Of a stretch of DNA of 64,000 bases, positions 1-64,000 are shown piece after piece (the stretch's first letter is position 1; every line of letters begins with the position of its first letter). This DNA is from Aestuariivirga litoralis (GTDB lineage Bacteria > Pseudomonadota > Alphaproteobacteria > Rhizobiales > Aestuariivirgaceae): the NCBI RefSeq assembly GCF_015714715.1, contig NZ_WAHS01000002.1, positions 868,001 to 932,000 of the forward strand, in the 5' to 3' direction. A program made the position numbers and the translations under genes. The notes beneath the pieces are model-generated. The model was not told the origin of the DNA. It saw only the letters and a program-made list of their open reading frames with translations, and ran no database searches.

Positions 1-958
1 CGTTGCGCAATATGCGCTTCTCGCGGTGGCCTGCAGCCGCGCTGGCATGCCGCTCACGCCGCGTCTGCCGCGCCTCACGCCGGATGTGAAACTGGTGATC
101 AAGCGCTCGGTGCCCGGCATTATTTCCGGCGGCATCATGCAGATCAATCTGGTGATCGGCACCATGATCGCCACCAGCATTCCATCTGCTGTGGCCTATC
201 TTTATTACGCTGACCGCCTGTATCAATTGCCGCTGGGCGTCATCGGCGTGGCGATCGGTGTGGTGCTGCTGCCCACACTGTCGCGCAAGCTGCGCGCCGG
301 TGATGAATGGGGCGCACTCGATGCCTCCAATCGCGCCATAGAATTTTCGCTGTTCCTCACGCTGCCCGCCGCTGCCGCCTTGATGGTAATCGGTGCGCCC
401 ATCCTGCACACGGTATTTGAACATGGCGCCTTTCATGCGGGCGATACACTGGCCGTAGCACCCGCCGTGGCCGCCTATGCCGCAGGCCTCCCGGCCTATT
501 CACTCACTAAAGTTTTCCAGCCCGGCTTCTACGCGCGCGAAGACACCCGCACGCCAATGAACTTCGCGATTGTCTCGGTCGTGGTCAATATCGTGCTCAG
601 CCTCGCCCTGTCGCGCTTCATGGGCCATGTCGGCATTGCGCTCGCCGCCACCATCGCCGCCTGGATCAATGCCGGGCAGCTCTATTTCCGCCTGCGCAAA
701 TTGGGCCATTTCACTTTCGACCGTTCCGCCCGTTTCCGCCTGTCGCGCATGATCCTCTCCACCTGCATCATGGCCGCGGCTTTGTTTGACGTCGGCCTGT
801 TAATGGATGGCGCCTTTGATCCGGGTGCCCACATCCTGCGCGCCATCATCGGCCTTGCCCTGCTGGTGGCCGCCGGAATCATCAGCTATTTCGGCGCCTC
901 ACAACTGACTGGAGCTTGGCGCCTATCTGAGCTAAGGGGCGCGCTGAGAAGAAGTTAG
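1..958 (+). CDS. murJ: MurJ lipid II flippase, C-terminal part (gene enters from left edge)
   Basis: The reading frame is open from base 2, so the start lies outside the window; about 318 codons remain. MurJ (MviN, MOP superfamily) flips the peptidoglycan precursor lipid II across the inner membrane. Visible are successive hydrophobic segments and the family-typical stretches around VAYLYYADRLYQLPLG and LPTLSRKL, followed by the PAYSLTKVFQPGFYAREDT region. An in-frame GTG at 26 is internal, because homology-like sequence (VAQYALLAVA) continues upstream of it. trpS follows 10 bp downstream, an arrangement common in alphaproteobacteria. Truncation is due to the window edge, not to a broken gene. 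Confidence 0.93.
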   Translation, partial: VAQYALLAVACSRAGMPLTPRLPRLTPDVKLVIKRSVPGIISGGIMQINLVIGTMIATSIPSAVAYLYYADRLYQLPLGVIGVAIGVVLLPTLSRKLRAGDEWGALDASNRAIEFSLFLTLPAAAALMVIGAPILHTVFEHGAFHAGDTLAVAPAVAAYAAGLPAYSLTKVFQPGFYAREDTRTPMNFAIVSVVVNIVLSLALSRFMGHVGIALAATIAAWINAGQLYFRLRKLGHFTFDRSARFRLSRMILSTCIMAAALFDVGLLMDGAFDPGAHILRAIIGLALLVAAGIISYFGASQLTGAWRLSELRGALRRS

Positions 959-968
959 AGAATAGATC

Positions 969-1985
969 ATGACCGCTTTCAAGCAACGCGTGCTGTCCGG
1001 CATGCAGCCCACCGGCAATCTCCACCTCGGCAATTATCTGGGCGCCATGGTGAACTGGGTGAAGATGCAGGAAACCCATGAGACGCTGTATTGCGTGGTG
1101 GATCTGCACGCCATTACGCAAGCCACGTCTGTCTGGGGCGGCCCGGCCACCTTGCGCAAATCCACCCTCGAAGTGGCCGCCGCCTACATCGCTGCCGGAA
1201 TTGATCCCAATCGTTCCATTCTGTTCAACCAGTCACGCGTGCATCAGCACGCTGAGCTGGCCTGGATCTTCAATTGCGTGGCCCGCCTCGGCTGGCTGAA
1301 CCGCATGACCCAGTTCAAGGAAAAGGCCGGCAAGGACCGCGAGAACGCTTCAGTTGGCTTGTATGATTATCCGGTGCTGATGGCCGCCGACATTCTGATC
1401 TATCACGCCACCCATGTGCCGGTGGGCGACGACCAGAAGCAGCATCTGGAACTGTGCCGCGACATTGCGATCAAGTTCAACAATGATTTCAGTGTGGAAT
1501 TCTTCCCGATCACCGAGCCTGTCATCATGGGTACGGCTACGCGCGTGATGAGCCTGCGTGACGGCACCAAGAAAATGTCGAAGTCAGACCCGTCTGATCT
1601 GTCGCGCATCAACTTGACCGACAGCGCCGACGACATCGCCAAGAAAATCCGCAAGGCCAAGACTGATGCCGATGGTTTGCCGGCCGAAGCCGAAGGCCTC
1701 AAGGGCCGCGCCGAAGCTGAAAACCTGGTGGGTATCTATGCGGCCCTTTCGGATGTGACCGTGGCCGATGTGCTGAAGCAATTCGGCGGCGGGCAATTCT
1801 CCGCCTTGAAGAACGCGCTGGCTGATCTGGCCGTGGCCAAGCTCGCCCCCATCAATGACAAGATGGTGCGCCTGCTGGCCGACCCCGGCTATGTCGAAGG
1901 CGTGCTGGTCGATGGTGCCGCCCGGGCTGCTGTGATCGCCGAACCGATCATGGCCGAAACCAAGAAGATCATGGGTTTCGTCTAG
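969..1985 (+). CDS. trpS: Tryptophanyl-tRNA synthetase
   Basis: A 338-residue class I aminoacyl-tRNA synthetase that charges tRNA-Trp with tryptophan in the cytoplasm. The N-terminus [13 protein letters not shown] carries the HIGH-type motif at residues 16-22, and the KMSKS motif is at residues 202-206. Length is normal for bacterial TrpRS. The ATG at 969 is the only reasonable start; the ribosome site in front of it (gagaat) is weak, as expected for a gene that follows murJ by only 10 bp and is probably co-transcribed with it. The next gene, nfuA, is 72 bp downstream. Confidence 0.97.
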
Positions 1986-2057
1986 GCGCTGGCTGCCCCG
2001 GCGGCAGCGCATGGATCGGGCCTTTAATTCCCGAGCAAAACGCTCTATATCGGGTCC

Positions 2058-2621
2058 ATGTTCATTCAAACCGAAGCCACGCCGAACCCGGCGACCCTGA
2101 AATTCATTCCCGGCAAGCCCGTTCTTCCGGGCTCGACGCGCGAATATCGCAAGGCCGCCGATGCCCTGGAAAGCCCGCTGGCTGAAAAGCTGTTTGGCAT
2201 CAATGGTGTATCTGGTGTGTTCCTGGGCCATGACTTTGTCACGGTGACCAAGGGCGCAGGCGACTGGCAGCACCTGAAGCCGGCCATCCTCGGCACTATC
2301 ATGGACCATTATTTGTCGGATGCCCCCATGCTGGCCGGCGAAGCAGCCCTGGTCGAACAGGCCGGCGGCGAAGAATTTTTTGCTGACGAGCATTCTGATT
2401 TGGTCAAGACGATCAAGGAGTTGCTCGACAGCCGCGTGCGCCCCGCCGTGGCTCAGGATGGTGGCGACATCACCTTCAAGGGTTTCAAGGAAGGCATCGT
2501 CTACCTGAACATGAAGGGTTCCTGCTCCGGCTGCCCGTCATCGACGGCCACTTTGAAGCACGGCATCGAAAACCTGCTGCGCCACTTCGTCCCTGAAGTC
2601 AGCGAAGTCCGCCCGGTTTAA
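2058..2621 (+). CDS. nfuA: NfuA-like iron-sulfur cluster carrier (NifU family)
   Basis: A 187-residue protein with an N-terminal Nfu domain (starting MFIQTEATPNPATLKFIPG) and a C-terminal NifU-type scaffold domain. The scaffold carries the cluster-binding CxxC, C156-S-G-C159. Proteins of this build carry 4Fe-4S clusters to client apoproteins. The gene lies after trpS on the same strand and is closed by a strong hairpin terminator, so murJ-trpS-nfuA may form one transcription unit. The start codon follows a weak ribosome site but matches the conserved family N-terminus. Confidence 0.93.
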   Translation: MFIQTEATPNPATLKFIPGKPVLPGSTREYRKAADALESPLAEKLFGINGVSGVFLGHDFVTVTKGAGDWQHLKPAILGTIMDHYLSDAPMLAGEAALVEQAGGEEFFADEHSDLVKTIKELLDSRVRPAVAQDGGDITFKGFKEGIVYLNMKGSCSGCPSSTATLKHGIENLLRHFVPEVSEVRPV

Positions 2622-2643
2622 ACTGGGTCAAATATGGAATGCG

Positions 2644-2668
2644 CGGCGGGCTTGGCCCGCCGTTTTTA
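2644..2668 (+). terminator. Rho-independent terminator of nfuA
   Basis: CGGCGGGC (2644-2651), a 3-base loop and GCCCGCCG (2655-2662) form a perfect 8-bp hairpin followed directly by TTTTTATTT on the plus strand. It ends the trpS-nfuA unit; there is no T-run on the minus side, so it does not terminate mutM. Confidence 0.88.
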
Positions 2669-3529
2669 TTTCTGGCATTTCGGGCAGTAAAACGTCGAGC
2701 GCCCCGACTGCACGATCCGTTTGATCACCCCATCCCCGCGCAAGCAATCCTCGCCCTCCCGGTCATAAACCTTGAAGCGCTGCTGATACTCGCCCTTCTC
2801 GCCATTTGTTCCCTGGAAATCCTGCAGCGTTGATCCGCCCGCCAGAATGGCTTCATTCAGAATATCGCGGATATGCCGCACCAACTCTTCCAGCTTGTCA
2901 CGCTTCACAGTTCCCGCCTTGCGCGTCGGTGAAATCTGCGCCCGCCACAACGCCTCGCAAACATAGATATTGCCCAGCCCGGCAATGATGCCCTGATCCA
3001 GCAAGGCCGCTTTCATCGGCGCGGCCTTGCCCTTGAAGCGCGTAGTCAGATAATCGGCTGAAAGCCCATTGCCCAGCGGCTCAACGCCCAGCTCATCCAG
3101 CAGCTTGTGCTTTCCATCCGCAGGCACCAAATCCATCATCCCAAACCGGCGCGGGTCGGAATAAACCAGCCGCAATCCATCTTCGAGATGCAGCACCACA
3201 TGGTCATGCGGCCCATCTGCCTTTTCGCCCGCACCCGTCTCGAAATAGAATTGACCCAGATTATTGGCCCCCTCCGGCGCCAGCACGGTGAAGCGCCCGG
3301 TCATGCCGAGATGGATGAGCAGACTGGTGCCATGATCCAGCGCCACCAAGATGTACTTGGCCCGGCGCGAAAGACTCACCACCTTGGCCCCTTCCAGCGC
3401 CGCCGCGAACCCATCCGGAAACGCCCAGCGGAGATTGGCGCGCCGCGTCTCCACTTTGAGGATTTTGCGGCCGGTCAGAACGGGCTCCAGCCCGCGCTTC
3501 ACCGTTTCGACTTCTGGCAACTCCGGCAT
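2666..3529 (-). CDS. mutM: Formamidopyrimidine-DNA glycosylase (Fpg/MutM) with atypical zinc finger
   Basis: A 287-residue DNA repair enzyme that removes oxidised purines such as 8-oxoguanine and nicks the abasic site. The start at 3529 gives the obligatory N-terminus M-P-E-L-P-E, where Pro2 is the Schiff-base nucleophile and Glu3 is catalytic; a longer frame to 3565 would bury Pro2 and is rejected. The C-terminal zinc finger ends [10 protein letters not shown]. Its first half reads E-D-C-L-R-G-D-G, so the second of the usual four cysteines appears to be Gly. Divergent from ubiE, with 70 bp between the two starts. Confidence 0.95.
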
Positions 3530-3599
3530 GGTTAACCCTGTAATGACGTGCGGCTTTCCCGGCATGGCAACCGGGCGTGTGATGCACTATCTTAGGCCC

Positions 3600-4358
3600 A
3601 TGAGCGATGCGCCACATAACGTTTCCTTCGGCTTCAAGACAGTGGCGGAAGACGACCGCCAGGGCTTGGTGAATGATGTCTTCTCCAAGGCGGCGGCTGA
3701 TTATGACAAGATGAATGATCTGATGTCCTCCGGCCTGCACCGGCTGTGGAAGGACGACATGATCACCATGCTCAACCCACCAAAGAATGCGCCGTTCAAC
3801 ACGCTCGACGTGGCAGGCGGCACGGGAGACATTGCATTTCGTATTCTCGATGCTGGCGGCCCGCAGACCCGTGTGACCATCGCGGATATTTCGCCTCACA
3901 TGGTGGGCGAGGGCAAGAAGCGCGGCGAGAAGGAAGGTCGGCTGGACCGCTGCACCTTCACAGTAGGTAATGCCGAGGAACTGGCCTTCGAAGATAATAC
4001 ATTCGATGCCTATACGATCGCGTTCGGCATCCGCAATGTCACCCATATTGACAAGGCGCTGAAGGAAGCCCACCGCGTGCTGAAGCCGGGCGGGCGTTTC
4101 CTCTGCCTCGAATTCTCGCATATGAGTTTTGACCTCGCGCAGAAGATTTATGATGCCTATTCCTTCACCGTCGTTCCCGCTGTCGGCAAGGTAGTGACGG
4201 GTGATGGCCAGCCCTATCGCTATCTCGTGGAATCCATCCGCATGTTCCCCAAGGCAGACGCCTTTGAAGACATGATCCGCACTGCAGGCTTCGAACGCGT
4301 GTCACACCGCCTGCTGAATGGCGGCGTGGTCGCCATCCATTCTGGCTGGAAGATTTGA
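3600..4358 (+). CDS. ubiE: Ubiquinone/menaquinone biosynthesis C-methyltransferase UbiE
   Basis: A 252-residue SAM-dependent methyltransferase of quinone synthesis (2-polyprenyl-6-methoxybenzoquinol C-methylation). The SAM-binding motif I is [13 protein letters not shown]; the family stretches [19 protein letters not shown] and [11 protein letters not shown] are present, and the C-terminus is HSGWKI. The ATG at 3600 is chosen because [15 protein letters not shown] aligns with the family start; upstream in-frame codons would overlap the mutM start. Its stop shares one base with the ubiB start, so the two are translationally coupled. Confidence 0.95.
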
Positions 4359-5890
4359 TGCCAAACCCGGTTACCAACGCCTTCCGTCTCGCGCATGCCG
4401 GTTTCGTGCTGGCGCGCTATGATGCGCTGTTGCCGCCCGATCAGCTGGCGCGCGCACCGTGGCTGGCACGCTTGGGGCTGAAACTCGCGCAGATCGGCGC
4501 ACAGAAAAATCCGCAAGGCGGCCAGCACAATCACCTCACACAAGCCCTTTCAAAACTCGGCCCCAGCTATATCAAGCTTGGCCAGTTCCTCGCCACGCGG
4601 CCTGATGTGATCGGTGCCAAGCGGGCGTTCGAATTGAAAGCCTTGCAGGACAAGCTGCCGCCTTTCCCGCAAGATGTAGCTGAGGCCGTGGTAGAAGAAG
4701 AATTGGGCAAGCCGGTAAAGGCGCTGTTCAAATTCTTCGGCCCGCCAGTGGCTGCGGCGTCCATCGCGCAAGTCCACAAAGCCACAACACTTGATGGCCG
4801 TGAAGTCGCTGTGAAAATTCTGCGCCCCGGTGTGGAGCGCCGCTTCGCCAATGATATTGAAAGCTTCGCCTTCGCCGCCCGCAATGCCGAACGCCTGAGC
4901 CGCGAAGGCCGCCGCCTGCGCCCGGTCGCTGCCGTGGCCATGCTGGAAGAATCCATGGTGCATGAGCTTGATCTGCGCATGGAAGCCGCCGCTCTTTCCG
5001 AGATGGCGCAGAATTCCAAGGAAGACCCAGGTTTCCGCGTGCCCGCCGTGATGTGGGACCTTAGCGCCAAGCGCGTGCTAGTCACCGAATGGATCGATGG
5101 CACGCCGATGGCTGATGTCGAAGCCCTGCGCCAACGCGGGCTTGATCTTCATGCGCTGGCCGACACAGTGATCCAAAGCTTCCTGCGCCATGCCATCCGC
5201 GATGGTTTCTTCCATGCCGATATGCATCAGGGCAATTTGTTTGTGGATGCGAAGGGCAATCTGGTAGCACTGGATTTCGGCATCACGGGGCGCCTGTCGG
5301 AAGGTGACCGGCTATTCCTCGCTGAAATTCTCTATGGTTTCATCACTCGCAATTACCGCCGTATCGCGCAGGTGCATTTTGATGCGGGCTATGTGCCGTC
5401 AACCGAGGATGTGGAAACCTTTGCGCAAGCCCTGCGCGCCATTGGCGAGCCGATCATGGGCCTGCCCGCCGATCAGATTTCCATGTCGCGGCTTTTGACG
5501 CAGCTGTTCGAAGTGACCGAGCAGTTCAACATGCAAACCCAGCCGCAGCTTCTGCTGCTGCAGAAAACCATGGTGGTCACCGAAGGCGTGGCACGCACAC
5601 TGAACCCTGATCTCAACATCTGGAAATCCGGTGAGCCGGTGGTGAAGCACTGGATCGAGCGCAAGCTGGGGCCGCTGGGCAAAGTGGAACAGGCCATCGG
5701 TACCACGCGCAGCCTGACTGGACTCGCACTGCGCGTGCCCAAGCTGATGCAGGAAGCGCATGAATTCCATGCCAAGCTGAATACGTTCGTGGAGGCGCAG
5801 AATCGCCCCGCCAATCCCTGGCCCACACGGCTGCTGGGCGTGTGTGCCCTGGCGCTGGTTGCCATCGCCCTCAAATTGGTGCTGAGGTGA
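4358..5890 (+). CDS. ubiB: UbiB, ABC1/ADCK-type atypical kinase for ubiquinone biosynthesis
   Basis: A 510-residue member of the ABC1/UbiB family, needed for aerobic ubiquinone production and membrane-associated. Seen: the KxGQ-type motif in KLGQFLATRPDVIG, the AAASIAQVHKA segment in place of a normal glycine loop, the catalytic-type FHADMHQGNLFV and the metal-binding LDFGITGRLS. A hydrophobic segment at the C-terminus (LLGVCALALVAIALKLVL) is the expected membrane anchor. ATG 4358 overlaps the ubiE stop (TGATG), which decides the start over the TTG at 4355. coaBC follows after 4 bp. Confidence 0.94.
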   Translation: MPNPVTNAFRLAHAGFVLARYDALLPPDQLARAPWLARLGLKLAQIGAQKNPQGGQHNHLTQALSKLGPSYIKLGQFLATRPDVIGAKRAFELKALQDKLPPFPQDVAEAVVEEELGKPVKALFKFFGPPVAAASIAQVHKATTLDGREVAVKILRPGVERRFANDIESFAFAARNAERLSREGRRLRPVAAVAMLEESMVHELDLRMEAAALSEMAQNSKEDPGFRVPAVMWDLSAKRVLVTEWIDGTPMADVEALRQRGLDLHALADTVIQSFLRHAIRDGFFHADMHQGNLFVDAKGNLVALDFGITGRLSEGDRLFLAEILYGFITRNYRRIAQVHFDAGYVPSTEDVETFAQALRAIGEPIMGLPADQISMSRLLTQLFEVTEQFNMQTQPQLLLLQKTMVVTEGVARTLNPDLNIWKSGEPVVKHWIERKLGPLGKVEQAIGTTRSLTGLALRVPKLMQEAHEFHAKLNTFVEAQNRPANPWPTRLLGVCALALVAIALKLVLR

Positions 5891-5894
5891 GGAC

Positions 5895-7085
5895 ATGAGT
5901 AAGTCAGTCCTCCTCATCATCGGCGGCGGCATCGCGGCATACAAAAGCCTCGAATTGATCCGTACACTGAAGAAAGTCGGCATTGGTACCCGCGTCATCA
6001 TGACCAAGGCTTCGGAGCATTTCGTCACCCCGCTTTCGGTCGCTTCGCTCTCCGGCGAAAAAGTATTCACCGATCTGTTCAGCCTCACCGATGAGACTGA
6101 GATGGGACATATCGAATTGTCGCGCTCCACCGATCTGGTGGTGGTTGCACCCGCCACGGCAGACTTGATGGCCAAGATGGCGCAGGGGCTAGCCAATGAT
6201 CTCGCTTCGACAGCTTTGTTGGCCACCGACAAGCCGGTGCTGCTCGCTCCCGCAATGAATGTGCGCATGTGGCACCACGCCGCCACCCAGCGCAATATCG
6301 AGACGCTCACCAAAGACGGCATTCACTTCGTCGGCCCAAATCCGGGTGAAATGGCCTGCGGTGAATTCGGTCTGGGGCGCATGGCGGAGCCTGCAGAAAT
6401 CGCCGCTGCCATCGAGAAGCTGCTCTATTCTGATGCCCGCCCGCTCTCGGGCAAGCATGTGCTGATCACCGCTGGCCCCACGCGCGAACCGATTGATCCG
6501 GTGCGCTTCATCTCCAATCATTCCTCAGGCAAGCAGGGCTACGCGTTGGCCGAACAGGCCGAACGCATGGGTGCGAAAGTTACACTCGTGTCCGGCCCCG
6601 TTTCGCTGCCCACCCCGCCCGGTGTGACCAAGGTCGATGTCGAAACCGCCGACCAGATGCTGGCCGCTTGCGAAGCGGTGCACGCGCCCGATCTCGTGAT
6701 CTGCGCCGCAGCCGTGGCCGATTGGAAAGTCGCCAACCCCGCCACCCAGAAGCTAAAGAAAAATGACAAGGCCGAAGCGCCTGCTTTGTCCTTCGCCGCC
6801 AATCCTGACATTCTCAAAACCTTGAGCAATCTGAAATCCGGCCGCGCCAAACTCGTTGTGGGCTTTGCTGCCGAAACCGTAAACGTCATCGCCAATGCGC
6901 AGGAAAAGCTGAAGCGCAAGGGCTGCGATCTCATCATCGCCAACAATGTGTCGGAAGGCGTGTTTGGCGCCGACAAGAATGCGGTTCATGTCATCTCCAA
7001 AGACGGCGTGGAAAACTGGCCGCAAGCCTCGAAAGTTGACGTAGCGCGCCGCATTCTGGAACTCTGCGCTGGGAGGCTGAAATGA
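5895..7085 (+). CDS. coaBC: Bifunctional phosphopantothenoylcysteine decarboxylase / phosphopantothenate-cysteine ligase
   Basis: A 396-residue fusion for two steps of coenzyme A synthesis. The N-terminal flavin-dependent CoaC half has [14 protein letters not shown], the PAMN motif in [10 protein letters not shown] and the catalytic Cys155 in [11 protein letters not shown]. The CoaB half starts near residue 190 with [18 protein letters not shown] and the [12 protein letters not shown] substrate/nucleotide loop, and carries the KLKK motif. GAGG precedes the ATG by a few bases. Its stop overlaps the dut start by 4 bp (ATGA). Confidence 0.96.
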
Positions 7086-7522
7086 CCGACGTGAAAATCA
7101 TGTTGCTGCCCTATGCCAAGGGGCTCGAACTGCCTGCCTATGCCACGCCGGGTTCCGCCGGTCTCGATCTGCGCGCTGCCGAAGGTGCAGTGCTGCAGCC
7201 GGGCGCGCATCTCTTAATTCCCACTGGCGTCGCTATTGCTTTGCCTGCTGGCTTCGAAGGCCAGGTGCGCCCGCGCTCCGGCCTCGCGGTGAAGCATGGC
7301 GTCACGGTGCTGAATGCGCCGGGCACCATAGACAGTGACTACCGCGGCGAGATCAAGGTGCCGCTGATCAATCACAGTCACCAGAATTTCGTGATCGCGC
7401 GTGGTGATCGCATCGCGCAATTGGTTATCGCACCCGTGGTGCAGGTGACGCTCACGCAAGTGGCAGCGCTTGATGAAACCACGCGCGGCACTGGCGGCTT
7501 CGGATCTTCCGGCGCAAGCTGA
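7082..7522 (+). CDS. dut: dUTP diphosphatase (trimeric dUTPase)
   Basis: A 146-residue trimeric dUTPase converting dUTP to dUMP and pyrophosphate, which keeps uracil out of DNA and feeds dTMP synthesis. All signature motifs are visible: [16 protein letters not shown], the uracil-binding hairpin [25 protein letters not shown], and the C-terminal lid [10 protein letters not shown]. The ATG overlaps the coaBC stop (ATGA) and the stop overlaps the next gene (TGATG), so the run ubiE to the MoeB-like gene behaves as one coupled operon. Confidence 0.97.
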
Positions 7523-8343
7523 TGGCGCTCTCGGATGACGAGATCGAACGCTATGCCCGCCACATCGTGCTGGCTGATGTGGGTGGTCCCGGCCAGAACA
7601 AGCTGAAGGCATCAAAGGTTCTGGTCATCGGCGCAGGCGGCTTGGGCGCACCCGTGCTGCAATATCTCGCCGCAGCGGGCGTGGGCACCATCGGCATTGT
7701 CGATGATGACGTGGTCTCGCTCTCCAATTTGCAGCGCCAGACCATTCACAGCACGGACTTCATCGGCAAGCCGAAGGTCGATAGTGCCGCACATTTCATC
7801 GCCGCGCTCAATCCGCATGTGAAAGTCGAAAAGCACCAAACGCGCATCACGCCAGACAATGCAATGGCGCTGGTCTCGGCCTATGACGTGGTGGCCGATG
7901 CCTCGGATAATTTCGCCACGCGCTTTCTGGTGTCAGATGCGTGTTACTTCGCGGGCAAGCCCGTCGTCTCCGCCGCCGTGGGCCAGTTCGATGGCCAGAT
8001 TTCCACCTTCAAGCCTTACCTCAAGGATGAGAGCGGCACGCCTTTTCCCACCTATCGCTGCTTCATGGGCGATCTGCCGCCGCCAGGTCTCTTCCCGGCT
8101 TGCGAGGTGGAAGGAATCTTGGGTGCCTTGCCCGGCATTCTGGGCGCCATGCAGGCAATGGAAGCGATCAAGGAAGTGCTGCAGATCGGCACCAGTCTGG
8201 CCGGCCGCATCCTGCTCTATGACGCTTTGTCAGCGCGTTTTCTGGAAACCACGTTGGAGTGGAATCCGGACAATCCTTTGACCGGTCGCAACGCCACTAT
8301 TCACGGCATCAGGCCGGAGAACTATTCGCCGTCGTCAGCGTAG
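7522..8343 (+). CDS. MoeB/ThiF/HesA-family adenylyltransferase lacking most zinc cysteines
   Basis: A 273-residue E1-like enzyme. Such proteins adenylate the C-terminal Gly-Gly of sulfur-carrier proteins (MoaD, ThiS) in molybdopterin or thiamine synthesis. The nucleotide site GAGGLGAPVLQYLAAAGVG (about 37-55), NLQRQTIH and DASDNFATRF are intact. The structural zinc site normally made by two CxxC pairs is mostly gone: the first pair reads T-Y-R-C and the second region reads N-P-D-N-P-L-T-G. A strict MoeB assignment is therefore uncertain. It is the last gene of the coupled operon and its 3' end overlaps the convergent acyltransferase gene by 35 bp. Confidence 0.85.
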   Translation: MALSDDEIERYARHIVLADVGGPGQNKLKASKVLVIGAGGLGAPVLQYLAAAGVGTIGIVDDDVVSLSNLQRQTIHSTDFIGKPKVDSAAHFIAALNPHVKVEKHQTRITPDNAMALVSAYDVVADASDNFATRFLVSDACYFAGKPVVSAAVGQFDGQISTFKPYLKDESGTPFPTYRCFMGDLPPPGLFPACEVEGILGALPGILGAMQAMEAIKEVLQIGTSLAGRILLYDALSARFLETTLEWNPDNPLTGRNATIHGIRPENYSPSSA

Positions 8344-9403
8344 CTTTCCGCTCCAGTCGCGCTTTCAGGCTCTTGCGCAGTTCAGGCTCGCCCCAGCGCG
8401 TTACGATCCATGCAAGGAAAACCACAGACGCAAGCGCCACTGGCAGCAGCAGCTCAGGCGGAACCTGCGGCAGGCGGTGGGCCAGTTGAACCAGCCCACC
8501 GATCATCATGTTCTCATGCAGTAGATAAAGCGGATAGCTGATGAAGCCAATGAACACGAGCACGCGCGACTGACAGAACCGCGCAACGAGATCCACTTCG
8601 CGCGAGGCGAAGAACAACACGATCAGCACCAGAGCAAAATTGTAAAGCCGCCAGTCGAATACTTGCTGGCCGAACGTGGTGAAACACAGCAGCGAGGAAG
8701 CAATCAACATTAGCAGATTGTTGCGGCTGCGGTCCTGATCAAATCGGAAGGCGATGCAGCCGGCGACAAACCAGGCGAAATTATCGAGATGGAGCCGGAG
8801 AAGTAGCGCTCCAACCGAACCCAGATGGAACGGCAGGACTGGCGGCGCCCAGGTGAATGCGGCAGCAATCACGGATACGGCGGCGAGGCCCAGCAAGGCC
8901 ACGCGTTCCCCGAGCACAAAATAGGCCGTGCCAAAGGTGAAATAGAAAATCACTTCGAGATACAGGCTCCAGAACGCGCCTTCCAGCGGTGGCACTGGCA
9001 TGTGCAGCACCGCCTGCCAGAGTGCCGGCGCAATGAAGGTCAGGCCCGGCAACAGGCTCAAGGCTTGCGGCGCGCCCATCGGCCGGTCCGGCAGCAGCGA
9101 GGCAGTAGCGAAAATGATCAGCGAGCAGATCAGCATGGCCGGGAATAGGCGCAGCCAGCGCCGCTTGATAAAAGTGCCCAGCCCATCGCATTTGCGCAGG
9201 GTCATCAGGATGACATAGCCGGAAATCAGGAAGAACAGATTGACCCCCAGCCAGCCATAGGCAAACACCGGCAGGCCCGCATAGGCATCGTGGTAAGGCA
9301 CCAGGTCCGGCCAGCGGGCAAAGGCGTGAAAGCCGATCACAAACAGGATGGCGAGCCCGCGCAACCCGTCCAGACTTTCAATGCGTTGATGTGATGGCGT
9401 CAT
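8309..9403 (-). CDS. Membrane acyltransferase 3 family protein (OafA/YrhL-like)
   Basis: A 364-residue polytopic membrane protein of the acyltransferase 3 family, whose members O-acylate sugars of lipopolysaccharide, exopolysaccharide or Nod factors. The N-terminus has the family signature SLDGLRGLAILFVIGFHAF with the conserved His, followed by LFFLISGYVI and around ten hydrophobic segments. No C-terminal SGNH domain is present. It lies beside an O-antigen-ligase-like gene on the same strand (89 bp apart), which fits a role in decorating a surface polysaccharide; the acceptor cannot be read from sequence. Confidence 0.88.
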   Translation of the reverse strand: MTPSHQRIESLDGLRGLAILFVIGFHAFARWPDLVPYHDAYAGLPVFAYGWLGVNLFFLISGYVILMTLRKCDGLGTFIKRRWLRLFPAMLICSLIIFATASLLPDRPMGAPQALSLLPGLTFIAPALWQAVLHMPVPPLEGAFWSLYLEVIFYFTFGTAYFVLGERVALLGLAAVSVIAAAFTWAPPVLPFHLGSVGALLLRLHLDNFAWFVAGCIAFRFDQDRSRNNLLMLIASSLLCFTTFGQQVFDWRLYNFALVLIVLFFASREVDLVARFCQSRVLVFIGFISYPLYLLHENMMIGGLVQLAHRLPQVPPELLLPVALASVVFLAWIVTRWGEPELRKSLKARLERKATLTTANSSPA

Positions 9404-9492
9404 CAGAACCCCCGGAGCAAATGTCCAAGGATTTCAGATAAACGCTTTTGGTAAGCGCTTCGCTAAGCCTGACGGATAGGGTTTATTTTCGG

Positions 9493-10767
9493 TTAAATCC
9501 GTCCGCGCCAGCCATCGAGATAATCTTGCTCGGGCTCGTGGCGGAATTCCGGTTCCAGCGAAGCCGCAAAGAAACCCCAGGTGATGCCGATCAGCCAGTA
9601 GAGATGCCGCCAGTGTTCAGTATCGATCTGGAACCCTTGCACCAGAACAGCCGTCATGCAGGCCCCCGATGCAATGGCAGACGCTTGGAAAGAAGTTTTC
9701 GACAGTGAGGCCTTGATGCCCGCTCCGATATACAACACCACCAGGCACGGGAATATCATGCCCCCCAGCCAGCCGAAGGCAACGAAGGCATTGAGATAGG
9801 TATTGTGCGGCTGCTCGCGGAAGAAGTTGGTGAATTGCAACGGCCCAAAGCCGAAGGGTAATTGCAGCAGGATGGGAATGGCATTGCGCTGGTTGCCGAA
9901 GCGGCCCATTTCCGCCGCGTCATAATCCTTCAGCAAGGTGAAGCGGTCGAGGAACAGGTTGCGGATGGGCTCGATGCTCAGCAGCAAAGTGAGCATCAAG
10001 GCCATGCCCACCACTGCCACCACCACTTTCAGCACGATGCCGTCGCGCTGTCCGCGGCTGGGCGACATCAGGAAGGTAAGAATAATGCCGAGCCCCGCCG
10101 CCATGATAAAATCCGTCCAAGCGCCGCGCGAAAAGGCCAAGAACAATGCGGCCAGCATGATCCCCAGGGAGAACAGATTGATCAGCGTGACCCGGGCCCG
10201 GCCCGAGACCAGCGCCAGAAACAGGGCTACCGATGGCAACACCAGATAGGTCGAAAACACATTCGGATCCTTGAAAGTGCTGACTACTCGTTCATACAGC
10301 AGCAGATATTTCGACAATCCCGTGAGGTGGAAATAGCCCATCAGGCCCAGGCCTGAGCCGATCACGGCGCCCCACGTCCAATAGCGCATGATGAAGCGGA
10401 AGCGCCGCTCCGGATCATACGCAATATAGGCGGCAAAAAAAACTGCCGAGAGGCTCATGTAGAATGACGTGAACACCCATTGCCCGGCAGGCAAGTCGGT
10501 GTCTTCGATATGCATATAGCTGAGGAAGCCGGCCAGATTGTAAACCACCAGCCCGAAGAATAGCAGGCCGATAGCCGGGGTGATCTTCAGGCCGTCATAG
10601 AGAAAGAAGGGGATCGCCGCGAAGAACAGCAGGTCACAAAGGGCAGGCTCGATCTTCACGAAGAAGGACGAGAAAAAGATCAGCGCCACCAGCAAATGCC
10701 CAACACCCTCCAGGGTCACCCGGGAAGGGGAGGCAGGCGCAAAACGTGGCTCGGTGGCAAGTGTCAT
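9493..10767 (-). CDS. O-antigen ligase / polymerase-like membrane protein (Wzy_C family)
   Basis: A 424-residue protein made almost entirely of hydrophobic segments with one larger periplasmic loop. The loop region includes the family-like NAIPILLQLPFGFGPLQF and QPHNTYLNAFVAFGWLG (roughly residues 295-345), where the HN(T/S) motif is typical of O-antigen ligases and related polymerases. These attach or polymerise polysaccharide in the periplasm. No glycosyltransferase cluster surrounds it, so the polysaccharide is unknown. Divergent from the Gfo/Idh gene at 10871, with about 100 bp between. Confidence 0.8.
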   Translation of the reverse strand: MTLATEPRFAPASPSRVTLEGVGHLLVALIFFSSFFVKIEPALCDLLFFAAIPFFLYDGLKITPAIGLLFFGLVVYNLAGFLSYMHIEDTDLPAGQWVFTSFYMSLSAVFFAAYIAYDPERRFRFIMRYWTWGAVIGSGLGLMGYFHLTGLSKYLLLYERVVSTFKDPNVFSTYLVLPSVALFLALVSGRARVTLINLFSLGIMLAALFLAFSRGAWTDFIMAAGLGIILTFLMSPSRGQRDGIVLKVVVAVVGMALMLTLLLSIEPIRNLFLDRFTLLKDYDAAEMGRFGNQRNAIPILLQLPFGFGPLQFTNFFREQPHNTYLNAFVAFGWLGGMIFPCLVVLYIGAGIKASLSKTSFQASAIASGACMTAVLVQGFQIDTEHWRHLYWLIGITWGFFAASLEPEFRHEPEQDYLDGWRGRI

Positions 10768-10870
10768 GGAAGGCCGCTGATTATTGCCAAGACGTAAACA
10801 GAAAAGGTTAACCAGGCGTTTCCAGCATGCTACCTTGAGGTCTCAAGCAGATTGAAGTTGAGGATTGGAA

Positions 10871-11872
10871 ATGGCGTTGAGAGTGGCAGTCATTGGTGCA
10901 GGCATCATGGGGGCAGACCATGCGCGCCTGCTGGCCAGCGAAGTGCCCGGCGTAAAGCTGGAAGTGATCTGTGATGCTGATGAAACACGCGCCCGCGCGG
11001 TGGCTGATCTCCATGGCGCGAATCATGTTTCTACCGATCCGCTGTCGGTCATTGCCGACAAGGCCATCGATGCCGTGCTTATCGCAGCGCCGGATCGTTT
11101 CCATGCCGAACTCACACTGGCTGCCATCGCGGCGGGAAAGCCGGTTCTGTGTGAGAAGCCGCTTTCGCCGGAGAAGAAAGAATGCCTCGCCATTTTGGCG
11201 GCGGAGGAGAAGGCTGGAAAGCGCCTGGTGCAAGTCGGCTTTATGCGCCGCTTTGATCCGTCTTATGTGGAAGTGAAGAGCATCTTGAATGCCGGCACTT
11301 TAGGCCGCGCCATGATGTTCCATTGCATTCACCGCAATGTTTCTGCGCCGTCGAATTTTGAAGGCCATATGGCAATCAGCAGTTCCGCCCCGCATGAATT
11401 TGATATTGCCCGCTGGATGCTGGACGCGGATTTCACCTCCGTCACCGTGTATCGCCCCGGTGGGGTGAAAGCCGTACCGGGTGCGGCTCTCTTCATGGTG
11501 CTGGAAACGGCAGCGGGCCAGCTGGTCAATATCGAGGTCAATAACAACGCAGCTTACGGCTATGACGTGCGCGGCGAAGTGGTGGGCGAAAAGGGCACCG
11601 CGTCTCTGCGTTCTCCCATCAACGCAGAAACCAATGCCGCTTTGCAGAATCTCACATCTTACGCCGCCGATTGGCGCCCGCGCTTCGAAGAAGCCTACCG
11701 CCGCCAGAACATCGCCTGGGTGCAATCTATAAGCAGCGGTAAACCCGCAGGAGCCAATGCGTGGGACGGCTACTGGGCCACGCTAACCGCAGAAGCGGGA
11801 ATTCAAGCATTGAGTTCGAAGCAGACAGTAGCGATCAGCGCCGTGCCCAAGCCGAAATTCTACGCGGCCTAA
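10871..11872 (+). CDS. Gfo/Idh/MocA-family NAD(P)-dependent oxidoreductase (inositol dehydrogenase-like)
   Basis: A 333-residue sugar or polyol dehydrogenase. The N-terminal Rossmann fold starts VAVIGAGIMGADHARLLA and the family Lys is in CEKPLSPEK. The C-terminal domain carries SSAPHEFDIARWML, with the conserved D and H of the active site, as in myo-inositol 2-dehydrogenases. The ATG at 10871 sits behind GAGGATTGGAA; the in-frame TTG at 10865 is less likely. No inositol catabolic genes are adjacent, so the substrate stays open. Confidence 0.87.
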   Translation: MALRVAVIGAGIMGADHARLLASEVPGVKLEVICDADETRARAVADLHGANHVSTDPLSVIADKAIDAVLIAAPDRFHAELTLAAIAAGKPVLCEKPLSPEKKECLAILAAEEKAGKRLVQVGFMRRFDPSYVEVKSILNAGTLGRAMMFHCIHRNVSAPSNFEGHMAISSSAPHEFDIARWMLDADFTSVTVYRPGGVKAVPGAALFMVLETAAGQLVNIEVNNNAAYGYDVRGEVVGEKGTASLRSPINAETNAALQNLTSYAADWRPRFEEAYRRQNIAWVQSISSGKPAGANAWDGYWATLTAEAGIQALSSKQTVAISAVPKPKFYAA

Positions 11873-11886
11873 ATCTATATTATTAT

Positions 11887-11969
11887 CGTCATCCCGGCGA
11901 AGGCCGGGACCCCGCTTCCTTCACGTGCGAGCGAGCCTAAGCTGGGCCCCTGCCTTCGCCGGGGTGACG
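11887..11969. repeat. Dispersed palindromic element, copy 1
   Basis: An 83-bp imperfect inverted repeat. It begins CGTCATCCCGGCGAAGGC and ends with the matching GCCTTCGCCGGGGTGACG. It is related to the elements at 23037-23112 and 35001-35085. It lies in the gap between two convergent genes and could also act as a transcript end on either strand. Confidence 0.85.
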
Positions 11970-11982
11970 AAATAGATATGAG

Positions 11983-12627
11983 TTAAACGAAGCTCAGCTT
12001 CAGCCCAGCGCCATTGGCCGCAATCTTGGCCCCCGCATAATCCCGCATCGCCCAATGTGGCGTCTGCATTTGCGCATGATGCGTGGCCGTGATCACCACC
12101 ACTTGTGAACCCGCTGCCGCTGCCGAAGCAACTCCTGCACCTGAATCCTCAAAGGCCACGCAAGCCGGATTGCTGATCCCCAACAGCTCGGCACCCAGCG
12201 TGAAGGGCCGCGGGTTGGGTTTGCCTATTTTCACATCCTCGCCATAGACGGCAATTTCAGGGATCGGCAGGCCCGCAGCCTTTAGGCGCGCATGGGCCAG
12301 TTTGATCGGCGCTGATGTCACCAAAGCCCATTTGCCCTTGGGGATGGCCGCGAGAAAGTCCGCAGCACCGGGCAGGGCGAACACACCTGCGGTATCCTCG
12401 GTCTCCTCGATCTCAATCACTTTCGATTGCGCCTCGGGGTCAACGCCCTTCAGATTAAACTGCCGGATCGTATCGGCGGCGCGCATGCCATGGATTTTGG
12501 GAATGATGCTGGCCGCATCCAGTCCGTGCCGGGTGAGCCAGCCGCCCCAGATGCGCGCCATGGCGGCCGAAGAATCAATCAGCGTGCCATCCATGTCGAA
12601 CAGCAGCCCTTCACATTTAAATTCCAC
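11983..12627 (-). CDS. HAD-superfamily sugar-phosphate phosphatase-like protein
   Basis: A 214-residue haloacid dehalogenase-type hydrolase. Motif I is LLFDMDGTLIDSS (nucleophile and acid Asp), motif II Ser/Thr is in ALVTSAP, motif III Lys is in KIGKPNPRPF and motif IV is FEDSGAGVASAAAAG. The short helical cap between motifs I and II is that of the subfamily containing 2-deoxyglucose-6-phosphate and sugar-phosphate phosphatases (YfbT/GPP-like). The substrate cannot be assigned. It reads in the same direction as the Mop gene 43 bp upstream of it. Confidence 0.88.
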   Translation of the reverse strand: MEFKCEGLLFDMDGTLIDSSAAMARIWGGWLTRHGLDAASIIPKIHGMRAADTIRQFNLKGVDPEAQSKVIEIEETEDTAGVFALPGAADFLAAIPKGKWALVTSAPIKLAHARLKAAGLPIPEIAVYGEDVKIGKPNPRPFTLGAELLGISNPACVAFEDSGAGVASAAAAGSQVVVITATHHAQMQTPHWAMRDYAGAKIAANGAGLKLSFV

Positions 12628-12670
12628 GGCGGAGCCCTCAAAAAGCTCCTGCTAGTCTGCTTTGCGGAAC

Positions 12671-12877
12671 TCAGTCAATCCCGACCATCACATCCGACGC
12701 CTTCACAATGGCATAGGCGTCCTGGCCCACCTTGAGGGCGAGTTCATCCACCGCTTCATTGGTGATTGACGCTGTCACCGTGCTGCCACCCACGTCAATG
12801 CGGACATGCGATGTGGTGGCGCCTTTGGTGATGGCGGTGATCTTGCCCTTGAGGCGGTTGCGTGCGCTGATTTTCAT
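12671..12877 (-). CDS. Small molybdopterin/molybdate-binding protein (Mop, single TOBE domain)
   Basis: A 68-residue protein consisting of one TOBE/Mop domain: ISARNRLKGKITAITKGA, then VRIDVGG and VTASITNEAVDELALK. Free-standing Mop proteins (molbindins) oligomerise and bind molybdate or tungstate in the cytoplasm. The gene starts 9 bp after the aldehyde dehydrogenase at 12887-14326, so it is probably co-transcribed with the two dehydrogenases. Those are NAD-type and not molybdoenzymes, which makes the pairing a little odd. Confidence 0.88.
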   Translation of the reverse strand: MKISARNRLKGKITAITKGATTSHVRIDVGGSTVTASITNEAVDELALKVGQDAYAIVKASDVMVGID

Positions 12878-12886
12878 TGCTCCCTC

Positions 12887-14326
12887 CTATGCCGCGCCGT
12901 GGCCAACAATGCTCTTGATCTCCAGGAAGTCATGAATGCCGAAATCAGCATATTCACGGCCATTGCCGGATTGTTTGTAGCCGCCGAAGGAGGCGCTGGT
13001 GTCCCAGTCGGGATAGTTGATGTTCACCGTGCCGGCGCGCAGCTGGGCCGCGATCTTGCGGGCATGATCCATGTCCTTGGCCGAGATATAGGCAGCCAGA
13101 CCATAGAGCGTGTCATTGGCCATCTCCACCATGTCTTCATCCGTGTCGTAAGACTGGATGGAGAGCACGGGTCCAAAGATTTCCTCGCGTGAGACGCTCA
13201 TGTTCTGGCCGACATGACCAAATATCGTCGGGCGGATGTAATACCCGCGGTTCAGCCCTTCGGGCCGCCCCGTGCCGCCAGTGACCAGCGTGGCGCCTTC
13301 CTTGATGCCCGCTTCGATCAGCTTCTGGATTTTGTTGTACTGAATGTCGCTGACCACTGGGCCCAGCTGCGTCTTGTCATCGCGCGGATCGCCGGTCACA
13401 TGCGCTTCCGCCGCCTTCTTTGCGATGGCCAGCGCTTCGTCATGGCGTTCCTTCGGCACATACATGCGCGTCGGCGCATCGCAGCTCTGCCCGGAATTGG
13501 CAAAGCAGGCATTCACGCCACCGGTCACGGCAGCTTCGAAATCAGCACTGCGCAGAATGAGATTGGGCGACTTGCCGCCCAGTTCCTGCGCCACGCGCTT
13601 CACCGTATCGGCAGAGGCTTTCGCCACCTGAATGCCAGCGCGGGTGGAACCCGTGAACGACATCATGTCGATGCCTGGATGGGTGGACATGGCATTGCCC
13701 ACCGTTGGGCCATCGCCATTCACCAGATTGAACACACCCTTGGGCGTGCCAGCCGCTTCCATGATCTCGGCAAATACCAGACCAGACAGCGGCGCAATTT
13801 CCGAAGGCTTCAGCACCATCGTGCAGCCGGCAGCGATGGCAGGCGCCACCTTGCAGACGATCTGATTGAGCGGCCAGTTCCACGGCGTGATGAGACCGGC
13901 CACGCCGATCCCTTCCTTCACCACCTTGGTGGTGCCGCGTTGCTCGGAGAATTCATAAGACTCCAGCGCCTTGATCGTGGCTTCGAGATGAACTTGGCCC
14001 GCCCAGAACTGCGCCGAACGTGCCCAAGACAGCGGGGCACCCATTTCATGCGAAACAGCTTCGACAATGTCATCGACGCGGGAATTGTAAACTTCCAGAA
14101 TCTTGCGCAGCAGCTTCAGGCGTTCTTCGCGGGTGGACACGGTCCACTTCGGGAACGCCTTGCGGGCTGCGGCCACGGCCTTGTCCACATCAGCGGCAGA
14201 GCCCATGGAAATCTTGGCGCAAGTTTCTTCGGTGGCTGGGTCGATCACATCCAATGACTTGGGCGTAACGGGGTCAACCCATGCACCATCGATGAAAAAT
14301 TTGAGTTCCTTGCCTTTGAAATCCAT
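12887..14326 (-). CDS. NAD(P)-dependent aldehyde dehydrogenase, second of a tandem pair
   Basis: A 479-residue aldehyde dehydrogenase oxidising an aldehyde to its acid with NAD(P). Cofactor and catalytic motifs are complete: ITPWNWPLNQIVCK (oxyanion Asn), [27 protein letters not shown] (general base Glu) and the nucleophile Cys282 in GQSCDAPTR. It is closely similar throughout to the gene immediately upstream (26 bp away), including the start FFIDGAWVDPVTPKSL versus FYIDGKWVDPVTPKKL. The pair therefore looks like a tandem duplication with divergence. Substrate unknown. Confidence 0.93.
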   Translation of the reverse strand: MDFKGKELKFFIDGAWVDPVTPKSLDVIDPATEETCAKISMGSAADVDKAVAAARKAFPKWTVSTREERLKLLRKILEVYNSRVDDIVEAVSHEMGAPLSWARSAQFWAGQVHLEATIKALESYEFSEQRGTTKVVKEGIGVAGLITPWNWPLNQIVCKVAPAIAAGCTMVLKPSEIAPLSGLVFAEIMEAAGTPKGVFNLVNGDGPTVGNAMSTHPGIDMMSFTGSTRAGIQVAKASADTVKRVAQELGGKSPNLILRSADFEAAVTGGVNACFANSGQSCDAPTRMYVPKERHDEALAIAKKAAEAHVTGDPRDDKTQLGPVVSDIQYNKIQKLIEAGIKEGATLVTGGTGRPEGLNRGYYIRPTIFGHVGQNMSVSREEIFGPVLSIQSYDTDEDMVEMANDTLYGLAAYISAKDMDHARKIAAQLRAGTVNINYPDWDTSASFGGYKQSGNGREYADFGIHDFLEIKSIVGHGAA

Positions 14327-14353
14327 GGTCGCTCCTGATTGCGCTCGTTCTGA

Positions 14354-15784
14354 TTAAGCGGCTTCGTAGCCGCCGATGCCCTTGATCTCGGTGAATTCCT
14401 CAAGGCCATATTCGGCATATTCGCGTCCGTTGCCGGATTGCTTGTAACCGCCGAAAGGCAGATCGGATTCCCAGGCCGGGTAGTTGATATAGACATTGCC
14501 CGAGCGCATTTTCTTGGCGATCTCGCGGCCCTTGGCCAAGTCCTTGGTCTGCAGATAGGAAGCAAGGCCATAAACAGTGTTGTTGGCTTCGGTTACGGCA
14601 TTATCCAGCGTGTCGTAACCGATCAGCGAAATCACCGGTCCAAAGATTTCTTCCTTGGCGATGCGCATGTCGGGCTTCACGTCAGCGAACACCGTCGGCT
14701 GCACGAAATAGCCACGGTTCAGGCCGTCCGGGCGGCCCACGCCACCGGTGACCAAGGTGGCACCTTCGTCAATGCCGGACTGAATGAGGTCCTGGATCTT
14801 CTTGTACTGAATCTCGCTCACCACCGGGCCGATATGGTTGCCCTTCTGGTCGGCAGCAGCCACCTTGAACTTCTCGGCAGCCTTCTTGGCGTAGGAAGCG
14901 GCATCTTTCATCATGCCTTCCGGCACCAGCATGCGCGTCGGCGCATTGCAGGATTGGCCGCTATTGCCAAAGCACTTGTTAATGCCCTTGGTCACCGCGT
15001 CGGCCAGGTCGACGTCGGGGAACAGGATGTTGGCGGATTTGCCGCCCAGTTCCTGGCTCACGCGCTTCACAGTGTCGGCGGCGGCCTTGGCCACCAGAAT
15101 GCCCGCACGGGTCGAACCGGTGAACGACATCATGTCGATGCCGGGGTGGCGCGACATGGCTTCACCCACGCTAGGCCCATCGCCATTGACCAGGTTGAAG
15201 ACGCCAGCGGGAACGCCTGCGGCTTCCAGGATTTCGGCAAAGATGATGGCGTTGAGAGGTGCCACTTCCGAAGGCTTCAGCACCATCGTGCAGCCAGCAG
15301 CAATCGCTGGGCCCACCTTGCAGGTGATCTGGTTGAGCGGCCAATTCCAAGGGGTGATCAAACCAACCACGCCAATCGGCTCGCGCACGATGAGCGACTT
15401 GCCCTTCTTGTGGGTGAATTCGTAATTGGCCAGCACGTCGCGGATGCGTTGAAGATGCGCGGCGCCAATCCACACTTGTTCATTCAGCGAGAAATCAATC
15501 GGCGCGCCCATTTCCTCGGAAATGGCTTTGGCGAGATCAGCCTCGCGCTTTTTGAATTCCACAATGATCTTGTCCAGCAAGCCCACGCGGTATTCGCGGG
15601 TGGTTTCGGAGAATGAGAGGAAAGCCTTCTGCGCAGCGGCCACGGCCTTGTCGACGTCAGCACTCGAGCCCACCGAGATTTCCGCAAATACTTCCTCGTT
15701 GGAAGGATTGACCACGCCCAGTTTCTTGGGGGTGACCGGATCAACCCACTTGCCGTCAATGTAGAATTTCAATGCATTTTTCAT
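14354..15784 (-). CDS. NAD(P)-dependent aldehyde dehydrogenase, first of a tandem pair
   Basis: A 476-residue aldehyde dehydrogenase with the same build as its downstream neighbour: GLITPWNWPLNQITCK, FTGSTRAGI, ELGGKSANI and the catalytic Cys279 in GQSCNAPTR. The start at 15784 (MKNALKFYIDGKW) follows an AAAGGA site; the longer open frame to 15877 has no family-like sequence. It is the promoter-proximal gene of the operon ALDH-ALDH-mop, divergent from the bestrophin. The promoter holds an inverted repeat at 15886-15909. Confidence 0.93.
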   Translation of the reverse strand: MKNALKFYIDGKWVDPVTPKKLGVVNPSNEEVFAEISVGSSADVDKAVAAAQKAFLSFSETTREYRVGLLDKIIVEFKKREADLAKAISEEMGAPIDFSLNEQVWIGAAHLQRIRDVLANYEFTHKKGKSLIVREPIGVVGLITPWNWPLNQITCKVGPAIAAGCTMVLKPSEVAPLNAIIFAEILEAAGVPAGVFNLVNGDGPSVGEAMSRHPGIDMMSFTGSTRAGILVAKAAADTVKRVSQELGGKSANILFPDVDLADAVTKGINKCFGNSGQSCNAPTRMLVPEGMMKDAASYAKKAAEKFKVAAADQKGNHIGPVVSEIQYKKIQDLIQSGIDEGATLVTGGVGRPDGLNRGYFVQPTVFADVKPDMRIAKEEIFGPVISLIGYDTLDNAVTEANNTVYGLASYLQTKDLAKGREIAKKMRSGNVYINYPAWESDLPFGGYKQSGNGREYAEYGLEEFTEIKGIGGYEAA

Positions 15785-15885
15785 GGTGTCGTTTCCTTTG
15801 ATTGCTGCGGCTGAATTGGTGTCTTTTGCGGAGCCAGGCAAGGGCCAGAAAGGCATGCCGGCAGGTGAAATTCTCATTCCTCAAA

Positions 15886-15909
15886 CGTTATATCTATTTA
15901 AACATAACG
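15886..15909. promoter_or_regulatory. Inverted repeat, candidate operator of the tandem aldehyde dehydrogenases
   Basis: CGTTAT (15886-15891) and ATAACG (15904-15909) flank a 12-bp AT-rich centre containing a TTTAAA core. The element sits about 100 bp upstream of the start at 15784 and about 65 bp upstream of the divergent bestrophin. Symmetry suggests binding of a dimeric regulator; none can be named. Confidence 0.4.
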
Positions 15910-15974
15910 ATCTGGCGAAATCTAGTCGCTTTCGTCTTTGATATTGGTCCACCTGCAATGCAAAGCTGTGACAC

Positions 15975-16883
15975 ATGATTGTGCGCGAAAGCCCCAGGCC
16001 CTGGGAATTGTTCTTCATCATGCAGGGCTCCATTGTGCCGGTGATCTGGCGGCAGGTTGCCGCCGTGGTGATCATTGCTGGAGTGATCACTTTTACCGAT
16101 CTGGCCGGCTGGCTGCGCCTGCAGGCGATCTCGCCGCTGGGCTTCTCACTGATCGGCATCGCGCTATCGATCTTCTCCGGCTTCCGCAATTCCGCCAGCT
16201 ATGAGCGCTGGTGGGAGGCCCGGAAGATCCTCGGCCAGCATATTGTCGAAATGCGTTGCCTCACCCGCGAGGTCGTGGCCTTTGTCGGCCTCAAGCGCGG
16301 TCAGCGACTTGCCTATCTGATGCTGGTTTTCGCCACCGCCTTCAAATCGCATCTCCGCAAGGAAGGCCTGAGCGAAGATTGTCTGGCCTATGCCGCCAAG
16401 GCCGGGCTTTCCCTGCAGGGCAAGCTGCACAACCGTGCGGATTATGTTGTGACCGCTATGGGCGTGGAACTGGCGAACCTGTCTAAGCACAAAGACATCT
16501 CGCCCCAGATCATACAAGTGATGGAAGAACGCCTGGTCAGTATCTCAGGCGTGCTGGCCGCCGCCGAGCGCATCAAGCTCACGCCATTGCCCTTCGCCTA
16601 TTCGCTCCTGCTGCAACGCACGGCCTACATGTTCTGCTTCCTGCTGCCCTTCGGCCTCGTGGAAAGCGCCGGCGCTTGGACGCCGATTCTTGCCGGCATT
16701 GTGGCTTACACATTCTTTGGGCTGGATGCTTTGGGCGACCAGCTGGCGGCACCCTTTGGCACCACGCCCAACAGCCTGCCGCTCAACACCATCACGCGAG
16801 TGATAGAAGTGGGGATTCTGGAGGGTATGGGCGAGAAACACCTGCCGCCCATGCCGGATGTCGTGGGCTATGTCATGAATTAG
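15975..16883 (+). CDS. Bestrophin-family membrane channel (UPF0187)
   Basis: A 302-residue membrane protein of the bacterial bestrophin family, pentameric ion channels related to eukaryotic chloride channels. Typical features: MIVRESPRPWELFF at the start, two early membrane segments (about residues 23-40 and 50-68), the conserved FRNSASYERWWEARK just after them, and the late LLPFGLVESAGAWTPILAG and GLDALGDQLAAPFG with the acidic stretch found in this family. Divergent from the aldehyde dehydrogenase pair; the ion carried is unknown. Confidence 0.9.
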   Translation: MIVRESPRPWELFFIMQGSIVPVIWRQVAAVVIIAGVITFTDLAGWLRLQAISPLGFSLIGIALSIFSGFRNSASYERWWEARKILGQHIVEMRCLTREVVAFVGLKRGQRLAYLMLVFATAFKSHLRKEGLSEDCLAYAAKAGLSLQGKLHNRADYVVTAMGVELANLSKHKDISPQIIQVMEERLVSISGVLAAAERIKLTPLPFAYSLLLQRTAYMFCFLLPFGLVESAGAWTPILAGIVAYTFFGLDALGDQLAAPFGTTPNSLPLNTITRVIEVGILEGMGEKHLPPMPDVVGYVMN

Positions 16884-16943
16884 ACGCGGCAATTTTGAAT
16901 TGCTGCACTGCATATTGCTATTTTAGGCCGTGTGCGCATTTTG

Positions 16944-17915
16944 ATGGGCATGACAAATGCGGCCAAACATGTCGACGACGTACAGCGGGCGCTGCAAGCC
17001 GGCGCTGCGGCTTTGTCGCCGGTTGCTGCCTCGTGGAGCCGTTCATCACATCTGCACAGCCTCTCGCCTGAACGTGATCTTCTGCCCCAGCGCGTCGAAG
17101 ATGCAGAGCTGAAACGTGATCGTGATGCACTTGGCCGGTTGCTTGAAGCCGCCCGTCCATCGCTTGACCAGATTTTCGAACTCGTCGGCCACGCTGGTTG
17201 TTCAGTGGTGATGGCTAACAACGACGGCGTGGTGCTGGAGCGCCGCGGCAAAATGGCGGATGACGATACATTCGAGCGCTGGGGCCTGTGGACCGGCACA
17301 GTGTGGAGCGAGCGCAGCCAGGGCACCAATGCCATCGGCACCTCAATCGTCGAGGGCCGCCCCGTTGTCATCTACAAGGACCAGCACTTCCTCAGCCGCA
17401 ACACGGTGCTCAGCTGCATGACCGCGCCGATCTATGACGAATACGGCTCGCTTGCGGCAGTAGTCGATGTGTCGTCCTGCCGGCCAGAACTCTCGGAAGA
17501 ATTCGCCCGTGTGATCTGTTCACTCGCGGTTGATGCCGCGCACCGGATCGAAACGCAGAATTTCAATCTGGCCTTTGCCGGCAACCGCATCGTGATGCTG
17601 CCCGAGGCCGCAAAGCGCGCACCCACACTGCTCGCCATCGACAAGCATGACATCGTCATCGGCGCCACCTACGCCGCGCGCAAGGTGCTGGGCCTGCCAC
17701 CGGCCAGGAAGCTGAATGTGCCCGCACCCGAACTGTTCGGCCAAAATCCGGAAGAGAGCGATACATTCGATGGCGCGGAACGCGGCGTGCTGCTGCGCGC
17801 CCTTGAGCGCAATGGCCGCAACATGACGCAAACCGCTAAGGCAATTGGCCTGTCGCGCGCCACGCTGTACCGCAAGCTGACGCAGCACGGCCTGCTGAAC
17901 GACGCCGAAATCTGA
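16944..17915 (+). CDS. GAF-domain Fis-type transcriptional regulator, AcoR-like but without the AAA+ domain
   Basis: About 323 residues. A GAF sensor domain spans roughly 55-200 (GHAGCSVVMANNDGVVLERRG, WSERSQGTNAIGT, AVVDVSS), as in the acetoin regulator AcoR. The C-terminus holds a Fis/HTH_8 helix-turn-helix (GRNMTQTAKAIGLSRATLYRKL, spelling in two overlapping helices). The central sigma-54-interacting AAA+ ATPase (GAFTGA) of AcoR is absent: residues 200-285 contain no Walker motif. Start is uncertain: GTG 16932, ATG 16944 and ATG 16950 are all in frame with poor ribosome sites. It lies directly upstream of the aldehyde dehydrogenase it probably controls. Confidence 0.85.
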   Translation: MGMTNAAKHVDDVQRALQAGAAALSPVAASWSRSSHLHSLSPERDLLPQRVEDAELKRDRDALGRLLEAARPSLDQIFELVGHAGCSVVMANNDGVVLERRGKMADDDTFERWGLWTGTVWSERSQGTNAIGTSIVEGRPVVIYKDQHFLSRNTVLSCMTAPIYDEYGSLAAVVDVSSCRPELSEEFARVICSLAVDAAHRIETQNFNLAFAGNRIVMLPEAAKRAPTLLAIDKHDIVIGATYAARKVLGLPPARKLNVPAPELFGQNPEESDTFDGAERGVLLRALERNGRNMTQTAKAIGLSRATLYRKLTQHGLLNDAEI

Positions 17916-17954
17916 TTTGACCTGTTTCAATTCTGAGACACTTGGCCCTTCACA

Positions 17955-17970
17955 TGGCCGCCCGACGGCT
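17955..17970 (+). promoter_or_regulatory. Weak sigma-54-like promoter element
   Basis: The sequence TGGCCGCCCGACGGCT has the invariant GG (17956-17957) and GC (17968-17969) exactly 10 bases apart, as in -24/-12 promoters. The -24 half matches TGGC but the -12 half (CGGCT) is poor against TTGCT. It lies 74 bp upstream of the dehydrogenase start. Confidence 0.3.
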
Positions 17971-18043
17971 ATCCGCTGCCGCCGATCTCTGAAAGTCTGA
18001 TCCTCAACGCCCGCGATCCATGACGGGCGCATTGGAGGACATC

Positions 18044-19564
18044 ATGAATACCCAGCCGAAAGCTTCGGATTTTTCCGCGCATCCTTTTGCCAAATCCTAC
18101 GACAACTACATCAACGGCGCCTGGCGCAAGCCCGCGTCGGGAAAGTATTTCGACAATATCTCGCCTGTGACTGGTAAGGCCGTCTGCCAGGTCGCCCGTT
18201 CCGATGCGGCAGACATTGAAGCCGCACTGGACGCCGCCCACGCCGCCAAGGACGCCTGGGGCAAGACCAGCGTTGCCGCCCGCGCGCTGATCCTGAACCG
18301 GATCGCCGACCGGATGGAAGAAAACCTCGCCAAGCTGGCGCTCGCCGAAACCTGGGACAATGGCAAGCCGATCCGCGAAACCACCGCCGCCGATTTGCCG
18401 TTAGCCATTGACCATTTCCGCTACTTTGCGGGCGCTGTGCGTGGCCAGGAAGGCTCCATCGCTGAAATCGATAATGATACTGTCGCCTATCACTTCCATG
18501 AGCCACTGGGCGTTGTGGGACAGATCATTCCGTGGAATTTCCCGCTGCTGATGGCCTGCTGGAAGCTGGCACCGGCTTTGGCTGCAGGTAATTGCATCGT
18601 CCTCAAGCCGGCCGAACAGACACCTGCTTCCATCATGGTGTGGATCGAGCTGATCGGTGATCTCCTGCCCAAGGGCGTGTTGAACATCGTCAACGGCTTT
18701 GGCCTTGAAGCCGGCAAGCCGCTGGCCTCATCAAACCGCATCGCCAAGATCGCCTTCACGGGCGAAACCACCACGGGCCGCCTGATCAGCCAGTACGCTT
18801 CGCAGAACCTGATCCCTGTGACGCTGGAACTGGGTGGCAAATCACCGAACATTTTCTTCAAGGATGTCTGCGAGGAAGATGATGACTTCTTCGACAAGGC
18901 CATCGAAGGCTTCGTGATGTTTGCCTTGAACCAGGGCGAAGTCTGCACTTGCCCGAGCCGCGCGCTCATTCATGAAAAGATCTACGACAAGTTTATGGAC
19001 CGCGCCTTGAAACGCGTCGCCGCCATCAAGCAGGGCAGCCCGCTTGATAGTGCTACCATGCTAGGCGCGCAGGCCTCGAGCGAACAGCTTGAGAAAATCT
19101 TGTCCTATATCGATATCGGCAAGAAGGAAGGTGCCAAGATTCTGGCCGGTGGTGAACGCAACATTCTCCCGGGTGAACTGTCGGAAGGTTATTACATGAA
19201 GCCCACTGTCTTCCAGGGCAACAACAAGATGCGTGTATTCCAGGAAGAAATCTTCGGTCCGGTGGTTTCAGTGACTACCTTCAAGGACGAGGATGAAGCC
19301 CTCTCCATCGCCAATGACACGCTCTATGGTTTGGGTGCCGGCGTATGGAGCCGCCATGCCAACACCTGCTACCGCTTCGGCCGCGCCATTCAGGCTGGCC
19401 GCGTGTGGACCAATTGCTACCATGCCTATCCCGCCCATGCGGCCTTCGGTGGCTACAAGCAGTCGGGCATTGGCCGTGAAAACCACAAGATGATGCTGGA
19501 TCACTACCAGCAGACCAAGAACATGCTGGTCAGCTACAGCCCAAAGAAACTCGGTTTCTTCTAA
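18044..19564 (+). CDS. Aldehyde dehydrogenase, acetaldehyde type (AcoD/ExaC/AldB family)
   Basis: A 506-residue NAD-dependent aldehyde dehydrogenase of the group that oxidises acetaldehyde and other short aldehydes in ethanol or acetoin use. Evidence: the start region [39 protein letters not shown], the catalytic Cys301 in [11 protein letters not shown], and the C-terminal [15 protein letters not shown] typical of this subgroup. GGAGGA six bases upstream fixes the ATG at 18044. It is preceded by an AcoR-like regulator and followed by DUF779, the standard context for this enzyme in proteobacteria. Confidence 0.94.
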
Positions 19565-19579
19565 GACTGGGGCGGTACA

Positions 19580-19604
19580 GGCCGCGCCACCCCCCGGCGC
19601 GGCC
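19580..19604 (+). terminator. Intercistronic GC hairpin between aldehyde dehydrogenase and DUF779 gene
   Basis: GGCCGCGCC (19580-19588) pairs perfectly with GGCGCGGCC (19596-19604). It is followed by TGATTATTTCTT, not a solid T-run, so partial termination or 3'-end protection of the dehydrogenase mRNA is more likely than full termination. Confidence 0.55.
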
Positions 19605-19628
19605 TGATTATTTCTTCGGGAGAAGATC

Positions 19629-19973
19629 ATGGCGGAAATATTGAACAAGGTGACGGCCACCCCCGCGGCGCTGGATCTGCTGGCGGAGATCGTCAAGGAT
19701 CACGGCCCGGTCCTCTTCCATCAATCCGGCGGCTGTTGCGATGGGTCTTCACCCATGTGTTACCCGGTGGGCGAGTTCATCATCGGCGACTACGATGTGA
19801 AGCTGGGAGAAATCGGTGGCATGCCCTTCTATATCAGCGCCACGCAATTCGATGCCTGGAAGCATACGGATTTGCTGATTGACGTGATCCCCGGCCGCGG
19901 CGGCATGTTCTCCCTCGACAACGGCCGCGAGAAGCGCTTTCTGACGCGCTCCGAAATCTGCATCCTGCCCTAG
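19629..19973 (+). CDS. DUF779 protein
   Basis: A 114-residue protein of family DUF779, which habitually accompanies acetaldehyde-type dehydrogenase genes. It has a cysteine-rich N-terminal stretch HQSGGCCDGSSPMC (residues 36-49), suggesting a redox or metal site, and ends FLTRSEICILP. A good site (CGGGAGAAG) precedes ATG 19629. It lies 64 bp after the dehydrogenase, separated by a hairpin. The biochemical role of the family is not known to me; a helper function for the dehydrogenase is inferred only from conserved adjacency. Confidence 0.88.
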   Translation: MAEILNKVTATPAALDLLAEIVKDHGPVLFHQSGGCCDGSSPMCYPVGEFIIGDYDVKLGEIGGMPFYISATQFDAWKHTDLLIDVIPGRGGMFSLDNGREKRFLTRSEICILP

Positions 19974-20063
19974 TGGTTAATTGATCCTTGCACGGATGAT
20001 TCAAATTCGCGCAGTGGCGCGTATTAGCTAAAAATTTATCCAACAAAACAGCCAATTATTAAG

Positions 20064-20150
20064 ACAGGAATTTGAATCAACTTTCTCGCGCGCACCTCCT
20101 GTGAGACTCTGCATCTGTGGCAAAGGGCTTGCATAAGTCCTGACAGGAAG
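20064..20150 (+). promoter_or_regulatory. Structured metY leader with two mutually exclusive pairings over the Shine-Dalgarno
   Basis: ACAGGA occurs at 20064-20069 and again at 20143-20148, where it is part of the metY ribosome site (ACAGGAAG). Between them, TCCTGT at 20097-20102 can pair with either copy. The downstream pairing is extended by GACT/AGTC (20105-20108 with 20136-20139) and TGCA/TGCA (20110-20113 with 20130-20133), making a long hairpin with a 16-nt loop that hides the ribosome site. Upstream, 19989-20035 has a CGCGC/GCGCG hairpin followed by GCTAAAAA, faintly like a SAM-II riboswitch. Confidence 0.5.
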
Positions 20151-20159
20151 ATGCAAACG

Positions 20160-21464
20160 ATGCGAAAAGAGACAATTGCAATTCACGCAGGCTACGAGCC
20201 GGACGAGGCCGTGAAGTCCGTTGCCGTGCCGATCTATCAGACGGCGGCCTATGCGTTTGACAGTGCCGATCATGCTGCCGCTTTGTTCAATCTGGAAGCT
20301 GAAGGCTATCGCTACAGCCGCATTTCCAATCCCACCGTTGCCGTTCTCGAACGCCGCGTGAATGATCTTGAAGGTGGTGTAGGCGCCATGGCCACCGCCA
20401 GTGGCCAAGCCGCACTTCATATGGCTCTTATCAATCTCGCTGATCAGGGCGGCAATATCGTCACCGTGCCGCAGCTTTACGGCACCACCCACACTTTGAT
20501 TTCCCACATCCTGGAACGCCAGGGTGTGGAAGCGCGCTTTGCCGCGTCCGACAAGCCAGCCGACGTGGCCAAGATGATCGATGAGAACACCCGCGCGGTG
20601 TTCTGTGAATCAATCGGCAACCCTGCTGGCAATGTCTGTGATATCGAAGGCCTGGCCAAAGTGGCGCATGCCCATGGCGTGCCCTTCGTCGTCGACAACA
20701 CCGTGGCTACGCCGTTGTTGTTGCGCCCTTTCGAATATGGCGCAGACATCGTCGTTCACTCGCTTACCAAATTCCTTGGCGGCCACGGCACCACTTTGGG
20801 CGGCGCGGTCGTTGACGGCGGCACTTTCGATTGGAAGGCCAATGGCAAACGCTTCCCTGCGTTCGTCACGCCCGACAAAAGCTATCACGGCATGATTTAT
20901 GCCGAGCGTTTCGGTAAATCCGCTTACATTGAACGCGCCCGCAGCGTCTATCAGCGCACCATGGGTGCAGTGCTTTCGCCCTTCAACGCCTTCCTGCTGC
21001 TGCAGGGCATCGAAACCGTGGCTCTGCGTATGGAGCGCCACACCGAGAATGGCCGCAAAGTAGCTGAATTCCTGCGCGCCGACAGCCGCGTCGATTGGGT
21101 GAATTATGCCGGCTTTGCCGACAGCGCCTACAAGCCGCTGGTCGATAAGTATCTGGCCGGCCGCGCTTCGTCGCTGTTCACCTTCGGCATCAAGGGCGGC
21201 ATGGATGCCGGCAAGCGCTTCTATGACGCGCTTAATCTCGTTACGCGTCTCGTCAATATTGGCGACGCCAAGTCGCTCGCCTGCCACCCGGCTTCTACCA
21301 CCCACCGCCAGATGAGTCCGGAAGATCAGCTCAAGGCCGGCGTGAAACCCGAAACGATCCGTCTTTCAATCGGCATTGAACATATCGACGACATCATCGC
21401 CGATCTCGATCAGGCGCTGGGTGCCGCGACCGGCAAATCCACTTTTGCCAAGGCAGCGGAGTAA
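20160..21464 (+). CDS. metY: O-acetylhomoserine/O-succinylhomoserine sulfhydrylase (MetY/MetZ type)
   Basis: A 434-residue PLP enzyme of the Cys/Met metabolism family that joins an activated homoserine to sulfide, giving homocysteine. The N-terminus ETIAIHAGYEPDEAVKSVAVPIYQT, split here across the PLP fold, is diagnostic; the PLP lysine is K204 in HSLTKFLGGHG, and the C-terminus has the GIEHIDDIIADLDQAL signature. ATG 20160 is preferred to ATG 20151 because AGGAAG abuts 20151 directly but lies 9 bases before 20160. metA follows, so this is the direct-sulfhydrylation route to methionine. Confidence 0.92.
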   Translation: MRKETIAIHAGYEPDEAVKSVAVPIYQTAAYAFDSADHAAALFNLEAEGYRYSRISNPTVAVLERRVNDLEGGVGAMATASGQAALHMALINLADQGGNIVTVPQLYGTTHTLISHILERQGVEARFAASDKPADVAKMIDENTRAVFCESIGNPAGNVCDIEGLAKVAHAHGVPFVVDNTVATPLLLRPFEYGADIVVHSLTKFLGGHGTTLGGAVVDGGTFDWKANGKRFPAFVTPDKSYHGMIYAERFGKSAYIERARSVYQRTMGAVLSPFNAFLLLQGIETVALRMERHTENGRKVAEFLRADSRVDWVNYAGFADSAYKPLVDKYLAGRASSLFTFGIKGGMDAGKRFYDALNLVTRLVNIGDAKSLACHPASTTHRQMSPEDQLKAGVKPETIRLSIGIEHIDDIIADLDQALGAATGKSTFAKAAE

Positions 21465-21476
21465 GAGGGCGTGCCC

Positions 21477-22490
21477 ATGTCCCGGATGATTTACAGTGGC
21501 AGCAAATCTTTCCAGGCCCCGCGCCTGGAATCGAGGCCCTGGCCGCAAGGGCATGGTGGCCCGGTGCTCGAAATCGGCCTCGTCAACAACATGCCGGATT
21601 CTGCGCTGCTGGCCACCGAACGCCAGTTCGTCAATCTGGTGCAGAATGCAGCTGCGGGCCGTTCCGTGCGCATTAAATATTTCTCGCTCCCCTCTGTACC
21701 GCGCTCAACACTCACCCAAGACAGGATGCGCGGCCAATATCGTGGCCTCGCCGAGCTGGAAAATTCCACGCTTGATGCCCTGATCGTCACTGGAACTGAG
21801 CCCAAGGCGCCGAAGCTGCGCGATGAACCCTATTGGAACGAGTTCAAGACGCTGGTTGATTGGGCCGCTGAAAACACCAAGTCCACCGTCTGGTCCTGCC
21901 TTGCCGCCCATGGTGCAGTCCTCCACATGGACGCCATCCAGCGCCGCCCGCTGAAGGAAAAATGTTCAGGCGTTTATGAAGGCGAAGTTCTCGCCAAGGA
22001 CCCGTTGTTGCAGGGCTTCAGTGCGCCTTTGCAGATTTGCCATTCGCGCTGGAACACGCTGGATGCCGGTGAGCTGTCGCGCGCTGGATACCGCGTGCTC
22101 AGCCAATCGATCTTTGCGGGCGTTGATACCTTCACCAAGAATGTCGGCAGCCAGTTCATTTTCTATCACGGCCATCCGGAATATGATGAAGCCTCGCTGC
22201 TCAAGGAATACCGCCGTGACGTGACGCGTTTCCTGAACCAAGAACGTGAAAACTATCCGGGCCTGCCGCATGGCTATTTCGATGCTGCTTTGGAAGCGGG
22301 CCTTCGCGATTTCCGCAGTAAGGCGGAAAGTCGTGACGTGAATGCCACGCTGGAAAATTTCCCCGAGCTCGCCCCGCGGGCCGGTCTGGCCCAGGACATC
22401 GGCTCGACGGCTGATCAGCTCTACCGCAATTGGATCAACGGCCTGTTCGAAAGCGTTTCAGGCGAAACCGGGATGACCGCAAAAGCATGA
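21477..22490 (+). CDS. metA: Homoserine O-acyltransferase, alphaproteobacterial MetA type
   Basis: A 337-residue homoserine acyltransferase of the MetA (HTS) family, supplying O-acyl-homoserine to MetY. The catalytic Cys141 is in VWSCLAAHGAVLH, the acidic/basic pair in KEKCSGVYEGEV, and the His-Glu dyad in FYHGHPEYDEAS. The N-terminus (LEIGLVNNMPDSALLATERQF) differs from enterobacterial MetA but matches the alphaproteobacterial branch. Whether it uses succinyl- or acetyl-CoA cannot be decided by eye. ATG 21477 follows AAGAGGG; GTG 21471 is a poorer alternative. It lies 12 bp after metY. Confidence 0.88.
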   Translation: MSRMIYSGSKSFQAPRLESRPWPQGHGGPVLEIGLVNNMPDSALLATERQFVNLVQNAAAGRSVRIKYFSLPSVPRSTLTQDRMRGQYRGLAELENSTLDALIVTGTEPKAPKLRDEPYWNEFKTLVDWAAENTKSTVWSCLAAHGAVLHMDAIQRRPLKEKCSGVYEGEVLAKDPLLQGFSAPLQICHSRWNTLDAGELSRAGYRVLSQSIFAGVDTFTKNVGSQFIFYHGHPEYDEASLLKEYRRDVTRFLNQERENYPGLPHGYFDAALEAGLRDFRSKAESRDVNATLENFPELAPRAGLAQDIGSTADQLYRNWINGLFESVSGETGMTAKA

Positions 22491-23008
22491 CCGCCCGCGC
22501 CCGCATTGATTCTCCACCGCCCGTCAGTGAAGCTACGGGTGCGGAATTCCGTGAAGCCATGCGCCAGCTCGCTGGTGGCGTGAGTGTGGTGACCACCGGC
22601 CGTGGCCGCCTGCGCACAGGTCTTACGGCCACCTCGGTAACATCACTGTCCGCTGAGCCGCCGTCACTGTTGGTCTGCATCAACAAATCATCATCAGCTC
22701 TGCTCACCCTGCGCGAAACCAAGACCTTCGCGGTGAACATTCTGTCGGCGGGCCAGCAGGATATTGCGGATCGCTTCGCCGGCCGCTCCGGCGTCTTCGG
22801 TGCCGCGCGCTACGCCGGTGCTGATTGGGACAGCCTTGCGACCGGAACGCCGGTGCTTGAAGGCGCGCTCGCCAATCTCGATTGCCGCGTTGAAAACATT
22901 TCCGAATGGAACAGCCACGCCATCGTCATCGGCCGCGTGGTGGCCATCAAAACGCCGGGTGGGAATAGCCCGCTGGTCTATTGGCGCGGGAATTACGCGG
23001 GGATCTGA
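22487..23008 (+). CDS. Flavin reductase domain protein (FMN/FAD:NAD(P)H reductase family)
   Basis: A 173-residue protein with the flavin-reductase-like fold: FREAMRQLAGGVSVVTT, GLTATSVTSLSAEPPSLLVCINKSS (read as two adjoining strands) and FAVNILSAGQQDIADRF. Members supply reduced flavin to two-component monooxygenases. The ATG overlaps the metA stop by four bases (ATGA), so it is translated with the methionine genes, although no partner monooxygenase lies nearby. A link to sulfur oxidation or desulfonation would fit the context but is only inference. Confidence 0.87.
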   Translation: MTARARIDSPPPVSEATGAEFREAMRQLAGGVSVVTTGRGRLRTGLTATSVTSLSAEPPSLLVCINKSSSALLTLRETKTFAVNILSAGQQDIADRFAGRSGVFGAARYAGADWDSLATGTPVLEGALANLDCRVENISEWNSHAIVIGRVVAIKTPGGNSPLVYWRGNYAGI

Positions 23009-23036
23009 TCCCACAACTCATATCTCCGCCCTCTAT

Positions 23037-23112
23037 CGTCATCCCCGCGAAGGCGGGGATCTGTGTTTTAGTGGCCGGGTAAACAGAGATTCCCGCCTGC
23101 GCGGGAATGACG
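23037..23112. repeat. Dispersed palindromic element, copy 2
   Basis: A 76-bp imperfect inverted repeat: CGTCATCCCCGCGAAGGCGGGGATC on the left (two halves), GATTCCCGCCTGCGCGGGAATGACG on the right. Same family as 11887-11969 and 35001-35085. It separates convergent genes (flavin reductase and cupin). Confidence 0.85.
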
Positions 23113-23119
23113 AGCAACG

Positions 23120-23578
23120 TCAGTTCGCGCTCATAGCCATCGCACCAGCGGGGCGCGTTGCAGTACCACCAGCCTTGCGCTTCAGCTTGTTCATCACGCG
23201 GATGGCAAAGCCGATCGGGCCAGGAACTGTGCGGCGGAAAAATGCGAGTTTGCGGATCTGCTGTTCAATGTGCCAGTTCGCCACGGCACCTTTCTTGAAA
23301 TACAGAACATCGCCCGGACCAAGGCGCTTCGGCGCCATGCCGTCAGCTGAAATCACCACCGAGCCTTCGAGGAAATAGATCGTCTCGTCACTGTCATAGT
23401 GCCATTCAAACTTGCCCGGTGTGCACTGCCAGACGATGGTGGTGGCGGTGCCGTCGGCGCTGGTGGCCAGAACGGCATTGCTGGCCATCGGGTCGCCCTC
23501 ATGGATCCAAGCCGGCTCAATCGGAGAGGGAGAAAGCGCCACGTCAGTCTTGGCGGTGATGATGAGCGGATGGGTCAT
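23120..23578 (-). CDS. Cupin-domain protein (EutQ/DUF861-like)
   Basis: A 152-residue single cupin. The barrel signature is visible in EWHYDSDETIYFLEGSVVIS and PGDVLYFKKGAVANWHI, with H and E residues of a possible metal site; the third ligand type varies in this group. Sequence around WIHEGDPMA resembles proteins annotated as ethanolamine-utilisation-like or sugar-binding cupins. ATG 23578 is chosen over GTG 23584. It reads alone, divergent from the flippase gene; no function can be assigned. Confidence 0.82.
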   Translation of the reverse strand: MTHPLIITAKTDVALSPSPIEPAWIHEGDPMASNAVLATSADGTATTIVWQCTPGKFEWHYDSDETIYFLEGSVVISADGMAPKRLGPGDVLYFKKGAVANWHIEQQIRKLAFFRRTVPGPIGFAIRVMNKLKRKAGGTATRPAGAMAMSAN

Positions 23579-23735
23579 GGTCACTTTCCGTTGAAAATTT
23601 TGGCTATCTGTCAGCCATTAATCAGGATTTTGCTTAAAAAACGGTAAGCTTGTCCAGTGCAACTTGCCGGATTGGTAAAGGGATTTTTAATCGCGTAAGC
23701 CCATGTTGCGCCTGAATTCAATTTCGGGAGTTGCC

Positions 23736-25070
23736 ATGTCCAGGCTCTGGTCCTTGCTTACCGGTTCAGCCGGCCTGTTCGTCATGCGCCTCGGAGGCGC
23801 AGGATTGGGGTTTATCACCCAGATCCTTTTGGCCCACATGCTGGGCAGCGAAGAGCTTGGCCTGTTTTATTCAGCCACATCGCTCGCAGCTGTGGCGGGC
23901 TTCGTCACCTCGCAAGGCTATTCCCAGATTGCCTATCGCTTTTCGGCCCGCTACCGCGACGATCATCACGAGCATCTGTTCCGCGCCTTTGTCTCGCGTG
24001 CCACTTATGATGGGTTGATCTGTTCGACGGTTGCCGCAGCCATCGTCGTTGCCATCAGCTTCCTCTATCCCGGCCTCGACCAGATGACCCGCCTGATCTA
24101 CGCCATGGCCGGCGCCACCATCATTCCGGCTGCGGTTCTGGTGCTTTACACCAATCTGTCAGGCGCGATGCGCAAGTTCGGCTGGTGCTATGTGCCGGAT
24201 GGTCTGGCAAGGCCGCTGGCATTGCTGGTTTTCGTGGTGGGCCTGCGTCTCGCCCTCGGTGCGATCAGCGCCGTCACGGTCATGTTCATTTTCTCGGCGA
24301 TTGTGATTGTCACGGCTATTGCCGTGGTGATGGCTTTGCGCCCGTATTTGCCGAAGTTTGAATGGCCGCAGCATTCCGGCCGCAGGCTGGCCCGCCGCTG
24401 GCGCGCTGAAGCTTTGCCTCTGGTGATGCTGTCGCTTTACACCAACACCTTTGCCGATGTGAGCATCCTCTTCGCCTGGCCTTTTCTCAGCGCATCCAAC
24501 CTCGCTGTCTTCGGCGTGTGCCTGAAGCTTTCGCTGCTGATCGGCTATTTCGTACAGACGGCGCAGCAGATGGTCATTCCTGATATCGCCGATGCGCGTG
24601 AACGCCGCGATATTCCCGCCATGCGCCGCGCCGCCAAACGGTCTGTTGTCCTGCCGGTGCTGGCCACCAGCAGTGCGGCCATCATCTGTGCCATTCTGGG
24701 ACGCGAGATCCTGAGCTTCTTCGGCGCTGAATTTGCCGGCGCCACGTCCGTGCTGGTCATCATGGTGGCAAGCCAGGTGGTGCGCGCACTCGCAGGCCCC
24801 AGCGCCCATGTGCTCACGCTGTCAGGCGCGCAAAAAATCAATGCCATGCTCTGTGTGGGCGCGCTCATTGTGCTGGCCGCTGCCAATGCCGTACTAGGTC
24901 CGCGCCTCGGGCCTGAAGGTGCGGCCTGGGCTGTCTTTATCAGCTATACGGGTTGGATTGCGGCCACTGCGGTGGCGATTACCAGGCTGGGTGAAATGCG
25001 CACCGATTTGATTGCGCTGGTGCTCACCCACAAATTCCGCAAATCATCGCATCCGATGCCGGCGGAATAA
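23736..25070 (+). CDS. Polysaccharide/lipid flippase of the MOP superfamily (Wzx-like)
   Basis: A 444-residue protein with about 12 hydrophobic segments and the N-terminal GLFVMRLGGAGLGFITQILLA-type start (in two parts) of O-antigen and exopolysaccharide flippases; the helix pattern of paired domains is also seen. Such proteins move lipid-linked sugars or lipids across the inner membrane. GGGAG before ATG 23736 supports that start rather than ATG 23703. It lies directly before the carrier-protein cluster, convergent with the first carrier gene, and could export that cluster's product, but this is inference from position. Confidence 0.83.
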   Translation: MSRLWSLLTGSAGLFVMRLGGAGLGFITQILLAHMLGSEELGLFYSATSLAAVAGFVTSQGYSQIAYRFSARYRDDHHEHLFRAFVSRATYDGLICSTVAAAIVVAISFLYPGLDQMTRLIYAMAGATIIPAAVLVLYTNLSGAMRKFGWCYVPDGLARPLALLVFVVGLRLALGAISAVTVMFIFSAIVIVTAIAVVMALRPYLPKFEWPQHSGRRLARRWRAEALPLVMLSLYTNTFADVSILFAWPFLSASNLAVFGVCLKLSLLIGYFVQTAQQMVIPDIADARERRDIPAMRRAAKRSVVLPVLATSSAAIICAILGREILSFFGAEFAGATSVLVIMVASQVVRALAGPSAHVLTLSGAQKINAMLCVGALIVLAAANAVLGPRLGPEGAAWAVFISYTGWIAATAVAITRLGEMRTDLIALVLTHKFRKSSHPMPAE

Positions 25071-25098
25071 TCCGGCATCGTCATTCTACGAGGGAAGT

Positions 25099-25365
25099 TT
25101 AGGCGACGGCTGCCAGCTTCTGCTTGCTGCTGAGAGCCGAGATCATTTTTTCCACGCTGGCCACCGAGTGGAAATGTTCTGGCGTCAGGAATTCAGCCGG
25201 GATCATCATGTTGAACTTGGCTTCAACGCCCAGCATCAAATTCATCATGTCCATCGAGGTGAGGCCAAGCTCAGCCAGGCCGCGTTCCGGTGTCACTTCT
25301 ACCTTGCAGCCCGAAGACGCCAGAATGGACTTCACCAGAGTTTCGATTTCAGCACGCACGTTCAT
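25099..25365 (-). CDS. Acyl/aminoacyl carrier protein (first of two)
   Basis: An 88-residue carrier protein: a four-helix domain with the phosphopantetheine attachment serine S37 in ELGLTSMDMMNLML and the helix-3 segment PAEFLTPEHFHSVASVEKMI. Small stand-alone carriers of this type are the acceptors of amino acid:carrier-protein ligases; here the ligase gene is 1.6 kb away on the other strand. ATG 25365 is chosen because AGGAAAG is 8-9 bases upstream of it; ATG 25371 would leave almost no spacing. It lacks the DSLD motif of the fatty-acid ACP, in line with a specialised role. Confidence 0.88.
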   Translation of the reverse strand: MNVRAEIETLVKSILASSGCKVEVTPERGLAELGLTSMDMMNLMLGVEAKFNMMIPAEFLTPEHFHSVASVEKMISALSSKQKLAAVA

Positions 25366-25687
25366 TCGCATCTTTCCTGTTTTGTCAGACTGGGACAGTT
25401 CGGATGACGTCTCGCAAGACCCGTGCCGGAATTTTTGAAATTGAACCATGCGCCAAGTCTTAGCCGGGTTTGGGAAACAAAGTCTTAGCGGCAGCAACCT
25501 ATAATTGTTTGAATAGATATGAAATTATCAAAGTTGCGTGCCGCTCTCCGATCTTAACGATTGATTAACTTCAGATTCTCTCAGCCTTTGAAAGGCTTGG
25601 TGCATTAGCCTTTTCGTAAGCGCGGAGCACGATCTTGGCACACGGAGTGCAAAGAACAGAAAACAACGGCCAGAGGACCATGGCCAG
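25366..25687. other. Divergent promoter region between carrier protein and acyl-CoA-dehydrogenase-like gene
   Basis: A 322-bp gene-free stretch, less GC-rich than its surroundings, controlling both sides of the carrier-protein cluster. The only structure I see is a 10-bp direct repeat, AAGTCTTAGC, at 25455-25464 and 25480-25489 (25 bp start to start). No convincing -35/-10 pair, tRNA or small coding gene was recognised. Confidence 0.5.
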
Positions 25688-25711
25688 ATGTTTCAAAACG
25701 GAGTGCAGCAG

Positions 25712-26947
25712 ATGAACGTCATCAATGTGAATGAGGCCAGCAAGCGCAAACATGTGCCGCTTGAAACGGGAATTCCCGCTTCCCTGAAATTGAGCGATCT
25801 CACCGCCCGCGTCGCTGAAGTGGCAGCCATTGCCGCCGCGCATGCTGGTGCTGTCGACCGCGACGCGCGCTTCCCCATTGAAGCCATCACCGCCGCCAAG
25901 AAGAACCGCTTGCTGGGCGTGCTCGTTCCCACCGAATTTGGCGGCGATGGCGCTGAGATCCATGATGTCATGGATATGTGCTTCGCTTTGGGCCGTGCTT
26001 GCTCTGCCACTGCGATGATCATCGCCATGCATCATGTCAAAGTGGCCTGCATCACTCGCCATGGCCGCGGAACGGCCTGGATGGAAAACATGATGCGCGC
26101 GATCGCTGATGATCAGCTGCTCATGGGCTCCTCCACCACGGAAGGTAATAATGGCGGCAATGTCCGTTCATCCGCCGCTGCTGCCGAAGTGGCAGATGGC
26201 AAGTTCTCGCTGCTGCGCGATGCCTCGGTCATTTCCTATGGTGCCGAATGCGATGGCATCGTGACCACCGCGCGCCGCGCCATTGATGCCGCCAGTTCCG
26301 ACCAGGTGCTCGTTGTGCTGCGCAAGGCTGACTATGATCTCGAAATCACTCAGGGCTGGGAAGTGATGGGCATGCGCGGCACGCGCTCCACCGGCTTCAA
26401 GCTCAAGGCCGAAGGCCTTGCCGAACAGGTGCTGGTCGAAAGCTACGACAAGATCCACAAGGAATCGATGGTGCCTTACGCCCATCTCGTGTGGGGCTCG
26501 GCCTGGACCGGCATTTCCGCTTCCGCTGTGGACAAGGCGCAAGCTTTCCTGCGCAAGGTCGCCCGTTCCGCCAATGGCGTGATGCCTCCGGGTGCTGTTC
26601 ATTTCGGCAAGGCCAAGGCCACGTTGAATCGCGCCCGCGCATTGCTCACCTCGATGGGTGATTATTTCCACCGCATCAAGGACGACAAATCAGCCCTTGC
26701 TTCGCTTGAATTCCAAGCGGCCATTTCTTCGCTCAAGATCGAAGTATCCGATCTCGCGGTGGAAACCGTGCTCGCAACCCTGCGCGCCAATGGCCTGTCG
26801 GGTTACCGCAATGACGGTGAGTTCAGCGTCAGCCGCGAACTGCGCGACGTGCTGTCTTCGCCGCTGATGATCCACAATGACCGTATCGCCGCCAACATGG
26901 CCACCGCGAACTTGATGGCCGCCGTTCCAACCTCGCTCCGCGCTTAA
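25712..26947 (+). CDS. Acyl-CoA dehydrogenase-like flavoenzyme of the aminoacyl-carrier cluster
   Basis: About 411 residues with the acyl-CoA dehydrogenase fold: N-terminal helical domain, middle beta domain with the SSTTEGNNGGNVRS and WEVMGMRGTRSTGF stretches, and C-terminal helices. It is a distant member: the usual C-terminal catalytic glutamate loop is not obvious to me. Position immediately before the amino acid:carrier-protein ligase (17 bp) suggests that it oxidises a carrier-bound aminoacyl or acyl thioester, as the prolyl-carrier dehydrogenases of pyrrole pathways do; this is inference. Start alternatives are ATG 25688 (AGAGGA upstream) and ATG 25712 (GGAG upstream). Confidence 0.85.
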   Translation: MNVINVNEASKRKHVPLETGIPASLKLSDLTARVAEVAAIAAAHAGAVDRDARFPIEAITAAKKNRLLGVLVPTEFGGDGAEIHDVMDMCFALGRACSATAMIIAMHHVKVACITRHGRGTAWMENMMRAIADDQLLMGSSTTEGNNGGNVRSSAAAAEVADGKFSLLRDASVISYGAECDGIVTTARRAIDAASSDQVLVVLRKADYDLEITQGWEVMGMRGTRSTGFKLKAEGLAEQVLVESYDKIHKESMVPYAHLVWGSAWTGISASAVDKAQAFLRKVARSANGVMPPGAVHFGKAKATLNRARALLTSMGDYFHRIKDDKSALASLEFQAAISSLKIEVSDLAVETVLATLRANGLSGYRNDGEFSVSRELRDVLSSPLMIHNDRIAANMATANLMAAVPTSLRA

Positions 26948-26964
26948 AGAAAGAGACCCGTCAG

Positions 26965-27909
26965 ATGAACATGATTTCGATGAAAGAGTTCAAGCCCAAG
27001 GAAACCGTCAAGTCGGCCGATCCGCTGGATCCGCTGCGTGACGTGCTGTTCCATGAAACCGGCGTTGATGGCGTCTATGTCCGCACGGGTCTTTATGAAG
27101 GCCTGGTCGAACAGATGGCCGCGATGATCACGAGGCACCGCGAAGCCGGTTGCGAGATCATGCGCTTTCCGCCCGTATCCAGCCGCGCGATGATTGAAAA
27201 ATCCGGCTATCTGAAAAGTTTTCCCAATTTGCTCGGCTGCGTCTGCGGCCTGCATGGCTCGGAAGCTGAAGTGCTCGATGCTGTGAACCAGTGGGACAAG
27301 GGCAATGGCTCCTGGTCCGACAAGACCACAGCGTCTGACCTCGTACTGGCTCCTGCCGCCTGCTATCCGGTCTATCCGATTGCCGCCAAGCGCGGACCCC
27401 TGCCCAAGGGCGGCGTGACCTTTGACGTTCTGGCCGATTGCTTCCGCGCCGAGCCGTCGAAGCATCTCGACCGGTTCCAGTCGTTCCGCATGCGTGAATA
27501 TGTCTGCGTCGGCACTGCCGATGACGTGGCCGCTTTCCGCGACCGCTGGATGGAAAAGGCCCAAGGCATTGCGACCACGATGGGCCTGAAGTTCCGCGTG
27601 GATACGGCGTCTGATCCGTTCTTCGGCCGCGTTGGCGCCATCAAGGCGGTGAGCCAGGTGCAGCAGGCGTTGAAGTTCGAACTTCTGGTGCCGCTGCGTT
27701 CGGACGAAAGTCCGACCGCCTGCATGAGCTTCAACTATCACCGTGACCATTTCGGCACGACCTGGGACATCAAGGACGTGAACGGCGAACCGGCTCACAC
27801 CGGCTGCGTCGCCTTCGGCATGGACCGTCTGGCAGTTGCCATGTTCCACACCCACGGCACCGATACTGCCAAATGGCCGAAGAAAGTCCGCGAATTCCTG
27901 GCGATGTAA
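26965..27909 (+). CDS. Amino acid:[carrier protein] ligase, class II seryl-tRNA-synthetase-like
   Basis: A 314-residue homologue of the catalytic core of atypical SerRS without a tRNA-binding domain. The family activates a small amino acid (glycine or alanine in characterised rhizobial members) as adenylate and loads it on the phosphopantetheine arm of a carrier protein. Motif 2 is CFRAEPS...RMREYV (Arg161, Glu163) and motif 3 is GCVAFGMDRL (Arg288). C133, E178 and C281 fit the zinc-ligand set of the family. It follows the flavoenzyme by 17 bp and ends at a strong terminator; a carrier gene is close by, as in known examples. Confidence 0.9.
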   Translation: MNMISMKEFKPKETVKSADPLDPLRDVLFHETGVDGVYVRTGLYEGLVEQMAAMITRHREAGCEIMRFPPVSSRAMIEKSGYLKSFPNLLGCVCGLHGSEAEVLDAVNQWDKGNGSWSDKTTASDLVLAPAACYPVYPIAAKRGPLPKGGVTFDVLADCFRAEPSKHLDRFQSFRMREYVCVGTADDVAAFRDRWMEKAQGIATTMGLKFRVDTASDPFFGRVGAIKAVSQVQQALKFELLVPLRSDESPTACMSFNYHRDHFGTTWDIKDVNGEPAHTGCVAFGMDRLAVAMFHTHGTDTAKWPKKVREFLAM

Positions 27910-27932
27910 TTTCGCTAGAGATTAAATGCAAC

Positions 27933-27960
27933 AGGCCCGGAGCAATCCGGGCCTTTTTAT
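27933..27960 (+). terminator. Rho-independent terminator after the carrier-protein ligase
   Basis: AGGCCCGGA (27933-27941), loop GCAA, TCCGGGCCT (27946-27954): a perfect 9-bp stem running into TTTTTATTTT. It closes the dehydrogenase-ligase pair and sits in the gap to the convergent reductase gene. Confidence 0.93.
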
Positions 27961-27983
27961 TTTGATCTCGCAGATGAGGACTC

Positions 27984-28718
27984 TTAAGCCGTATTCCCGG
28001 CGTCCACCGTCATCACCGTGCCGGTAATATTCCGCCCGCCATCGCCCATCAGGAATTCCACCATGCGAGCAATATCGTCAGTCTCCGCCAACCGCCGCAA
28101 CGCCGAGCGCCCAGCAATCTTGGTCATGGCGGCTTCGTCCATGCCCTTGGTCAGCTCCGTCGCGATGAATCCCGGCGCCACGACATTCACCGTGATGCCC
28201 ATCTTTCCCACTTCGCGTGCCAGCGAGCGGGTGAAGCCCTCCAGTGCGGCCTTGGTTGCTCCGTACACTGACAAAGCATTGTAACCCGTCGATCCGATGA
28301 TCGAGCCCATATTGATGATGCGGCCTGCACCGTCAGACAGCATGTGCCGCACCAGATATTTGGTCAGCACGATCGGCGCTTCGACATTCACCCGCAGCAA
28401 TTCCGAAATCTGGCTTTCATACATCGTCGCCAGAACGCCTTCGGTGCCAATGCCCGCATTGTTGACGAGCCCATAAACCGGGCCCAGCTCCTTGCGCAAA
28501 TCGCGCAGGAAATTCGGAAAGGTCTCAATCGCCTTCACATCCAGCGCCCTGAAATGAATGGGGCCGGCCTTGTTCGCTTCCGCTTCCTTGATCGCCGCCG
28601 TCAGCACTTCGCTTTCCGAGCGCGCCACCGCAATCACCTGATAGCCGGCGTTCGAAAGCCGCTTCACGATGGCCAGGCCAATGCCGCGGCTTCCGCCGGT
28701 GACGAGAACATTACGCAA
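27984..28718 (-). CDS. Short-chain dehydrogenase/reductase, FabG-like
   Basis: A 244-residue classical SDR resembling 3-oxoacyl-ACP reductase. Seen: the NAD(P) site VLVTGGSRGIGLA, the NNAG motif in LVNNAGIG, the catalytic Ser in NMGSIIGS, YGATK for the Tyr-Lys pair and PGFIATELT after it. The start is probably TTG 28718 (M-R-N-V-L-V-T-G-G), overlapping the stop of the ligase gene by 8 bp; a TTG at 28754 is possible but adds atypical sequence. Being the third gene of carrier-ligase-reductase suggests a carrier-bound beta-keto or similar substrate. Confidence 0.88.
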   Translation of the reverse strand: MRNVLVTGGSRGIGLAIVKRLSNAGYQVIAVARSESEVLTAAIKEAEANKAGPIHFRALDVKAIETFPNFLRDLRKELGPVYGLVNNAGIGTEGVLATMYESQISELLRVNVEAPIVLTKYLVRHMLSDGAGRIINMGSIIGSTGYNALSVYGATKAALEGFTRSLAREVGKMGITVNVVAPGFIATELTKGMDEAAMTKIAGRSALRRLAETDDIARMVEFLMGDGGRNITGTVMTVDAGNTA

Positions 28719-30090
28719 GATGGCGCACCAATTTTCCGTTTGCTGAAACTTCAATCACCGGCACCAGCGAAATCAGCGCCGGCACCTTGTGCGCCGGCAG
28801 CTTGGCCCGCGCCGATGCCATGATGTCATTCTTGATATCGGGGATGTTCTCATAGCCATCGCTAAGCACCACGTCGGCCACAACAATCGCACCGGTGAAC
28901 GGGCTCTTGCGTGACTTGACGCGCGACATGCGCACGGCCGGATGCATGTTGAGCGCGGCTTCAACTTCTTCGGGGTGAACCTTCAATCCGCCCACATTGA
29001 TGATGCCGCCCTTGCGGCCCACGAAATAATAGCGTTGGCCACGCAGCTCCACCATGTCGCCGGTATCGACAAAACCTTCCGCGTCGAGAAGCACAGGGGC
29101 CGCTTCGCCCACATAGGTCAGCGCTGCACGCTGCGAGCGGATGAACAGCGTGCCATCCACCACTTTCATTTCCACATGGCCGGGCTTGCCGACTAACGAA
29201 GCCGGAAAACCTTCCAGCCCGTCATCTACCGCAAAGCCCACGCCTGCCTCTGTAGAGGCATAGGCATGCCCGATGGCAGCGTTGGGAATCGTTTTGCGCA
29301 AACTGTCGAGCACAGCCTGATCAGCAATCTCGCCAGACAAGCGCACATAATTGGGTTTGAACGCAGCCAGTGCGTCGCTCATCAGCGCCTTGCGCCAATG
29401 CGAAGGTGTGCCGGAAATATGGGTAACACCGGCGGCGCTCAGGCGCGCCAGATGATCCACCAGAGTCTCATGCGGTTCAGACAAAACCAAGCTGCCGCCG
29501 CCCACCAGAGCGCGCAGCAAAATCTGCAAACCGCCATAGCGCCGAATGTCATAGAATGTGGCCCAGACGGGATTGGCAGCCGTGCTGCCAGCAATCGCAC
29601 CCGTCAGTCCATCCAGCGTATGCGCCACGATCTTCGGGCGCCCGGTGGTGCCTGATGTCAGCATCAGCCATTTTGTATCTTGCGAAGCCATCGGCGGATT
29701 CTGGTGGGTGCCCGCAGGCAGCGGCCAGAACGGCTGCGCCACAACGCCAACCCCAAGCTCGCTCCACGGCAAAAGATCATCGGCAATGACGGCATCAATT
29801 TCGGCATCGGCCAGAATGGGCGCACGATGTTCCGCCAGCAGATCAGGCGGTGCGAGCAGAATGCGCGCCGCTGTGCCATCCAGCGCGATCAACGCGAGTG
29901 CCGCATCCAATTGGTGCGTCACCGCGATCATCACATTGCGGCCAGCAAAGCGCGTGAGTTCGCAGCCCGCAAGCGCCCCTTGCGCGGCTTCGGCCAGTGT
30001 TACTCTGCGGTGGCCATCAGCCAGCCAGCGTGTTTCAAGTCCATCGCCCAGTCTCTGGGCGAGCGGCTTGCGATCAGGCCGCAACGGCAT
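28711..30090 (-). CDS. Adenylate-forming acyl/aryl ligase (ANL family)
   Basis: A 459-residue AMP-dependent synthetase, shorter than most acyl-CoA synthetases because the N-terminal subdomain is compact. Core motifs: LTSGTTGRPKIVAHT (A3), YASTEAGVG (A5), DTGDMVEL (A7), GRKGGIINVGGLKVHPEEVE (A8) and the C-terminal lysine in SANGKLVR (A10). It overlaps the second carrier gene by 17 bp, so it probably loads that carrier with a carboxylic acid; the acid cannot be predicted. It overlaps the reductase downstream by 8 bp. Confidence 0.88.
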   Translation of the reverse strand: MPLRPDRKPLAQRLGDGLETRWLADGHRRVTLAEAAQGALAGCELTRFAGRNVMIAVTHQLDAALALIALDGTAARILLAPPDLLAEHRAPILADAEIDAVIADDLLPWSELGVGVVAQPFWPLPAGTHQNPPMASQDTKWLMLTSGTTGRPKIVAHTLDGLTGAIAGSTAANPVWATFYDIRRYGGLQILLRALVGGGSLVLSEPHETLVDHLARLSAAGVTHISGTPSHWRKALMSDALAAFKPNYVRLSGEIADQAVLDSLRKTIPNAAIGHAYASTEAGVGFAVDDGLEGFPASLVGKPGHVEMKVVDGTLFIRSQRAALTYVGEAAPVLLDAEGFVDTGDMVELRGQRYYFVGRKGGIINVGGLKVHPEEVEAALNMHPAVRMSRVKSRKSPFTGAIVVADVVLSDGYENIPDIKNDIMASARAKLPAHKVPALISLVPVIEVSANGKLVRHLA

Positions 30091-30322
30091 GCTCGTAAGA
30101 CTTGACGAAATCGCCAAGCGTCACCGGGAAATAGGCATCATCAGAAGCGGTGAACGGATCAATGCCCAGCTTGTCTTCCAGCCGTGCCACGAGAATGGCA
30201 AAGCACAAAGAATCGAGGCCGGAATCGAGCAGCACCAGATCGTCCGAAAGCGGCGCCAGCGTCTTGTGCTGGTCCTTGGCGATGTCGGCGATCAGCTGAT
30301 AAACTGTTAACTTTGTTGACAT
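30074..30322 (-). CDS. Acyl carrier protein (second of two)
   Basis: An 82-residue carrier protein with the attachment serine S38 in LLDSGLDSLCFAIL, the classical DSL motif, and helix-3 region DAYFPVTLGDFVKSYE. ATG 30322 is used; the longer frame to 30352 adds ten residues not typical of carriers. First gene of the coupled operon carrier-ligase-SDR, divergent from the GNAT-like gene with about 70 bp between starts. It differs clearly in sequence from the first carrier at 25099-25365, so the two probably serve different thioester substrates. Confidence 0.9.
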   Translation of the reverse strand: MSTKLTVYQLIADIAKDQHKTLAPLSDDLVLLDSGLDSLCFAILVARLEDKLGIDPFTASDDAYFPVTLGDFVKSYEHAVAA

Positions 30323-30395
30323 TTGTTGGAACCCTGTTGGTGGATTGGTCACCTCGGGAACCTATCGTTTAATCCTAAACACGAGGTAAGTTTTG

Positions 30396-31277
30396 ATGAG
30401 CGTTGCGGCGGCACCCGAGAGAAAAGTGCGGTGTCGGTTAATAGCCGAAGGTGATCTGGAAGCGGTGGCCGACCTGCTGGCCCGCGGCTTCGAGAAGCGC
30501 CCGCGCAGCTATTTCCTGAACGGCCTGTTGCGCCTCGCCGCGCGCGCGGTGCCTGAAGGCCTGCCGCGCTTTGGCTATATGCTGGAAGCCGAGGGTCGCG
30601 CCGTGGGTGCCGTGCTTCTGGCCTTCTATCAGCGGCCGGGCCTTGATGAGCCCCGCTGCAACATTGCCTCTTGGTATGTGGAGCCCGCGCACCGCATGCA
30701 CGCCGCCATGCTGTCTTCCATGGCGCTGAAGCAGAAGCAGGTGACCTATCTCAACGTCACTCCCGCCGCCAACACCTGGCCGATCCTCGAAGCGCAGGGT
30801 TACAAATGCTATTGCAAGGGCTTGATGCTGGCCTTCCCGGCGTTGTCGGGTTCTGCTGGCGTCAGCATTGAGCGCGTCACGCCAAATACTAAAGCCGTAG
30901 CGGGCCTGCCCGATCACGAAGTGCAGATGCTGAAAGAGCAACTCGCTTATGGCTGCGTCAGCCTCATCGCCCGCAAAGGCGGCGCGGCAATGCCTTTCGT
31001 CTTCCTGCCGTTCCGCATGCGCTCAGGCCGCGTGCCTCTGCCGCTGATGCAGCTGGTCTATTGCCGCAACGTTGATGAATTCGTGGCCTGCGCCGGCCCC
31101 TTGGGCCGTGCCTTGCTCAAGCACGGCAAAATTGGCGTGTTGGTCGATGCCGATGGAAAAATTCCCGGCCTGATGGGTGCCTTCACCGAAAAACGCGGCA
31201 AGAAATTCTACAAAGGCCCCGGCCACCCGCAGCATGGCGATTTGCTGGATACCGAGTTCACGCTGTTCGGGCCCTAA
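30396..31277 (+). CDS. GNAT-like acyltransferase of the carrier-protein cluster
   Basis: A 293-residue protein whose first half has a GNAT-type pattern: LIAEGDLEAVADLLARGF, a central beta strand with VGAVLLAFYQ, then VEPAHRMHAAMLSSMAL and NVTPAANTWPILEAQGYKCY, which is like the C-terminal half of GNAT folds. The second half (residues 150-293) is not recognisable. GAGGT 8 bases before ATG 30396 fixes the start. Divergent from the second carrier operon, it is a candidate for transferring a carrier-bound acyl or aminoacyl group to an amine or hydroxyl; no substrate is visible. Confidence 0.65.
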   Translation: MSVAAAPERKVRCRLIAEGDLEAVADLLARGFEKRPRSYFLNGLLRLAARAVPEGLPRFGYMLEAEGRAVGAVLLAFYQRPGLDEPRCNIASWYVEPAHRMHAAMLSSMALKQKQVTYLNVTPAANTWPILEAQGYKCYCKGLMLAFPALSGSAGVSIERVTPNTKAVAGLPDHEVQMLKEQLAYGCVSLIARKGGAAMPFVFLPFRMRSGRVPLPLMQLVYCRNVDEFVACAGPLGRALLKHGKIGVLVDADGKIPGLMGAFTEKRGKKFYKGPGHPQHGDLLDTEFTLFGP

Positions 31278-31278
31278 A

Positions 31279-32157
31279 TCAGCCCTTGTGCGCGAACTTC
31301 CAGTAAAGCTCCCGCGCCTTGGTATAAACGGGCCCGGGCTGCAGCTCGCGCTCATCGATCCGCGTGATCGGTGAAACCTTGGCGAAGTTGCCGCAGGTGA
31401 ACAGCTCGTCGGCATCCTGAAACGCCTTGTAGCGCAGCATGTCTTCCTTCACTTCATAACCCGCATCGCGCAGCAGCCCGATCATCCGTGAACACGTAAT
31501 GCCAGCGAGAAATGTGCCATTGGCCGCAGGTGTATAAACCACGCCATCCTTCACCATGAACACATTGGAATTCGCCGTCTCCGCCACATTCCCCAACATG
31601 TCGCGCAGCAGGCAATTGCTGAAGCCGCGTTGCTCCGCTTCGATAATGGCGCGTGCGTTATTGGGGTAGAGGCACCCCGCCTTGGCATCGACCGGTGCGT
31701 TCTCCGCGGTGGGCCGCCGGAAGGGCGACAGCGTGACGGATGCGCCGGTCGGCTTGGTCATCGGGGCTTCATGGATGCACAACGCCCAATTGGTGCTTTC
31801 CGGATCATAGCGCACGCCACCACCCGCCATGCCGGCCTCGGCCCAATACATCGGGCGGATATAGAGCTCAGGCTTCGTGCCAAATTTCGCAATGCCATCT
31901 GCCGCCAGATCCATCCACTGCTGATGCGGCACCTTGGCCTTGAGCTGGAAGTTCTCGGCCGAACGGTTCACCCGCGCCAGATGCAGGTCAAGATCGGGTG
32001 TGACCCCTTCAAACGCCCGCGCGCCGTCGAAAATGGTGGAGCCGAGCCAGGCCGCATGGCTGCGCACGCCGAGGATTTTCACATTGCCCTCCTGCCACTG
32101 GCCCTCGAAATAGGTCCAAGTCTTGGTGATGGCAGAGGCGTGATGTCCGTGGCTCAT
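31279..32157 (-). CDS. Class IV PLP aminotransferase, branched-chain amino acid type
   Basis: A 292-residue fold-type IV transaminase. The PLP-binding lysine is in DAKAGCLYPNN, and GFSNCLLRDMLGNVAETANSN (read across the E-x-N pair) and VYTPAANGTFLAGITCSRM match branched-chain aminotransferases (IlvE-like). It interconverts branched-chain amino acids and 2-oxo acids, or a similar substrate. The start at 32157 (MSHGHHASAITKTWTYF) is preceded by AGGA; the frame open to 32409 overlaps the divergent esterase and is not used. It ends 1 bp from the convergent GNAT-like gene. Involvement in the cluster is possible but not shown. Confidence 0.9.
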   Translation of the reverse strand: MSHGHHASAITKTWTYFEGQWQEGNVKILGVRSHAAWLGSTIFDGARAFEGVTPDLDLHLARVNRSAENFQLKAKVPHQQWMDLAADGIAKFGTKPELYIRPMYWAEAGMAGGGVRYDPESTNWALCIHEAPMTKPTGASVTLSPFRRPTAENAPVDAKAGCLYPNNARAIIEAEQRGFSNCLLRDMLGNVAETANSNVFMVKDGVVYTPAANGTFLAGITCSRMIGLLRDAGYEVKEDMLRYKAFQDADELFTCGNFAKVSPITRIDERELQPGPVYTKARELYWKFAHKG

Positions 32158-32236
32158 GATTTTGTCCTGTGCGAATGCTGCGCTAGCTTTGTCACGAATC
32201 AATTCCGAAAAGAACCCACGATGCTGCTGGACTGCC

Positions 32237-33154
32237 ATGCCTCTTGATCCCCGCGCCGCCCGCTTTCTGGAGATGATGGCGGTCGGCCGCGTGAAATCGC
32301 AGACCCGCGACATTGCTGATCGCCGCCTGGGCCTGCAGAAGCTCATGGCCTTCGCCAAGGCCGACCATATGTCGCCGCCGGGCACAGATTTGACTTTGAA
32401 TGACTCCATCCCGGCGCGTCTCTACGTGCCGGAAGGTGCGGAGAATCAAATCACGCCCGGCATCATCTTCTTCCACGGCGGCGGACTGGTTGCGGGCTCT
32501 ATTGATACCCATGACGTCATCGCCCGCGCGCTTTGTGCCTCTAGCAGCTGCCGGTTGATCTCAGTCGGCTATCGCTTGGCACCCGAGCATCCTTTTCCCG
32601 CTGCCCTTGACGATGCGATCGCCGCAGGCGGAGCAATTTGCACCAAAGCCGGAAATATTAATATCGATCCGAAACGAATAGCGTTGGTCGGTGAATCCGG
32701 GGGCGGTGCGCTGGCTTTGCTCAACGCCCATGAGCTGAAAGAGTTCACCTTTGCGCTGCTTTTTCTGATCTGTCCGGTGCTCGATTTCGCATCCGAATCA
32801 GATTCCAGGAGAGAATTTGCCGAGGGATATCTGATTGATAGGGTGGTGATCGAGGGCGATCTGGCGGATGTGCTGCAGGGCAGGGCTGAACGCACCGACC
32901 CTCGCGTGTCGCCGCTTCATTTAACCGGGCTGGAAAGGTTGCCGCCCACCATCATCCACACTGCGGAATACGATCCATTGCGCGATGAGGGTAATAGTCT
33001 CGCATCGAAACTATCAAACGCTGCTGTGAGGGTGACGCTCCATCAGCATGCAGGAATGCTGCATAATTTCCACGCGCTGGGCGGCATCATTCCACAGGGT
33101 CGCGAAGCCCTGCAGGCGATGGGTGAGGAAATCGGGAAAGCCTTGCGCGCCTAA
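32237..33154 (+). CDS. Alpha/beta hydrolase, hormone-sensitive-lipase (HSL) family esterase
   Basis: A 305-residue esterase. The oxyanion HGGG motif is in FFHGGGLVAGS, the nucleophile elbow in VGESGGGALALL, the acid in TAEYDPLRDEG and the histidine in HAGMLHNF: the complete triad of the HSL family. No signal peptide, so cytoplasmic. Start ATG 32237 (MPLDPRAARFLEMMA) is the family-like N-terminus. It is divergent from the aminotransferase and overlaps by 4 bp, tail to tail, with the acyl-CoA synthetase. Natural substrate unknown; short acyl esters are usual. Confidence 0.9.
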   Translation: MPLDPRAARFLEMMAVGRVKSQTRDIADRRLGLQKLMAFAKADHMSPPGTDLTLNDSIPARLYVPEGAENQITPGIIFFHGGGLVAGSIDTHDVIARALCASSSCRLISVGYRLAPEHPFPAALDDAIAAGGAICTKAGNINIDPKRIALVGESGGGALALLNAHELKEFTFALLFLICPVLDFASESDSRREFAEGYLIDRVVIEGDLADVLQGRAERTDPRVSPLHLTGLERLPPTIIHTAEYDPLRDEGNSLASKLSNAAVRVTLHQHAGMLHNFHALGGIIPQGREALQAMGEEIGKALRA

Positions 33155-34920
33155 AGCTGCGCGGAACCGGCCATAATGGCATCGAAGCGATCCGGCGTGA
33201 GCGGCACATAGCTTTTGGCCGCGTTGTCGATAATCAGCACCGGGTCATTATCCTCTGATGGCGCAAAGCCTTCTTTCGCCAGATCGGTCTTCTTCTGCTT
33301 GAACGTCTCAGTCAATTCCATGCCCGAGCGCAGGCGCAGGAACAGCGGACGCGCATAGACGGGCAGCGCCGCAGCTAGAGATTTGTAAACCAGATTCGGA
33401 TCGAAACCAGGCTCGCGCACAATGGCCGCCATGCCGGCTTTTCCGTCTGAACCGGGAATGGCAACGCCATATACATTCACATCCGCCACGCCGTTGATGG
33501 CTGCGATAGCAGCGGCGACTTCCGCAGTGGCGACATTCTCGCCTTTCCAACGAAATGTATCGCCGATCCGGTCGACGAAATAATAGAAGCCCTTGTCATC
33601 CAGCCGCATCAGGTCGCCGGTGCGGAACCAGGCATCGCCCTGCTCCAGCACGTCACGCAGAACCTTGCGCTCGGTTTCGCCTTCATCGGTATAGCCTTCA
33701 AAGCGCCCGCCGCCGGGGCCGGAAATGCGGCCCAGGGCCTCGCCGGGTTCGCCGCGCTCGGCAGCGATGCACAGCCCATCGGGCCCGCGCAAAGGCTTGC
33801 CGGTTTCAGTATCGAATTTCACAATCGCCGCCGGGAAGCGGTGCGAGATGAAAGGCGGGATGCGCCCGATCGAACCCGGCTTGCCTTCAACATTGAACAG
33901 CGAAAAATTGCCTTCGGTAGCGGCATAAAATTCCAGGATTTGCGGAATGTTGAAGCGGCTCTGGAACGCTTCCCACACGTCGCCGCGCAACCCATTGCCG
34001 CAAGCCAGCCGCAGCCGGTGGTTCTGCGATTCTTCCGAGGCAGCCGCCTTTAGCAGATACCGGCAAAGCTCGCCGATATACTGGAACATGGTGCAGTCCC
34101 ATTTCACGATATCGGCCCAGAAGCGCCGCGCCGAGAATTTCTCGGCCAGATAGACCGACCCGCCCGAAACCATCATGCTGGCAATGGCGACAACGCCGCC
34201 CACACTGTGATGGATGGGCAGGCAATTATACAGGCGGTCGGCGGGCGAAGCTGCCATTAGCCCGGCAAACCAGTGGCCCCAGCTCATCACCCGGTGATGG
34301 CTCACATAGGCCGCCTTGGGCAGGCCGGTGGTGCCGGATGTGTAGATCAGCAAGGCGCGGTCGCGGATGGTGACGGAAGGCCGCTGCGACGCGTTCAGCC
34401 TTTCGCCGGGAAAGGCCCGCAGCGCAGCTTCAAGTTCGTCTTCAAGAATCCAGAGCCTCGCAGCGGGCGCGACTTCGCGCACGGCATCCGCCAATGCGGT
34501 AGCCACAATCACATGCGAAGCCTTCGCCACGTTCAGCGCATGCGCCAGCGATGGCCCGTGAAGTTGCGTGTTGACCAAGGCCACGATTCCGCCAACGGCA
34601 GTGATGCCGGTCCATGCGGCAATGTAATCCGGGCAGGTGGGCACAATCAGCGCCACGCAATCGCCGGGCTTCACATTCTGCGCCAGCGCCCAGCGGGCAT
34701 ATTGATTCACTTTGGCCGAAAGCGCGCCATAAGTGAGCGTTGCGGCTGACGAAAGCAAAGCCGGTGCCTGCGGTTGCTTCTCCGCCCAATCGGCAATCAC
34801 ATCAGCAAACAGCCGGTTCGGCTGCGGCTCGATCCGCGCCGTCAATTCCATCGCCTTCAGCCACAGCCGCGAAGGCGGCAGCGGCTTGGGCGGAATGATT
34901 TCGAGAGCGGCAACAGACAT
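33151..34920 (-). CDS. Long-chain acyl-CoA synthetase (FATP/FadD6-like)
   Basis: A 589-residue AMP-forming fatty-acyl-CoA synthetase. Motifs: LLIYTSGTTGLPKAAYVSH, EFYAATEGNFSLFN, FRTGDLMRLD, RIGDTFRWKGENVATAEV and the C-terminal lysine in ELTETFKQKKTDL. The YAATEGN form groups it with fatty acid transport protein-type synthetases for long or very long chains. It activates free fatty acids to CoA esters, either for beta-oxidation or to supply an acyl chain to the neighbouring carrier-protein cluster. A palindromic repeat lies in its upstream region. Confidence 0.9.
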   Translation of the reverse strand: MSVAALEIIPPKPLPPSRLWLKAMELTARIEPQPNRLFADVIADWAEKQPQAPALLSSAATLTYGALSAKVNQYARWALAQNVKPGDCVALIVPTCPDYIAAWTGITAVGGIVALVNTQLHGPSLAHALNVAKASHVIVATALADAVREVAPAARLWILEDELEAALRAFPGERLNASQRPSVTIRDRALLIYTSGTTGLPKAAYVSHHRVMSWGHWFAGLMAASPADRLYNCLPIHHSVGGVVAIASMMVSGGSVYLAEKFSARRFWADIVKWDCTMFQYIGELCRYLLKAAASEESQNHRLRLACGNGLRGDVWEAFQSRFNIPQILEFYAATEGNFSLFNVEGKPGSIGRIPPFISHRFPAAIVKFDTETGKPLRGPDGLCIAAERGEPGEALGRISGPGGGRFEGYTDEGETERKVLRDVLEQGDAWFRTGDLMRLDDKGFYYFVDRIGDTFRWKGENVATAEVAAAIAAINGVADVNVYGVAIPGSDGKAGMAAIVREPGFDPNLVYKSLAAALPVYARPLFLRLRSGMELTETFKQKKTDLAKEGFAPSEDNDPVLIIDNAAKSYVPLTPDRFDAIMAGSAQL

Positions 34921-35000
34921 GGCCGGGATTCTAACCCGGCAGATTCAATTCGATGAAAGTTTTAGCGGGAAAAGTAAATGAGACCTTAATTCCATTAATC

Positions 35001-35085
35001 CATCATCCCCGCGAAGGCGGGGACCCCGCTCCTGCTCGCGCGTTCGATCTAAGAAAGCGGGGCCCCGGCCTTCGCCGGGGTAACG
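35001..35085. repeat. Dispersed palindromic element, copy 3
   Basis: An 85-bp imperfect inverted repeat between minus-strand genes. Left arm CATCATCCCCGCGAAGGCGG, right arm GGCCTTCGCCGGGGTAACGG. Closest in sequence to the copy at 11887-11969, including the internal GACCCCGCT next to the left arm. Confidence 0.83.
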
Positions 35086-35098
35086 GTGAAGGGTAAAC

Positions 35099-36163
35099 CT
35101 ATAACCTCACCACTTCCCCCGTCCGCACACTCTCATCCGCCGCCAGCACAATCTGCAGTGAGCGGATGGCGTCTTCCACATGCGCATCCAGATCACGGTC
35201 ATTCACAATCGCATCAAGAAACAGCGCCTGTTCCCGGTTGCACAATTCCTGGTGCCCCGGCTCATCGGCCATCGAGATGATCTCATCCTTATTGGCAAAC
35301 GTGCCCTCTGCCGTCAGCGCCCCGTGATGCAAACGCAGCGCACTCGTCTTGGTATGCGCATCCACATCCGCTGAATCGGTCTTGCCTTCATCCATCGCGA
35401 TGGAAACCGAGCCCTTGGGCCCGATCATGTCTTTCACAAAGAAGGCCGTCTCGCTCATCATCGGCCCCCAGCCCGCTTCATACCAGCCCACCGAGCCATC
35501 ATCGAAGCGCACGTGCAGGTGCCCGTAATTATACATGCCGTCCTTGATCTCCGGCGTTAGTTTCACGCCCACCGCATGAACCAGAACCGGCTTCGCCCGC
35601 GTCACCTGGCACATCACATCGACATAATGCACGCCACAATCCACCAGCGGGCTGATCGACGCCATGAGATGCTTGTGCACTTCCCATTGCGAACCGGAAG
35701 ATTGTTGGTTCAGGTTCATTCGCATCACCAGCGGCTTGCCCAGTGTCTGCCCGATTTCGACGAATTTCACCCAGCTCGGATGCACCCGCAGAATATAGCC
35801 GATCACCAGCTTGCGCTTCTTCGCCTTGGCCATAGCCGCAATGGCGCGCGCTTCTGCAACGGAATCCGCCAGCGGCTTTTCAATAAAGATGTGGCACCCC
35901 GCCTCCAAAGCCATGCGGGCATATTGCGCGTGGGTGTCGGGCCATGTGTTGATCGACACAGCATCAGGCTTCACCGCCTTCAACGCCTCGGCATAGTCGG
36001 AGAACTTGGCAACATCCGGAAATTCCTTGGCCAGGTCATCGCGCTTATCGATGCCGCGGCTACAGAGTCCGGCCAGTTCGAATCCCGCATTGGCCGCATA
36101 GGCCCGCGCATGACTCACCCCCATGCCGCCCACGCCGACGACGAGAACCCGGATCTTGCTCAT
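35099..36163 (-). CDS. Gfo/Idh/MocA-family oxidoreductase of the amino-sugar operon
   Basis: A 354-residue NAD(P)-dependent dehydrogenase. The Rossmann start is IRVLVVGVGGMGVSHARAYA, followed by EKPLADSVAEA with the conserved lysine and DCGVHYVDVMCQVT in place of the usual active-site Asp/His segment. ATG 36163 overlaps the nagA stop (ATGA), making it the fifth and last gene of the amino-sugar operon. The coupling suggests that it acts on a sugar of the same pathway, for example a GlcNAc- or MurNAc-derived compound, but no such reaction is needed for the standard route. Confidence 0.88.
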   Translation of the reverse strand: MSKIRVLVVGVGGMGVSHARAYAANAGFELAGLCSRGIDKRDDLAKEFPDVAKFSDYAEALKAVKPDAVSINTWPDTHAQYARMALEAGCHIFIEKPLADSVAEARAIAAMAKAKKRKLVIGYILRVHPSWVKFVEIGQTLGKPLVMRMNLNQQSSGSQWEVHKHLMASISPLVDCGVHYVDVMCQVTRAKPVLVHAVGVKLTPEIKDGMYNYGHLHVRFDDGSVGWYEAGWGPMMSETAFFVKDMIGPKGSVSIAMDEGKTDSADVDAHTKTSALRLHHGALTAEGTFANKDEIISMADEPGHQELCNREQALFLDAIVNDRDLDAHVEDAIRSLQIVLAADESVRTGEVVRL

Positions 36164-37287
36164 TGCCCATTCACCCATGTTTGCTTCACGTGCAGTGTTT
36201 CATCCAGCGCCACCAGATTGGCGGCAAAGCCCGCAGCGATCTGCCCCATCTCGCGATCAAGGCCCAGAAACGCAGCCGGGTTGCGCGATGCCATCCGCAG
36301 CACATCTTCCAGCGGCCATTGCAGGCGCTCCACGCAGAAGCGCACCGCCTCATCCATCGTCAGGTTCGATCCCGCCAGCGTGCCATCGGCCAGTTCCAGC
36401 CTGCCATTGCGCACCTCAACCTTGCGGCCCTGCAGATCGAAATGATCAGGCCCGCCCGCCGCCGGCAGCATGGCATCGGTCACCAAAATCATCTTGTCAT
36501 GCGGCTTCAGCGCATAAGCCAGCTTCAACACCTGTTCATGCACATGAAAGCCATCGGTGATCAGGCCGACATAGGATGAAGCATCCATCAGCGCGGTGCC
36601 CGCCATGCCGGGCTCGCGCGGTGAAACCTGGCTCATCGCGTTGAACAGATGCGTGAAGCAGTTGGCACCCGCCGCGAGTGCGGCGCGAATGTCGGGCTGC
36701 TGTGCTTCGGCATGGCCCAGCGACACATGAAGCCCGGCCTGATGCAGCTTGCGGATCTGTTCGGGCGAAACCTTGTTGGGCGCCACGGTCAGCAGCACCT
36801 CCCTGTAATCCAGCCCGCACAGCCAGTCTTCATCCGCCTGCGTCATCGCGCGGATCAAGGCTGGGTCATGGGCACCCTTGCGCGCCGGATCGAGAAACGG
36901 CCCTTCAATGTGAATGCCCAGAACCTCAGGCGTGTCGGCCATCGCCTCGCGCACGCCCTGTGCCGCGCGCTTCTGGATGTCCGGCGTGTCGGTGATCACC
37001 GTGGGCAGCATGCCGGTGGTGCCAAAGCGCCGATGCGCTCGCGCCATCTGCCGCACGCCATCCGCATTCGGTGTGTCATTGAGATTCACCCCGCCACCGC
37101 CATTCACCTGAATGTCGATGAAGCCGGGCGCGAGGAGGCAAGAGCCGAGATCCAGCGTGATGGAATCCAGCGGTGCGGATTTTACCGGCAACACATCCAC
37201 GATCTGCTTGCCATCCAGCAGCACGCCATGGCCTTCCAGCATCTTTGCGCCGGTGAAAATCCGCTTGGCCTTCAGGAAGGTTGCCAT
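36160..37287 (-). CDS. nagA: N-acetylglucosamine-6-phosphate deacetylase
   Basis: A 375-residue amidohydrolase that removes acetate from GlcNAc-6-phosphate. Metal and catalytic signatures: HIEGPFLDPARKGAH (metal Glu), VSLGHAEAQ and THLFNAMS (metal His), and VTDAML (catalytic Asp). The early GFIDIQVNGGGGVNLND fits NagA. ATG 37287 shares one base with the upstream stop; GTG 37290 is the alternative. Between the SIS deaminase and the Gfo/Idh gene in a fully overlapping operon, consistent with cytoplasmic amino-sugar breakdown. Confidence 0.94.
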   Translation of the reverse strand: MATFLKAKRIFTGAKMLEGHGVLLDGKQIVDVLPVKSAPLDSITLDLGSCLLAPGFIDIQVNGGGGVNLNDTPNADGVRQMARAHRRFGTTGMLPTVITDTPDIQKRAAQGVREAMADTPEVLGIHIEGPFLDPARKGAHDPALIRAMTQADEDWLCGLDYREVLLTVAPNKVSPEQIRKLHQAGLHVSLGHAEAQQPDIRAALAAGANCFTHLFNAMSQVSPREPGMAGTALMDASSYVGLITDGFHVHEQVLKLAYALKPHDKMILVTDAMLPAAGGPDHFDLQGRKVEVRNGRLELADGTLAGSNLTMDEAVRFCVERLQWPLEDVLRMASRNPAAFLGLDREMGQIAAGFAANLVALDETLHVKQTWVNGQ

Positions 37288-38291
37288 CACACGGTCTCGG
37301 TCACTTTGGAAAGTTGCTTCGGATGATCGGGGTTGCGGCCCAGCTTCTGTGCCAGCGCCTCGACATTGAGATAGGCCGATTGCACCATCGAGATCGGATC
37401 AAGCATTGCATGACCAGCACCCACGAATTCCATGCCCCCATCTTCCACCGCATGCACCTCGGCCCCGATGGAACGGATGCGCGCCAGCACATCATGCGCG
37501 GCAGACCGCGAGGCATCATTGGGTGAAAAGGCCAGAACCGGAAAGCCCGGCCGTACCAGTTCCAGCGGCCCATGCATCACTTCGGCAAAGGAAAGCGCTT
37601 CAGCATGCAGCCCACAGGTCTCTTTCATTTTCAAAGCGCATTCATTGGCAATCGCCAGCCCCGGCCCGCGCCCCAGTACGTAAAGCGATTGCGCCTTGGC
37701 CGCACCCGTAACGAAGGAAGGCCACTGAATCTTCGCTGCTTCTTCCAGCCTGGCAGGCAAATTTTCCAGTGCGTCCAGCAGCGCCTTGTCATCGGCCCAG
37801 TGCCCGGCAATCGCAGCCCCCGCTACCAGCGAGGCGATAAAGCTCTTCGTCGCCGCCACGCTCTTCTCCGGCCCCGCACTGAGCGGCAGGAAAAAGTCGG
37901 CGCCCTTTTGCGCGGGCGAATCCGGCTGGTTCACCAGCGCGATGGTCAGCGCGCCCGCTTTGCGCGCGGCTTCCTGCAGCGCCAGAATATCGGGGCTCTG
38001 GCCGGACTGTGAAATCGTCACGCACACCGCATTGTTGAGCTTCAGCTTGGAATGCCAGACGGAAGCTACAGAAGCGCCTACCGACGCACAAGGCACGCCC
38101 AGCAGAATCTCCACCAGGTATTTGAAATAGGTGGCGGCATGATCCGAGCTGCCGCGCGCTGCGGTGAGGATTACAGACGGCGGATGGGTCCTCAACCGCG
38201 CGCCCAATTCACTCAGCGCCCCTCTGTTCTGCGCCAGAAAACGCGCCACCACTTGCGGGGCTTCCTGCGCTTCTTTTTTCATCAGGCTCAT
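37287..38291 (-). CDS. SIS-domain glucosamine-6-phosphate deaminase (NagB-II/AgaS-like)
   Basis: A 334-residue protein made of two SIS sugar-phosphate domains (about 35-170 and 195-330), equal to the isomerase half of GlmS without the glutaminase domain. Seen: AARGSSDHAATYFKYL, TISQSGQSPDILA, VLGRGPGLAIANECALKMKE and the C-terminal LSKVTETV. Such proteins convert glucosamine-6-phosphate to fructose-6-phosphate plus ammonia in operons lacking classical nagB, as here. ATG 38291 overlaps the GntR stop (ATGA). Confidence 0.92.
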   Translation of the reverse strand: MSLMKKEAQEAPQVVARFLAQNRGALSELGARLRTHPPSVILTAARGSSDHAATYFKYLVEILLGVPCASVGASVASVWHSKLKLNNAVCVTISQSGQSPDILALQEAARKAGALTIALVNQPDSPAQKGADFFLPLSAGPEKSVAATKSFIASLVAGAAIAGHWADDKALLDALENLPARLEEAAKIQWPSFVTGAAKAQSLYVLGRGPGLAIANECALKMKETCGLHAEALSFAEVMHGPLELVRPGFPVLAFSPNDASRSAAHDVLARIRSIGAEVHAVEDGGMEFVGAGHAMLDPISMVQSAYLNVEALAQKLGRNPDHPKQLSKVTETV

Positions 38292-39061
38292 TGCGGTTGA
38301 TCCTGCACCAAGGTCAGCTCCGCCACGAAATCATAGAGATCGCCGCGATAGTATGAGGTGGTGAATTCCACCACGCGCCCATCAGCGAGGTATGAAATGC
38401 GCTCCATCCGCAAAGCCGGGCTGGCCGTGGCCACGCCAAGCAGCAGCGCTTCTTCCTCATCCAGCGCCACCGCATGCAAGCGTTGCAGCGCGCGCACCGG
38501 GCGGAATCCGCCCGCATCAAGTGCAGCATAGAGCGAGCCATGCACCGCCGAAGCATCGGGCAGGAAGCGTTCTGGAAACACCGCATGCTCCAGCGCCATC
38601 GGCACATCATTGGCAAAGCGCAACCGCTTCCACCGCGACACGCGTTCGGTGGGCGAGAGTGAAAGCTTCAACGCTTCTTCCGGCGTGGCGATGGCAGATT
38701 GCTGCGAGAGTACTTCCGAGCGCGTCGAAAGCCCGCGCAAGGTCATGTCTTGCGTAAAGGAAGTCAGTCGCGACAATGGCTGTTCGAGCCTAATCTCTTG
38801 CCCACCCACATAAGTACCAGATCCACGCTTCTGGGTAATTGAACCTTCGCGCACCAATTCGCTGAACGCCTTGCGCACCGTCACACGCGACACATGCAGC
38901 AGCTCCGCCACGTCACGCTCCGATGGCATGGCATCGCCCTCGCGCAAATCTCCGGCTGACTTTGCATCCTGCACGATCTTCTTGATGCGCATGTAAAGCG
39001 GCGCGTCATCAGCTGCCGTCAAATCTACCTTGGAGAAAACCCGCTGGCCGGGCGTGCTCAT
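38288..39061 (-). CDS. GntR-family regulator (HutC/NagR type) of the amino-sugar genes
   Basis: A 257-residue repressor-type regulator: N-terminal winged helix (PLYMRIKKIVQDAK, PSERDVAELLHVSRVTVRKAFSEL, GSGTYVGG) and C-terminal UTRA ligand domain (LYAALDAGGFRPVRALQRLHA). Family members sense sugar phosphates such as GlcNAc-6-P or GlcN-6-P. Encoded inside the operon it most likely controls, overlapping both neighbours by 4 bp; the paired motif at 39933-39951 and 40031-40049 is its probable operator. Confidence 0.92.
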   Translation of the reverse strand: MSTPGQRVFSKVDLTAADDAPLYMRIKKIVQDAKSAGDLREGDAMPSERDVAELLHVSRVTVRKAFSELVREGSITQKRGSGTYVGGQEIRLEQPLSRLTSFTQDMTLRGLSTRSEVLSQQSAIATPEEALKLSLSPTERVSRWKRLRFANDVPMALEHAVFPERFLPDASAVHGSLYAALDAGGFRPVRALQRLHAVALDEEEALLLGVATASPALRMERISYLADGRVVEFTTSYYRGDLYDFVAELTLVQDQPQ

Positions 39062-39924
39062 GCTTGCGCCCTCCGCGCCATCAATATGGCCCCATCCAGC
39101 GCATCCGATTTCGGCGGCACCAGCACGGCGCGAATGTCTTGCGACAGATAAGGCTCATAGGAAGGTGCGAGCCCGCCCATCAGGCTGAGCTGTTTTGCCC
39201 CGCGTGAAAGCAAGGTCTTGCCGAGATCAGAAATATGACCCGAACCGGCAACCACGATCTCCTTGGCATGCGGGTCTCCCGCATCCGCCGCCGCAAAGGC
39301 TTCGCGCGCCAGAGATGCAAAGTCGCGCGGCACGGCGGAGACCGACCATTGCGTCAGGTCAATCCGGTTATCGCCCGCCTGCGTCATCACTTTCTCGATG
39401 AAAGGCGACGATGGCATCATCTTGTCGATCACCAGTGCGGCGCGCTGCGCGGCCTGCAGCCCGATCCAGCCACCCGAACCCAGATCACCCAGTGTAAAAC
39501 CCCAACCGCCCACCATGTGGCGCTGGCCACCTACCATGCCGATGCCGATCGAACCGGTACCCATGATGAGGATGCCGCCATCTTCGCCCTGGAAGGCGCC
39601 CATGCACGCGGCCACACCATCATTCTCAACGACCACGGACGCAAAAGGCAGGCTTTCACGCAGCAGCCGCGCGCCATCGACCGAGCTTGATACGCCCGCC
39701 AATCCCAGACCGGCATGCAATTGATCGACAGGTATGCCGATACGATTTGCCGCCGTTTGCGCGGTGGAAATCACCATCGCCACGCCGCCTTCAAAATCCT
39801 GATAAACGTTGGAAGGGCCACCCTGCGCTTCGCTCAAAAGCGCTCCCGAAACGTCCCTGATCCGCACCCGGCAGCGACTGCCGCCGCCATCAACGCCAAG
39901 GAAATAAGGGCCGGAATGTTGCAT
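39058..39924 (-). CDS. BadF/BadG-type amino-sugar kinase (GlcNAc kinase or MurK-like)
   Basis: A 288-residue ASKHA-fold kinase. The phosphate-1 loop is FLGVDGGGSRCRVRI, the phosphate-2/adenosine region includes LIMGTGSIGIGM and GWGFTLGDLGSGGWIG, the family's signature. It phosphorylates N-acetylglucosamine, and possibly N-acetylmuramic acid: the clostridial MurK, which uses both, belongs to this family and no anmK is seen here although murQ is. First gene of the minus-strand operon, starting 15 bp from the operator candidate. Confidence 0.88.
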   Translation of the reverse strand: MQHSGPYFLGVDGGGSRCRVRIRDVSGALLSEAQGGPSNVYQDFEGGVAMVISTAQTAANRIGIPVDQLHAGLGLAGVSSSVDGARLLRESLPFASVVVENDGVAACMGAFQGEDGGILIMGTGSIGIGMVGGQRHMVGGWGFTLGDLGSGGWIGLQAAQRAALVIDKMMPSSPFIEKVMTQAGDNRIDLTQWSVSAVPRDFASLAREAFAAADAGDPHAKEIVVAGSGHISDLGKTLLSRGAKQLSLMGGLAPSYEPYLSQDIRAVLVPPKSDALDGAILMARRAQA

Positions 39925-39932
39925 AAAGTGGT

Positions 39933-39951
39933 AATACCAAAAGAATACCAG
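39933..39951 (-). promoter_or_regulatory. Operator candidate A of the amino-sugar regulon
   Basis: Read on the minus strand this is CTGGTATTCTTTTGGTATT: CTGGTA, six bases, TGGTATT. It lies just upstream of the kinase start at 39924. The same layout, with the same spacing, occurs at 40031-40049 on the plus strand. Confidence 0.6.
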
Positions 39952-40030
39952 TCTGTAAACCGATTATTTACCATAAATAAACGACGTAAAATCAATGATA
40001 TAAATATGGTTAAGAAAATGTTGTAGACAA

Positions 40031-40049
40031 CTGGTAGCATTGTGGTATT
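40031..40049 (+). promoter_or_regulatory. Operator candidate B of the amino-sugar regulon
   Basis: CTGGTAGCATTGTGGTATT, the plus-strand twin of the site at 39933-39951, placed 9 bp before the murQ start. Identical 13 specified bases with a free six-base spacer. Binding here would block murQ expression directly. Confidence 0.6.
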
Positions 40050-40057
40050 GCTGTGGC

Positions 40058-40975
40058 ATGAACAAGGCCGTCCGCCAGACCGAGATCATTTCGCACCTTT
40101 CCGCGAGCATCGACACTTGGTCAGACAGCGAAATCCTAGCCAGAATGCTAGATGGCCAGAGGTTGGCCGTAGCTTGTGTCGAAGCGGCCCTACCCGCCAT
40201 TGCAGAAGCCGCCGAAGCCATCGCCCAGCGAATTCGCAACGGCGGAAAACTCTATTACGCCGGTGCCGGTTCCTCGATCCGTATCGGCGTACAGGACGGT
40301 ACGGAACTGCCCGCCACTTACGGCATCGACGAGGGCCAACTCGGCTATCTCATCGCCGGCGGCAAAGAAGCCATGTTCGATACCTTGGCCGACAAGGAAG
40401 ATTCGATCGAAGACGGTCGTGCGGCGGGCGCGATCTGCACACAACGCGATGCCCTCATCGCCATCGCCGCGTCGGGCCGTACGCCTTTCACGCTGGCTGC
40501 ACTCGAAGAAGCCAAAGCCAACGGCGCTTTTACCATTGCCGTCATCAACGCTACAGATTCAGCCCTTGGCCAAAAGGCTGATGTCGAGGTGCTGCTCAAT
40601 TCGGGCGCAGAAGTGATTGCAGGGTCCACCCGCATGGCGGCAGGCACCGCGCAGAAAGCCGCCCTCAATTTCATTTCCTCACTCGTGGGCATCAAGCTTG
40701 GCGCCGTGCATGACGGCATGATGGTGGCCATGATGCTCGGCAATGAAAAGCTGAAGGACCGCGCCGCCCGCATCGTCGATCAGATCACCGGCTCCGGCCT
40801 CAACGCCGCCCGCGAGGCCCTGGCCAAGACTGACCAGATCAAGCCAGCAGTTCTGCTTTGCGCCGGTGCATCCTCAGCGGCAGAAGCAACAAAACTCTTG
40901 AACAGCAATGACGGAAATCTGCGCCGCGCTCTGGCGCAGCTCAGCCAAACGACCAAAACCAAACTTCAACACTGA
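40058..40975 (+). CDS. murQ: N-acetylmuramic acid 6-phosphate etherase
   Basis: A 305-residue SIS-domain etherase that splits MurNAc-6-phosphate into GlcNAc-6-phosphate and D-lactate. Seen: EAALPAIAEAAEAIAQRI, GGKLYYAGAGSSIRIGVQDGTELPATYG with the catalytic-type Glu, the acidic KEDSIEDG where the second Glu lies, and IAASGRTPFTLAALEEA. The start at ATG 40058 has no Shine-Dalgarno; a TTG at 40040 would overlap the operator and adds odd residues. Divergent from the kinase operon and followed by the importer genes, so the imported sugar probably includes MurNAc. Confidence 0.9.
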   Translation: MNKAVRQTEIISHLSASIDTWSDSEILARMLDGQRLAVACVEAALPAIAEAAEAIAQRIRNGGKLYYAGAGSSIRIGVQDGTELPATYGIDEGQLGYLIAGGKEAMFDTLADKEDSIEDGRAAGAICTQRDALIAIAASGRTPFTLAALEEAKANGAFTIAVINATDSALGQKADVEVLLNSGAEVIAGSTRMAAGTAQKAALNFISSLVGIKLGAVHDGMMVAMMLGNEKLKDRAARIVDQITGSGLNAAREALAKTDQIKPAVLLCAGASSAAEATKLLNSNDGNLRRALAQLSQTTKTKLQH

Positions 40976-40989
40976 TAGGGAGAAAATAC

Positions 40990-42246
40990 ATGTTGAAATC
41001 CGTAACCAAAATTGCAGCCCTCGCGGCCCTTGGCGTTTGCGCCATGGCAGCAACAGCATCAGCCGGTGACCTGGTCATCGAAAGCTGGCGCAATGACGAT
41101 GCGGCGATCTGGAAAGACCAGATCATCCCCGCTTTCCAGAAAGGCCATCCCGGCATCAATGTTACCTTCAGCCCCACGGCGCCGAAGGAATACAATGCCG
41201 CTTTGAATGCCAAGCTTGAAGGCGGCACAGCCGGTGACATCATCACCTGCCGCCCCTTTGATGCTTCGCTCGAACTCTTCAACAAGGGCTATCTCGCCTC
41301 GGTGAATGATCTTCCCAACATGAAGAACTTCTCCGACGTGGCCAAGGCCGCCTGGACCACCGACGACAACAAGACCACCTTCTGCGTGCCGATGGGCGCC
41401 GTGATCCACGGCTTCATCTACAACAAGGACATCTTCAAGGAACTGAGCCTGGCCGAGCCGAAGACCGAAGCGGATTTCTATGCCGTGCTCGACAAGATCA
41501 AGGCTGACGGCAAATACACGCCGCTGGTCATGGGCACCAAGGACCAGTGGGAAGCTGCCACCATGGGCTTCCAGAATATTGGCCCCAACTATTGGCACGG
41601 TGAAGATGGCCGCAAAGGCCTGATCGACGGCACGCAGAAATTCACCGATGCGCCCTATGTCGACACCTTCAAGGCCTTGGCCAAGTGGGGCCCTTACATG
41701 GGTGACGGCTACAAGGCCCAAGCCTATCCTGACAGCCAGAACCTGTTCGGCCTTGGCAAGGGCGCCATCTACGCAGCTGGCTCGTGGGATATCTCCACCT
41801 TCCATGCGCAGAATGTGAATATGGGCGCTTTCCCGCCGCCGGTGCCGGCTGGTGCCAAGGACTGCTACATCTCCGACCACACCGATATCGGCATCGGCAT
41901 GAATGCCAAGGGCAAGAACACGGCTGACGCCAAGGTCTTCCTCGACTGGATCGGCTCGGAAGAATTCGCCAACATTTTCGCCAACGCGCTGCCGGGCTTC
42001 TATCCGCTCTCCAACGCCAAGGTGGAAGTGAAGGATGAAGTGGCACAGTCCTTCGTGTCCTGGCGCGGCCAGTGCAAGTCGACGATCCGTGACAGCTACC
42101 AGATCCTGTCGCGTGGCACGCCGAACATGGAAAACGAACTGTGGACCGTGTCGGCCAATGTGATCAACGGCACCCAGACCCCGGAAGATGCTGCCAAGCA
42201 GATTCAGGACGGCCTGGCCAAGTGGTACAAGCCGCAGCAAAAGTAA
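40990..42246 (+). CDS. Sugar ABC transporter substrate-binding protein
   Basis: A 418-residue periplasmic binding protein of the MalE/UgpB cluster. The first 25 residues are a signal peptide (hydrophobic IAALAALGVCAMAATA, cleavage after ASA). The mature part shows IPAFQKGHPGINVTF, AGDIITC and GAIYAAGSWDISTF, typical of sugar-binding members. Placed 14 bp after murQ, it probably binds an amino sugar or a peptidoglycan fragment such as MurNAc, GlcNAc or their disaccharide. A strong hairpin follows, which would set its level above that of the permeases. Confidence 0.92.
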   Translation: MLKSVTKIAALAALGVCAMAATASAGDLVIESWRNDDAAIWKDQIIPAFQKGHPGINVTFSPTAPKEYNAALNAKLEGGTAGDIITCRPFDASLELFNKGYLASVNDLPNMKNFSDVAKAAWTTDDNKTTFCVPMGAVIHGFIYNKDIFKELSLAEPKTEADFYAVLDKIKADGKYTPLVMGTKDQWEAATMGFQNIGPNYWHGEDGRKGLIDGTQKFTDAPYVDTFKALAKWGPYMGDGYKAQAYPDSQNLFGLGKGAIYAAGSWDISTFHAQNVNMGAFPPPVPAGAKDCYISDHTDIGIGMNAKGKNTADAKVFLDWIGSEEFANIFANALPGFYPLSNAKVEVKDEVAQSFVSWRGQCKSTIRDSYQILSRGTPNMENELWTVSANVINGTQTPEDAAKQIQDGLAKWYKPQQK

Positions 42247-42260
42247 CCGCATGACAATGC

Positions 42261-42295
42261 GCCGCCTCCAGTCATAGATTGGGGGCGGCTTTTTT
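42261..42295 (+). terminator. Attenuating terminator between binding protein and permeases
   Basis: GCCGCCTCCA (42261-42270) pairs with TTGGGGGCGGC (ending 42289) in a 10-bp stem with one G-U pair, followed by TTTTTT. Because permease genes of the same transporter follow immediately, partial read-through is expected. Confidence 0.85.
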
Positions 42296-42312
42296 ATAGA
42301 GCGGGGCAACAG

Positions 42313-43263
42313 GTGGCTGAGCAAACACAGATCGAACTGGTGGGCATGAGCCGCGCACATTATTGGCGCGTGCTGGCCTTCTTCCTGTTACCGGCGGTTC
42401 TGGTTTACTCCGCTTTCTCGGTCTATCCGCTGCTCGCCACCATTGTGGATTCGTTTTATCTGCGCCACCCGGGTGCGCCTGAAACCTTCAATGGCCTCGG
42501 CAATTTCTACACTTTGTTGGGTGACACCACCTGGTCCAAGCCGTTCTGGAATGCCTTCGGCAACAATTGCCTGTTCTTCCTCATTCACATGGTCGTGCAG
42601 AACCCGATTGGTCTCGCACTTGCGGCGTTACTCAGCCTGCCACAACTGCGCCTGCGCAACACCTATCGCACGCTGATCTTCATGCCGACCATGCTGTCGG
42701 TCGTGGTCATCGGCTTTGTGTGGCAATTGATCCTCTCGCCGCTTTGGGGCGTGTGGAAAAGTTTTCTCGTCGCGCTGCATCTCGGCTTCCTGTTCGGGCC
42801 CTATCTGGGGCAGGAACACACCGCGTTGCTCACGATCTCGTTGATCTCCGTCTGGCAATTCGTCGGGATTCCGATGATCCTGATTTACACGGCACTCCTC
42901 GCCATTCCGGATGAACTGGTTGACGCCGCAACCGTGGACGGCCTGAACCAGTGGCAGACCTTCTTCCACGTAAAGCTGCCTTTGATCTGGCCCACAATCG
43001 GGCTGGTTTCGGTGCTGACCTTCGTCAACAACTTTAACGCCTTTGATCTGGTCTACGTGATGGAGGGCGCACTCGCCGGCCCCAATTATTCTTCCGACAT
43101 CATGGGCACGCTGTTTTACCGCACCTTCTTTGGCAACCAGCTGCAACTGGGCGACAAGACCATGGGCTCCACCATCGCCACCATGATGTTCCTGTTCATC
43201 CTGGTGGGCGTGATGATCTATTTGTTCCTGATCCAGCGCCGCATGCAGAGATATTCCTTCTGA
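42313..43263 (+). CDS. Sugar ABC transporter permease 1 (MalF/UgpA type)
   Basis: A 316-residue inner-membrane permease with six main hydrophobic segments beginning VLAFFLLPAVLVYSAF. The EAA loop that docks to the ATPase is seen as DELVDAATVDGLNQWQTFF, followed by HVKLPLIWPTIGLV. GTG 42313 is used with GGGG upstream; ATG 42346 (MSRAHYWR) is an in-frame alternative. Its stop overlaps the second permease start by one base. Confidence 0.92.
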   Translation: MAEQTQIELVGMSRAHYWRVLAFFLLPAVLVYSAFSVYPLLATIVDSFYLRHPGAPETFNGLGNFYTLLGDTTWSKPFWNAFGNNCLFFLIHMVVQNPIGLALAALLSLPQLRLRNTYRTLIFMPTMLSVVVIGFVWQLILSPLWGVWKSFLVALHLGFLFGPYLGQEHTALLTISLISVWQFVGIPMILIYTALLAIPDELVDAATVDGLNQWQTFFHVKLPLIWPTIGLVSVLTFVNNFNAFDLVYVMEGALAGPNYSSDIMGTLFYRTFFGNQLQLGDKTMGSTIATMMFLFILVGVMIYLFLIQRRMQRYSF

Positions 43264-44096
43264 TGAATGTGAAGCGCACGATATCCAAGCTGTCTGTGCA
43301 CTTGGTGCTGGTGGCCTATACCTGTCTGGCCTTGTTCCCGATCATCCTGGTGATCATGAATTCGTTCAAGGCGAGAAAGGCGATCTTCCTGTCGCCGCTC
43401 ACGCCGCCAACGCCGAGCACCTTCGATCTCATCGGCTATCACCGCGTCTTTGCCGATGGCGCGGTGGGCAATTATTATTTGAACTCCATCACCGTCACCT
43501 TGGGCACGATCTTCTTCACGCTGCTGTTCGGTGCCATGGCCGGCTGGGCTTTGTCGGAATACAAATTCCGCTTCAACAAGCTGATCGGGCTCTATCTCGC
43601 CATCGGCATCATGGTGCCCATCCGCTTAGGATCGGTGGCGATCATTTCGATGATCTCAGGTCTTGGCCTGATCAACACGCTCACCGCATTGATCTGCGTT
43701 TATGTTGCCCAGAACCTGCCACTGGCCGTGTTCATCCTGGGTGAATTCATGAACCAGATCCCGAAGGACCTCCGCGAGGCGGCGCGTTGCGACGGGCTTT
43801 CGGAATATTCGATCTTCTTTCACATCATCCTGCCGCTGTTGCGGCCGGCCATGGCGACGGTTGCTGTCTTCACCATGATCCCGGTTTGGAATGACTTGTG
43901 GTTCCCGCTGATCCTTGCACCATCGGGCGGCAAGCAGACCATCACATTGGGCGTGCAGCAATTCCTGGGCCAATATGTGACGGACTGGAATTCCGTTCTT
44001 GCAGCTCTTTCGACAGCAATCATTCCGGTTCTGATTTTCTACATCCTGTTCTCACGGCAACTGATCCGCGGCCTCACATCAGGCGCGGTGAAATAG
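43263..44096 (+). CDS. Sugar ABC transporter permease 2 (MalG/UgpE type)
   Basis: A 277-residue permease with six membrane segments starting LVLVAYTCLALFPIILVIMNSFK. The EAA motif is KDLREAARCDGLSEYSIFFHI, in two pieces, followed by LPLLRPAMATVAVFTMIPVWN, standard for the MalG side. It forms the heterodimeric channel with the preceding permease (1-bp overlap). C-terminus RQLIRGLTSGAVK is the usual ending of these proteins. Confidence 0.93.
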   Translation: MNVKRTISKLSVHLVLVAYTCLALFPIILVIMNSFKARKAIFLSPLTPPTPSTFDLIGYHRVFADGAVGNYYLNSITVTLGTIFFTLLFGAMAGWALSEYKFRFNKLIGLYLAIGIMVPIRLGSVAIISMISGLGLINTLTALICVYVAQNLPLAVFILGEFMNQIPKDLREAARCDGLSEYSIFFHIILPLLRPAMATVAVFTMIPVWNDLWFPLILAPSGGKQTITLGVQQFLGQYVTDWNSVLAALSTAIIPVLIFYILFSRQLIRGLTSGAVK

Positions 44097-44103
44097 GCAA
44101 AGC

Positions 44104-45162
44104 ATGGCGCAAGTCTCAATCAAGTCCCTGAAGAAATCCTATGGCCCGGTTGATGTGTTGAAAGACATCAATCTCGAAGTGGAAGACGGCGCTTTCGTTG
44201 TTCTGGTCGGTCCTTCGGGCTGCGGCAAATCCACCTTGCTGCGCGCCGTGGCGGGCTTGGAACCAGTGAACAGTGGTGCGATCAATATCGGTGGCCGCGT
44301 GGTGAATGATCTGCCGCCCGCTCAGCGTGAAATCGCCATGGTGTTCCAGTCCTATGCGCTTTACCCGCATATGAATGTGGAAAAGAACATGGGCTTCGGC
44401 CTGCGTTTTGCCGGCACCCCGAAAGATGAAATCAAAGCACGTGTCAACGAAGCCGCGCGCATCCTGCAGCTGGACCCGCTGCTGAAGCGCCGGCCGCGCG
44501 AGCTTTCCGGCGGCCAGCGTCAGCGCGTGGCGATCGGCCGTGCGATCGTGCGCAAACCGCAAGTGTTTCTGTTTGATGAGCCGCTGTCCAATCTGGATGC
44601 AGCGCTTCGCGTCAACACCCGCGTTGAAATCGCCAAGCTGCACAAGCTGCTGAAAGCCACCATCATCTATGTGACGCATGACCAGATGGAAGCCATGACC
44701 TTGGCCGACAAGATCGTGGTGATGAACCAGGGCCGCATCGAGCAGATCGGCAAGCCGTTGGATCTTTATTACAATCCCGCCAATCTTTTCGTGGCCCGCT
44801 TCATCGGCTCGCCCGCAATGAACACAATCGAACTGACGGTGACGGGCGCCAATGCGGCGCGCACCAAATCCGGCGTGAATGTTAGGGTACCTTTGCCTGC
44901 ATCATTGAAACCCGGTGACATCGTCACCCTGGGTGTGCGCCCTGAACATCTTTCAGTCACGACAGGTCAGGGCGCGCTGCAAGCCAAGCTTGATGTGGTC
45001 GAACGCCTCGGTGAGTTGGGTTACGCGCATTTCGAATATGAAGGTGCGCATCTGATCGCCGAATTGCGCGGCGAAGCCCCGGGCAAGACAGGCGACATGC
45101 TGGGCCTCAACTTCGATCCCAAGCACGTGCATCTGTTTGGACCAGATGGGACGCGGCTCTAG
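44104..45162 (+). CDS. Sugar ABC transporter ATPase (MalK/UgpC/MsmK type)
   Basis: A 352-residue ATPase that powers the importer. Walker A is GPSGCGKST (about 36-44), signature ELSGGQRQRVAIG, Walker B VFLFDEPLSNLD, switch His in YVTHDQMEAM. The C-terminal third is the OB/TOBE regulatory domain (VTLGVRPEHLSV). Seven bases after the second permease. Completes a one-ATPase importer (murQ, binding protein, two permeases, ATPase) dedicated to the amino-sugar regulon. Confidence 0.94.
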   Translation: MAQVSIKSLKKSYGPVDVLKDINLEVEDGAFVVLVGPSGCGKSTLLRAVAGLEPVNSGAINIGGRVVNDLPPAQREIAMVFQSYALYPHMNVEKNMGFGLRFAGTPKDEIKARVNEAARILQLDPLLKRRPRELSGGQRQRVAIGRAIVRKPQVFLFDEPLSNLDAALRVNTRVEIAKLHKLLKATIIYVTHDQMEAMTLADKIVVMNQGRIEQIGKPLDLYYNPANLFVARFIGSPAMNTIELTVTGANAARTKSGVNVRVPLPASLKPGDIVTLGVRPEHLSVTTGQGALQAKLDVVERLGELGYAHFEYEGAHLIAELRGEAPGKTGDMLGLNFDPKHVHLFGPDGTRL

Positions 45163-45166
45163 CGGC

Positions 45167-45595
45167 TTATGCTTTCACCGCGATCAACACAGCACCAGCG
45201 GCCACCAGCCCGATACCCAGCCAGTTGGGCAAGGACGGCCGCTCGCCCAATATGACAACAGCAAAGATGGCAACCAGCACAACCGAAAGCTTGTCGATGG
45301 GTGCCACCTGCGCCGCACTGCCCATTTTCAAAGCGCGGAAATAACACAGCCAGGAAGCGCCCGTTGCCAACGCGGAAAGCACCAGAAACACCAGCGTCTT
45401 TCCCGAGACCGAAGACCAAGGCTGCCATTGCCCAGTGACGCTGAGAAAAATCACCAGCACCATCAAAATCACCACAGTGCGGATGAAAGTTGCGAAATCG
45501 GAATTGATATTCTCAATGCCGATCTTCGCAAAGATTGCGGTGAGTGCGGCAAACACCGCCGATAAAGCCGCCCAGAATTGCCAAGTATTCACCAT
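45167..45595 (-). CDS. Half-size EamA/DMT-family membrane protein
   Basis: A 142-residue protein with five hydrophobic segments forming a single EamA domain: WAALSAVFAALTAIFAKIGIENI at the start (two parts) and LSVVLVAIFAVVILGERPSLPNWLGIGLVAAGAVLI at the end, with the family's LGERP turn. Full DMT exporters have two such domains; singles are thought to work as dimers. Convergent with the ATPase gene (4 bp) and divergent from the response regulator. Substrate unknown. Confidence 0.87.
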   Translation of the reverse strand: MVNTWQFWAALSAVFAALTAIFAKIGIENINSDFATFIRTVVILMVLVIFLSVTGQWQPWSSVSGKTLVFLVLSALATGASWLCYFRALKMGSAAQVAPIDKLSVVLVAIFAVVILGERPSLPNWLGIGLVAAGAVLIAVKA

Positions 45596-45672
45596 CGGGT
45601 TTCAGCTCCAGCACTTGCATCCGCTTCCATCAGGGCACATGTTCCGCACCGCGGTCAAGTGAAGGGAAAGTC

Positions 45673-46341
45673 ATGCGTGTGTTGCTGGTCGAAGACGATG
45701 TGATGATAGGCCAGGGCTTGCGCGTAGCGCTGCAGGATGAAGGCATGGCGGTGGATTGGGTGCGCTCTGGTGCCGATGCCATGCCCGCCATTCAAAGCGC
45801 AGAATACGGCATCGTGCTGCTTGATCTCAATTTGCCGGAAACATCCGGTCTCGATGTGCTGAAAGATTTGCGCCAGCGCAGCGGTGATGAGCCGGTGCTG
45901 ATCATCTCCGCGCGCGACACGATTGATGACCGGTTGAGCGGCCTCGATCTGGGGGCAGATGATTACCTGGTCAAACCCTTTGACACGCGTGAACTGATCT
46001 CGCGCATGCGTGCTTTGGTGCGGCGCAAGGCCGGGCACGCGGTGTCTGATCTGAGCAATGGTGAAATCACCCTCAACCTCGCCACCCATGAGGTTACTCA
46101 TGGTGGCCAAAGTGCTGTTCTTCCGGCCAAGGCCTTCGCGCTTCTCGCGGCCTTGATGCAGAATCCCGGTCACATCTGGTCACGGGCCAAGCTTGAAGAA
46201 TCTGTTTATGGCTGGAACGAGGAAGTGGAAAGCAATGCGATCGAAGTCCTGATCCACAGCATCCGCAAACGTTTTTCCAAAGACGTCATTCTCAATGTGC
46301 GTGGCGCCGGCTGGAAAGTGCGGGAGAAAAACGTAAAGTGA
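45673..46341 (+). CDS. Two-component response regulator, OmpR family (QseB/TctD-like)
   Basis: A 222-residue regulator: receiver domain with phosphorylation Asp51 in VLLDLNLPETSG, acidic pair in VEDDVMIG and Lys in DDYLVKPFDTRELI, then a winged-helix output domain (PAKAFALLAALMQNPGHIWSR, EVLIHSIRKRF, NVRGAGWKV). GAAGGG precedes ATG 45673. The stop overlaps the kinase gene start (GTGA). Its likely targets are the two genes beyond the kinase. Confidence 0.95.
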   Translation: MRVLLVEDDVMIGQGLRVALQDEGMAVDWVRSGADAMPAIQSAEYGIVLLDLNLPETSGLDVLKDLRQRSGDEPVLIISARDTIDDRLSGLDLGADDYLVKPFDTRELISRMRALVRRKAGHAVSDLSNGEITLNLATHEVTHGGQSAVLPAKAFALLAALMQNPGHIWSRAKLEESVYGWNEEVESNAIEVLIHSIRKRFSKDVILNVRGAGWKVREKNVK

Positions 46342-47636
46342 CGTCGCTCCGCAACGCAATACTGATCCGCATGGCCGGTTTGTTACTTGCCGTGGGCATC
46401 GTGTCGGCAGGCGCCACCTACTATTATGTGCAAGAAGAAACGCAGCTGACATTCGATACAGAAATTCGCCAGTTCGCCACCTATGTGGAGGCGTTGTCTC
46501 CCCTCGCTCCCGGCGGCAAGGCACCATTGCCGCCGGTTGGCGCTGAAGATCTTTTCCTTCTGCAGATTTGGGATAGTGCCGGTAAGCTCACTTGGTCATC
46601 CAGCGGTCCGGCGGATGCACCAGTACCCAAGGTGCAAGGCTATGGCATTGACCAGATCGATGCCACTCACTGGCGCTCCTACACCCTGTTCAATCCGCAG
46701 CGCACGATCCGCGTATCGCTCCCGCTGGATGAACGCAATGAGCAAGCCTCAACCGCCGCTCTGCAGATCGCCATTCCCATGGCGGTGATCGTTCCATTGT
46801 CGTGGCTCGTGCTGAGCGTAATGATTGACCGGATCATGCGCCGGCTTGATCGTGCTGCCTGGTTGATCCGTAGCCGCAAGCCGGATGATCCGAGCGCGGT
46901 GCCGGAGGAGAATCTTCCAAAAGAAGTGCAGCCCTTTGTTGCCAGCATCAATGAACTGGTTGGCCGTTTGAATGACAATGTGGAACAGCAGAAACGCTTC
47001 GTCTCTGATGCAGCGCATGAATTGCGCACGCCGCTCACGGCCATCGGTATCCAGATCGGTAATCTGGAAAATTCACTCACCACCGCTGCACAGCGCGAAC
47101 GCATCGCACCTCTCAAGGCAGGTGCAAAGCGTGCCAATCAATTGATCGAGCAATTGCTGCAGCTGGCGCGAGCCGAAAAGGGGCGGGTCGCTGTCCAAGA
47201 CGAGGTATCACTTGGCGCGATCTTTTCAACGCTGCAGTCCACTTTTGATCCCATCGCAGTTCAGAACAAAATCGAACTCTCTTTCGCAAATGCAAGCTCC
47301 GGCCTTGCTTTGAATCAGCATGATGCCATTCACGTTCTCACAGCATTGATCGAAAACGCCATCGCCTATTCCCAGCCCGGCAGCCGCGTTACAGTGTCCG
47401 CCAGCCCGGAATCCATTGTCGTTCAGGACGAGGGGCCGGGCATTCCGCCTGAGAAATTGCCGCATATTTTCGAAAGGTTCTATCGTGCGTCCAATGGTCT
47501 TGTGCCCGGAACCGGCCTTGGCCTCTCCATCGCAAAGGCCGTTTGTGATCAGCGCGGCTGGTTGCTGCACATCGCCAACCGGCAAGACCGCGCAGGCATT
47601 CGCGCCGTGCTCCAGGTGAAAAAGGTCTCGGCCTAA
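46338..47636 (+). CDS. Sensor histidine kinase (QseC/TctE-like)
   Basis: A 432-residue membrane kinase: membrane segment about 8-28, periplasmic sensor domain about 29-140, second segment about 141-163, a linker, then the dimerisation/phosphoacceptor domain with His227 in SDAAHELRTPLTAIG and the ATPase domain (DEGPGIPPEKL, FERFYRASNG, GTGLGLSIAKAV). Start is GTG 46338, overlapping the regulator's stop by four bases. The periplasmic domain has no recognisable ligand motif; divalent cations or host-derived signals are known for relatives, so the stimulus is open. Confidence 0.93.
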   Translation: MTSLRNAILIRMAGLLLAVGIVSAGATYYYVQEETQLTFDTEIRQFATYVEALSPLAPGGKAPLPPVGAEDLFLLQIWDSAGKLTWSSSGPADAPVPKVQGYGIDQIDATHWRSYTLFNPQRTIRVSLPLDERNEQASTAALQIAIPMAVIVPLSWLVLSVMIDRIMRRLDRAAWLIRSRKPDDPSAVPEENLPKEVQPFVASINELVGRLNDNVEQQKRFVSDAAHELRTPLTAIGIQIGNLENSLTTAAQRERIAPLKAGAKRANQLIEQLLQLARAEKGRVAVQDEVSLGAIFSTLQSTFDPIAVQNKIELSFANASSGLALNQHDAIHVLTALIENAIAYSQPGSRVTVSASPESIVVQDEGPGIPPEKLPHIFERFYRASNGLVPGTGLGLSIAKAVCDQRGWLLHIANRQDRAGIRAVLQVKKVSA

Positions 47637-47688
47637 GTCTCTCCTAAGTCTGGCTTGCCATCACTGCAGCCAGCAAAGGAGAATCACA

Positions 47689-48483
47689 ATGAGAGCGCTT
47701 GAAACGGCCGACATGCGGGCCACAGAACAATTCTGGAGCAAGGTGCCGCTGGTCACCATCACCTTCTGGCTGATCAAGATCATGGCCACCACGGTGGGTG
47801 AAACCGCTGCCGATCTTCTGGCCATGCGGCTGGGGCTTGGCCTTACAATAACATCGCTCATCATGACGGGCGTTTTTATCATTTTCCTCATCCTGCAGAT
47901 GCGCGCGAAATTCTATGTGCCATTGCTGTACTGGATGACAGTGGTGCTGATCAGCGTGGTCGGCACATTGATTTCCGACAATCTGGTCGATGGCTTCGGC
48001 ATCAGCCTTGTCACCACCACCATTGTCTTCGGCATCATTCTCGCCGCTGTATTTTTGGCCTGGTACAATTCGGAAGGCACGCTGTCCATCCACAGCATCA
48101 CCACCTTCCGCCGTGAAAGCTTTTACTGGTTGGCCATCCTGTTCACTTTCGCACTCGGCACGTCTGCCGGTGATCTTGTGGCCGAAGGCTTTGATCTTGG
48201 CTACCTCACCGCCGCCAATGTTTTCGGCCTGATGATCGTGCTCACGGCGCTTGGCTACTTTGCCTTCGGCCTCAATGCCGTCGGCTGCTTCTGGATCGCC
48301 TATATTCTCACGCGCCCCTTCGGTGCCTCGATTGGTGATTTCCTGTCCAAGCCGAATATCGCTGGCGGGCTGGGCCTTGGCACGGTCACCACCAGCATGA
48401 TTTTCCTCGGACTCATCGCTGCACTGGTTGCCTATCTGACCGCCACGCGGGTGGACCGGGAAGAGATTCAGCACAAGGCCTGA
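47689..48483 (+). CDS. Multi-pass membrane protein, COG4705-like
   Basis: A 264-residue protein with about eight hydrophobic segments. It opens with VTITFWLIKIMATTVGETAADLLAMRLG (two parts), and a similar core, ALGTSAGDLVAEGFDLGY, recurs in the second half. This internal symmetry, each half with a G-D/E-x-x-A-D/E-type motif inside a helix, suggests a duplicated transporter-like fold. AAAGGAG precedes the ATG. It lies 52 bp after the histidine kinase and is probably under that system's control. No function is known to me. Confidence 0.8.
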   Translation: MRALETADMRATEQFWSKVPLVTITFWLIKIMATTVGETAADLLAMRLGLGLTITSLIMTGVFIIFLILQMRAKFYVPLLYWMTVVLISVVGTLISDNLVDGFGISLVTTTIVFGIILAAVFLAWYNSEGTLSIHSITTFRRESFYWLAILFTFALGTSAGDLVAEGFDLGYLTAANVFGLMIVLTALGYFAFGLNAVGCFWIAYILTRPFGASIGDFLSKPNIAGGLGLGTVTTSMIFLGLIAALVAYLTATRVDREEIQHKA

Positions 48484-48536
48484 CAGCTTTCCCCGAACGT
48501 TCGACTTCTCAACAAACCTAGCAATGGAGTAATTCT

Positions 48537-49088
48537 ATGGTTCCGCAATTTGTAAAAATCACGATGATCGCTACTGCACTCTTGGCTGGCGCATCCTCCT
48601 CCGCCTTCGCCGACTGCGAGGCCGATCTCAACCAGCTGGAAGCCGCGATGAAAGCGCCCGGCGTAAAGCCCGATCAACTCAAGGCCTTTGAGAATGCGGG
48701 TGCGAAAGCATCATCTGCCTTGCGCAAGGATGACGATGCCACCTGCCATCAGATCATTTCTGATGCACTTACCGCAGCAGGCGGCAAGCTGGATGCAGCT
48801 GCTTCCACCGGCGCAGGCCTCGGTGATCTTTCGGCTTTCAAGACCATCACCGATGACACTTTGGCACTGGTGAAAAAGGCCGACATGGCTGGCGCCAAGA
48901 CCCGCATCAAGGATCTCGAAACAGCATGGGACCAGGCGCAGGATACGTTGCGCGCCAAGGATCCCGCTGCTTGGGATAATCTGGATCAGGCCATCGACGC
49001 GGCTTTGACCAGCGTTCGTGCGGGGGCACCGGACGCCAAGGCCAGCGCCGATGCATTGACCGCCCTCGATGCTGCATTCAGCAAGTAG
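48537..49088 (+). CDS. Secreted helical protein downstream of the two-component system
   Basis: A 183-residue protein with a signal peptide (ITMIATALLAGASSSAFA, cleavage before DCEAD) and a mature part that is alanine-rich and predicted all-helical by eye. Two cysteines occur in the mature chain (DCEADL and DATCHQII), which could form a disulfide. The C-terminal half has two related segments, LETAWDQAQDTLRAKDP and LDQAIDAALTSVRAGAP. GGAG before the ATG. Located 53 bp after the COG4705-like gene; the two may form an envelope pair. No family could be named. Confidence 0.75.
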   Translation: MVPQFVKITMIATALLAGASSSAFADCEADLNQLEAAMKAPGVKPDQLKAFENAGAKASSALRKDDDATCHQIISDALTAAGGKLDAAASTGAGLGDLSAFKTITDDTLALVKKADMAGAKTRIKDLETAWDQAQDTLRAKDPAAWDNLDQAIDAALTSVRAGAPDAKASADALTALDAAFSK

Positions 49089-49130
49089 GTCAGTGCGGTG
49101 CGCCAGTTGCCCACTGGCGCACCAATTCTG

Positions 49131-50165
49131 TCACATTACGTCCGACTGGCTGCGCCATAGATCAATGCTGCTCTCGGTGGCGAATTGATCGATCTTCTTC
49201 AGCTCATCCGCCGAGAAGGCCAGGTTCTTCACCGCATCCAGTGAATCATCGAGCTGCGCCACATTGCGTGCGCCGATGAGGGCAGTGGTCACCGCCGGGT
49301 TGCGCAGCACCCAGGCAATCGCCATTTGCGCCAGCGTCTGCCCGCGCGCCGTGGCAATCTCGTTGAGCGATTTCACCTTCTCGATGGTTTGCGCACTCAA
49401 CATCCCTTCCTTGAGAGAGCCAGCCTTGGCGGCGCGCGCATCGGCGGGCACGCCATTCAGATATTTCGACGTCAGCATGCCCTGCGCCAAAGGCGAGAAC
49501 GCAATGCAGCCCACACCAAGATCAGACAGCGTGTTGAGCAGCCCTTGCTCCACCCAGCGATTGACCATCGAATAAGACGGCTGGTGGATCAGCAACGGAA
49601 CGCCTTCCTTCTTCAACAGATCGTAAGCCGCACGCGTGCGCTCCGGACCGTAAGACGAGATGCCCACATAGGTGGCCTTGCCCTGGCGCACGATCTGCGT
49701 GAGGGCACCCATCGTTTCTTCCAGCGGCACATCCGGTGTGGGGCGGTGCGAATAGAAAATATCCACATGATCAAGCTTCATGCGCTTCAGGCTCTGGTCC
49801 AGCGAAGCCAGCACATGCTTGCGCGAACCGCCGATGCCATAAGGCCCCGGCCACATGTCCCAGCCCGCTTTGGTGGAAATGATCATCTCATCGCGGAAGC
49901 CACGGAAATCCTGTTCCATGATCTTGCCGAAATTTTCTTCGGCCGAACCAAAGGGCGGGCCATAATTATTGGCGAGATCGAAATGCGTTACCCCGCGGTC
50001 AAAGGCGCGGCGGATGACGGCGCGACCGGTTTCAAACACATCGGCACCACCAAAATTCTGCCAGAGGCCCAGCGAAATCGGCGGCAGCTTCAATCCGGAT
50101 TTGCCGCAGGTGCGGAACGTGGCCGCCTCATAACGCTTGGGGTCAGGTGTGTGCATCGCTTGCAT
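49131..50165 (-). CDS. Aldo/keto reductase, YghZ/GpsA-unrelated Kv-beta-like subfamily
   Basis: A 344-residue NADPH-dependent aldo/keto reductase close to the subfamily of E. coli YghZ (L-glyceraldehyde 3-phosphate reductase). Seen: YEAATFRTCGKSGLKLPPISLGLW at the start (two parts), the catalytic Asp and Tyr in HFDLANNYGPPFGSAEE, ISTKAGWDMWPGPYG, and the His in DIFYSHRPTPD. AAAGG is 8 bases before ATG 50165; ATG 50156 is possible. Divergent from the sugar epimerase gene, sharing the operator candidate at 50275-50290, so probably part of the same sugar regulon. Confidence 0.92.
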   Translation of the reverse strand: MQAMHTPDPKRYEAATFRTCGKSGLKLPPISLGLWQNFGGADVFETGRAVIRRAFDRGVTHFDLANNYGPPFGSAEENFGKIMEQDFRGFRDEMIISTKAGWDMWPGPYGIGGSRKHVLASLDQSLKRMKLDHVDIFYSHRPTPDVPLEETMGALTQIVRQGKATYVGISSYGPERTRAAYDLLKKEGVPLLIHQPSYSMVNRWVEQGLLNTLSDLGVGCIAFSPLAQGMLTSKYLNGVPADARAAKAGSLKEGMLSAQTIEKVKSLNEIATARGQTLAQMAIAWVLRNPAVTTALIGARNVAQLDDSLDAVKNLAFSADELKKIDQFATESSIDLWRSQSDVM

Positions 50166-50274
50166 CTTGGTCGCCTTTATTGATTGGAATTTGCGCGGTG
50201 ACCCTAGCCCAATTCACACCATTCAAGCCCTGAAATTTTCTCATGGGCGTTGACTTCCACACAGATTATGCGAG

Positions 50275-50290
50275 AACTGATATAACAGTT
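50275..50290. promoter_or_regulatory. Operator candidate of the second sugar regulon, site 1
   Basis: AACTGATATAACAGTT, an inverted repeat (AACTG/CAGTT) directly before the GGGAGG ribosome site of the epimerase gene. Its reverse complement AACTGTTATATCAGTT matches 14 of 16 bases of the site at 62798-62813, upstream of a GntR-type regulator gene. Confidence 0.6.
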
Positions 50291-50300
50291 GGGAGGCATC

Positions 50301-51149
50301 ATGAAGTACGGCTTCAACATGCTTTTATGGTCGGCGCACGTGACGCAAGAGCACGCGCCCATCCTGAAAGCGCTCAAGAGAGGCGGCTATGATGCCGTCG
50401 AGATTCCGATCTTCGAAGGCTCGCCCGATCATTATGCGCGGCTGGGCGAATTGCTCGATAAAATAGGTCTGGAACGCTCCACAGTTAGCGTGATGGTTCA
50501 GGGCAAACATCCGCTGTCAGCGGATTCCGCCACCCGCAAGTCGGCTCTCGAATGGGCCAAATGGGTGGTGGATTGCAATTCCGCTTTGGGTGCGCCCATA
50601 CTTGGTGGCCCGATGCATTCGGAGCTTGGCCTATTCACCGGCGCGGGCCCCACCGCTGCAGAGCGCAAGCGCGGCATTTCCTTCCATCGCGCGCTGGGTG
50701 ACCATGCGGGCAAGAAGAATGTGAAACTGTCGCTCGAAGCGCTCAACCGGTTCGAGACTTACTTCCTTAACACCATGGCGCAGCTGGCCGATTATCTGGA
50801 TGAGGTTGATCATCCGCATATCAAGGCCATGTATGATACGTTCCACGCCAATATCGAGGAGAAGGACCCGGCCGCTGCAGTCAAAACCATCAGGCGGCAT
50901 TTGATCCATGTTCATATTTCCGAGAACGACCGCGGCACGCCGGGCAAGGGCCACATCCCGCTCGACAAAGCCTATAAGGCTTTGCGTGCGGTGAAATATG
51001 ATGGCCACATGACGATTGAAGCCTTCGGCCGCGCGCTGCCGGCGCTGGCCGCTGCCACCCGCGTCTGGCGCGACTTCTTCCCCAACCGCGATGAAGTGTG
51101 GAAGAAGGGCATCATCAACATGAAGCAAGGCTGGGCCAACGCCAAGTGA
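50301..51149 (+). CDS. TIM-barrel sugar epimerase/isomerase (D-tagatose/D-psicose 3-epimerase-like)
   Basis: A 282-residue xylose-isomerase-like TIM barrel. Segments: MKYGFNMLLWSAHVT, GYDAVEIPIFEG, GGPMHSELG, LSLEALNRFETYFLN with the metal Glu, KAMYDTFHANIEE with metal Asp/His, LIHVHISENDRGTPGKGHI and MTIEAFG with the last Glu: the full metal set of ketose 3-epimerases. GGGAGG fixes ATG 50301. The stop overlaps the next gene (GTGA). It likely interconverts keto-sugars of the regulon; the exact sugar is unknown. Confidence 0.9.
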   Translation: MKYGFNMLLWSAHVTQEHAPILKALKRGGYDAVEIPIFEGSPDHYARLGELLDKIGLERSTVSVMVQGKHPLSADSATRKSALEWAKWVVDCNSALGAPILGGPMHSELGLFTGAGPTAAERKRGISFHRALGDHAGKKNVKLSLEALNRFETYFLNTMAQLADYLDEVDHPHIKAMYDTFHANIEEKDPAAAVKTIRRHLIHVHISENDRGTPGKGHIPLDKAYKALRAVKYDGHMTIEAFGRALPALAAATRVWRDFFPNRDEVWKKGIINMKQGWANAK

Positions 51150-52336
51150 AGGTCTACGTCATTGGGACGTGTGACACCAAGGGCGAGGAGCTGCGCTATG
51201 CCTGCGCTTGTGTGGCCGAAGCAGGTGCAGTGCCGGTTCTGGTCGATGTATCGACCGTAGGTGAAGGCATGGCCGATGTGTCGGCCAAAGAAGTCGCTGC
51301 ATTCCATCCACAGGGTGTTAGTGCTGTGCTCGGTCTGAAAGATCGCGGCCAGGCGATCTCGGCCATGGCTGAGGCGCTCACGCTCTATCTGCTCAGCCGC
51401 AAGGATATCGGCGCCGTGCTGGGATTGGGCGGCGGCGGCAATACTGCGCTCGTCACCCAGGCGATGCGCGGGCTTCCGGTGGGCGTGCCCAAGCTCATGC
51501 TCTCCACCATGGCGTCTGGCCAGATGGCACCCTATGTCGGCCCGTCTGATATCACCATGATGCATTCGGTGGCGGATATTGCCGGGCTCAATGCCATCAC
51601 TCGCAAGGTGATCGGCAATGCCGCCCATGCGGCAGCCGGTATGGCGATGAACAAGGTCGCAGAAGCGAAGGACAAGCGCCCCGGCCTCGGCTTCACTATG
51701 TTCGGCGTCACTACGCCACTCATCACCCAGCTGCGTGAAAAGCTGGAAGCCACTCACGAATGCTTCGTCTTCCACGCCACCGGCACGGGCGGCCAATGTT
51801 TCGAGAAACTGGCCGATGGCGGTTTCTTCTTAGCTGTGATGGACATGACTACCACGGAAGTGGCCGATCATCTCTTCGGTGGCGTTCTTCCGTGTACTGA
51901 TGATCGATTTGGCTGTTTCGCCCGCCACGCCATTCCCTATATCGGCTCCGTTGGCGCTTGCGACATGGTGAACTTTGGCGCACGCGAAACTGTGCCAGCA
52001 AAATTTCAGTCGCGTAAATTACATGTGCACAATGCGCAAGTCACTTTGATGCGCACCACGCCGGAAGAAAATGCCGCCATCGGCGCGTTCATCGTGCAGC
52101 GCGTGAACGCGATGCAGGGCCTGGTGCGCTTCCTCCTGCCGCTCAAGGGTGTTTCGGCCCTTGATGCGCAGGGCCAATCCTTCTTCGATCCCGCGGCTGA
52201 TCGGGCGCTCTTCGACGCCATCCGCAGGGGTTGGAAGAGCGATCCTCAGCACCAGCTCATCGAAGTGGATGCGCATATCAATGATGCGACTTTTGCTGCA
52301 GCATCACTTTCCGCCTTCCACGATATCACAAGGTAA
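51146..52336 (+). CDS. UPF0261 / Tm-1-like ATP-binding domain protein
   Basis: A 396-residue protein of the UPF0261 family, homologous to the N-terminal domain of the tomato Tm-1 virus-resistance protein. Visible: [47 protein letters not shown] (glycine-rich nucleotide-type loop), [13 protein letters not shown] and [19 protein letters not shown]. The start is GTG 51146, overlapping the epimerase stop by 4 bp. The enzymatic role of the family is not established as far as I know. Tightly followed (4 bp) by the gene equivalent to the other half of Tm-1. Confidence 0.9.
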
Positions 52337-52340
52337 AATC

Positions 52341-53171
52341 ATGCCCCGTTTTGAACGCCAAGCCCTGCTCGACAAATTCACCGGCATGATTGCACGCAAG
52401 GAACCCATCATCGGCGGCGGTGCCGGCACCGGCCTCTCTGCCAAATGTGAAGAGCTGGGCGGCATTGACCTGATCGTCATCTACAATTCCGGCCGCTACC
52501 GCATGGCCGGCCGAGGTTCACTCGCCGGCATTCTCGCTTATGGCAATGCCAATGAGATCGTGAAGGAAATGGCCTATGAAGTTCTGCCAGTGGTGCAGCA
52601 CACGCCGGTTCTGGCCGGCGTGAACGGCACTGATCCGTTTCTGCTCACCGATCATTTTCTGGAAGAGCTGAAAGCCATGGGCTTTTCTGGCATCCAGAAT
52701 TTCCCCACTGTGGGGCTGATTGATGGCGTGCTGCGCCAGAACCTCGAAGAAACTGGCATGAGCTACAGCCTGGAGATTGATCTCATCAAGAAGGCCCGCG
52801 CCAAGGACATGCTGACCACGCCTTACGTGTTCAACGCCGATGAAGCCGCCGCCATGACGAAAGCGGGTGCCGACATCATCGTCATGCATATGGGCCTCAC
52901 CACCGGCGGCAACATTGGCGCAGAGACGGCCGTGAAGCTGAAGGACTGCCCGGAAAAGCTCACCGCATGGGCCGATGCGGCGCGCAAAGTGCGCAAGGAT
53001 GTGATCCTGCTCTGCCACGGCGGGCCGATCTCATCGCCAGAAGATGCATCTTTCGTGCTGAAAAACACCCCCGGCGTTCACGGCTTCTATGGCGCAAGCT
53101 CGATGGAGCGCCTGCCGGTCGAAACCGCACTCACCGAACAAACCCGCGCCTTCAAGAAAATCACCTTCTAG
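52341..53171 (+). CDS. TIM-barrel protein of the phosphoenolpyruvate-hydrolase-like family (Tm-1 C-terminal half homologue)
   Basis: A 276-residue protein starting [32 protein letters not shown] (two parts), followed by [38 protein letters not shown] and [11 protein letters not shown]. These match proteins annotated as phosphoenolpyruvate hydrolase family / TIM-barrel signal-transduction proteins; an actual hydrolase activity is an annotation tradition more than a proven fact. In plants and fungi this domain is fused behind UPF0261; here the two are separate neighbouring genes. Confidence 0.88.
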
Positions 53172-53181
53172 GGAGAACAAT

Positions 53182-54105
53182 ATGGCCCGCGCTTACGCCT
53201 CGATCCTGCTGAACACGCCGATTGAAAACGCATGGAGCCTGGTGCGTGACTTCAACGGCCTGCCATCCTGGGCGCCAGTCATCGCGCGCTCGCGCATCGA
53301 GGGCGGGCTCGATTCCGATGTGGTGGGCTGCGTGCGTGATTTCTATGACAAGGAAGGGGCACGCATCCGCGAACGCCTGTTGGCACTGGATGATGCGAAC
53401 TGGACCTTCACTTACAATTTCGAAAAGCCGGCCTTCCCGGTGCGCAACTACATCGCCACTTTGCGCATGTATCCGGTCACCCAGACCAACCAGACCTTCG
53501 CGGAATGGGGTTCAACCTTCGATGAAGCGCCGGGCGATGAAGGCAAATACGAGAAGATCATTTCCAATGATGTCTTCGCCGCCAACTTTGCCAACCTCGC
53601 CAAGATCATTGCCAAACAGAAGAAACCCGCACCCGCCACCGAAGGCCGCTGGAAGGCGGGCCTGCCCAACAAAGTCTGGACCTCGCGCCACATCAAGGTG
53701 CCGCTCGCCGATGTCTGGGGCGTGATGCGCGATTTCGCCGGCATGGGCCGCTGGCATGATGAAATCACCAAGATGCAAATGCTGAAAAAGCACCGCTCCG
53801 ACAAAGTGTCAGGCACGCGCGATTTCTATTTCGGCACGGGCCATCTGAATGAGCAGCTGCTGTCACTCTCGGATATCGAACATTCATTCCTCTATCGCAT
53901 CACCAAAAGCGAAATCCCGTGGATCAACTATGTCTCAGGCCCCCGGCTGTGGCCGGTGACCGCCAACAACAGCACCTTTGGTGTCTGGACTGGTGATTGG
54001 GACGCAAGCCCGCAGGACGATCTGATCCTCATCCCGCGCACCGAGCAGAATGTCTATCAAAAGGCGTTTGCTGGTGTTGAATCGCTGCTGAAGAAAAAGA
54101 AATAG
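53182..54105 (+). CDS. Tandem SRPBCC (START-like) domain protein
   Basis: A 307-residue protein made of two SRPBCC ligand-binding domains, about 1-150 and 165-307. Each opens with a matching pattern: ASILLNTPIENAWSLVRDFNGLPSWAPVI, in parts, and SRHIKVPLADVWGVMRDFAGMGRWHDEI, in parts; the second-half strands GCVRDFYDKEGARIRERL and GTRDFYFGTGHLNEQLL also correspond. It is therefore an internal duplication. GGGAGAA precedes ATG 53182. Its place after the Tm-1-like genes suggests binding of a pathway intermediate; no function is known. Confidence 0.85.
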   Translation: MARAYASILLNTPIENAWSLVRDFNGLPSWAPVIARSRIEGGLDSDVVGCVRDFYDKEGARIRERLLALDDANWTFTYNFEKPAFPVRNYIATLRMYPVTQTNQTFAEWGSTFDEAPGDEGKYEKIISNDVFAANFANLAKIIAKQKKPAPATEGRWKAGLPNKVWTSRHIKVPLADVWGVMRDFAGMGRWHDEITKMQMLKKHRSDKVSGTRDFYFGTGHLNEQLLSLSDIEHSFLYRITKSEIPWINYVSGPRLWPVTANNSTFGVWTGDWDASPQDDLILIPRTEQNVYQKAFAGVESLLKKKK

Positions 54106-54113
54106 GCCGCTTA

Positions 54114-54806
54114 CTAGTAAGTCGCCCGCCCACCTGACGTATCAAACACCGCACCCGTCGAGAACGAACATTCCTCCGACGCGAGGAAGCAGATCACTGC
54201 AGCATTCTCCTGCACAGTCCCAAACCGCCCCTTCGGAATCCGCGACAGCATGAAATCAATATGGCTCTGCGGCATCTGGTCGAAAATCGGCGTGCGCACC
54301 GCCGCAGGTGTCACCGAATTGGCGGTGATGTCATGCTTCGCCACTTCCTTGGAGAGTGATTTGGTGAAAGCAATTACACCAGCCTTCGAAGCCGAATAAG
54401 CCGAGGCATTGGGGTTGCCTTCCTTGCCTGCGATCGAGGCGATGTTGACGATGCGCCCGTAGTTCTGGGCGATCATATGCGGCAGCACCGTGCGGTTGGT
54501 ATGGAATGTGCCGTTGAGATTGATGGCGATGGTCTTCATCCAGCCATCCACCGGAAACCCATCGACGGGCACTGTAGGCCCGGTGATGCCGGCACTGTTG
54601 ACCAGGATATCCACGCCACCCAACTGCTTCAGCGTCTCGGCCATTGCGGCTTCCACGGAGGCGAGATCGGAAATGTCGCATTTGATACCGCCATTCACAT
54701 CCCAGATGGCGACCTTGCCGCCTTCTGCTGCGATGCGTTTGGCCACGGCCTCGCCAATGCCGGAAAGGCCGCCAGTGACGACGGCGCGGCGCCCAGAAAA
54801 TCGCAT
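54114..54806 (-). CDS. Short-chain dehydrogenase/reductase of the second sugar regulon
   Basis: A 230-residue classical SDR: cofactor site VVTGGLSGIGEAVAK, acidic residue after strand 2 in VAIWDVNGG favouring NAD, NSAG in LVNSAGITGP, the catalytic Ser in IASIAGKEG and YSASK for Tyr/Lys. Such enzymes oxidise sugars or sugar acids, for example L-rhamnose or L-fucose to lactones. It is the last gene of the long minus-strand operon, 4 bp after the second ATPase, and convergent with the SRPBCC gene. Confidence 0.9.
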   Translation of the reverse strand: MRFSGRRAVVTGGLSGIGEAVAKRIAAEGGKVAIWDVNGGIKCDISDLASVEAAMAETLKQLGGVDILVNSAGITGPTVPVDGFPVDGWMKTIAINLNGTFHTNRTVLPHMIAQNYGRIVNIASIAGKEGNPNASAYSASKAGVIAFTKSLSKEVAKHDITANSVTPAAVRTPIFDQMPQSHIDFMLSRIPKGRFGTVQENAAVICFLASEECSFSTGAVFDTSGGRATY

Positions 54807-54810
54807 GATA

Positions 54811-55878
54811 CTATCCTTCCAATTTCAGCCGCAGGCCGCTTTCGGGATCAAAGCAATGCACCTTGCCCGGCTTGAAGCCGAATTTCACTTTTGCGCCCAG
54901 CGGCGTGGAAAGTGAAGCCGCCGTGGCGGCGCGCAGGAACTGGCCGTCATTCTTCAAGGTGACGATTTTTTCGACACCATAGTTTTCAACTTCATGGATG
55001 GTGCCCGAAAGCACACCCTTGGGGCCGATTACCACATCTTCCGCCCGCAGACCCAATGTCAGGGCCCCCTTGCGTGTGTCCTTGTGCAGCTTCAATTTCA
55101 AATCTGAGCCCAGGGCGGAAATCTTGCCACCATTGGCAACGGCTGGAATGAAGCTCATCGACGGCGCACCCACAAAGCCCGCCACGAACAGGCTGTTGGG
55201 CGCGTTGTAGATTTCATGCGGTGTGCCCACCTGCACGATCTGGCCATCCTGCATCACGCCAATCCGGTCGCCCATCGACATGGCTTCCACCTGGTCATGC
55301 GTCACGAACAGGAAGGTGGATTTCAGCCGCGCCTGCAAATTCTTGAGCTCACCGCGCAACGCTTCGCGCAGCTTGGCATCGAGGTTGGACAGCGGCTCAT
55401 CCATCAGGAAGGCGCGCGGCTCACGCACAATGGCGCGGCCGATGGAGACGCGCTGCATCTCGCCGCCGGAAAGCCGGTCAGTCTTGCGGTCCAGCAGATG
55501 CTCGATGCGCAAAGTCTTGGCCGCGTCAGCGATGCGCTTGGCAATCTGGTCTTCCGGCAAGCGGCGCACGCGTGAGCGCAGCGGGAAGGCCAGATTCTCA
55601 CGCACCGTGTAGCGCGGATAGAGCGAATAATACTGGAACACCAAAGCCACATCGCGCTCAGCCGCTGTCTCGTCGACAACATCGTTGCCGCCGATATGAA
55701 TGCTACCGGAATCAAGCTTCTCCAAACCTGCAATGGTGCGCAACGTCGTGGATTTGCCAGCACCGGTTGGCCCAAGCAGTACGAAGAATTCACCGTCTGC
55801 AATATCCAGCGAAACGTCTTTCAGCGCGGCATGCTTGCCGAACTTCTTGGTGACGTGGTCAAGCTTAAGCTGCGCCAT
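54811..55878 (-). CDS. Sugar ABC transporter ATPase 2 (UgpC/GlpT type)
   Basis: A 355-residue ATPase: Walker A GPTGAGKST (about 36-44), signature RLSGGEMQRVSIG, Walker B AFLMDEPLSNLD, switch FVTHDQVEAM, then a TOBE domain ending HCFDPESGLRLKLEG. Overlaps the first ATPase gene by 14 bp. Two non-identical ATPases in one importer operon recall the glycerol transporter GlpST of rhizobia, suggesting a heterodimeric motor. Confidence 0.92.
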   Translation of the reverse strand: MAQLKLDHVTKKFGKHAALKDVSLDIADGEFFVLLGPTGAGKSTTLRTIAGLEKLDSGSIHIGGNDVVDETAAERDVALVFQYYSLYPRYTVRENLAFPLRSRVRRLPEDQIAKRIADAAKTLRIEHLLDRKTDRLSGGEMQRVSIGRAIVREPRAFLMDEPLSNLDAKLREALRGELKNLQARLKSTFLFVTHDQVEAMSMGDRIGVMQDGQIVQVGTPHEIYNAPNSLFVAGFVGAPSMSFIPAVANGGKISALGSDLKLKLHKDTRKGALTLGLRAEDVVIGPKGVLSGTIHEVENYGVEKIVTLKNDGQFLRAATAASLSTPLGAKVKFGFKPGKVHCFDPESGLRLKLEG

Positions 55879-56986
55879 TGAACTTTACCTGAAATGATTT
55901 GCTTGAGCCTTGATCGAAGAATCTGATTTGGTCGGGATCAAGCCGGGCCCAGATCTTGTCGCCCACCTTGCGCAACCGGCCACTTGACGTGCGCGCACGC
56001 AGGGTTTGATCGCCGAAGCCGAGATCGACAATGTCATGCGAACCCAGAGGCTCGATCAGTTTGACCGTGGCCAGCAGCCCGGCCTTCTCCTGCTTGTCTG
56101 ACAGCAGCACACCTTCCGGGCGGATGCCCAGCATCACCTTGTCCAGCGCACCGCCGGCCTTGGTGATCTGCGCCGCAAATTGCGCCGGAATATCGAAGCT
56201 GGCCTTCGCACCAGCCAGAGCCACTGTGCTCTTGCCCTTGGCGGAGGAGATTTTACCCGGTGCAATATTCATTACCGGGCTGCCCACGAATTGCGCCACG
56301 AAAAGATTGGCGGGATGATTATAGACTTCATCCGGCGTGCCGACTTGCTGCAGTACGCCGTCATTCATGATCGCCACACGGTCTGCCAGCGCCATGGCTT
56401 CCACCTGGTCATGCGTCACGTAAACCGTGGTCGACTGGTTTTCGACGTGAAGGCGCTTCAGCTCCACGCGCATTTCTTCGCGCAGCTTGGCATCGAGAGC
56501 ACCAATCGGTTCATCCATCAGCATCGCCTTGGGCCGGCGCACCAGCGCGCGTCCGATGGCCACGCGCTGCATGTCGCCGCCCGAGAGCTGCGACGGGCGC
56601 TTGTTCATCAGATGCTCGATCTGCAATGATTTGGCCACCGCCTTCACCTTGGCGTTCACGTCCTCGGTCGCCTCATTGGTGGCGCGCAGCGGGAAGGCAA
56701 TATTGTCATGCGCGGTGAGATGCGGATAAAGCGCAAACAGCTGGAACACGAAGGCTATGTCGCGGTTGCCTGGCTCCAGGCTCTGCACCGGTTTGCCGTC
56801 AATCAGGATCTCGCCGGTATTGATGTCTTCAAGGCCGGCAATGGCGCGCAGCGTCGTGGTCTTGCCGCAGCCCGATGGGCCCAGCAGCACCACGAATTCC
56901 TTGTTCTTGATGGTGAGGTTCAGTTTTCGGATGACGTAAACGTCGCCGAAATATTTCTCGATATCGCGAAGGATGATTTCAGCCAT
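55865..56986 (-). CDS. Sugar ABC transporter ATPase 1 (GlpS type)
   Basis: A 373-residue ATPase: Walker A GPSGCGKTT, signature QLSGGDMQRVAIG, Walker B AMLMDEPIGALDAKL (with IGALD in place of the usual SNLD), switch VYVTHDQVEAM, and a C-terminal TOBE region (MLGIRPEGVLL). The start at 56986 (MAEIILRDIEKYFGDVYVI) is family-like; the open frame running on to 57301 has no homologous sequence. It is upstream partner of ATPase 2, with which it overlaps by 14 bp. Confidence 0.92.
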   Translation of the reverse strand: MAEIILRDIEKYFGDVYVIRKLNLTIKNKEFVVLLGPSGCGKTTTLRAIAGLEDINTGEILIDGKPVQSLEPGNRDIAFVFQLFALYPHLTAHDNIAFPLRATNEATEDVNAKVKAVAKSLQIEHLMNKRPSQLSGGDMQRVAIGRALVRRPKAMLMDEPIGALDAKLREEMRVELKRLHVENQSTTVYVTHDQVEAMALADRVAIMNDGVLQQVGTPDEVYNHPANLFVAQFVGSPVMNIAPGKISSAKGKSTVALAGAKASFDIPAQFAAQITKAGGALDKVMLGIRPEGVLLSDKQEKAGLLATVKLIEPLGSHDIVDLGFGDQTLRARTSSGRLRKVGDKIWARLDPDQIRFFDQGSSKSFQVKFNGAA

Positions 56987-56991
56987 GAACT

Positions 56992-57201
56992 CTACTCGCC
57001 ACTCGTTTCCGGTGGCTTGACCTTTGAAAAGATATTGAAGCCGATGAGGCCCAGCAGAATGATGCCCACGCCATATTCGTGAACCACCTTGCTGAGCGGC
57101 TGGCACAGGGCAACAACGCCCAACACCATCAGCCAGATTGAAACTGTTTCCAGACGGTATTTGGCGTTGAGCGCGCCAAGAGACATTGATTTGTCGCTCA
57201 T
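56992..57201 (-). CDS. Small two-helix membrane protein within the ABC importer operon
   Basis: A 69-residue protein with two hydrophobic segments, SIWLMVLGVVALCQPLSKVV (about 21-40) and VGIILLGLIGFNIFS (about 45-60), and polar ends. Its ATG overlaps the permease stop by 4 bp (ATGA), so it is translated with the transporter. Some rhizobial glycerol-type importers also carry a small membrane protein of unknown role (DUF2160), but I see no clear sequence match to it. It may be an accessory subunit; this is inference. Confidence 0.8.
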   Translation of the reverse strand: MSDKSMSLGALNAKYRLETVSIWLMVLGVVALCQPLSKVVHEYGVGIILLGLIGFNIFSKVKPPETSGE

Positions 57202-58154
57202 TTGCGGATGGCTCCAAAGGTAACGCCACGCAGCAAGTGATTGCGCAGCAGGAAAGTGAAGATGGCAACCGGCACCAGGAACAGCGTTGAACCTGCGGCA
57301 ATCGTTGTCCAGTCCACCAGACCGGAACCGACTTGGGCCGGAATGAAGGGTGGTGCCGTCTGCGCGTTGCGGCTGGTCAGCATCAGCGCGAAGGCATATT
57401 CATTCCACGCCGTGATGAAGCAGAACACCGCGGTGGCGGCAATGCCGGTGACAGCTTCGGGCAGCACGATCTTGAAGAAAGCCTGCATGCGCGTGTAACC
57501 GTCAACCAGCGCTGCCTCTTCATATTCCTTCGGAATTTCATCCATGAAACCCTTCATCAGCCACACCGAGAAGGACAGGTTGAAGGCCACATACATGATG
57601 ATCAGGCCTATATGCGTATCCGTAAGCCCCACTGCCCGGTACATCAGGAACATTGGGATGGCCACCACAATGGGCGGCAGCATGCGGGTTGATAGAATGA
57701 AGAACAGAAGGTCCGCCTCGCCCGCGATCTTGAATCGCGAGAAGCCGTAGGCCGTCAGCGTGCCCAAGCCCACTGCAAGAACCGTGCTGGTGATGGCGAT
57801 GATCAGGCTGTTCTGGAAGCGGTTCGGATAGGGCGAAAGCTGCGCCTTGTCGCCCACTTTCAGGATGCGTTCGCCGCCATCGAAAACCAGCTTTTCCCAC
57901 CACGAAGCCTTGGCATAGAGGGCGGGGTCCACATCGGTCTGCAATTGCACGCGCTTGGTGAACAGTTTGATATAGGGCGTGATCTCGGGTGTGAAAATCA
58001 CCGTCGGTGGCACGCTGGTAGCAATCGAGCGTGCCTTCACGGATGTCGAAATGATCCAATAGATCGGCGAGAGAAAAACGACAGTCAGGATCAACACGGC
58101 GGCAATTGCCGTCCGGTTCAACGCTGCGTGGCTTGCGGGGCGGACCATCGCCAT
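57198..58154 (-). CDS. Sugar ABC transporter permease B (MalG type)
   Basis: A 318-residue permease with an N-terminal segment ALNRTAIAAVLILTVVFLSPIYWIISTSVK (two parts), a periplasmic insertion of about 70 residues before the second segment, and the EAA loop EIPKEYEEAALVDGYTRMQAFF (two parts) followed by KIVLPEAVTGIAATAVFCF. The insertion is longer than in many MalG proteins. C-terminus HLLRGVTFGAIRK is standard. One base separates it from permease A. Confidence 0.92.
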   Translation of the reverse strand: MAMVRPASHAALNRTAIAAVLILTVVFLSPIYWIISTSVKARSIATSVPPTVIFTPEITPYIKLFTKRVQLQTDVDPALYAKASWWEKLVFDGGERILKVGDKAQLSPYPNRFQNSLIIAITSTVLAVGLGTLTAYGFSRFKIAGEADLLFFILSTRMLPPIVVAIPMFLMYRAVGLTDTHIGLIIMYVAFNLSFSVWLMKGFMDEIPKEYEEAALVDGYTRMQAFFKIVLPEAVTGIAATAVFCFITAWNEYAFALMLTSRNAQTAPPFIPAQVGSGLVDWTTIAAGSTLFLVPVAIFTFLLRNHLLRGVTFGAIRK

Positions 58155-58155
58155 A

Positions 58156-59058
58156 TCAGCGTTCCTTCACTTTGTTCAGGTATTTGACGTAAATGTTGGT
58201 GATCGCCAGCACCATGATCAGCACGATGTAAGCCAGCGCGCAGGAGCGCCCGGTATCCCATTGCTGGAAGGCCAGGCGGTAAAGCTTGATCGAGATCAGC
58301 TCGGTCGTCGGTTGCACGCTGAGCACATAGGCCAGATCGAACGTCTTGAAGGCTTCCATGGTACGGAAGATCAGCGCGATCAGCAGCAGTGGCGAAACCA
58401 GCGGCAGGGTGATGCGCGTGAATGTGTACCAGCCACTCGCACGGTCAATCGCAGCGGCTTCATAGAGGTGCTTGGGCACGGCGGAAAGGCCAGCCAGAGA
58501 GAGCAGCATCACGAAGGGCGACCACATCCAGATATCGGTGATGGCCACGGCATAAAGAGCGGTATCGGCATTCGACAGCAGCCCGAAATCACCAAGGCCC
58601 ACCACGTAATTGATCGGGCCCCAGCTTGGCGAATAGAGCAGCTGCCAGAACAGGCCGACAACAGCGGCAGACATCATCATTGGCAGCATCAGCAGTGTGG
58701 TGACCAGGCCCTTGAATGCGAAGGTGCGGTTGAGCAGCATGGCCAGGCCAAAGCCCACCAGCATTTGCCCCGCAACCGAGACGATCACATATTTCGCAGT
58801 GATGATGAAATTGGTCCAGATCTGATCGTCAGTCAAAAGTTCGCGGTAATTCTGCAGGCCCACAAAGCTCCATGGCCGTGTCTGGTTGGCCGCAAAGTCT
58901 GTGAAGGAAAATCCCAGCGAATAGACGAGTGGGAAAATGTTGAACAGGATGAGGAACACGACCGTCGGAATGATGAAGATGTTCCGCAGTGTCAGGTCGC
59001 TCATGCCGCGCGCGCTCTTATTGGCGGCGCTGGATGGGCTCGTTTGGGCGGCGCTCAC
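58156..59058 (-). CDS. Sugar ABC transporter permease A (MalF type)
   Basis: A 300-residue permease with six hydrophobic segments, starting NIFIIPTVVFLILFNIFPLVYSLGFSF (two parts). The EAA loop is KHLYEAAAIDRASGWYTFTRI, in parts, followed by LPLVSPLLLIALIFRTMEAFKTFD. It pairs with permease B. A terminator-like hairpin lies between its gene and that of the binding protein upstream. Confidence 0.93.
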   Translation of the reverse strand: MSAAQTSPSSAANKSARGMSDLTLRNIFIIPTVVFLILFNIFPLVYSLGFSFTDFAANQTRPWSFVGLQNYRELLTDDQIWTNFIITAKYVIVSVAGQMLVGFGLAMLLNRTFAFKGLVTTLLMLPMMMSAAVVGLFWQLLYSPSWGPINYVVGLGDFGLLSNADTALYAVAITDIWMWSPFVMLLSLAGLSAVPKHLYEAAAIDRASGWYTFTRITLPLVSPLLLIALIFRTMEAFKTFDLAYVLSVQPTTELISIKLYRLAFQQWDTGRSCALAYIVLIMVLAITNIYVKYLNKVKER

Positions 59059-59084
59059 AGTGATAACTCCTGTTCGTTTCGTTT

Positions 59085-59117
59085 AAAAAAGGCCAGGGCA
59101 ATATTCTCGCCCTGGCC
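59085..59117 (-). terminator. Attenuating terminator between binding protein and permeases of the second importer
   Basis: On the minus strand GGCCAGGGC, a nine-base loop and GCCCTGGCC form a perfect 9-bp stem followed by TTTTTTAAA. It sits directly after the binding-protein stop and before permease A, the same layout as at 42261-42295. Confidence 0.88.
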
Positions 59118-59131
59118 CATGCGTCACACGC

Positions 59132-60454
59132 TTAGTTGTAGCGCTTGTACTTGTTGAAGGTGGCGGTCCAATCCTTCACCACGCCATCGAGTGCTTCCTG
59201 GGCGGTGCCCTTGTCGCTGATCACGTAGGGATAGAAACGCTTGTTCATCTGGTCGAGAAGTTCGGCATATTCCGGGGTGGCCCAGAAATCGCGCACGATG
59301 CTCATCGAGTCATAGAAGGCCTGGTTATAGGGGGTGGCCTTCAGGAACTCAGGTGATTCAAGAACCGCCTTCGAGCAGGTGTAACCGCCGAGCTTGGCCC
59401 ACTTGGCCTGGGTCTCGTCCTTCACGAACCACTCCAGGAACTTCATTGAGAGCTCCTGCTTCTTGGAATAGCTCACGATCGACACGCCCTGGCCGCCCAG
59501 AGCAGCGTAAGCCTTGCCGCCTTCACCGGGAGGATTCGCGAAGAAGCCGGTATTCGCCGCGTTCGGGTTGGTCTTGGGGTTGGCCAAGGCCGGGAAGAAC
59601 GCGAAGAAGTTCATCGACATGGCAGCCAGGTTTTCAGTGATGGCCTGGTTGTCTTCAGCGAAGAAGGCCTTGTTCCAGCCCGGAGGCGTGAACTTGAACA
59701 GGTCATGATAGGCCTGCAGGCCGGCAACGGATTCTTTCGAGTTTACGATGCCGTCGATCTTGTAGGTCGGATAGTCGCCGAGGCTGCCGCCGTTCGAGAA
59801 CAGCGTCTGCTCAACACCCATCGCCATCGCGTCATATGAGTTGTCGGTATAGAGAGCGACACCATAACGCTTCTGGTCGGGGCGGTTGAAGAACTCGGCA
59901 ATGTCGCGAAGTTCCTTCTGGGTCTTCGGCACACCAAGGTCATATTTATACTTGGCTTTGAAGGCTTCCTTTTCCTTCGGATCTTCGAACCAATCCTTGC
60001 GGTAGGCCCAGCCGTTCACGTCGCCTTCCAGCGGAATGGCCCAGAACTTGCCGCTCTTGGCCGGATATTCGGCATAGCCGGAAATCGTGGCGGGCAGCAG
60101 CTTGTTCTTCAGGTCATGCTTGTTGAAGAAATCCGTGAGGTCGACCCAATGGCCCTGTTCCGAGCCAACGCCCAGCCACTGCGAGTCACCCACCACCATG
60201 TCATAGGCATCGCCCTTGGCATTGAGTTCGGTGAAGGTCTTGGTCTGGAAGTCTGACCATGGCGTGGTTTCCACGGTCACCTTGATGCCGGTTTCGGTGG
60301 TGAAGTCGTTCACCAGTTCCTGCAGGTAGTTTGCTGGATCCCATTCCGCCCAGAAGATGGTCAATTCATCTTCAGCACGCGCTTGCGCGGTAAATGCGCC
60401 CATCAGCGCAAAGGCTGCGCCTGCGATGGTGGTCAAGATTTTACGCCTTAACAT
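59132..60454 (-). CDS. Sugar ABC transporter substrate-binding protein of the second regulon
   Basis: A 440-residue periplasmic binding protein of the family 1 extracellular type. Signal peptide about 1-27 (RRKILTTIAGAAFALMGAFTAQARA). Mature part: ELTIFWAEWDPANYLQELV, YDMVVGDSQWLGVGSEQGHWVDL (two parts) and FWAIPLEGDVNGWAYRKDWF, features of sugar or polyol binding proteins. AAAGGGAGG precedes ATG 60454; the frame open to 60511 is not used. The ligand cannot be read; neighbours suggest a monosaccharide related to a 6-deoxyhexose. Confidence 0.92.
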   Translation of the reverse strand: MLRRKILTTIAGAAFALMGAFTAQARAEDELTIFWAEWDPANYLQELVNDFTTETGIKVTVETTPWSDFQTKTFTELNAKGDAYDMVVGDSQWLGVGSEQGHWVDLTDFFNKHDLKNKLLPATISGYAEYPAKSGKFWAIPLEGDVNGWAYRKDWFEDPKEKEAFKAKYKYDLGVPKTQKELRDIAEFFNRPDQKRYGVALYTDNSYDAMAMGVEQTLFSNGGSLGDYPTYKIDGIVNSKESVAGLQAYHDLFKFTPPGWNKAFFAEDNQAITENLAAMSMNFFAFFPALANPKTNPNAANTGFFANPPGEGGKAYAALGGQGVSIVSYSKKQELSMKFLEWFVKDETQAKWAKLGGYTCSKAVLESPEFLKATPYNQAFYDSMSIVRDFWATPEYAELLDQMNKRFYPYVISDKGTAQEALDGVVKDWTATFNKYKRYN

Positions 60455-60503
60455 TGGTGTTCCTCCCTTTTGTGAACTTTTTGTAGTTAAGCGTGGTCTT
60501 ACA

Positions 60504-60532
60504 ACACCCACCGGATTTTCCGTGGGCGGTGT
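60504..60532. promoter_or_regulatory. Intercistronic hairpin upstream of the binding-protein gene
   Basis: An imperfect hairpin (CGGA/TCCG tip, CCCA/TGGG and ACA/TGT below, with small bulges) in the 90-bp gap between the Gfo/Idh gene and the binding-protein gene. No T-run follows on the minus strand, so processing or message protection is likelier than termination. A promoter for the binding-protein gene may lie between this and 60454 but none is clear. Confidence 0.35.
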
Positions 60533-60544
60533 CAGTTACGTCTG

Positions 60545-61684
60545 TCAGCCAACATTCTCCCAGTGCTGGCTGGCAGCCGATTTCAGGACGGCATCAGTCA
60601 CCAGATCGGTGGCCATGGCGTCGCGGAAAGTGGGTGCGGCAGGTGTCTTGCTGCCCAGGCTCTGGATGAAATCTGCTGCCTGGTGAATGAAGGAATGCTC
60701 ATAGCCGATCGACAGGCCCGGCACCCACCACTTGCCCATGTAAGGATGATCGCCATCGGTCACATGGATCGAATGCCAGCCGCGCGTGCGGCCTTCATCG
60801 CGGTAATCGAAATATTGCAGCCGGTGCAGATCATGCAGGTCCCAGAAGATCGAGCCCTTCTCGCCATTGATTTCCAGCGTGTAGAGCGCCTTGTGGCCGC
60901 GCGCATAACGCGTGGCTTCAAAATTGCCGAGCGAGCCATTGGCATAACGCGCCAGGAAAAGGCTCGCATCATCAATGCCCACTTTTTCCGTCTTTCCGGT
61001 GATGTTGTGATGGCGTTCCTTGATGAACGTTTCAGTCATGCCGATCACGCTGTTGATCGAGCCGTTGAGCCACAGCGAAGTATCGATGCAATGCGCCAGC
61101 AAGTCGCCGGTCACGCCGGAACCTGCAACACCCAGATCAAGCCGCCACAGCCCTTGCCCGCCTTGCGGCAGATCAGCTGAGATCGTCCAGTCCTGCAGGA
61201 ACTTGGCGCGGTAATGGAAAATCTTGCCCAGCTTGCCTTCGTCGATCAGCTCCTTGGCCAGGGTCACAGCTGGAATACGGCGGTAATTGTACCAGACCAT
61301 ATTGGCCACCTTGGCCTTCTCAACCGCAGCCACCATCTTGGCACTTTCGGCAGCATTGCGGCCCAGCGGCTTTTCGCACATCACCATCTTGCCGGCTTCC
61401 GCTGCCGCAATGGCAATTTCCATATGCACATTGTTGGGAGCGGCGATGTCGATGACGTCAATGTCTTTCCGGTCGATCAGCTTGCGCCAATCGGTCTCGG
61501 TGGATTCATAGCCCCATTGATCAGCAAAGGGCTTCAGCTTGTCAGCGTCACGCGCACAGGCCGCCTTCAGCACCGGCTTGAAGGGCAGGTCGAAGAAATG
61601 CCCGGCTTGCGAGAACGCGTTGGAATGCGCCCGGCCCATAAAGCCATAGCCGACCATGCCGATATTCAGTGGCTTCTTGCTCAT
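60545..61684 (-). CDS. Gfo/Idh/MocA-family sugar dehydrogenase of the second regulon
   Basis: A 379-residue oxidoreductase: Rossmann start [32 protein letters not shown] with the conserved lysine, [16 protein letters not shown], and [19 protein letters not shown] with the active-site Asp/His. It is longer than the average family member and its N-terminal [12 protein letters not shown] resembles dehydrogenases found beside TIM-barrel isomerases. ATG 61684 shares a base with the upstream stop. Proteins of this pair often act in 3-oxidation of glycosides, inositols or anhydrosugars. Confidence 0.92.
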
Positions 61685-62733
61685 CAGGCCACCCAGCCAT
61701 GCTTGTCGCGCACCTTGATCATGGTGGCGAGAATGTCATTCCAGGTCTTCTGCTGCAGCATCACTGTATTGGGGAACATACAGCCATCCCAGCATATATG
61801 GCGGAAGGCCTTGGTCACTTCGCCATCCTTGCCGCGCAGCCACATGCCGGCATGCTTTGGAATGTCGAGCTTGCCTTTGGGGTCAGTCACCTGGCAGTGC
61901 TTGCCGGTCTTGTCGTGATAGCCTTCGCCCTTCACCGTGCCGTCATTTTGCGCCACGTGGAAATCAATCGTCCAGGGCCGCAGCGCGTCAGTCATCTTGG
62001 TCAGCGCTTCATCGAGAACCTTCTTGCTCTTCCAATCGAAGTTCTTGGGCAGCAGGCGCGATTTCGGCGCGTTGTAACCCATCGTGTAAAGCAGCGTATG
62101 GGCCATGTCGGCCTGGAAGCCGATGGTCTGGGGACGATCCGTCTCCTCCATCGTGTTGATCACGTCTTTCCACGAATGCATGCCGCCCCAGCAGATTTCG
62201 CCTTCCACCGCCAGGCGCTCGCCGTAATCGGCAGCCACGCTGCAGGCTTCGCGCCAAGTCTTGGCGATCTTCTTGGTGTTGCCGGCCGGGTCCTTGGCCC
62301 AATCAGAGGGGCTGGCCGCCGAGTCCACGCGGATCACGCCGTAATGGCGAACACCCAGCTCCTTCAAGCGCGCGCCCAGCTTGCAGGACTTCTCGACATT
62401 GGCGACGAATTTCTTGCGGTCGGAAGGAGAGCCCATGGCCGAGCCACCACCCACGGGTGGCCATACAGGTGCGACGATGGAGGCGATGTCAAGGCCGCGG
62501 CGCTGCACATTGGCCGCCAGGCGCTTCACCTCGTCATCGGTGAAATCGATATTGATGTGCGGCGGGCAATGGAAAATATCCACGCCGTCGAATTTAACGC
62601 CATTGACTTGCGCCTTTTCGGTGAGGTCGAGCAACGTATCAAGCTCGATACCGGGCTCTGAGTCGGAACCCTTGCCGACAAGCCCCGGCCACATTGCATT
62701 ATGCAATTTGGGGAAATTATTCTTTCCGCCCAT
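61684..62733 (-). CDS. TIM-barrel sugar phosphate isomerase/epimerase of the second regulon
   Basis: A 349-residue xylose-isomerase-like barrel: [22 protein letters not shown] (two parts), [30 protein letters not shown] (two parts) with metal-type Glu, [16 protein letters not shown] with Asp/His and [11 protein letters not shown] with His. Large loops make it longer than simple epimerases. First gene of the long minus-strand operon; its promoter region carries the motif at 62798-62813 and a plausible -35/-10 pair (TGGACA and TAATCT, 18 bp apart, fwd 62791-62796 and 62767-62772). Reaction not known. Confidence 0.88.
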
Positions 62734-62797
62734 ACTGTCCTCCCAGACATCTATTATTTTTTGTTGAGATTAGACATAAGACGAATTGAATGTCCAG

Positions 62798-62813
62798 AAC
62801 TGTTATATTAGTG
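62798..62813. promoter_or_regulatory. Operator candidate of the second sugar regulon, site 2
   Basis: AACTGTTATATTAGTG, 14 of 16 bases identical to the reverse complement of 50275-50290. It lies between the divergent isomerase operon and the GntR gene, 21 bp upstream of the latter's start. Confidence 0.6.
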
Positions 62814-62834
62814 TGACAGACAATGAGGGGCCGG

Positions 62835-63533
62835 ATGATAGCCAGTTTTTCCAAGGTGCCACTTGATCGCCGCCGTTCGATGCGTGAGCAGATCTATGAC
62901 CTTTTGCGTGCTGAAATCGTTGGTGGCTCGATCAAGCCGGGTGCCACGATTGATGAAAAAAAGATCGCCGCCCAATTGAAGATTTCAAGAACCCCGGTGC
63001 GTGAGGCCGTCAAGAAACTCAGCGATGAGCATCTCGTCGAAGTGATTGCTCAATCCGGCACGCGCGCTGCTCCATTGGACAGGGAAGAGCTGCGCCAATC
63101 CTATATCGTGCGCCGTGCACTGGAGATGGAAAGTGCGGCCCAGGCTGTGCCTCACATGGCGCAGATTCACGCAGATGCGCTGGCAGATATCCTGCAGCGC
63201 CATGCCCGCTTCATTGATCAGCGCGATTACGCCAAGGCGATCGCGGCGGATGATGAATTTCATCGCTACATTGCCGAGATCAGCAACCTGCCGCGCCTGT
63301 GGCGGGCGATCGAAATTCAGAAAGCCCCGCTGGACCGCTGCCGCCATCTGGCTCTGCCGCATCCGGGTGAGGCCGAGGCCACATTAGATCATCACCGTGC
63401 CATCATCCGCGCGCTGAACAGCGGCAATGCCGAACAGGCACGCAATGCCATGGCCAGCCATCTCGACAAATCCTATTCCAACGCGGTCAAGATTCTCGAC
63501 AAGGAACTGGAACCGCAAGCCGGAGAGAATTGA
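62835..63533 (+). CDS. GntR-family regulator with FCD domain
   Basis: A 232-residue regulator: N-terminal winged helix (MREQIYDLLRAEIVGGSIKPG, two parts; KISRTPVREAVKKL) and a C-terminal FCD helical domain with the metal/ligand residues in AADDEFHRYIAE and LDHHRAIIRALNSG. FCD members respond to sugar acids or similar metabolites. GAGGGG six bases before ATG 62835 supports that start over ATG 62823. It is the likely regulator of both the divergent operon and the genes from 49131 to 54105. Confidence 0.92.
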   Translation: MIASFSKVPLDRRRSMREQIYDLLRAEIVGGSIKPGATIDEKKIAAQLKISRTPVREAVKKLSDEHLVEVIAQSGTRAAPLDREELRQSYIVRRALEMESAAQAVPHMAQIHADALADILQRHARFIDQRDYAKAIAADDEFHRYIAEISNLPRLWRAIEIQKAPLDRCRHLALPHPGEAEATLDHHRAIIRALNSGNAEQARNAMASHLDKSYSNAVKILDKELEPQAGEN

Positions 63534-63534
63534 A

Positions 63535-63864
63535 ATGCAGCGCATGGGCCAGGTGATCGGGCTGAAGCCGGAGATTATTCCCGAATATAAGAAAATCCAT
63601 GCCGCCGTCTGGCCCGAAATCCTGGCGCTGCTGTCGGATTGCAACATCACCAATTATTCAATCTATCTGCGCGAGCCGGAAAACCTGCTCTTCGCCTATT
63701 GGGAATATGTGGGCTCCGACTGGAAGGCCGACGTCGCCAAAATGGGCGCCAATGCCAAGATGAAAGAATGGTGGGTGATTACCGATCCCATGCAGGTCCC
63801 GCTACCCGTGCGCAAGGATGGCGAGTGGTGGGCGAAGATGGAAGAAGTGTTCCATATGGACTAA
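63535..63864 (+). CDS. L-rhamnose mutarotase-like protein (RhaM/RhaU family)
   Basis: A 109-residue dimeric ferredoxin-like protein of the RhaM family, which interconverts alpha and beta anomers of L-rhamnose and related 6-deoxysugars. Family marks: EYKKIHAAVWPEIL with the active-site His, SDCNITNYSIYLREPENLLFAYWEY (two parts) with the conserved Tyr residues, and the C-terminal WWAKMEEVFHMD. It starts one base after the GntR stop, so both are co-transcribed. It is the best clue that the regulon handles rhamnose, fucose or a similar sugar. Confidence 0.92.
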   Translation: MQRMGQVIGLKPEIIPEYKKIHAAVWPEILALLSDCNITNYSIYLREPENLLFAYWEYVGSDWKADVAKMGANAKMKEWWVITDPMQVPLPVRKDGEWWAKMEEVFHMD

Positions 63865-63870
63865 TTCACT

Positions 63871-63960
63871 CTCTCCATGGGCGGGCTTGACCCGCCCACC
63901 CAGTATAGCGTTCCAGCTGGGTAAAGACTGGATCGGCGGGTCAAGCCCGCCGATGGAGAG
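63871..63960. repeat. Long inverted repeat after the mutarotase gene
   Basis: Two 26-bp arms (63871-63896 and 63935-63960) are complementary with a single mismatch; they begin CTCTCCATGGGCGGGC and end GCCCGCCGATGGAGAG. The loop is 38 bp. Each arm contains its own small palindrome, GGCGGGCTTGACCCGCC or its complement. Sequence differs from the CGTCAT elements. It probably also acts as the mRNA end. Beyond it, to the window end, I see nothing coding. Confidence 0.85.
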
Positions 63961-64000
63961 TTAAAAATAAAGCGGCAGTAAGCTCACATCACCGCGCCGA

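Follow-up and report, generated by a model that had tools for sequence, protein, structure and literature searches.

The closest described relatives of the locus treated here are Bll0957 (PDB 3mey), which we take to be the Gly:CP ligase 1 of Bradyrhizobium, with its carrier (4h2s), and the CP-ACAD-LIG-DUF1839-GH2 arrangement (class C below), presumably the operon of the Atu2571-2574 type. Dlt systems (DltA-DltC-DltB-DltD) likewise place an amino acid onto a small carrier by means of a stand-alone ligase. The family of amino acid:carrier-protein ligases is specific for glycine or alanine according to one paper (PMC5370406), as the first-pass annotation of this locus had said. The same annotation held the purpose of the family to be undefined, which agrees with a 2022 review, where the biological role is given as unknown (PMC9437257), but passes over a role proposed in print in 2010 for a layout of ligase, ACP, redox enzyme, Atu2574 and glycosidase; in that proposal an amino acid, held on the carrier and altered by the redox enzyme, would be attached to an amino sugar of a cell-surface polymer (PMC2922099). 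Additionally, bll0957 and bll0958 are both raised, at the RNA and the protein level, in a phaR mutant of B. diazoefficiens (PMC10888616), a point in favour of the pathway proposed below.

The window, that is the whole stretch of 64,000 nucleotides from Aestuariivirga litoralis that was analysed, contains the carrier CP1, the flavoenzyme ACAD and the ligase LIG at 25099-27909. These three genes had been annotated as the unit; what is conserved is instead a set of about fifteen genes, and in the window the trio is embedded in a 14.8-kb set of 15:

20151..21464, + strand: metZ-like O-acylhomoserine sulfhydrylase-family PLP enzyme, extra paralogue (TIGR01326, 605 bits over 495.1)
21471..22490, + strand: HST, homoserine O-succinyltransferase (MetA) family, extra paralogue (NF003776, 392.7 bits over 358)
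22430..23008, + strand: flavin reductase, possible partner of ACAD (PF01613, E 2e-42)
23120..23584, - strand: cupin (PF05899, E 5.4e-22), near LIG in 12/25 class A loci
23703..25070, + strand: Wzx/PST-type flippase-like exporter, not core (PF01943, E 1.6e-10)
25099..25363, - strand: CP1, aminoacyl carrier protein with a GLTS motif, Ser37 being the predicted phosphopantetheine site
25688..26947, + strand: ACAD, flavoenzyme of acyl-CoA-dehydrogenase fold that lacks the catalytic Glu and is possibly a flavin monooxygenase
26965..27909, + strand: LIG, amino acid:carrier-protein ligase, class II with a SerRS-like core, 314 aa
27984..28754, - strand: SDR, FabG-like reductase (PF00106, E 6.1e-53), near LIG in 11/25 class A loci
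28711..30117, - strand: AMPL, AMP-forming acyl/aminoacyl ligase (PF00501, E 2.3e-24)
30074..30352, - strand: CP2, second carrier protein with a DSGLDSL motif (PF00550, E 4.4e-5), labelled in 12/25 class A loci
30393..31277, + strand: GNAT, tandem GNAT-fold acyltransferase, without a Pfam family and assigned by fold matches of its AF2 model
31279..32409, - strand: class IV (branched-chain type) aminotransferase (NF009896, 454.4 bits over 262), near LIG in 20/25 class A loci
32252..33154, + strand: alpha/beta hydrolase of the HSL family (PF07859, E 3.1e-57), near LIG in 17/25 class A loci
33154..34920, - strand: FATP-type long-chain acyl-CoA synthetase (NF006134, 726 bits over 625), counted in 10/25 class A loci, probably including one unrelated acyl-CoA ligase (L002)

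LIG is a member of the amino acid:carrier-protein ligases already known, as judged from its NF005479 score (448.9 bits, E 7.6e-135, against a cut-off of 357 in the family profile search), its identity with Bll0957 (221/303 residues; E 5.3e-156 with 3mey) and its retained zinc set C133/E178/C281, which is identical in all 101 aligned ligases, Bll0957 included. A SerRS model of 518 positions aligned with LIG at 243-503 only, so the N-terminal tRNA-binding part is absent, and the class II enzyme without a tRNA-binding domain that the first-pass annotation described is borne out. In a ligase tree of 101 rows, in which class B was thinned to 10/70, LIG falls inside the Bll0957 clade (29 rows, 100/99), because of which glycine is its presumed substrate. 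Bradyrhizobium also has the same carrier-flavoenzyme-ligase layout as the window, but LIG lies here in one contiguous 15-gene set whereas in the f3 g14 genomes examined, taken as Bradyrhizobium, the genes are split over three places. Unlike the Dlt systems, the ligase of the window is of class II and not of the DltA type, and no MBOAT was found among the scanned window genes.

The small carrier expected next to the ligase is also confirmed, CP1 matching 4h2s_C, an aminoacyl carrier protein of known structure (E 6.9e-19), and PF00550 (E 2.2e-5). The serine of its GLTSMD motif is residue 37, as annotated, if the start is MNVRAEI (an alternative in-frame start lies at 25369), and the GLTS serine is kept in 120/120 aligned class A, B and C carriers. 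CP1 also matches a solved carrier-GNAT entry, 8zt4 (E 6.4e-5), for which no describing paper was found in the open-access literature. The divergent orientation of CP1 relative to flavoenzyme-LIG is repeated in 95/95 class A and B loci, a recurrence far beyond chance; of four more loci of the LIG branch, two (L147, L148) are without a recognised CP1. The 160 ligase loci include duplicates (L002 and L178 are apparently one genome; L036 and L041 lie on one contig), and class B is mostly Bradyrhizobium by selection, since the best 80 of 581 matches were kept.

The wider set is tied to the ligase branch by co-occurrence. Conservation across Rhizobiales, the survey that the first-pass annotation had suggested, proved positive. 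The 397 genomes of the order gave 87 ligases over the cut-off, all of them classed (23 of the A/B branch and 64 of class C; the classing of 24 ligases as C, and of five f3 genomes as B where a neighbouring GNAT had been the initial criterion, left all counts unchanged). With the ligase, GNAT and AMPL searches taken as covering the same 397 genomes (the same handles recur), AMPL homologues were found in 23/23 LIG-branch genomes against 3/374 others (E 1e-70), and GNAT homologues in 23/23 against 2/374 at E 1e-35 or 6/374 at E 1e-20. The Fisher p values (AMPL 2.2e-34, GNAT 2.5e-35) are uncorrected for kinship and the genome counts are phylogenetically non-independent, 10/23 branch genomes sharing one genus code. 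With one more branch genome from outside the 397 (G036), HST was present in 24/24 and in 0/33 controls at E 1e-30, a cut that also hides the second copy in the window's own genome, and a metZ orthologue of at least 68% identity in 24/24 against 0/33, the best match among the controls reaching 52% (nine controls show E 1e-130 to 1e-138 with a member of the metZ family, at no more than 52% identity). The controls were hand-picked, 26 from families with branch genomes (among them G625 and G258, chosen because AMPL is present) and seven from f105, f8 and f4.

The link holds where the genes are unlinked, as in G103, whose contig C1 has LIG, metZ and AMPL at 603, 1322 and 2018 kb; presence and absence also agree within three genera (codes g1, g13 and g14) and within five families, and gene content is kept while gene order is permuted among the loci compared. 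The SDR adjoins AMPL in nine split loci (L225-L233), where the FATP-type gene also stands beside AMPL-SDR; the latter gene occurs in addition in clusters L239 and L240, without the LIG branch. Two controls, G625 and G258, have CP2-AMPL-GNAT-FATP and lack the LIG branch, HST and the metZ orthologue, so that this second arm can exist by itself. The single GNAT match of G218 and of G791 may be a paralogue, because it is unlinked and 38-40% identical, resembling the second copies in G254 (39%) and G757 (42%). The conserved gene set is well supported. The flavin reductase and the flippase stand beside LIG in few class A loci (1/25, namely the window, and 6/25), which counts against the best model below; the reductase adjoins metZ/HST in L213, L214 and L218 and lies about 7 kb off in L216.

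The reading that we favour, with a confidence somewhat short of even, is that the trio belongs to a conserved small-molecule pathway with two carriers and makes up one of its arms: glycine would be loaded onto a carrier, oxidised there and handed by GNAT to a partner derived from homoserine. The gene set, its co-occurrence and the intact residues of ligase and carrier are observations; the chemistry and the order of steps are inferred. LIG would activate glycine and load it onto the phosphopantetheine of CP1, the step most strongly indicated; ACAD would oxidise the bound glycyl group, its most likely mode of action being that of a two-component flavin monooxygenase supplied by a flavin reductase; and the tandem GNAT would transfer the modified acyl group from the carrier to an amine. 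On the other side, the extra MetA-like and MetZ-like enzymes would activate homoserine and replace its gamma group, with AMPL (the probable loader of CP2), CP2, SDR and the FATP-type ligase preparing an acyl unit. A sequence search with the GNAT profile gave no solved chain up to E 1, and the AF2 model of GNAT (pLDDT 79.1) resembles VipF, 2wpw and other tandem GNATs at low TM-scores (0.29-0.54); GNAT is a candidate amide-forming enzyme, more likely than an NRPS module, multidomain NRPS being absent from the 20 Pfam-scanned window genes (15999-37290), which hold stand-alone AMPL and carriers only.

An alternative that we consider unlikely starts from the 2010 layout: a redox-modified, carrier-bound amino acid would be transferred to a cell-surface amino sugar, with GNAT in place of the uncharacterised protein and the flippase as exporter. 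The layout in the printed proposal (PMC2922099) is that of class C: the 64 class C ligases of the order occur with DUF1839 and nearly always a glycosidase, DUF1839 and GH2 are found in 44/44 loci, and ACAD in 43/44 (CP1 in 25/44, by a threshold that may miss divergent carriers). The flippase adjoins the trio in the window and in P. hirschii, and in one divergent branch the ligase occurs together with a DltB-like MBOAT. However, DUF1839 or GH2 occurs in 0/95 class A and B loci, a close flippase copy (at least 45%) is found in just 5/24 branch genomes, for which reason the flippase was also rejected as a core gene, and the strict link to HST, metZ and AMPL is left unexplained. Class C is a separate ligase clade (44/44, 100/95); its carrier, flavoenzyme and ligase are homologous to those of the window, but the carrier, where found, lies on the same strand whereas CP1 is divergent, and no GNAT, AMPL, HST or metZ label is nearby. 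As to the first-pass suggestion of a new route, a ligase-carrier-redox trio was already in print in 2010 (PMC2922099); what appears new is its surroundings, the trio inside a conserved set of about fifteen genes. No published description of the class A/B gene set was recognised in the open-access literature searched.

The flavoenzyme gene had been described as acyl-CoA-dehydrogenase-like and coupled to the ligase, which holds by homology (PF02771, E 4.2e-10) and by spacing (LIG starts 17 bp past its stop) but not in its catalytic residue: the position of the dehydrogenase Glu, aligned opposite the YEG Glu of 8i4p, is Ile (I395) in 27/27 relatives. A plain acyl-CoA dehydrogenase was ruled out because this Glu is missing. 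A second unlikely alternative, of about the same weight as the first, nevertheless has ACAD acting as an oxidase or dehydrogenase, its product being an imine or a dehydroamino acid carried by CP1, in the manner of prolyl-carrier dehydrogenases. Dehydrogenases head the profile sequence matches, which include 4irn, a prolyl-ACP dehydrogenase, and the dehydrogenase chain 6cxt_B (from an entry that contains a carrier-like chain as well), and fill much of the fold list; on the other hand, glycine has no beta carbon to desaturate, and in the PDB fold search ranks 1-4 are the TdsC/DszC monooxygenases (TMq 0.78-0.79), a dehydrogenase following at rank 5 (0.74), from a model of pLDDT 75.6 with weak stretches. 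KijD3 and DnmZ are also among the fold matches. ACAD is thus alike in fold to the group D two-component flavin monooxygenases (DszC/TdsC, KijD3, DnmZ) and likewise lacks the dehydrogenase Glu, with a flavin reductase gene present in the set as in those systems; it is only 15-20% identical to them, and its substrate is presumably carrier-bound. On sequence and model, ACAD is unlikely to be a dehydrogenase; it may instead be a flavin monooxygenase.

A housekeeping methionine role for metZ and HST was rejected because the genome has other copies (a second metZ-family gene, 48%; a second HST, 33%, E 6.0e-27) and the orthologues track the ligase. The least likely alternative is a sulfur or methionine-salvage role, in which the MetZ-like enzyme would handle a thiol, e.g. 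methanethiol, and the glycyl-carrier arm would conjugate the resulting sulfur amino acid; the dedicated MetA/MetZ paralogues, the cupin and the MtnP-like and MtnA-like genes flanking CP1 in Bradyrhizobium agree with it, but these neighbours were seen in Bradyrhizobium only and identified by eye, and sulfhydrylase-family enzymes also use carbon and nitrogen nucleophiles, FUB7 being among the matches.

Returning to the two-carrier pathway, a more specific and more tentative form of it is that Bll0957-type ligases serve an undescribed dual-carrier route: as relatives of aminoacyl-tRNA synthetases they would make a glycyl thioester that, once oxidised and perhaps N-oxygenated, is joined by the tandem GNAT to a gamma-substituted homoserine unit from the dedicated MetA/MetZ paralogues, which would give a new class of specialised metabolite. 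The gene set points to a small-molecule pathway in soil bacteria. Co-occurrence splits the amino acid:carrier-protein ligase family into branches with different partners and names those of this branch, namely GNAT, AMPL, HST and metZ, with CP2, SDR and FATP clustered alongside, and the role of these ligases thereby becomes testable through a handful of genes.

Three adjoining genes of the window make up the ligase trio:

25099-25363, minus strand: CP1, carrier gene, divergent from the flavoenzyme gene
25688-26947, plus strand: ACAD, acyl-CoA-dehydrogenase-like flavoenzyme, 5' of the ligase gene
26965-27909, plus strand: LIG, amino acid:carrier-protein ligase, beginning 17 bp after the flavoenzyme gene

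The first-pass annotation had described a ligase with its own carrier and a flavoenzyme, and this description is right because LIG reaches 448.9 bits with NF005479, the model for amino acid--[acyl-carrier-protein] ligases (its cut-off being 357), SerRS models match it in the catalytic-core part only, C133, E178 and C281 are invariant in all 101 ligases of the alignment, CP1 matches the aminoacyl carrier protein in structure entry 4h2s (where the ligase is present too), and the serine of the CP1 GLTS motif is kept in 120/120 carriers of the neighbourhood classes A, B and C. The closest solved structures are Bll0957 entries (e.g., 3mey, E = 5.3e-156); LIG and Bll0957 are identical at 221 of the 303 positions aligned.

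Loci were sampled as the best 80 of 581 from a named genome collection, 80 further genome stretches and the window; a ligase was recognised in 160 of them. Class A (25/160) adds three or more genes of a wider set to the trio, the content being largely kept while gene order varies among lineages. Class B (70/160, mostly Bradyrhizobium in this sample with its best 80 of 581) has the trio with a tandem GNAT-fold acyltransferase (GNAT). Class C (44/160) shows DUF1839 and GH2 in 44/44, ACAD in 43/44 and CP1 in 25/44, the carrier lying on the same strand where detected. Class D (12/160) joins the ligase to a small protein (CP3) and an MBOAT protein in 12/12 and to a putative DltD-like protein in 11/12. 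Outside these classes are four flavoenzyme-ligase pairs (CP1 in two of the four) and five other loci. CP1, ACAD and LIG were all detected, with CP1 divergent, in 95/95 class A and B loci, and DUF1839 was absent from all 95, again in a sample including the best 80 of 581. In a ligase tree of 101 rows, class C forms a single clade (44 rows, support 100/95), and a second clade (40 rows, 96/95) unites classes A and B with the four pairs and Bll0957; the window LIG falls in a 29-row clade with Bll0957 (100/99).

A class C-like neighbourhood and a surface-sugar proposal were already published in 2010; that work proposed that the conserved uncharacterised protein Atu2574, which we presume to be the class C DUF1839 protein, is the ligase forming the amide and that the redox enzyme acts as a monooxygenase (PMC2922099). 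DUF1839 was later classified as papain-like (PMC10318531). The class C operon, CP-ACAD-LIG-DUF1839-GH2 (mannosidase-like; e.g., L127-L139, L142, L165-L167, L169, L170, L172-L176 and L245-L268), agrees with the remark on Atu2574 in PMC2922099, and the class C loci fetched hold DUF1839 in 68/68 and GH2 in 67/68.

The class D ligases form a divergent branch (L150-L155, L157-L160, L201 and L202, e.g., L152:6400-10677), with eight of the 12 loci from the window's own genus. They are about 400 aa long, score 137-173 bits to NF005479, retain the Zn set and are accompanied by a DltB-like MBOAT (TIGR04091, E = 1e-50, under its cut-off), the putative DltD-like protein (weak DUF1574 match) and an 85-aa protein that is carrier-like by eye (DSLR motif, no family match). 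These genes may together serve surface aminoacylation in a Dlt-like manner, with a ligase of aaRS type standing in for DltA.

Around the trio, the window (20151-34920) holds metZ (O-acylhomoserine sulfhydrylase-family PLP enzyme), HST (MetA-family homoserine O-succinyltransferase), a flavin reductase, a cupin, a flippase, SDR (FabG-like reductase), AMPL (AMP-forming ligase), CP2 (second carrier), GNAT, BCAT (class IV aminotransferase), an alpha/beta hydrolase and FATP (FATP-type acyl-CoA synthetase). Within the roughly 10 kb fetched on either side of the 25 class A loci, the neighbours were GNAT (21), BCAT (20), metZ and HST (18 each), hydrolase (17), CP2, AMPL and cupin (12 each), SDR (11), FATP (10), a TPP enzyme (9; not found in the window), flippase (6) and flavin reductase (1). 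In the f3 g14 genomes, taken as Bradyrhizobium, the set is divided into trio-GNAT, metZ-HST (L205-L212) and FATP-AMPL-SDR (L225-L233, with CP2 labelled in L228 only); in G555 and G523 it lies in two pieces, the second being BCAT-hydrolase-FATP-metZ-HST-flavin reductase (L213, L214). In Bradyrhizobium, CP1 lies between two genes resembling, by eye, methionine-salvage MtnP and MtnA (L005:5788-7785; clusters 7 and 8, 69 and 68 members). A minus-strand run at 35102-39924 of the window, opening with a GFO/IDH/MocA oxidoreductase and an amidohydrolase, is probably an unrelated sugar operon.

Among 397 genomes of the order, a ligase match was present in 94 and above the cut-off in 87, which were classed as 23 of the A/B branch (assigned by tree or locus content) and 64 of class C; the latter hold DUF1839 in 64/64 and GH2 in 63/64, the miss (L261) being on a short contig. 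A GNAT homologue occurs in 23/23 A/B-branch genomes, and the 374 others gave two strong (G625, G258) and four weak matches (E 1e-21 to 1e-22); in G218 and G791 the match is unlinked, at 38-40% identity and of unsure orthology. AMPL (E 1e-70) was found in 23/23 against 3/374 (G625, G258, G713). Among 57 selected genomes (24 A/B-branch, 33 others), HST (E 1e-30) was present in 24/24 versus 0/33, and a metZ orthologue at E 1e-201 or better in 24/24, the best among the 33 being 3.6e-138. HST and AMPL were both searched for and not found in G267, G284 and G354 (f3 g14, without a ligase match). Matching presence/absence pairs occur inside three genus codes and five family codes; Fisher values were computed without regard to kinship among genomes. 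The CP2-AMPL-GNAT-FATP clusters L239 (G625) and L240 (G258) have neither an A/B ligase nor an HST or metZ orthologue. The proposed second arm (AMPL, CP2, SDR, FATP) stands alone in G625 and also in G258, where no SDR of that type is labelled close by. The cluster is accessory, since only 3/37 genomes of the window's own genus have an over-cut-off ligase.

The sole Pfam domain found in ACAD is the acyl-CoA dehydrogenase N-terminal domain, and dehydrogenases rank first in a profile sequence search. I395, which is invariant in the 27 relatives aligned, takes the position of the YEG glutamate in dehydrogenase 8i4p. A fold search with the structure model (mean pLDDT 75.6) placed TdsC/DszC at ranks 1-4 and KijD3 and DnmZ within the top 20, dehydrogenases of similar score being intermixed from rank 5 onward. 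An alpha,beta-dehydrogenase role is improbable for ACAD, which may act as an oxygenase; the flavin reductase gene at 22430-23008 fits this reading. As called, this ORF overlaps the HST 3' end by about 60 bases (22430-22490), which suggests translational coupling or a later start.

Previous work already covers the ligase family, its carrier and the adjoining redox gene, and PMC9437257 states that the family's role is unknown; no published description of the A/B gene set was recognised in searches of an open-access library. We infer every step that follows the charging of CP1 by LIG: ACAD would alter the carrier-bound group, and GNAT, whose tandem-GNAT structural assignment rests on low TM-scores, is the best candidate for acyl transfer, while AMPL, CP2, SDR and FATP would form a second arm. 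HST and metZ are extra copies (same-genome paralogues at 33% and 48% identity, respectively) and point to activation of homoserine followed by gamma replacement. PMC10888616 lists bll0957, bll0958 and a metZ gene, bll1105, as upregulated in a phaR mutant; bll1105 may be the pathway copy, and this listing offers a lead on the expression of the pathway.
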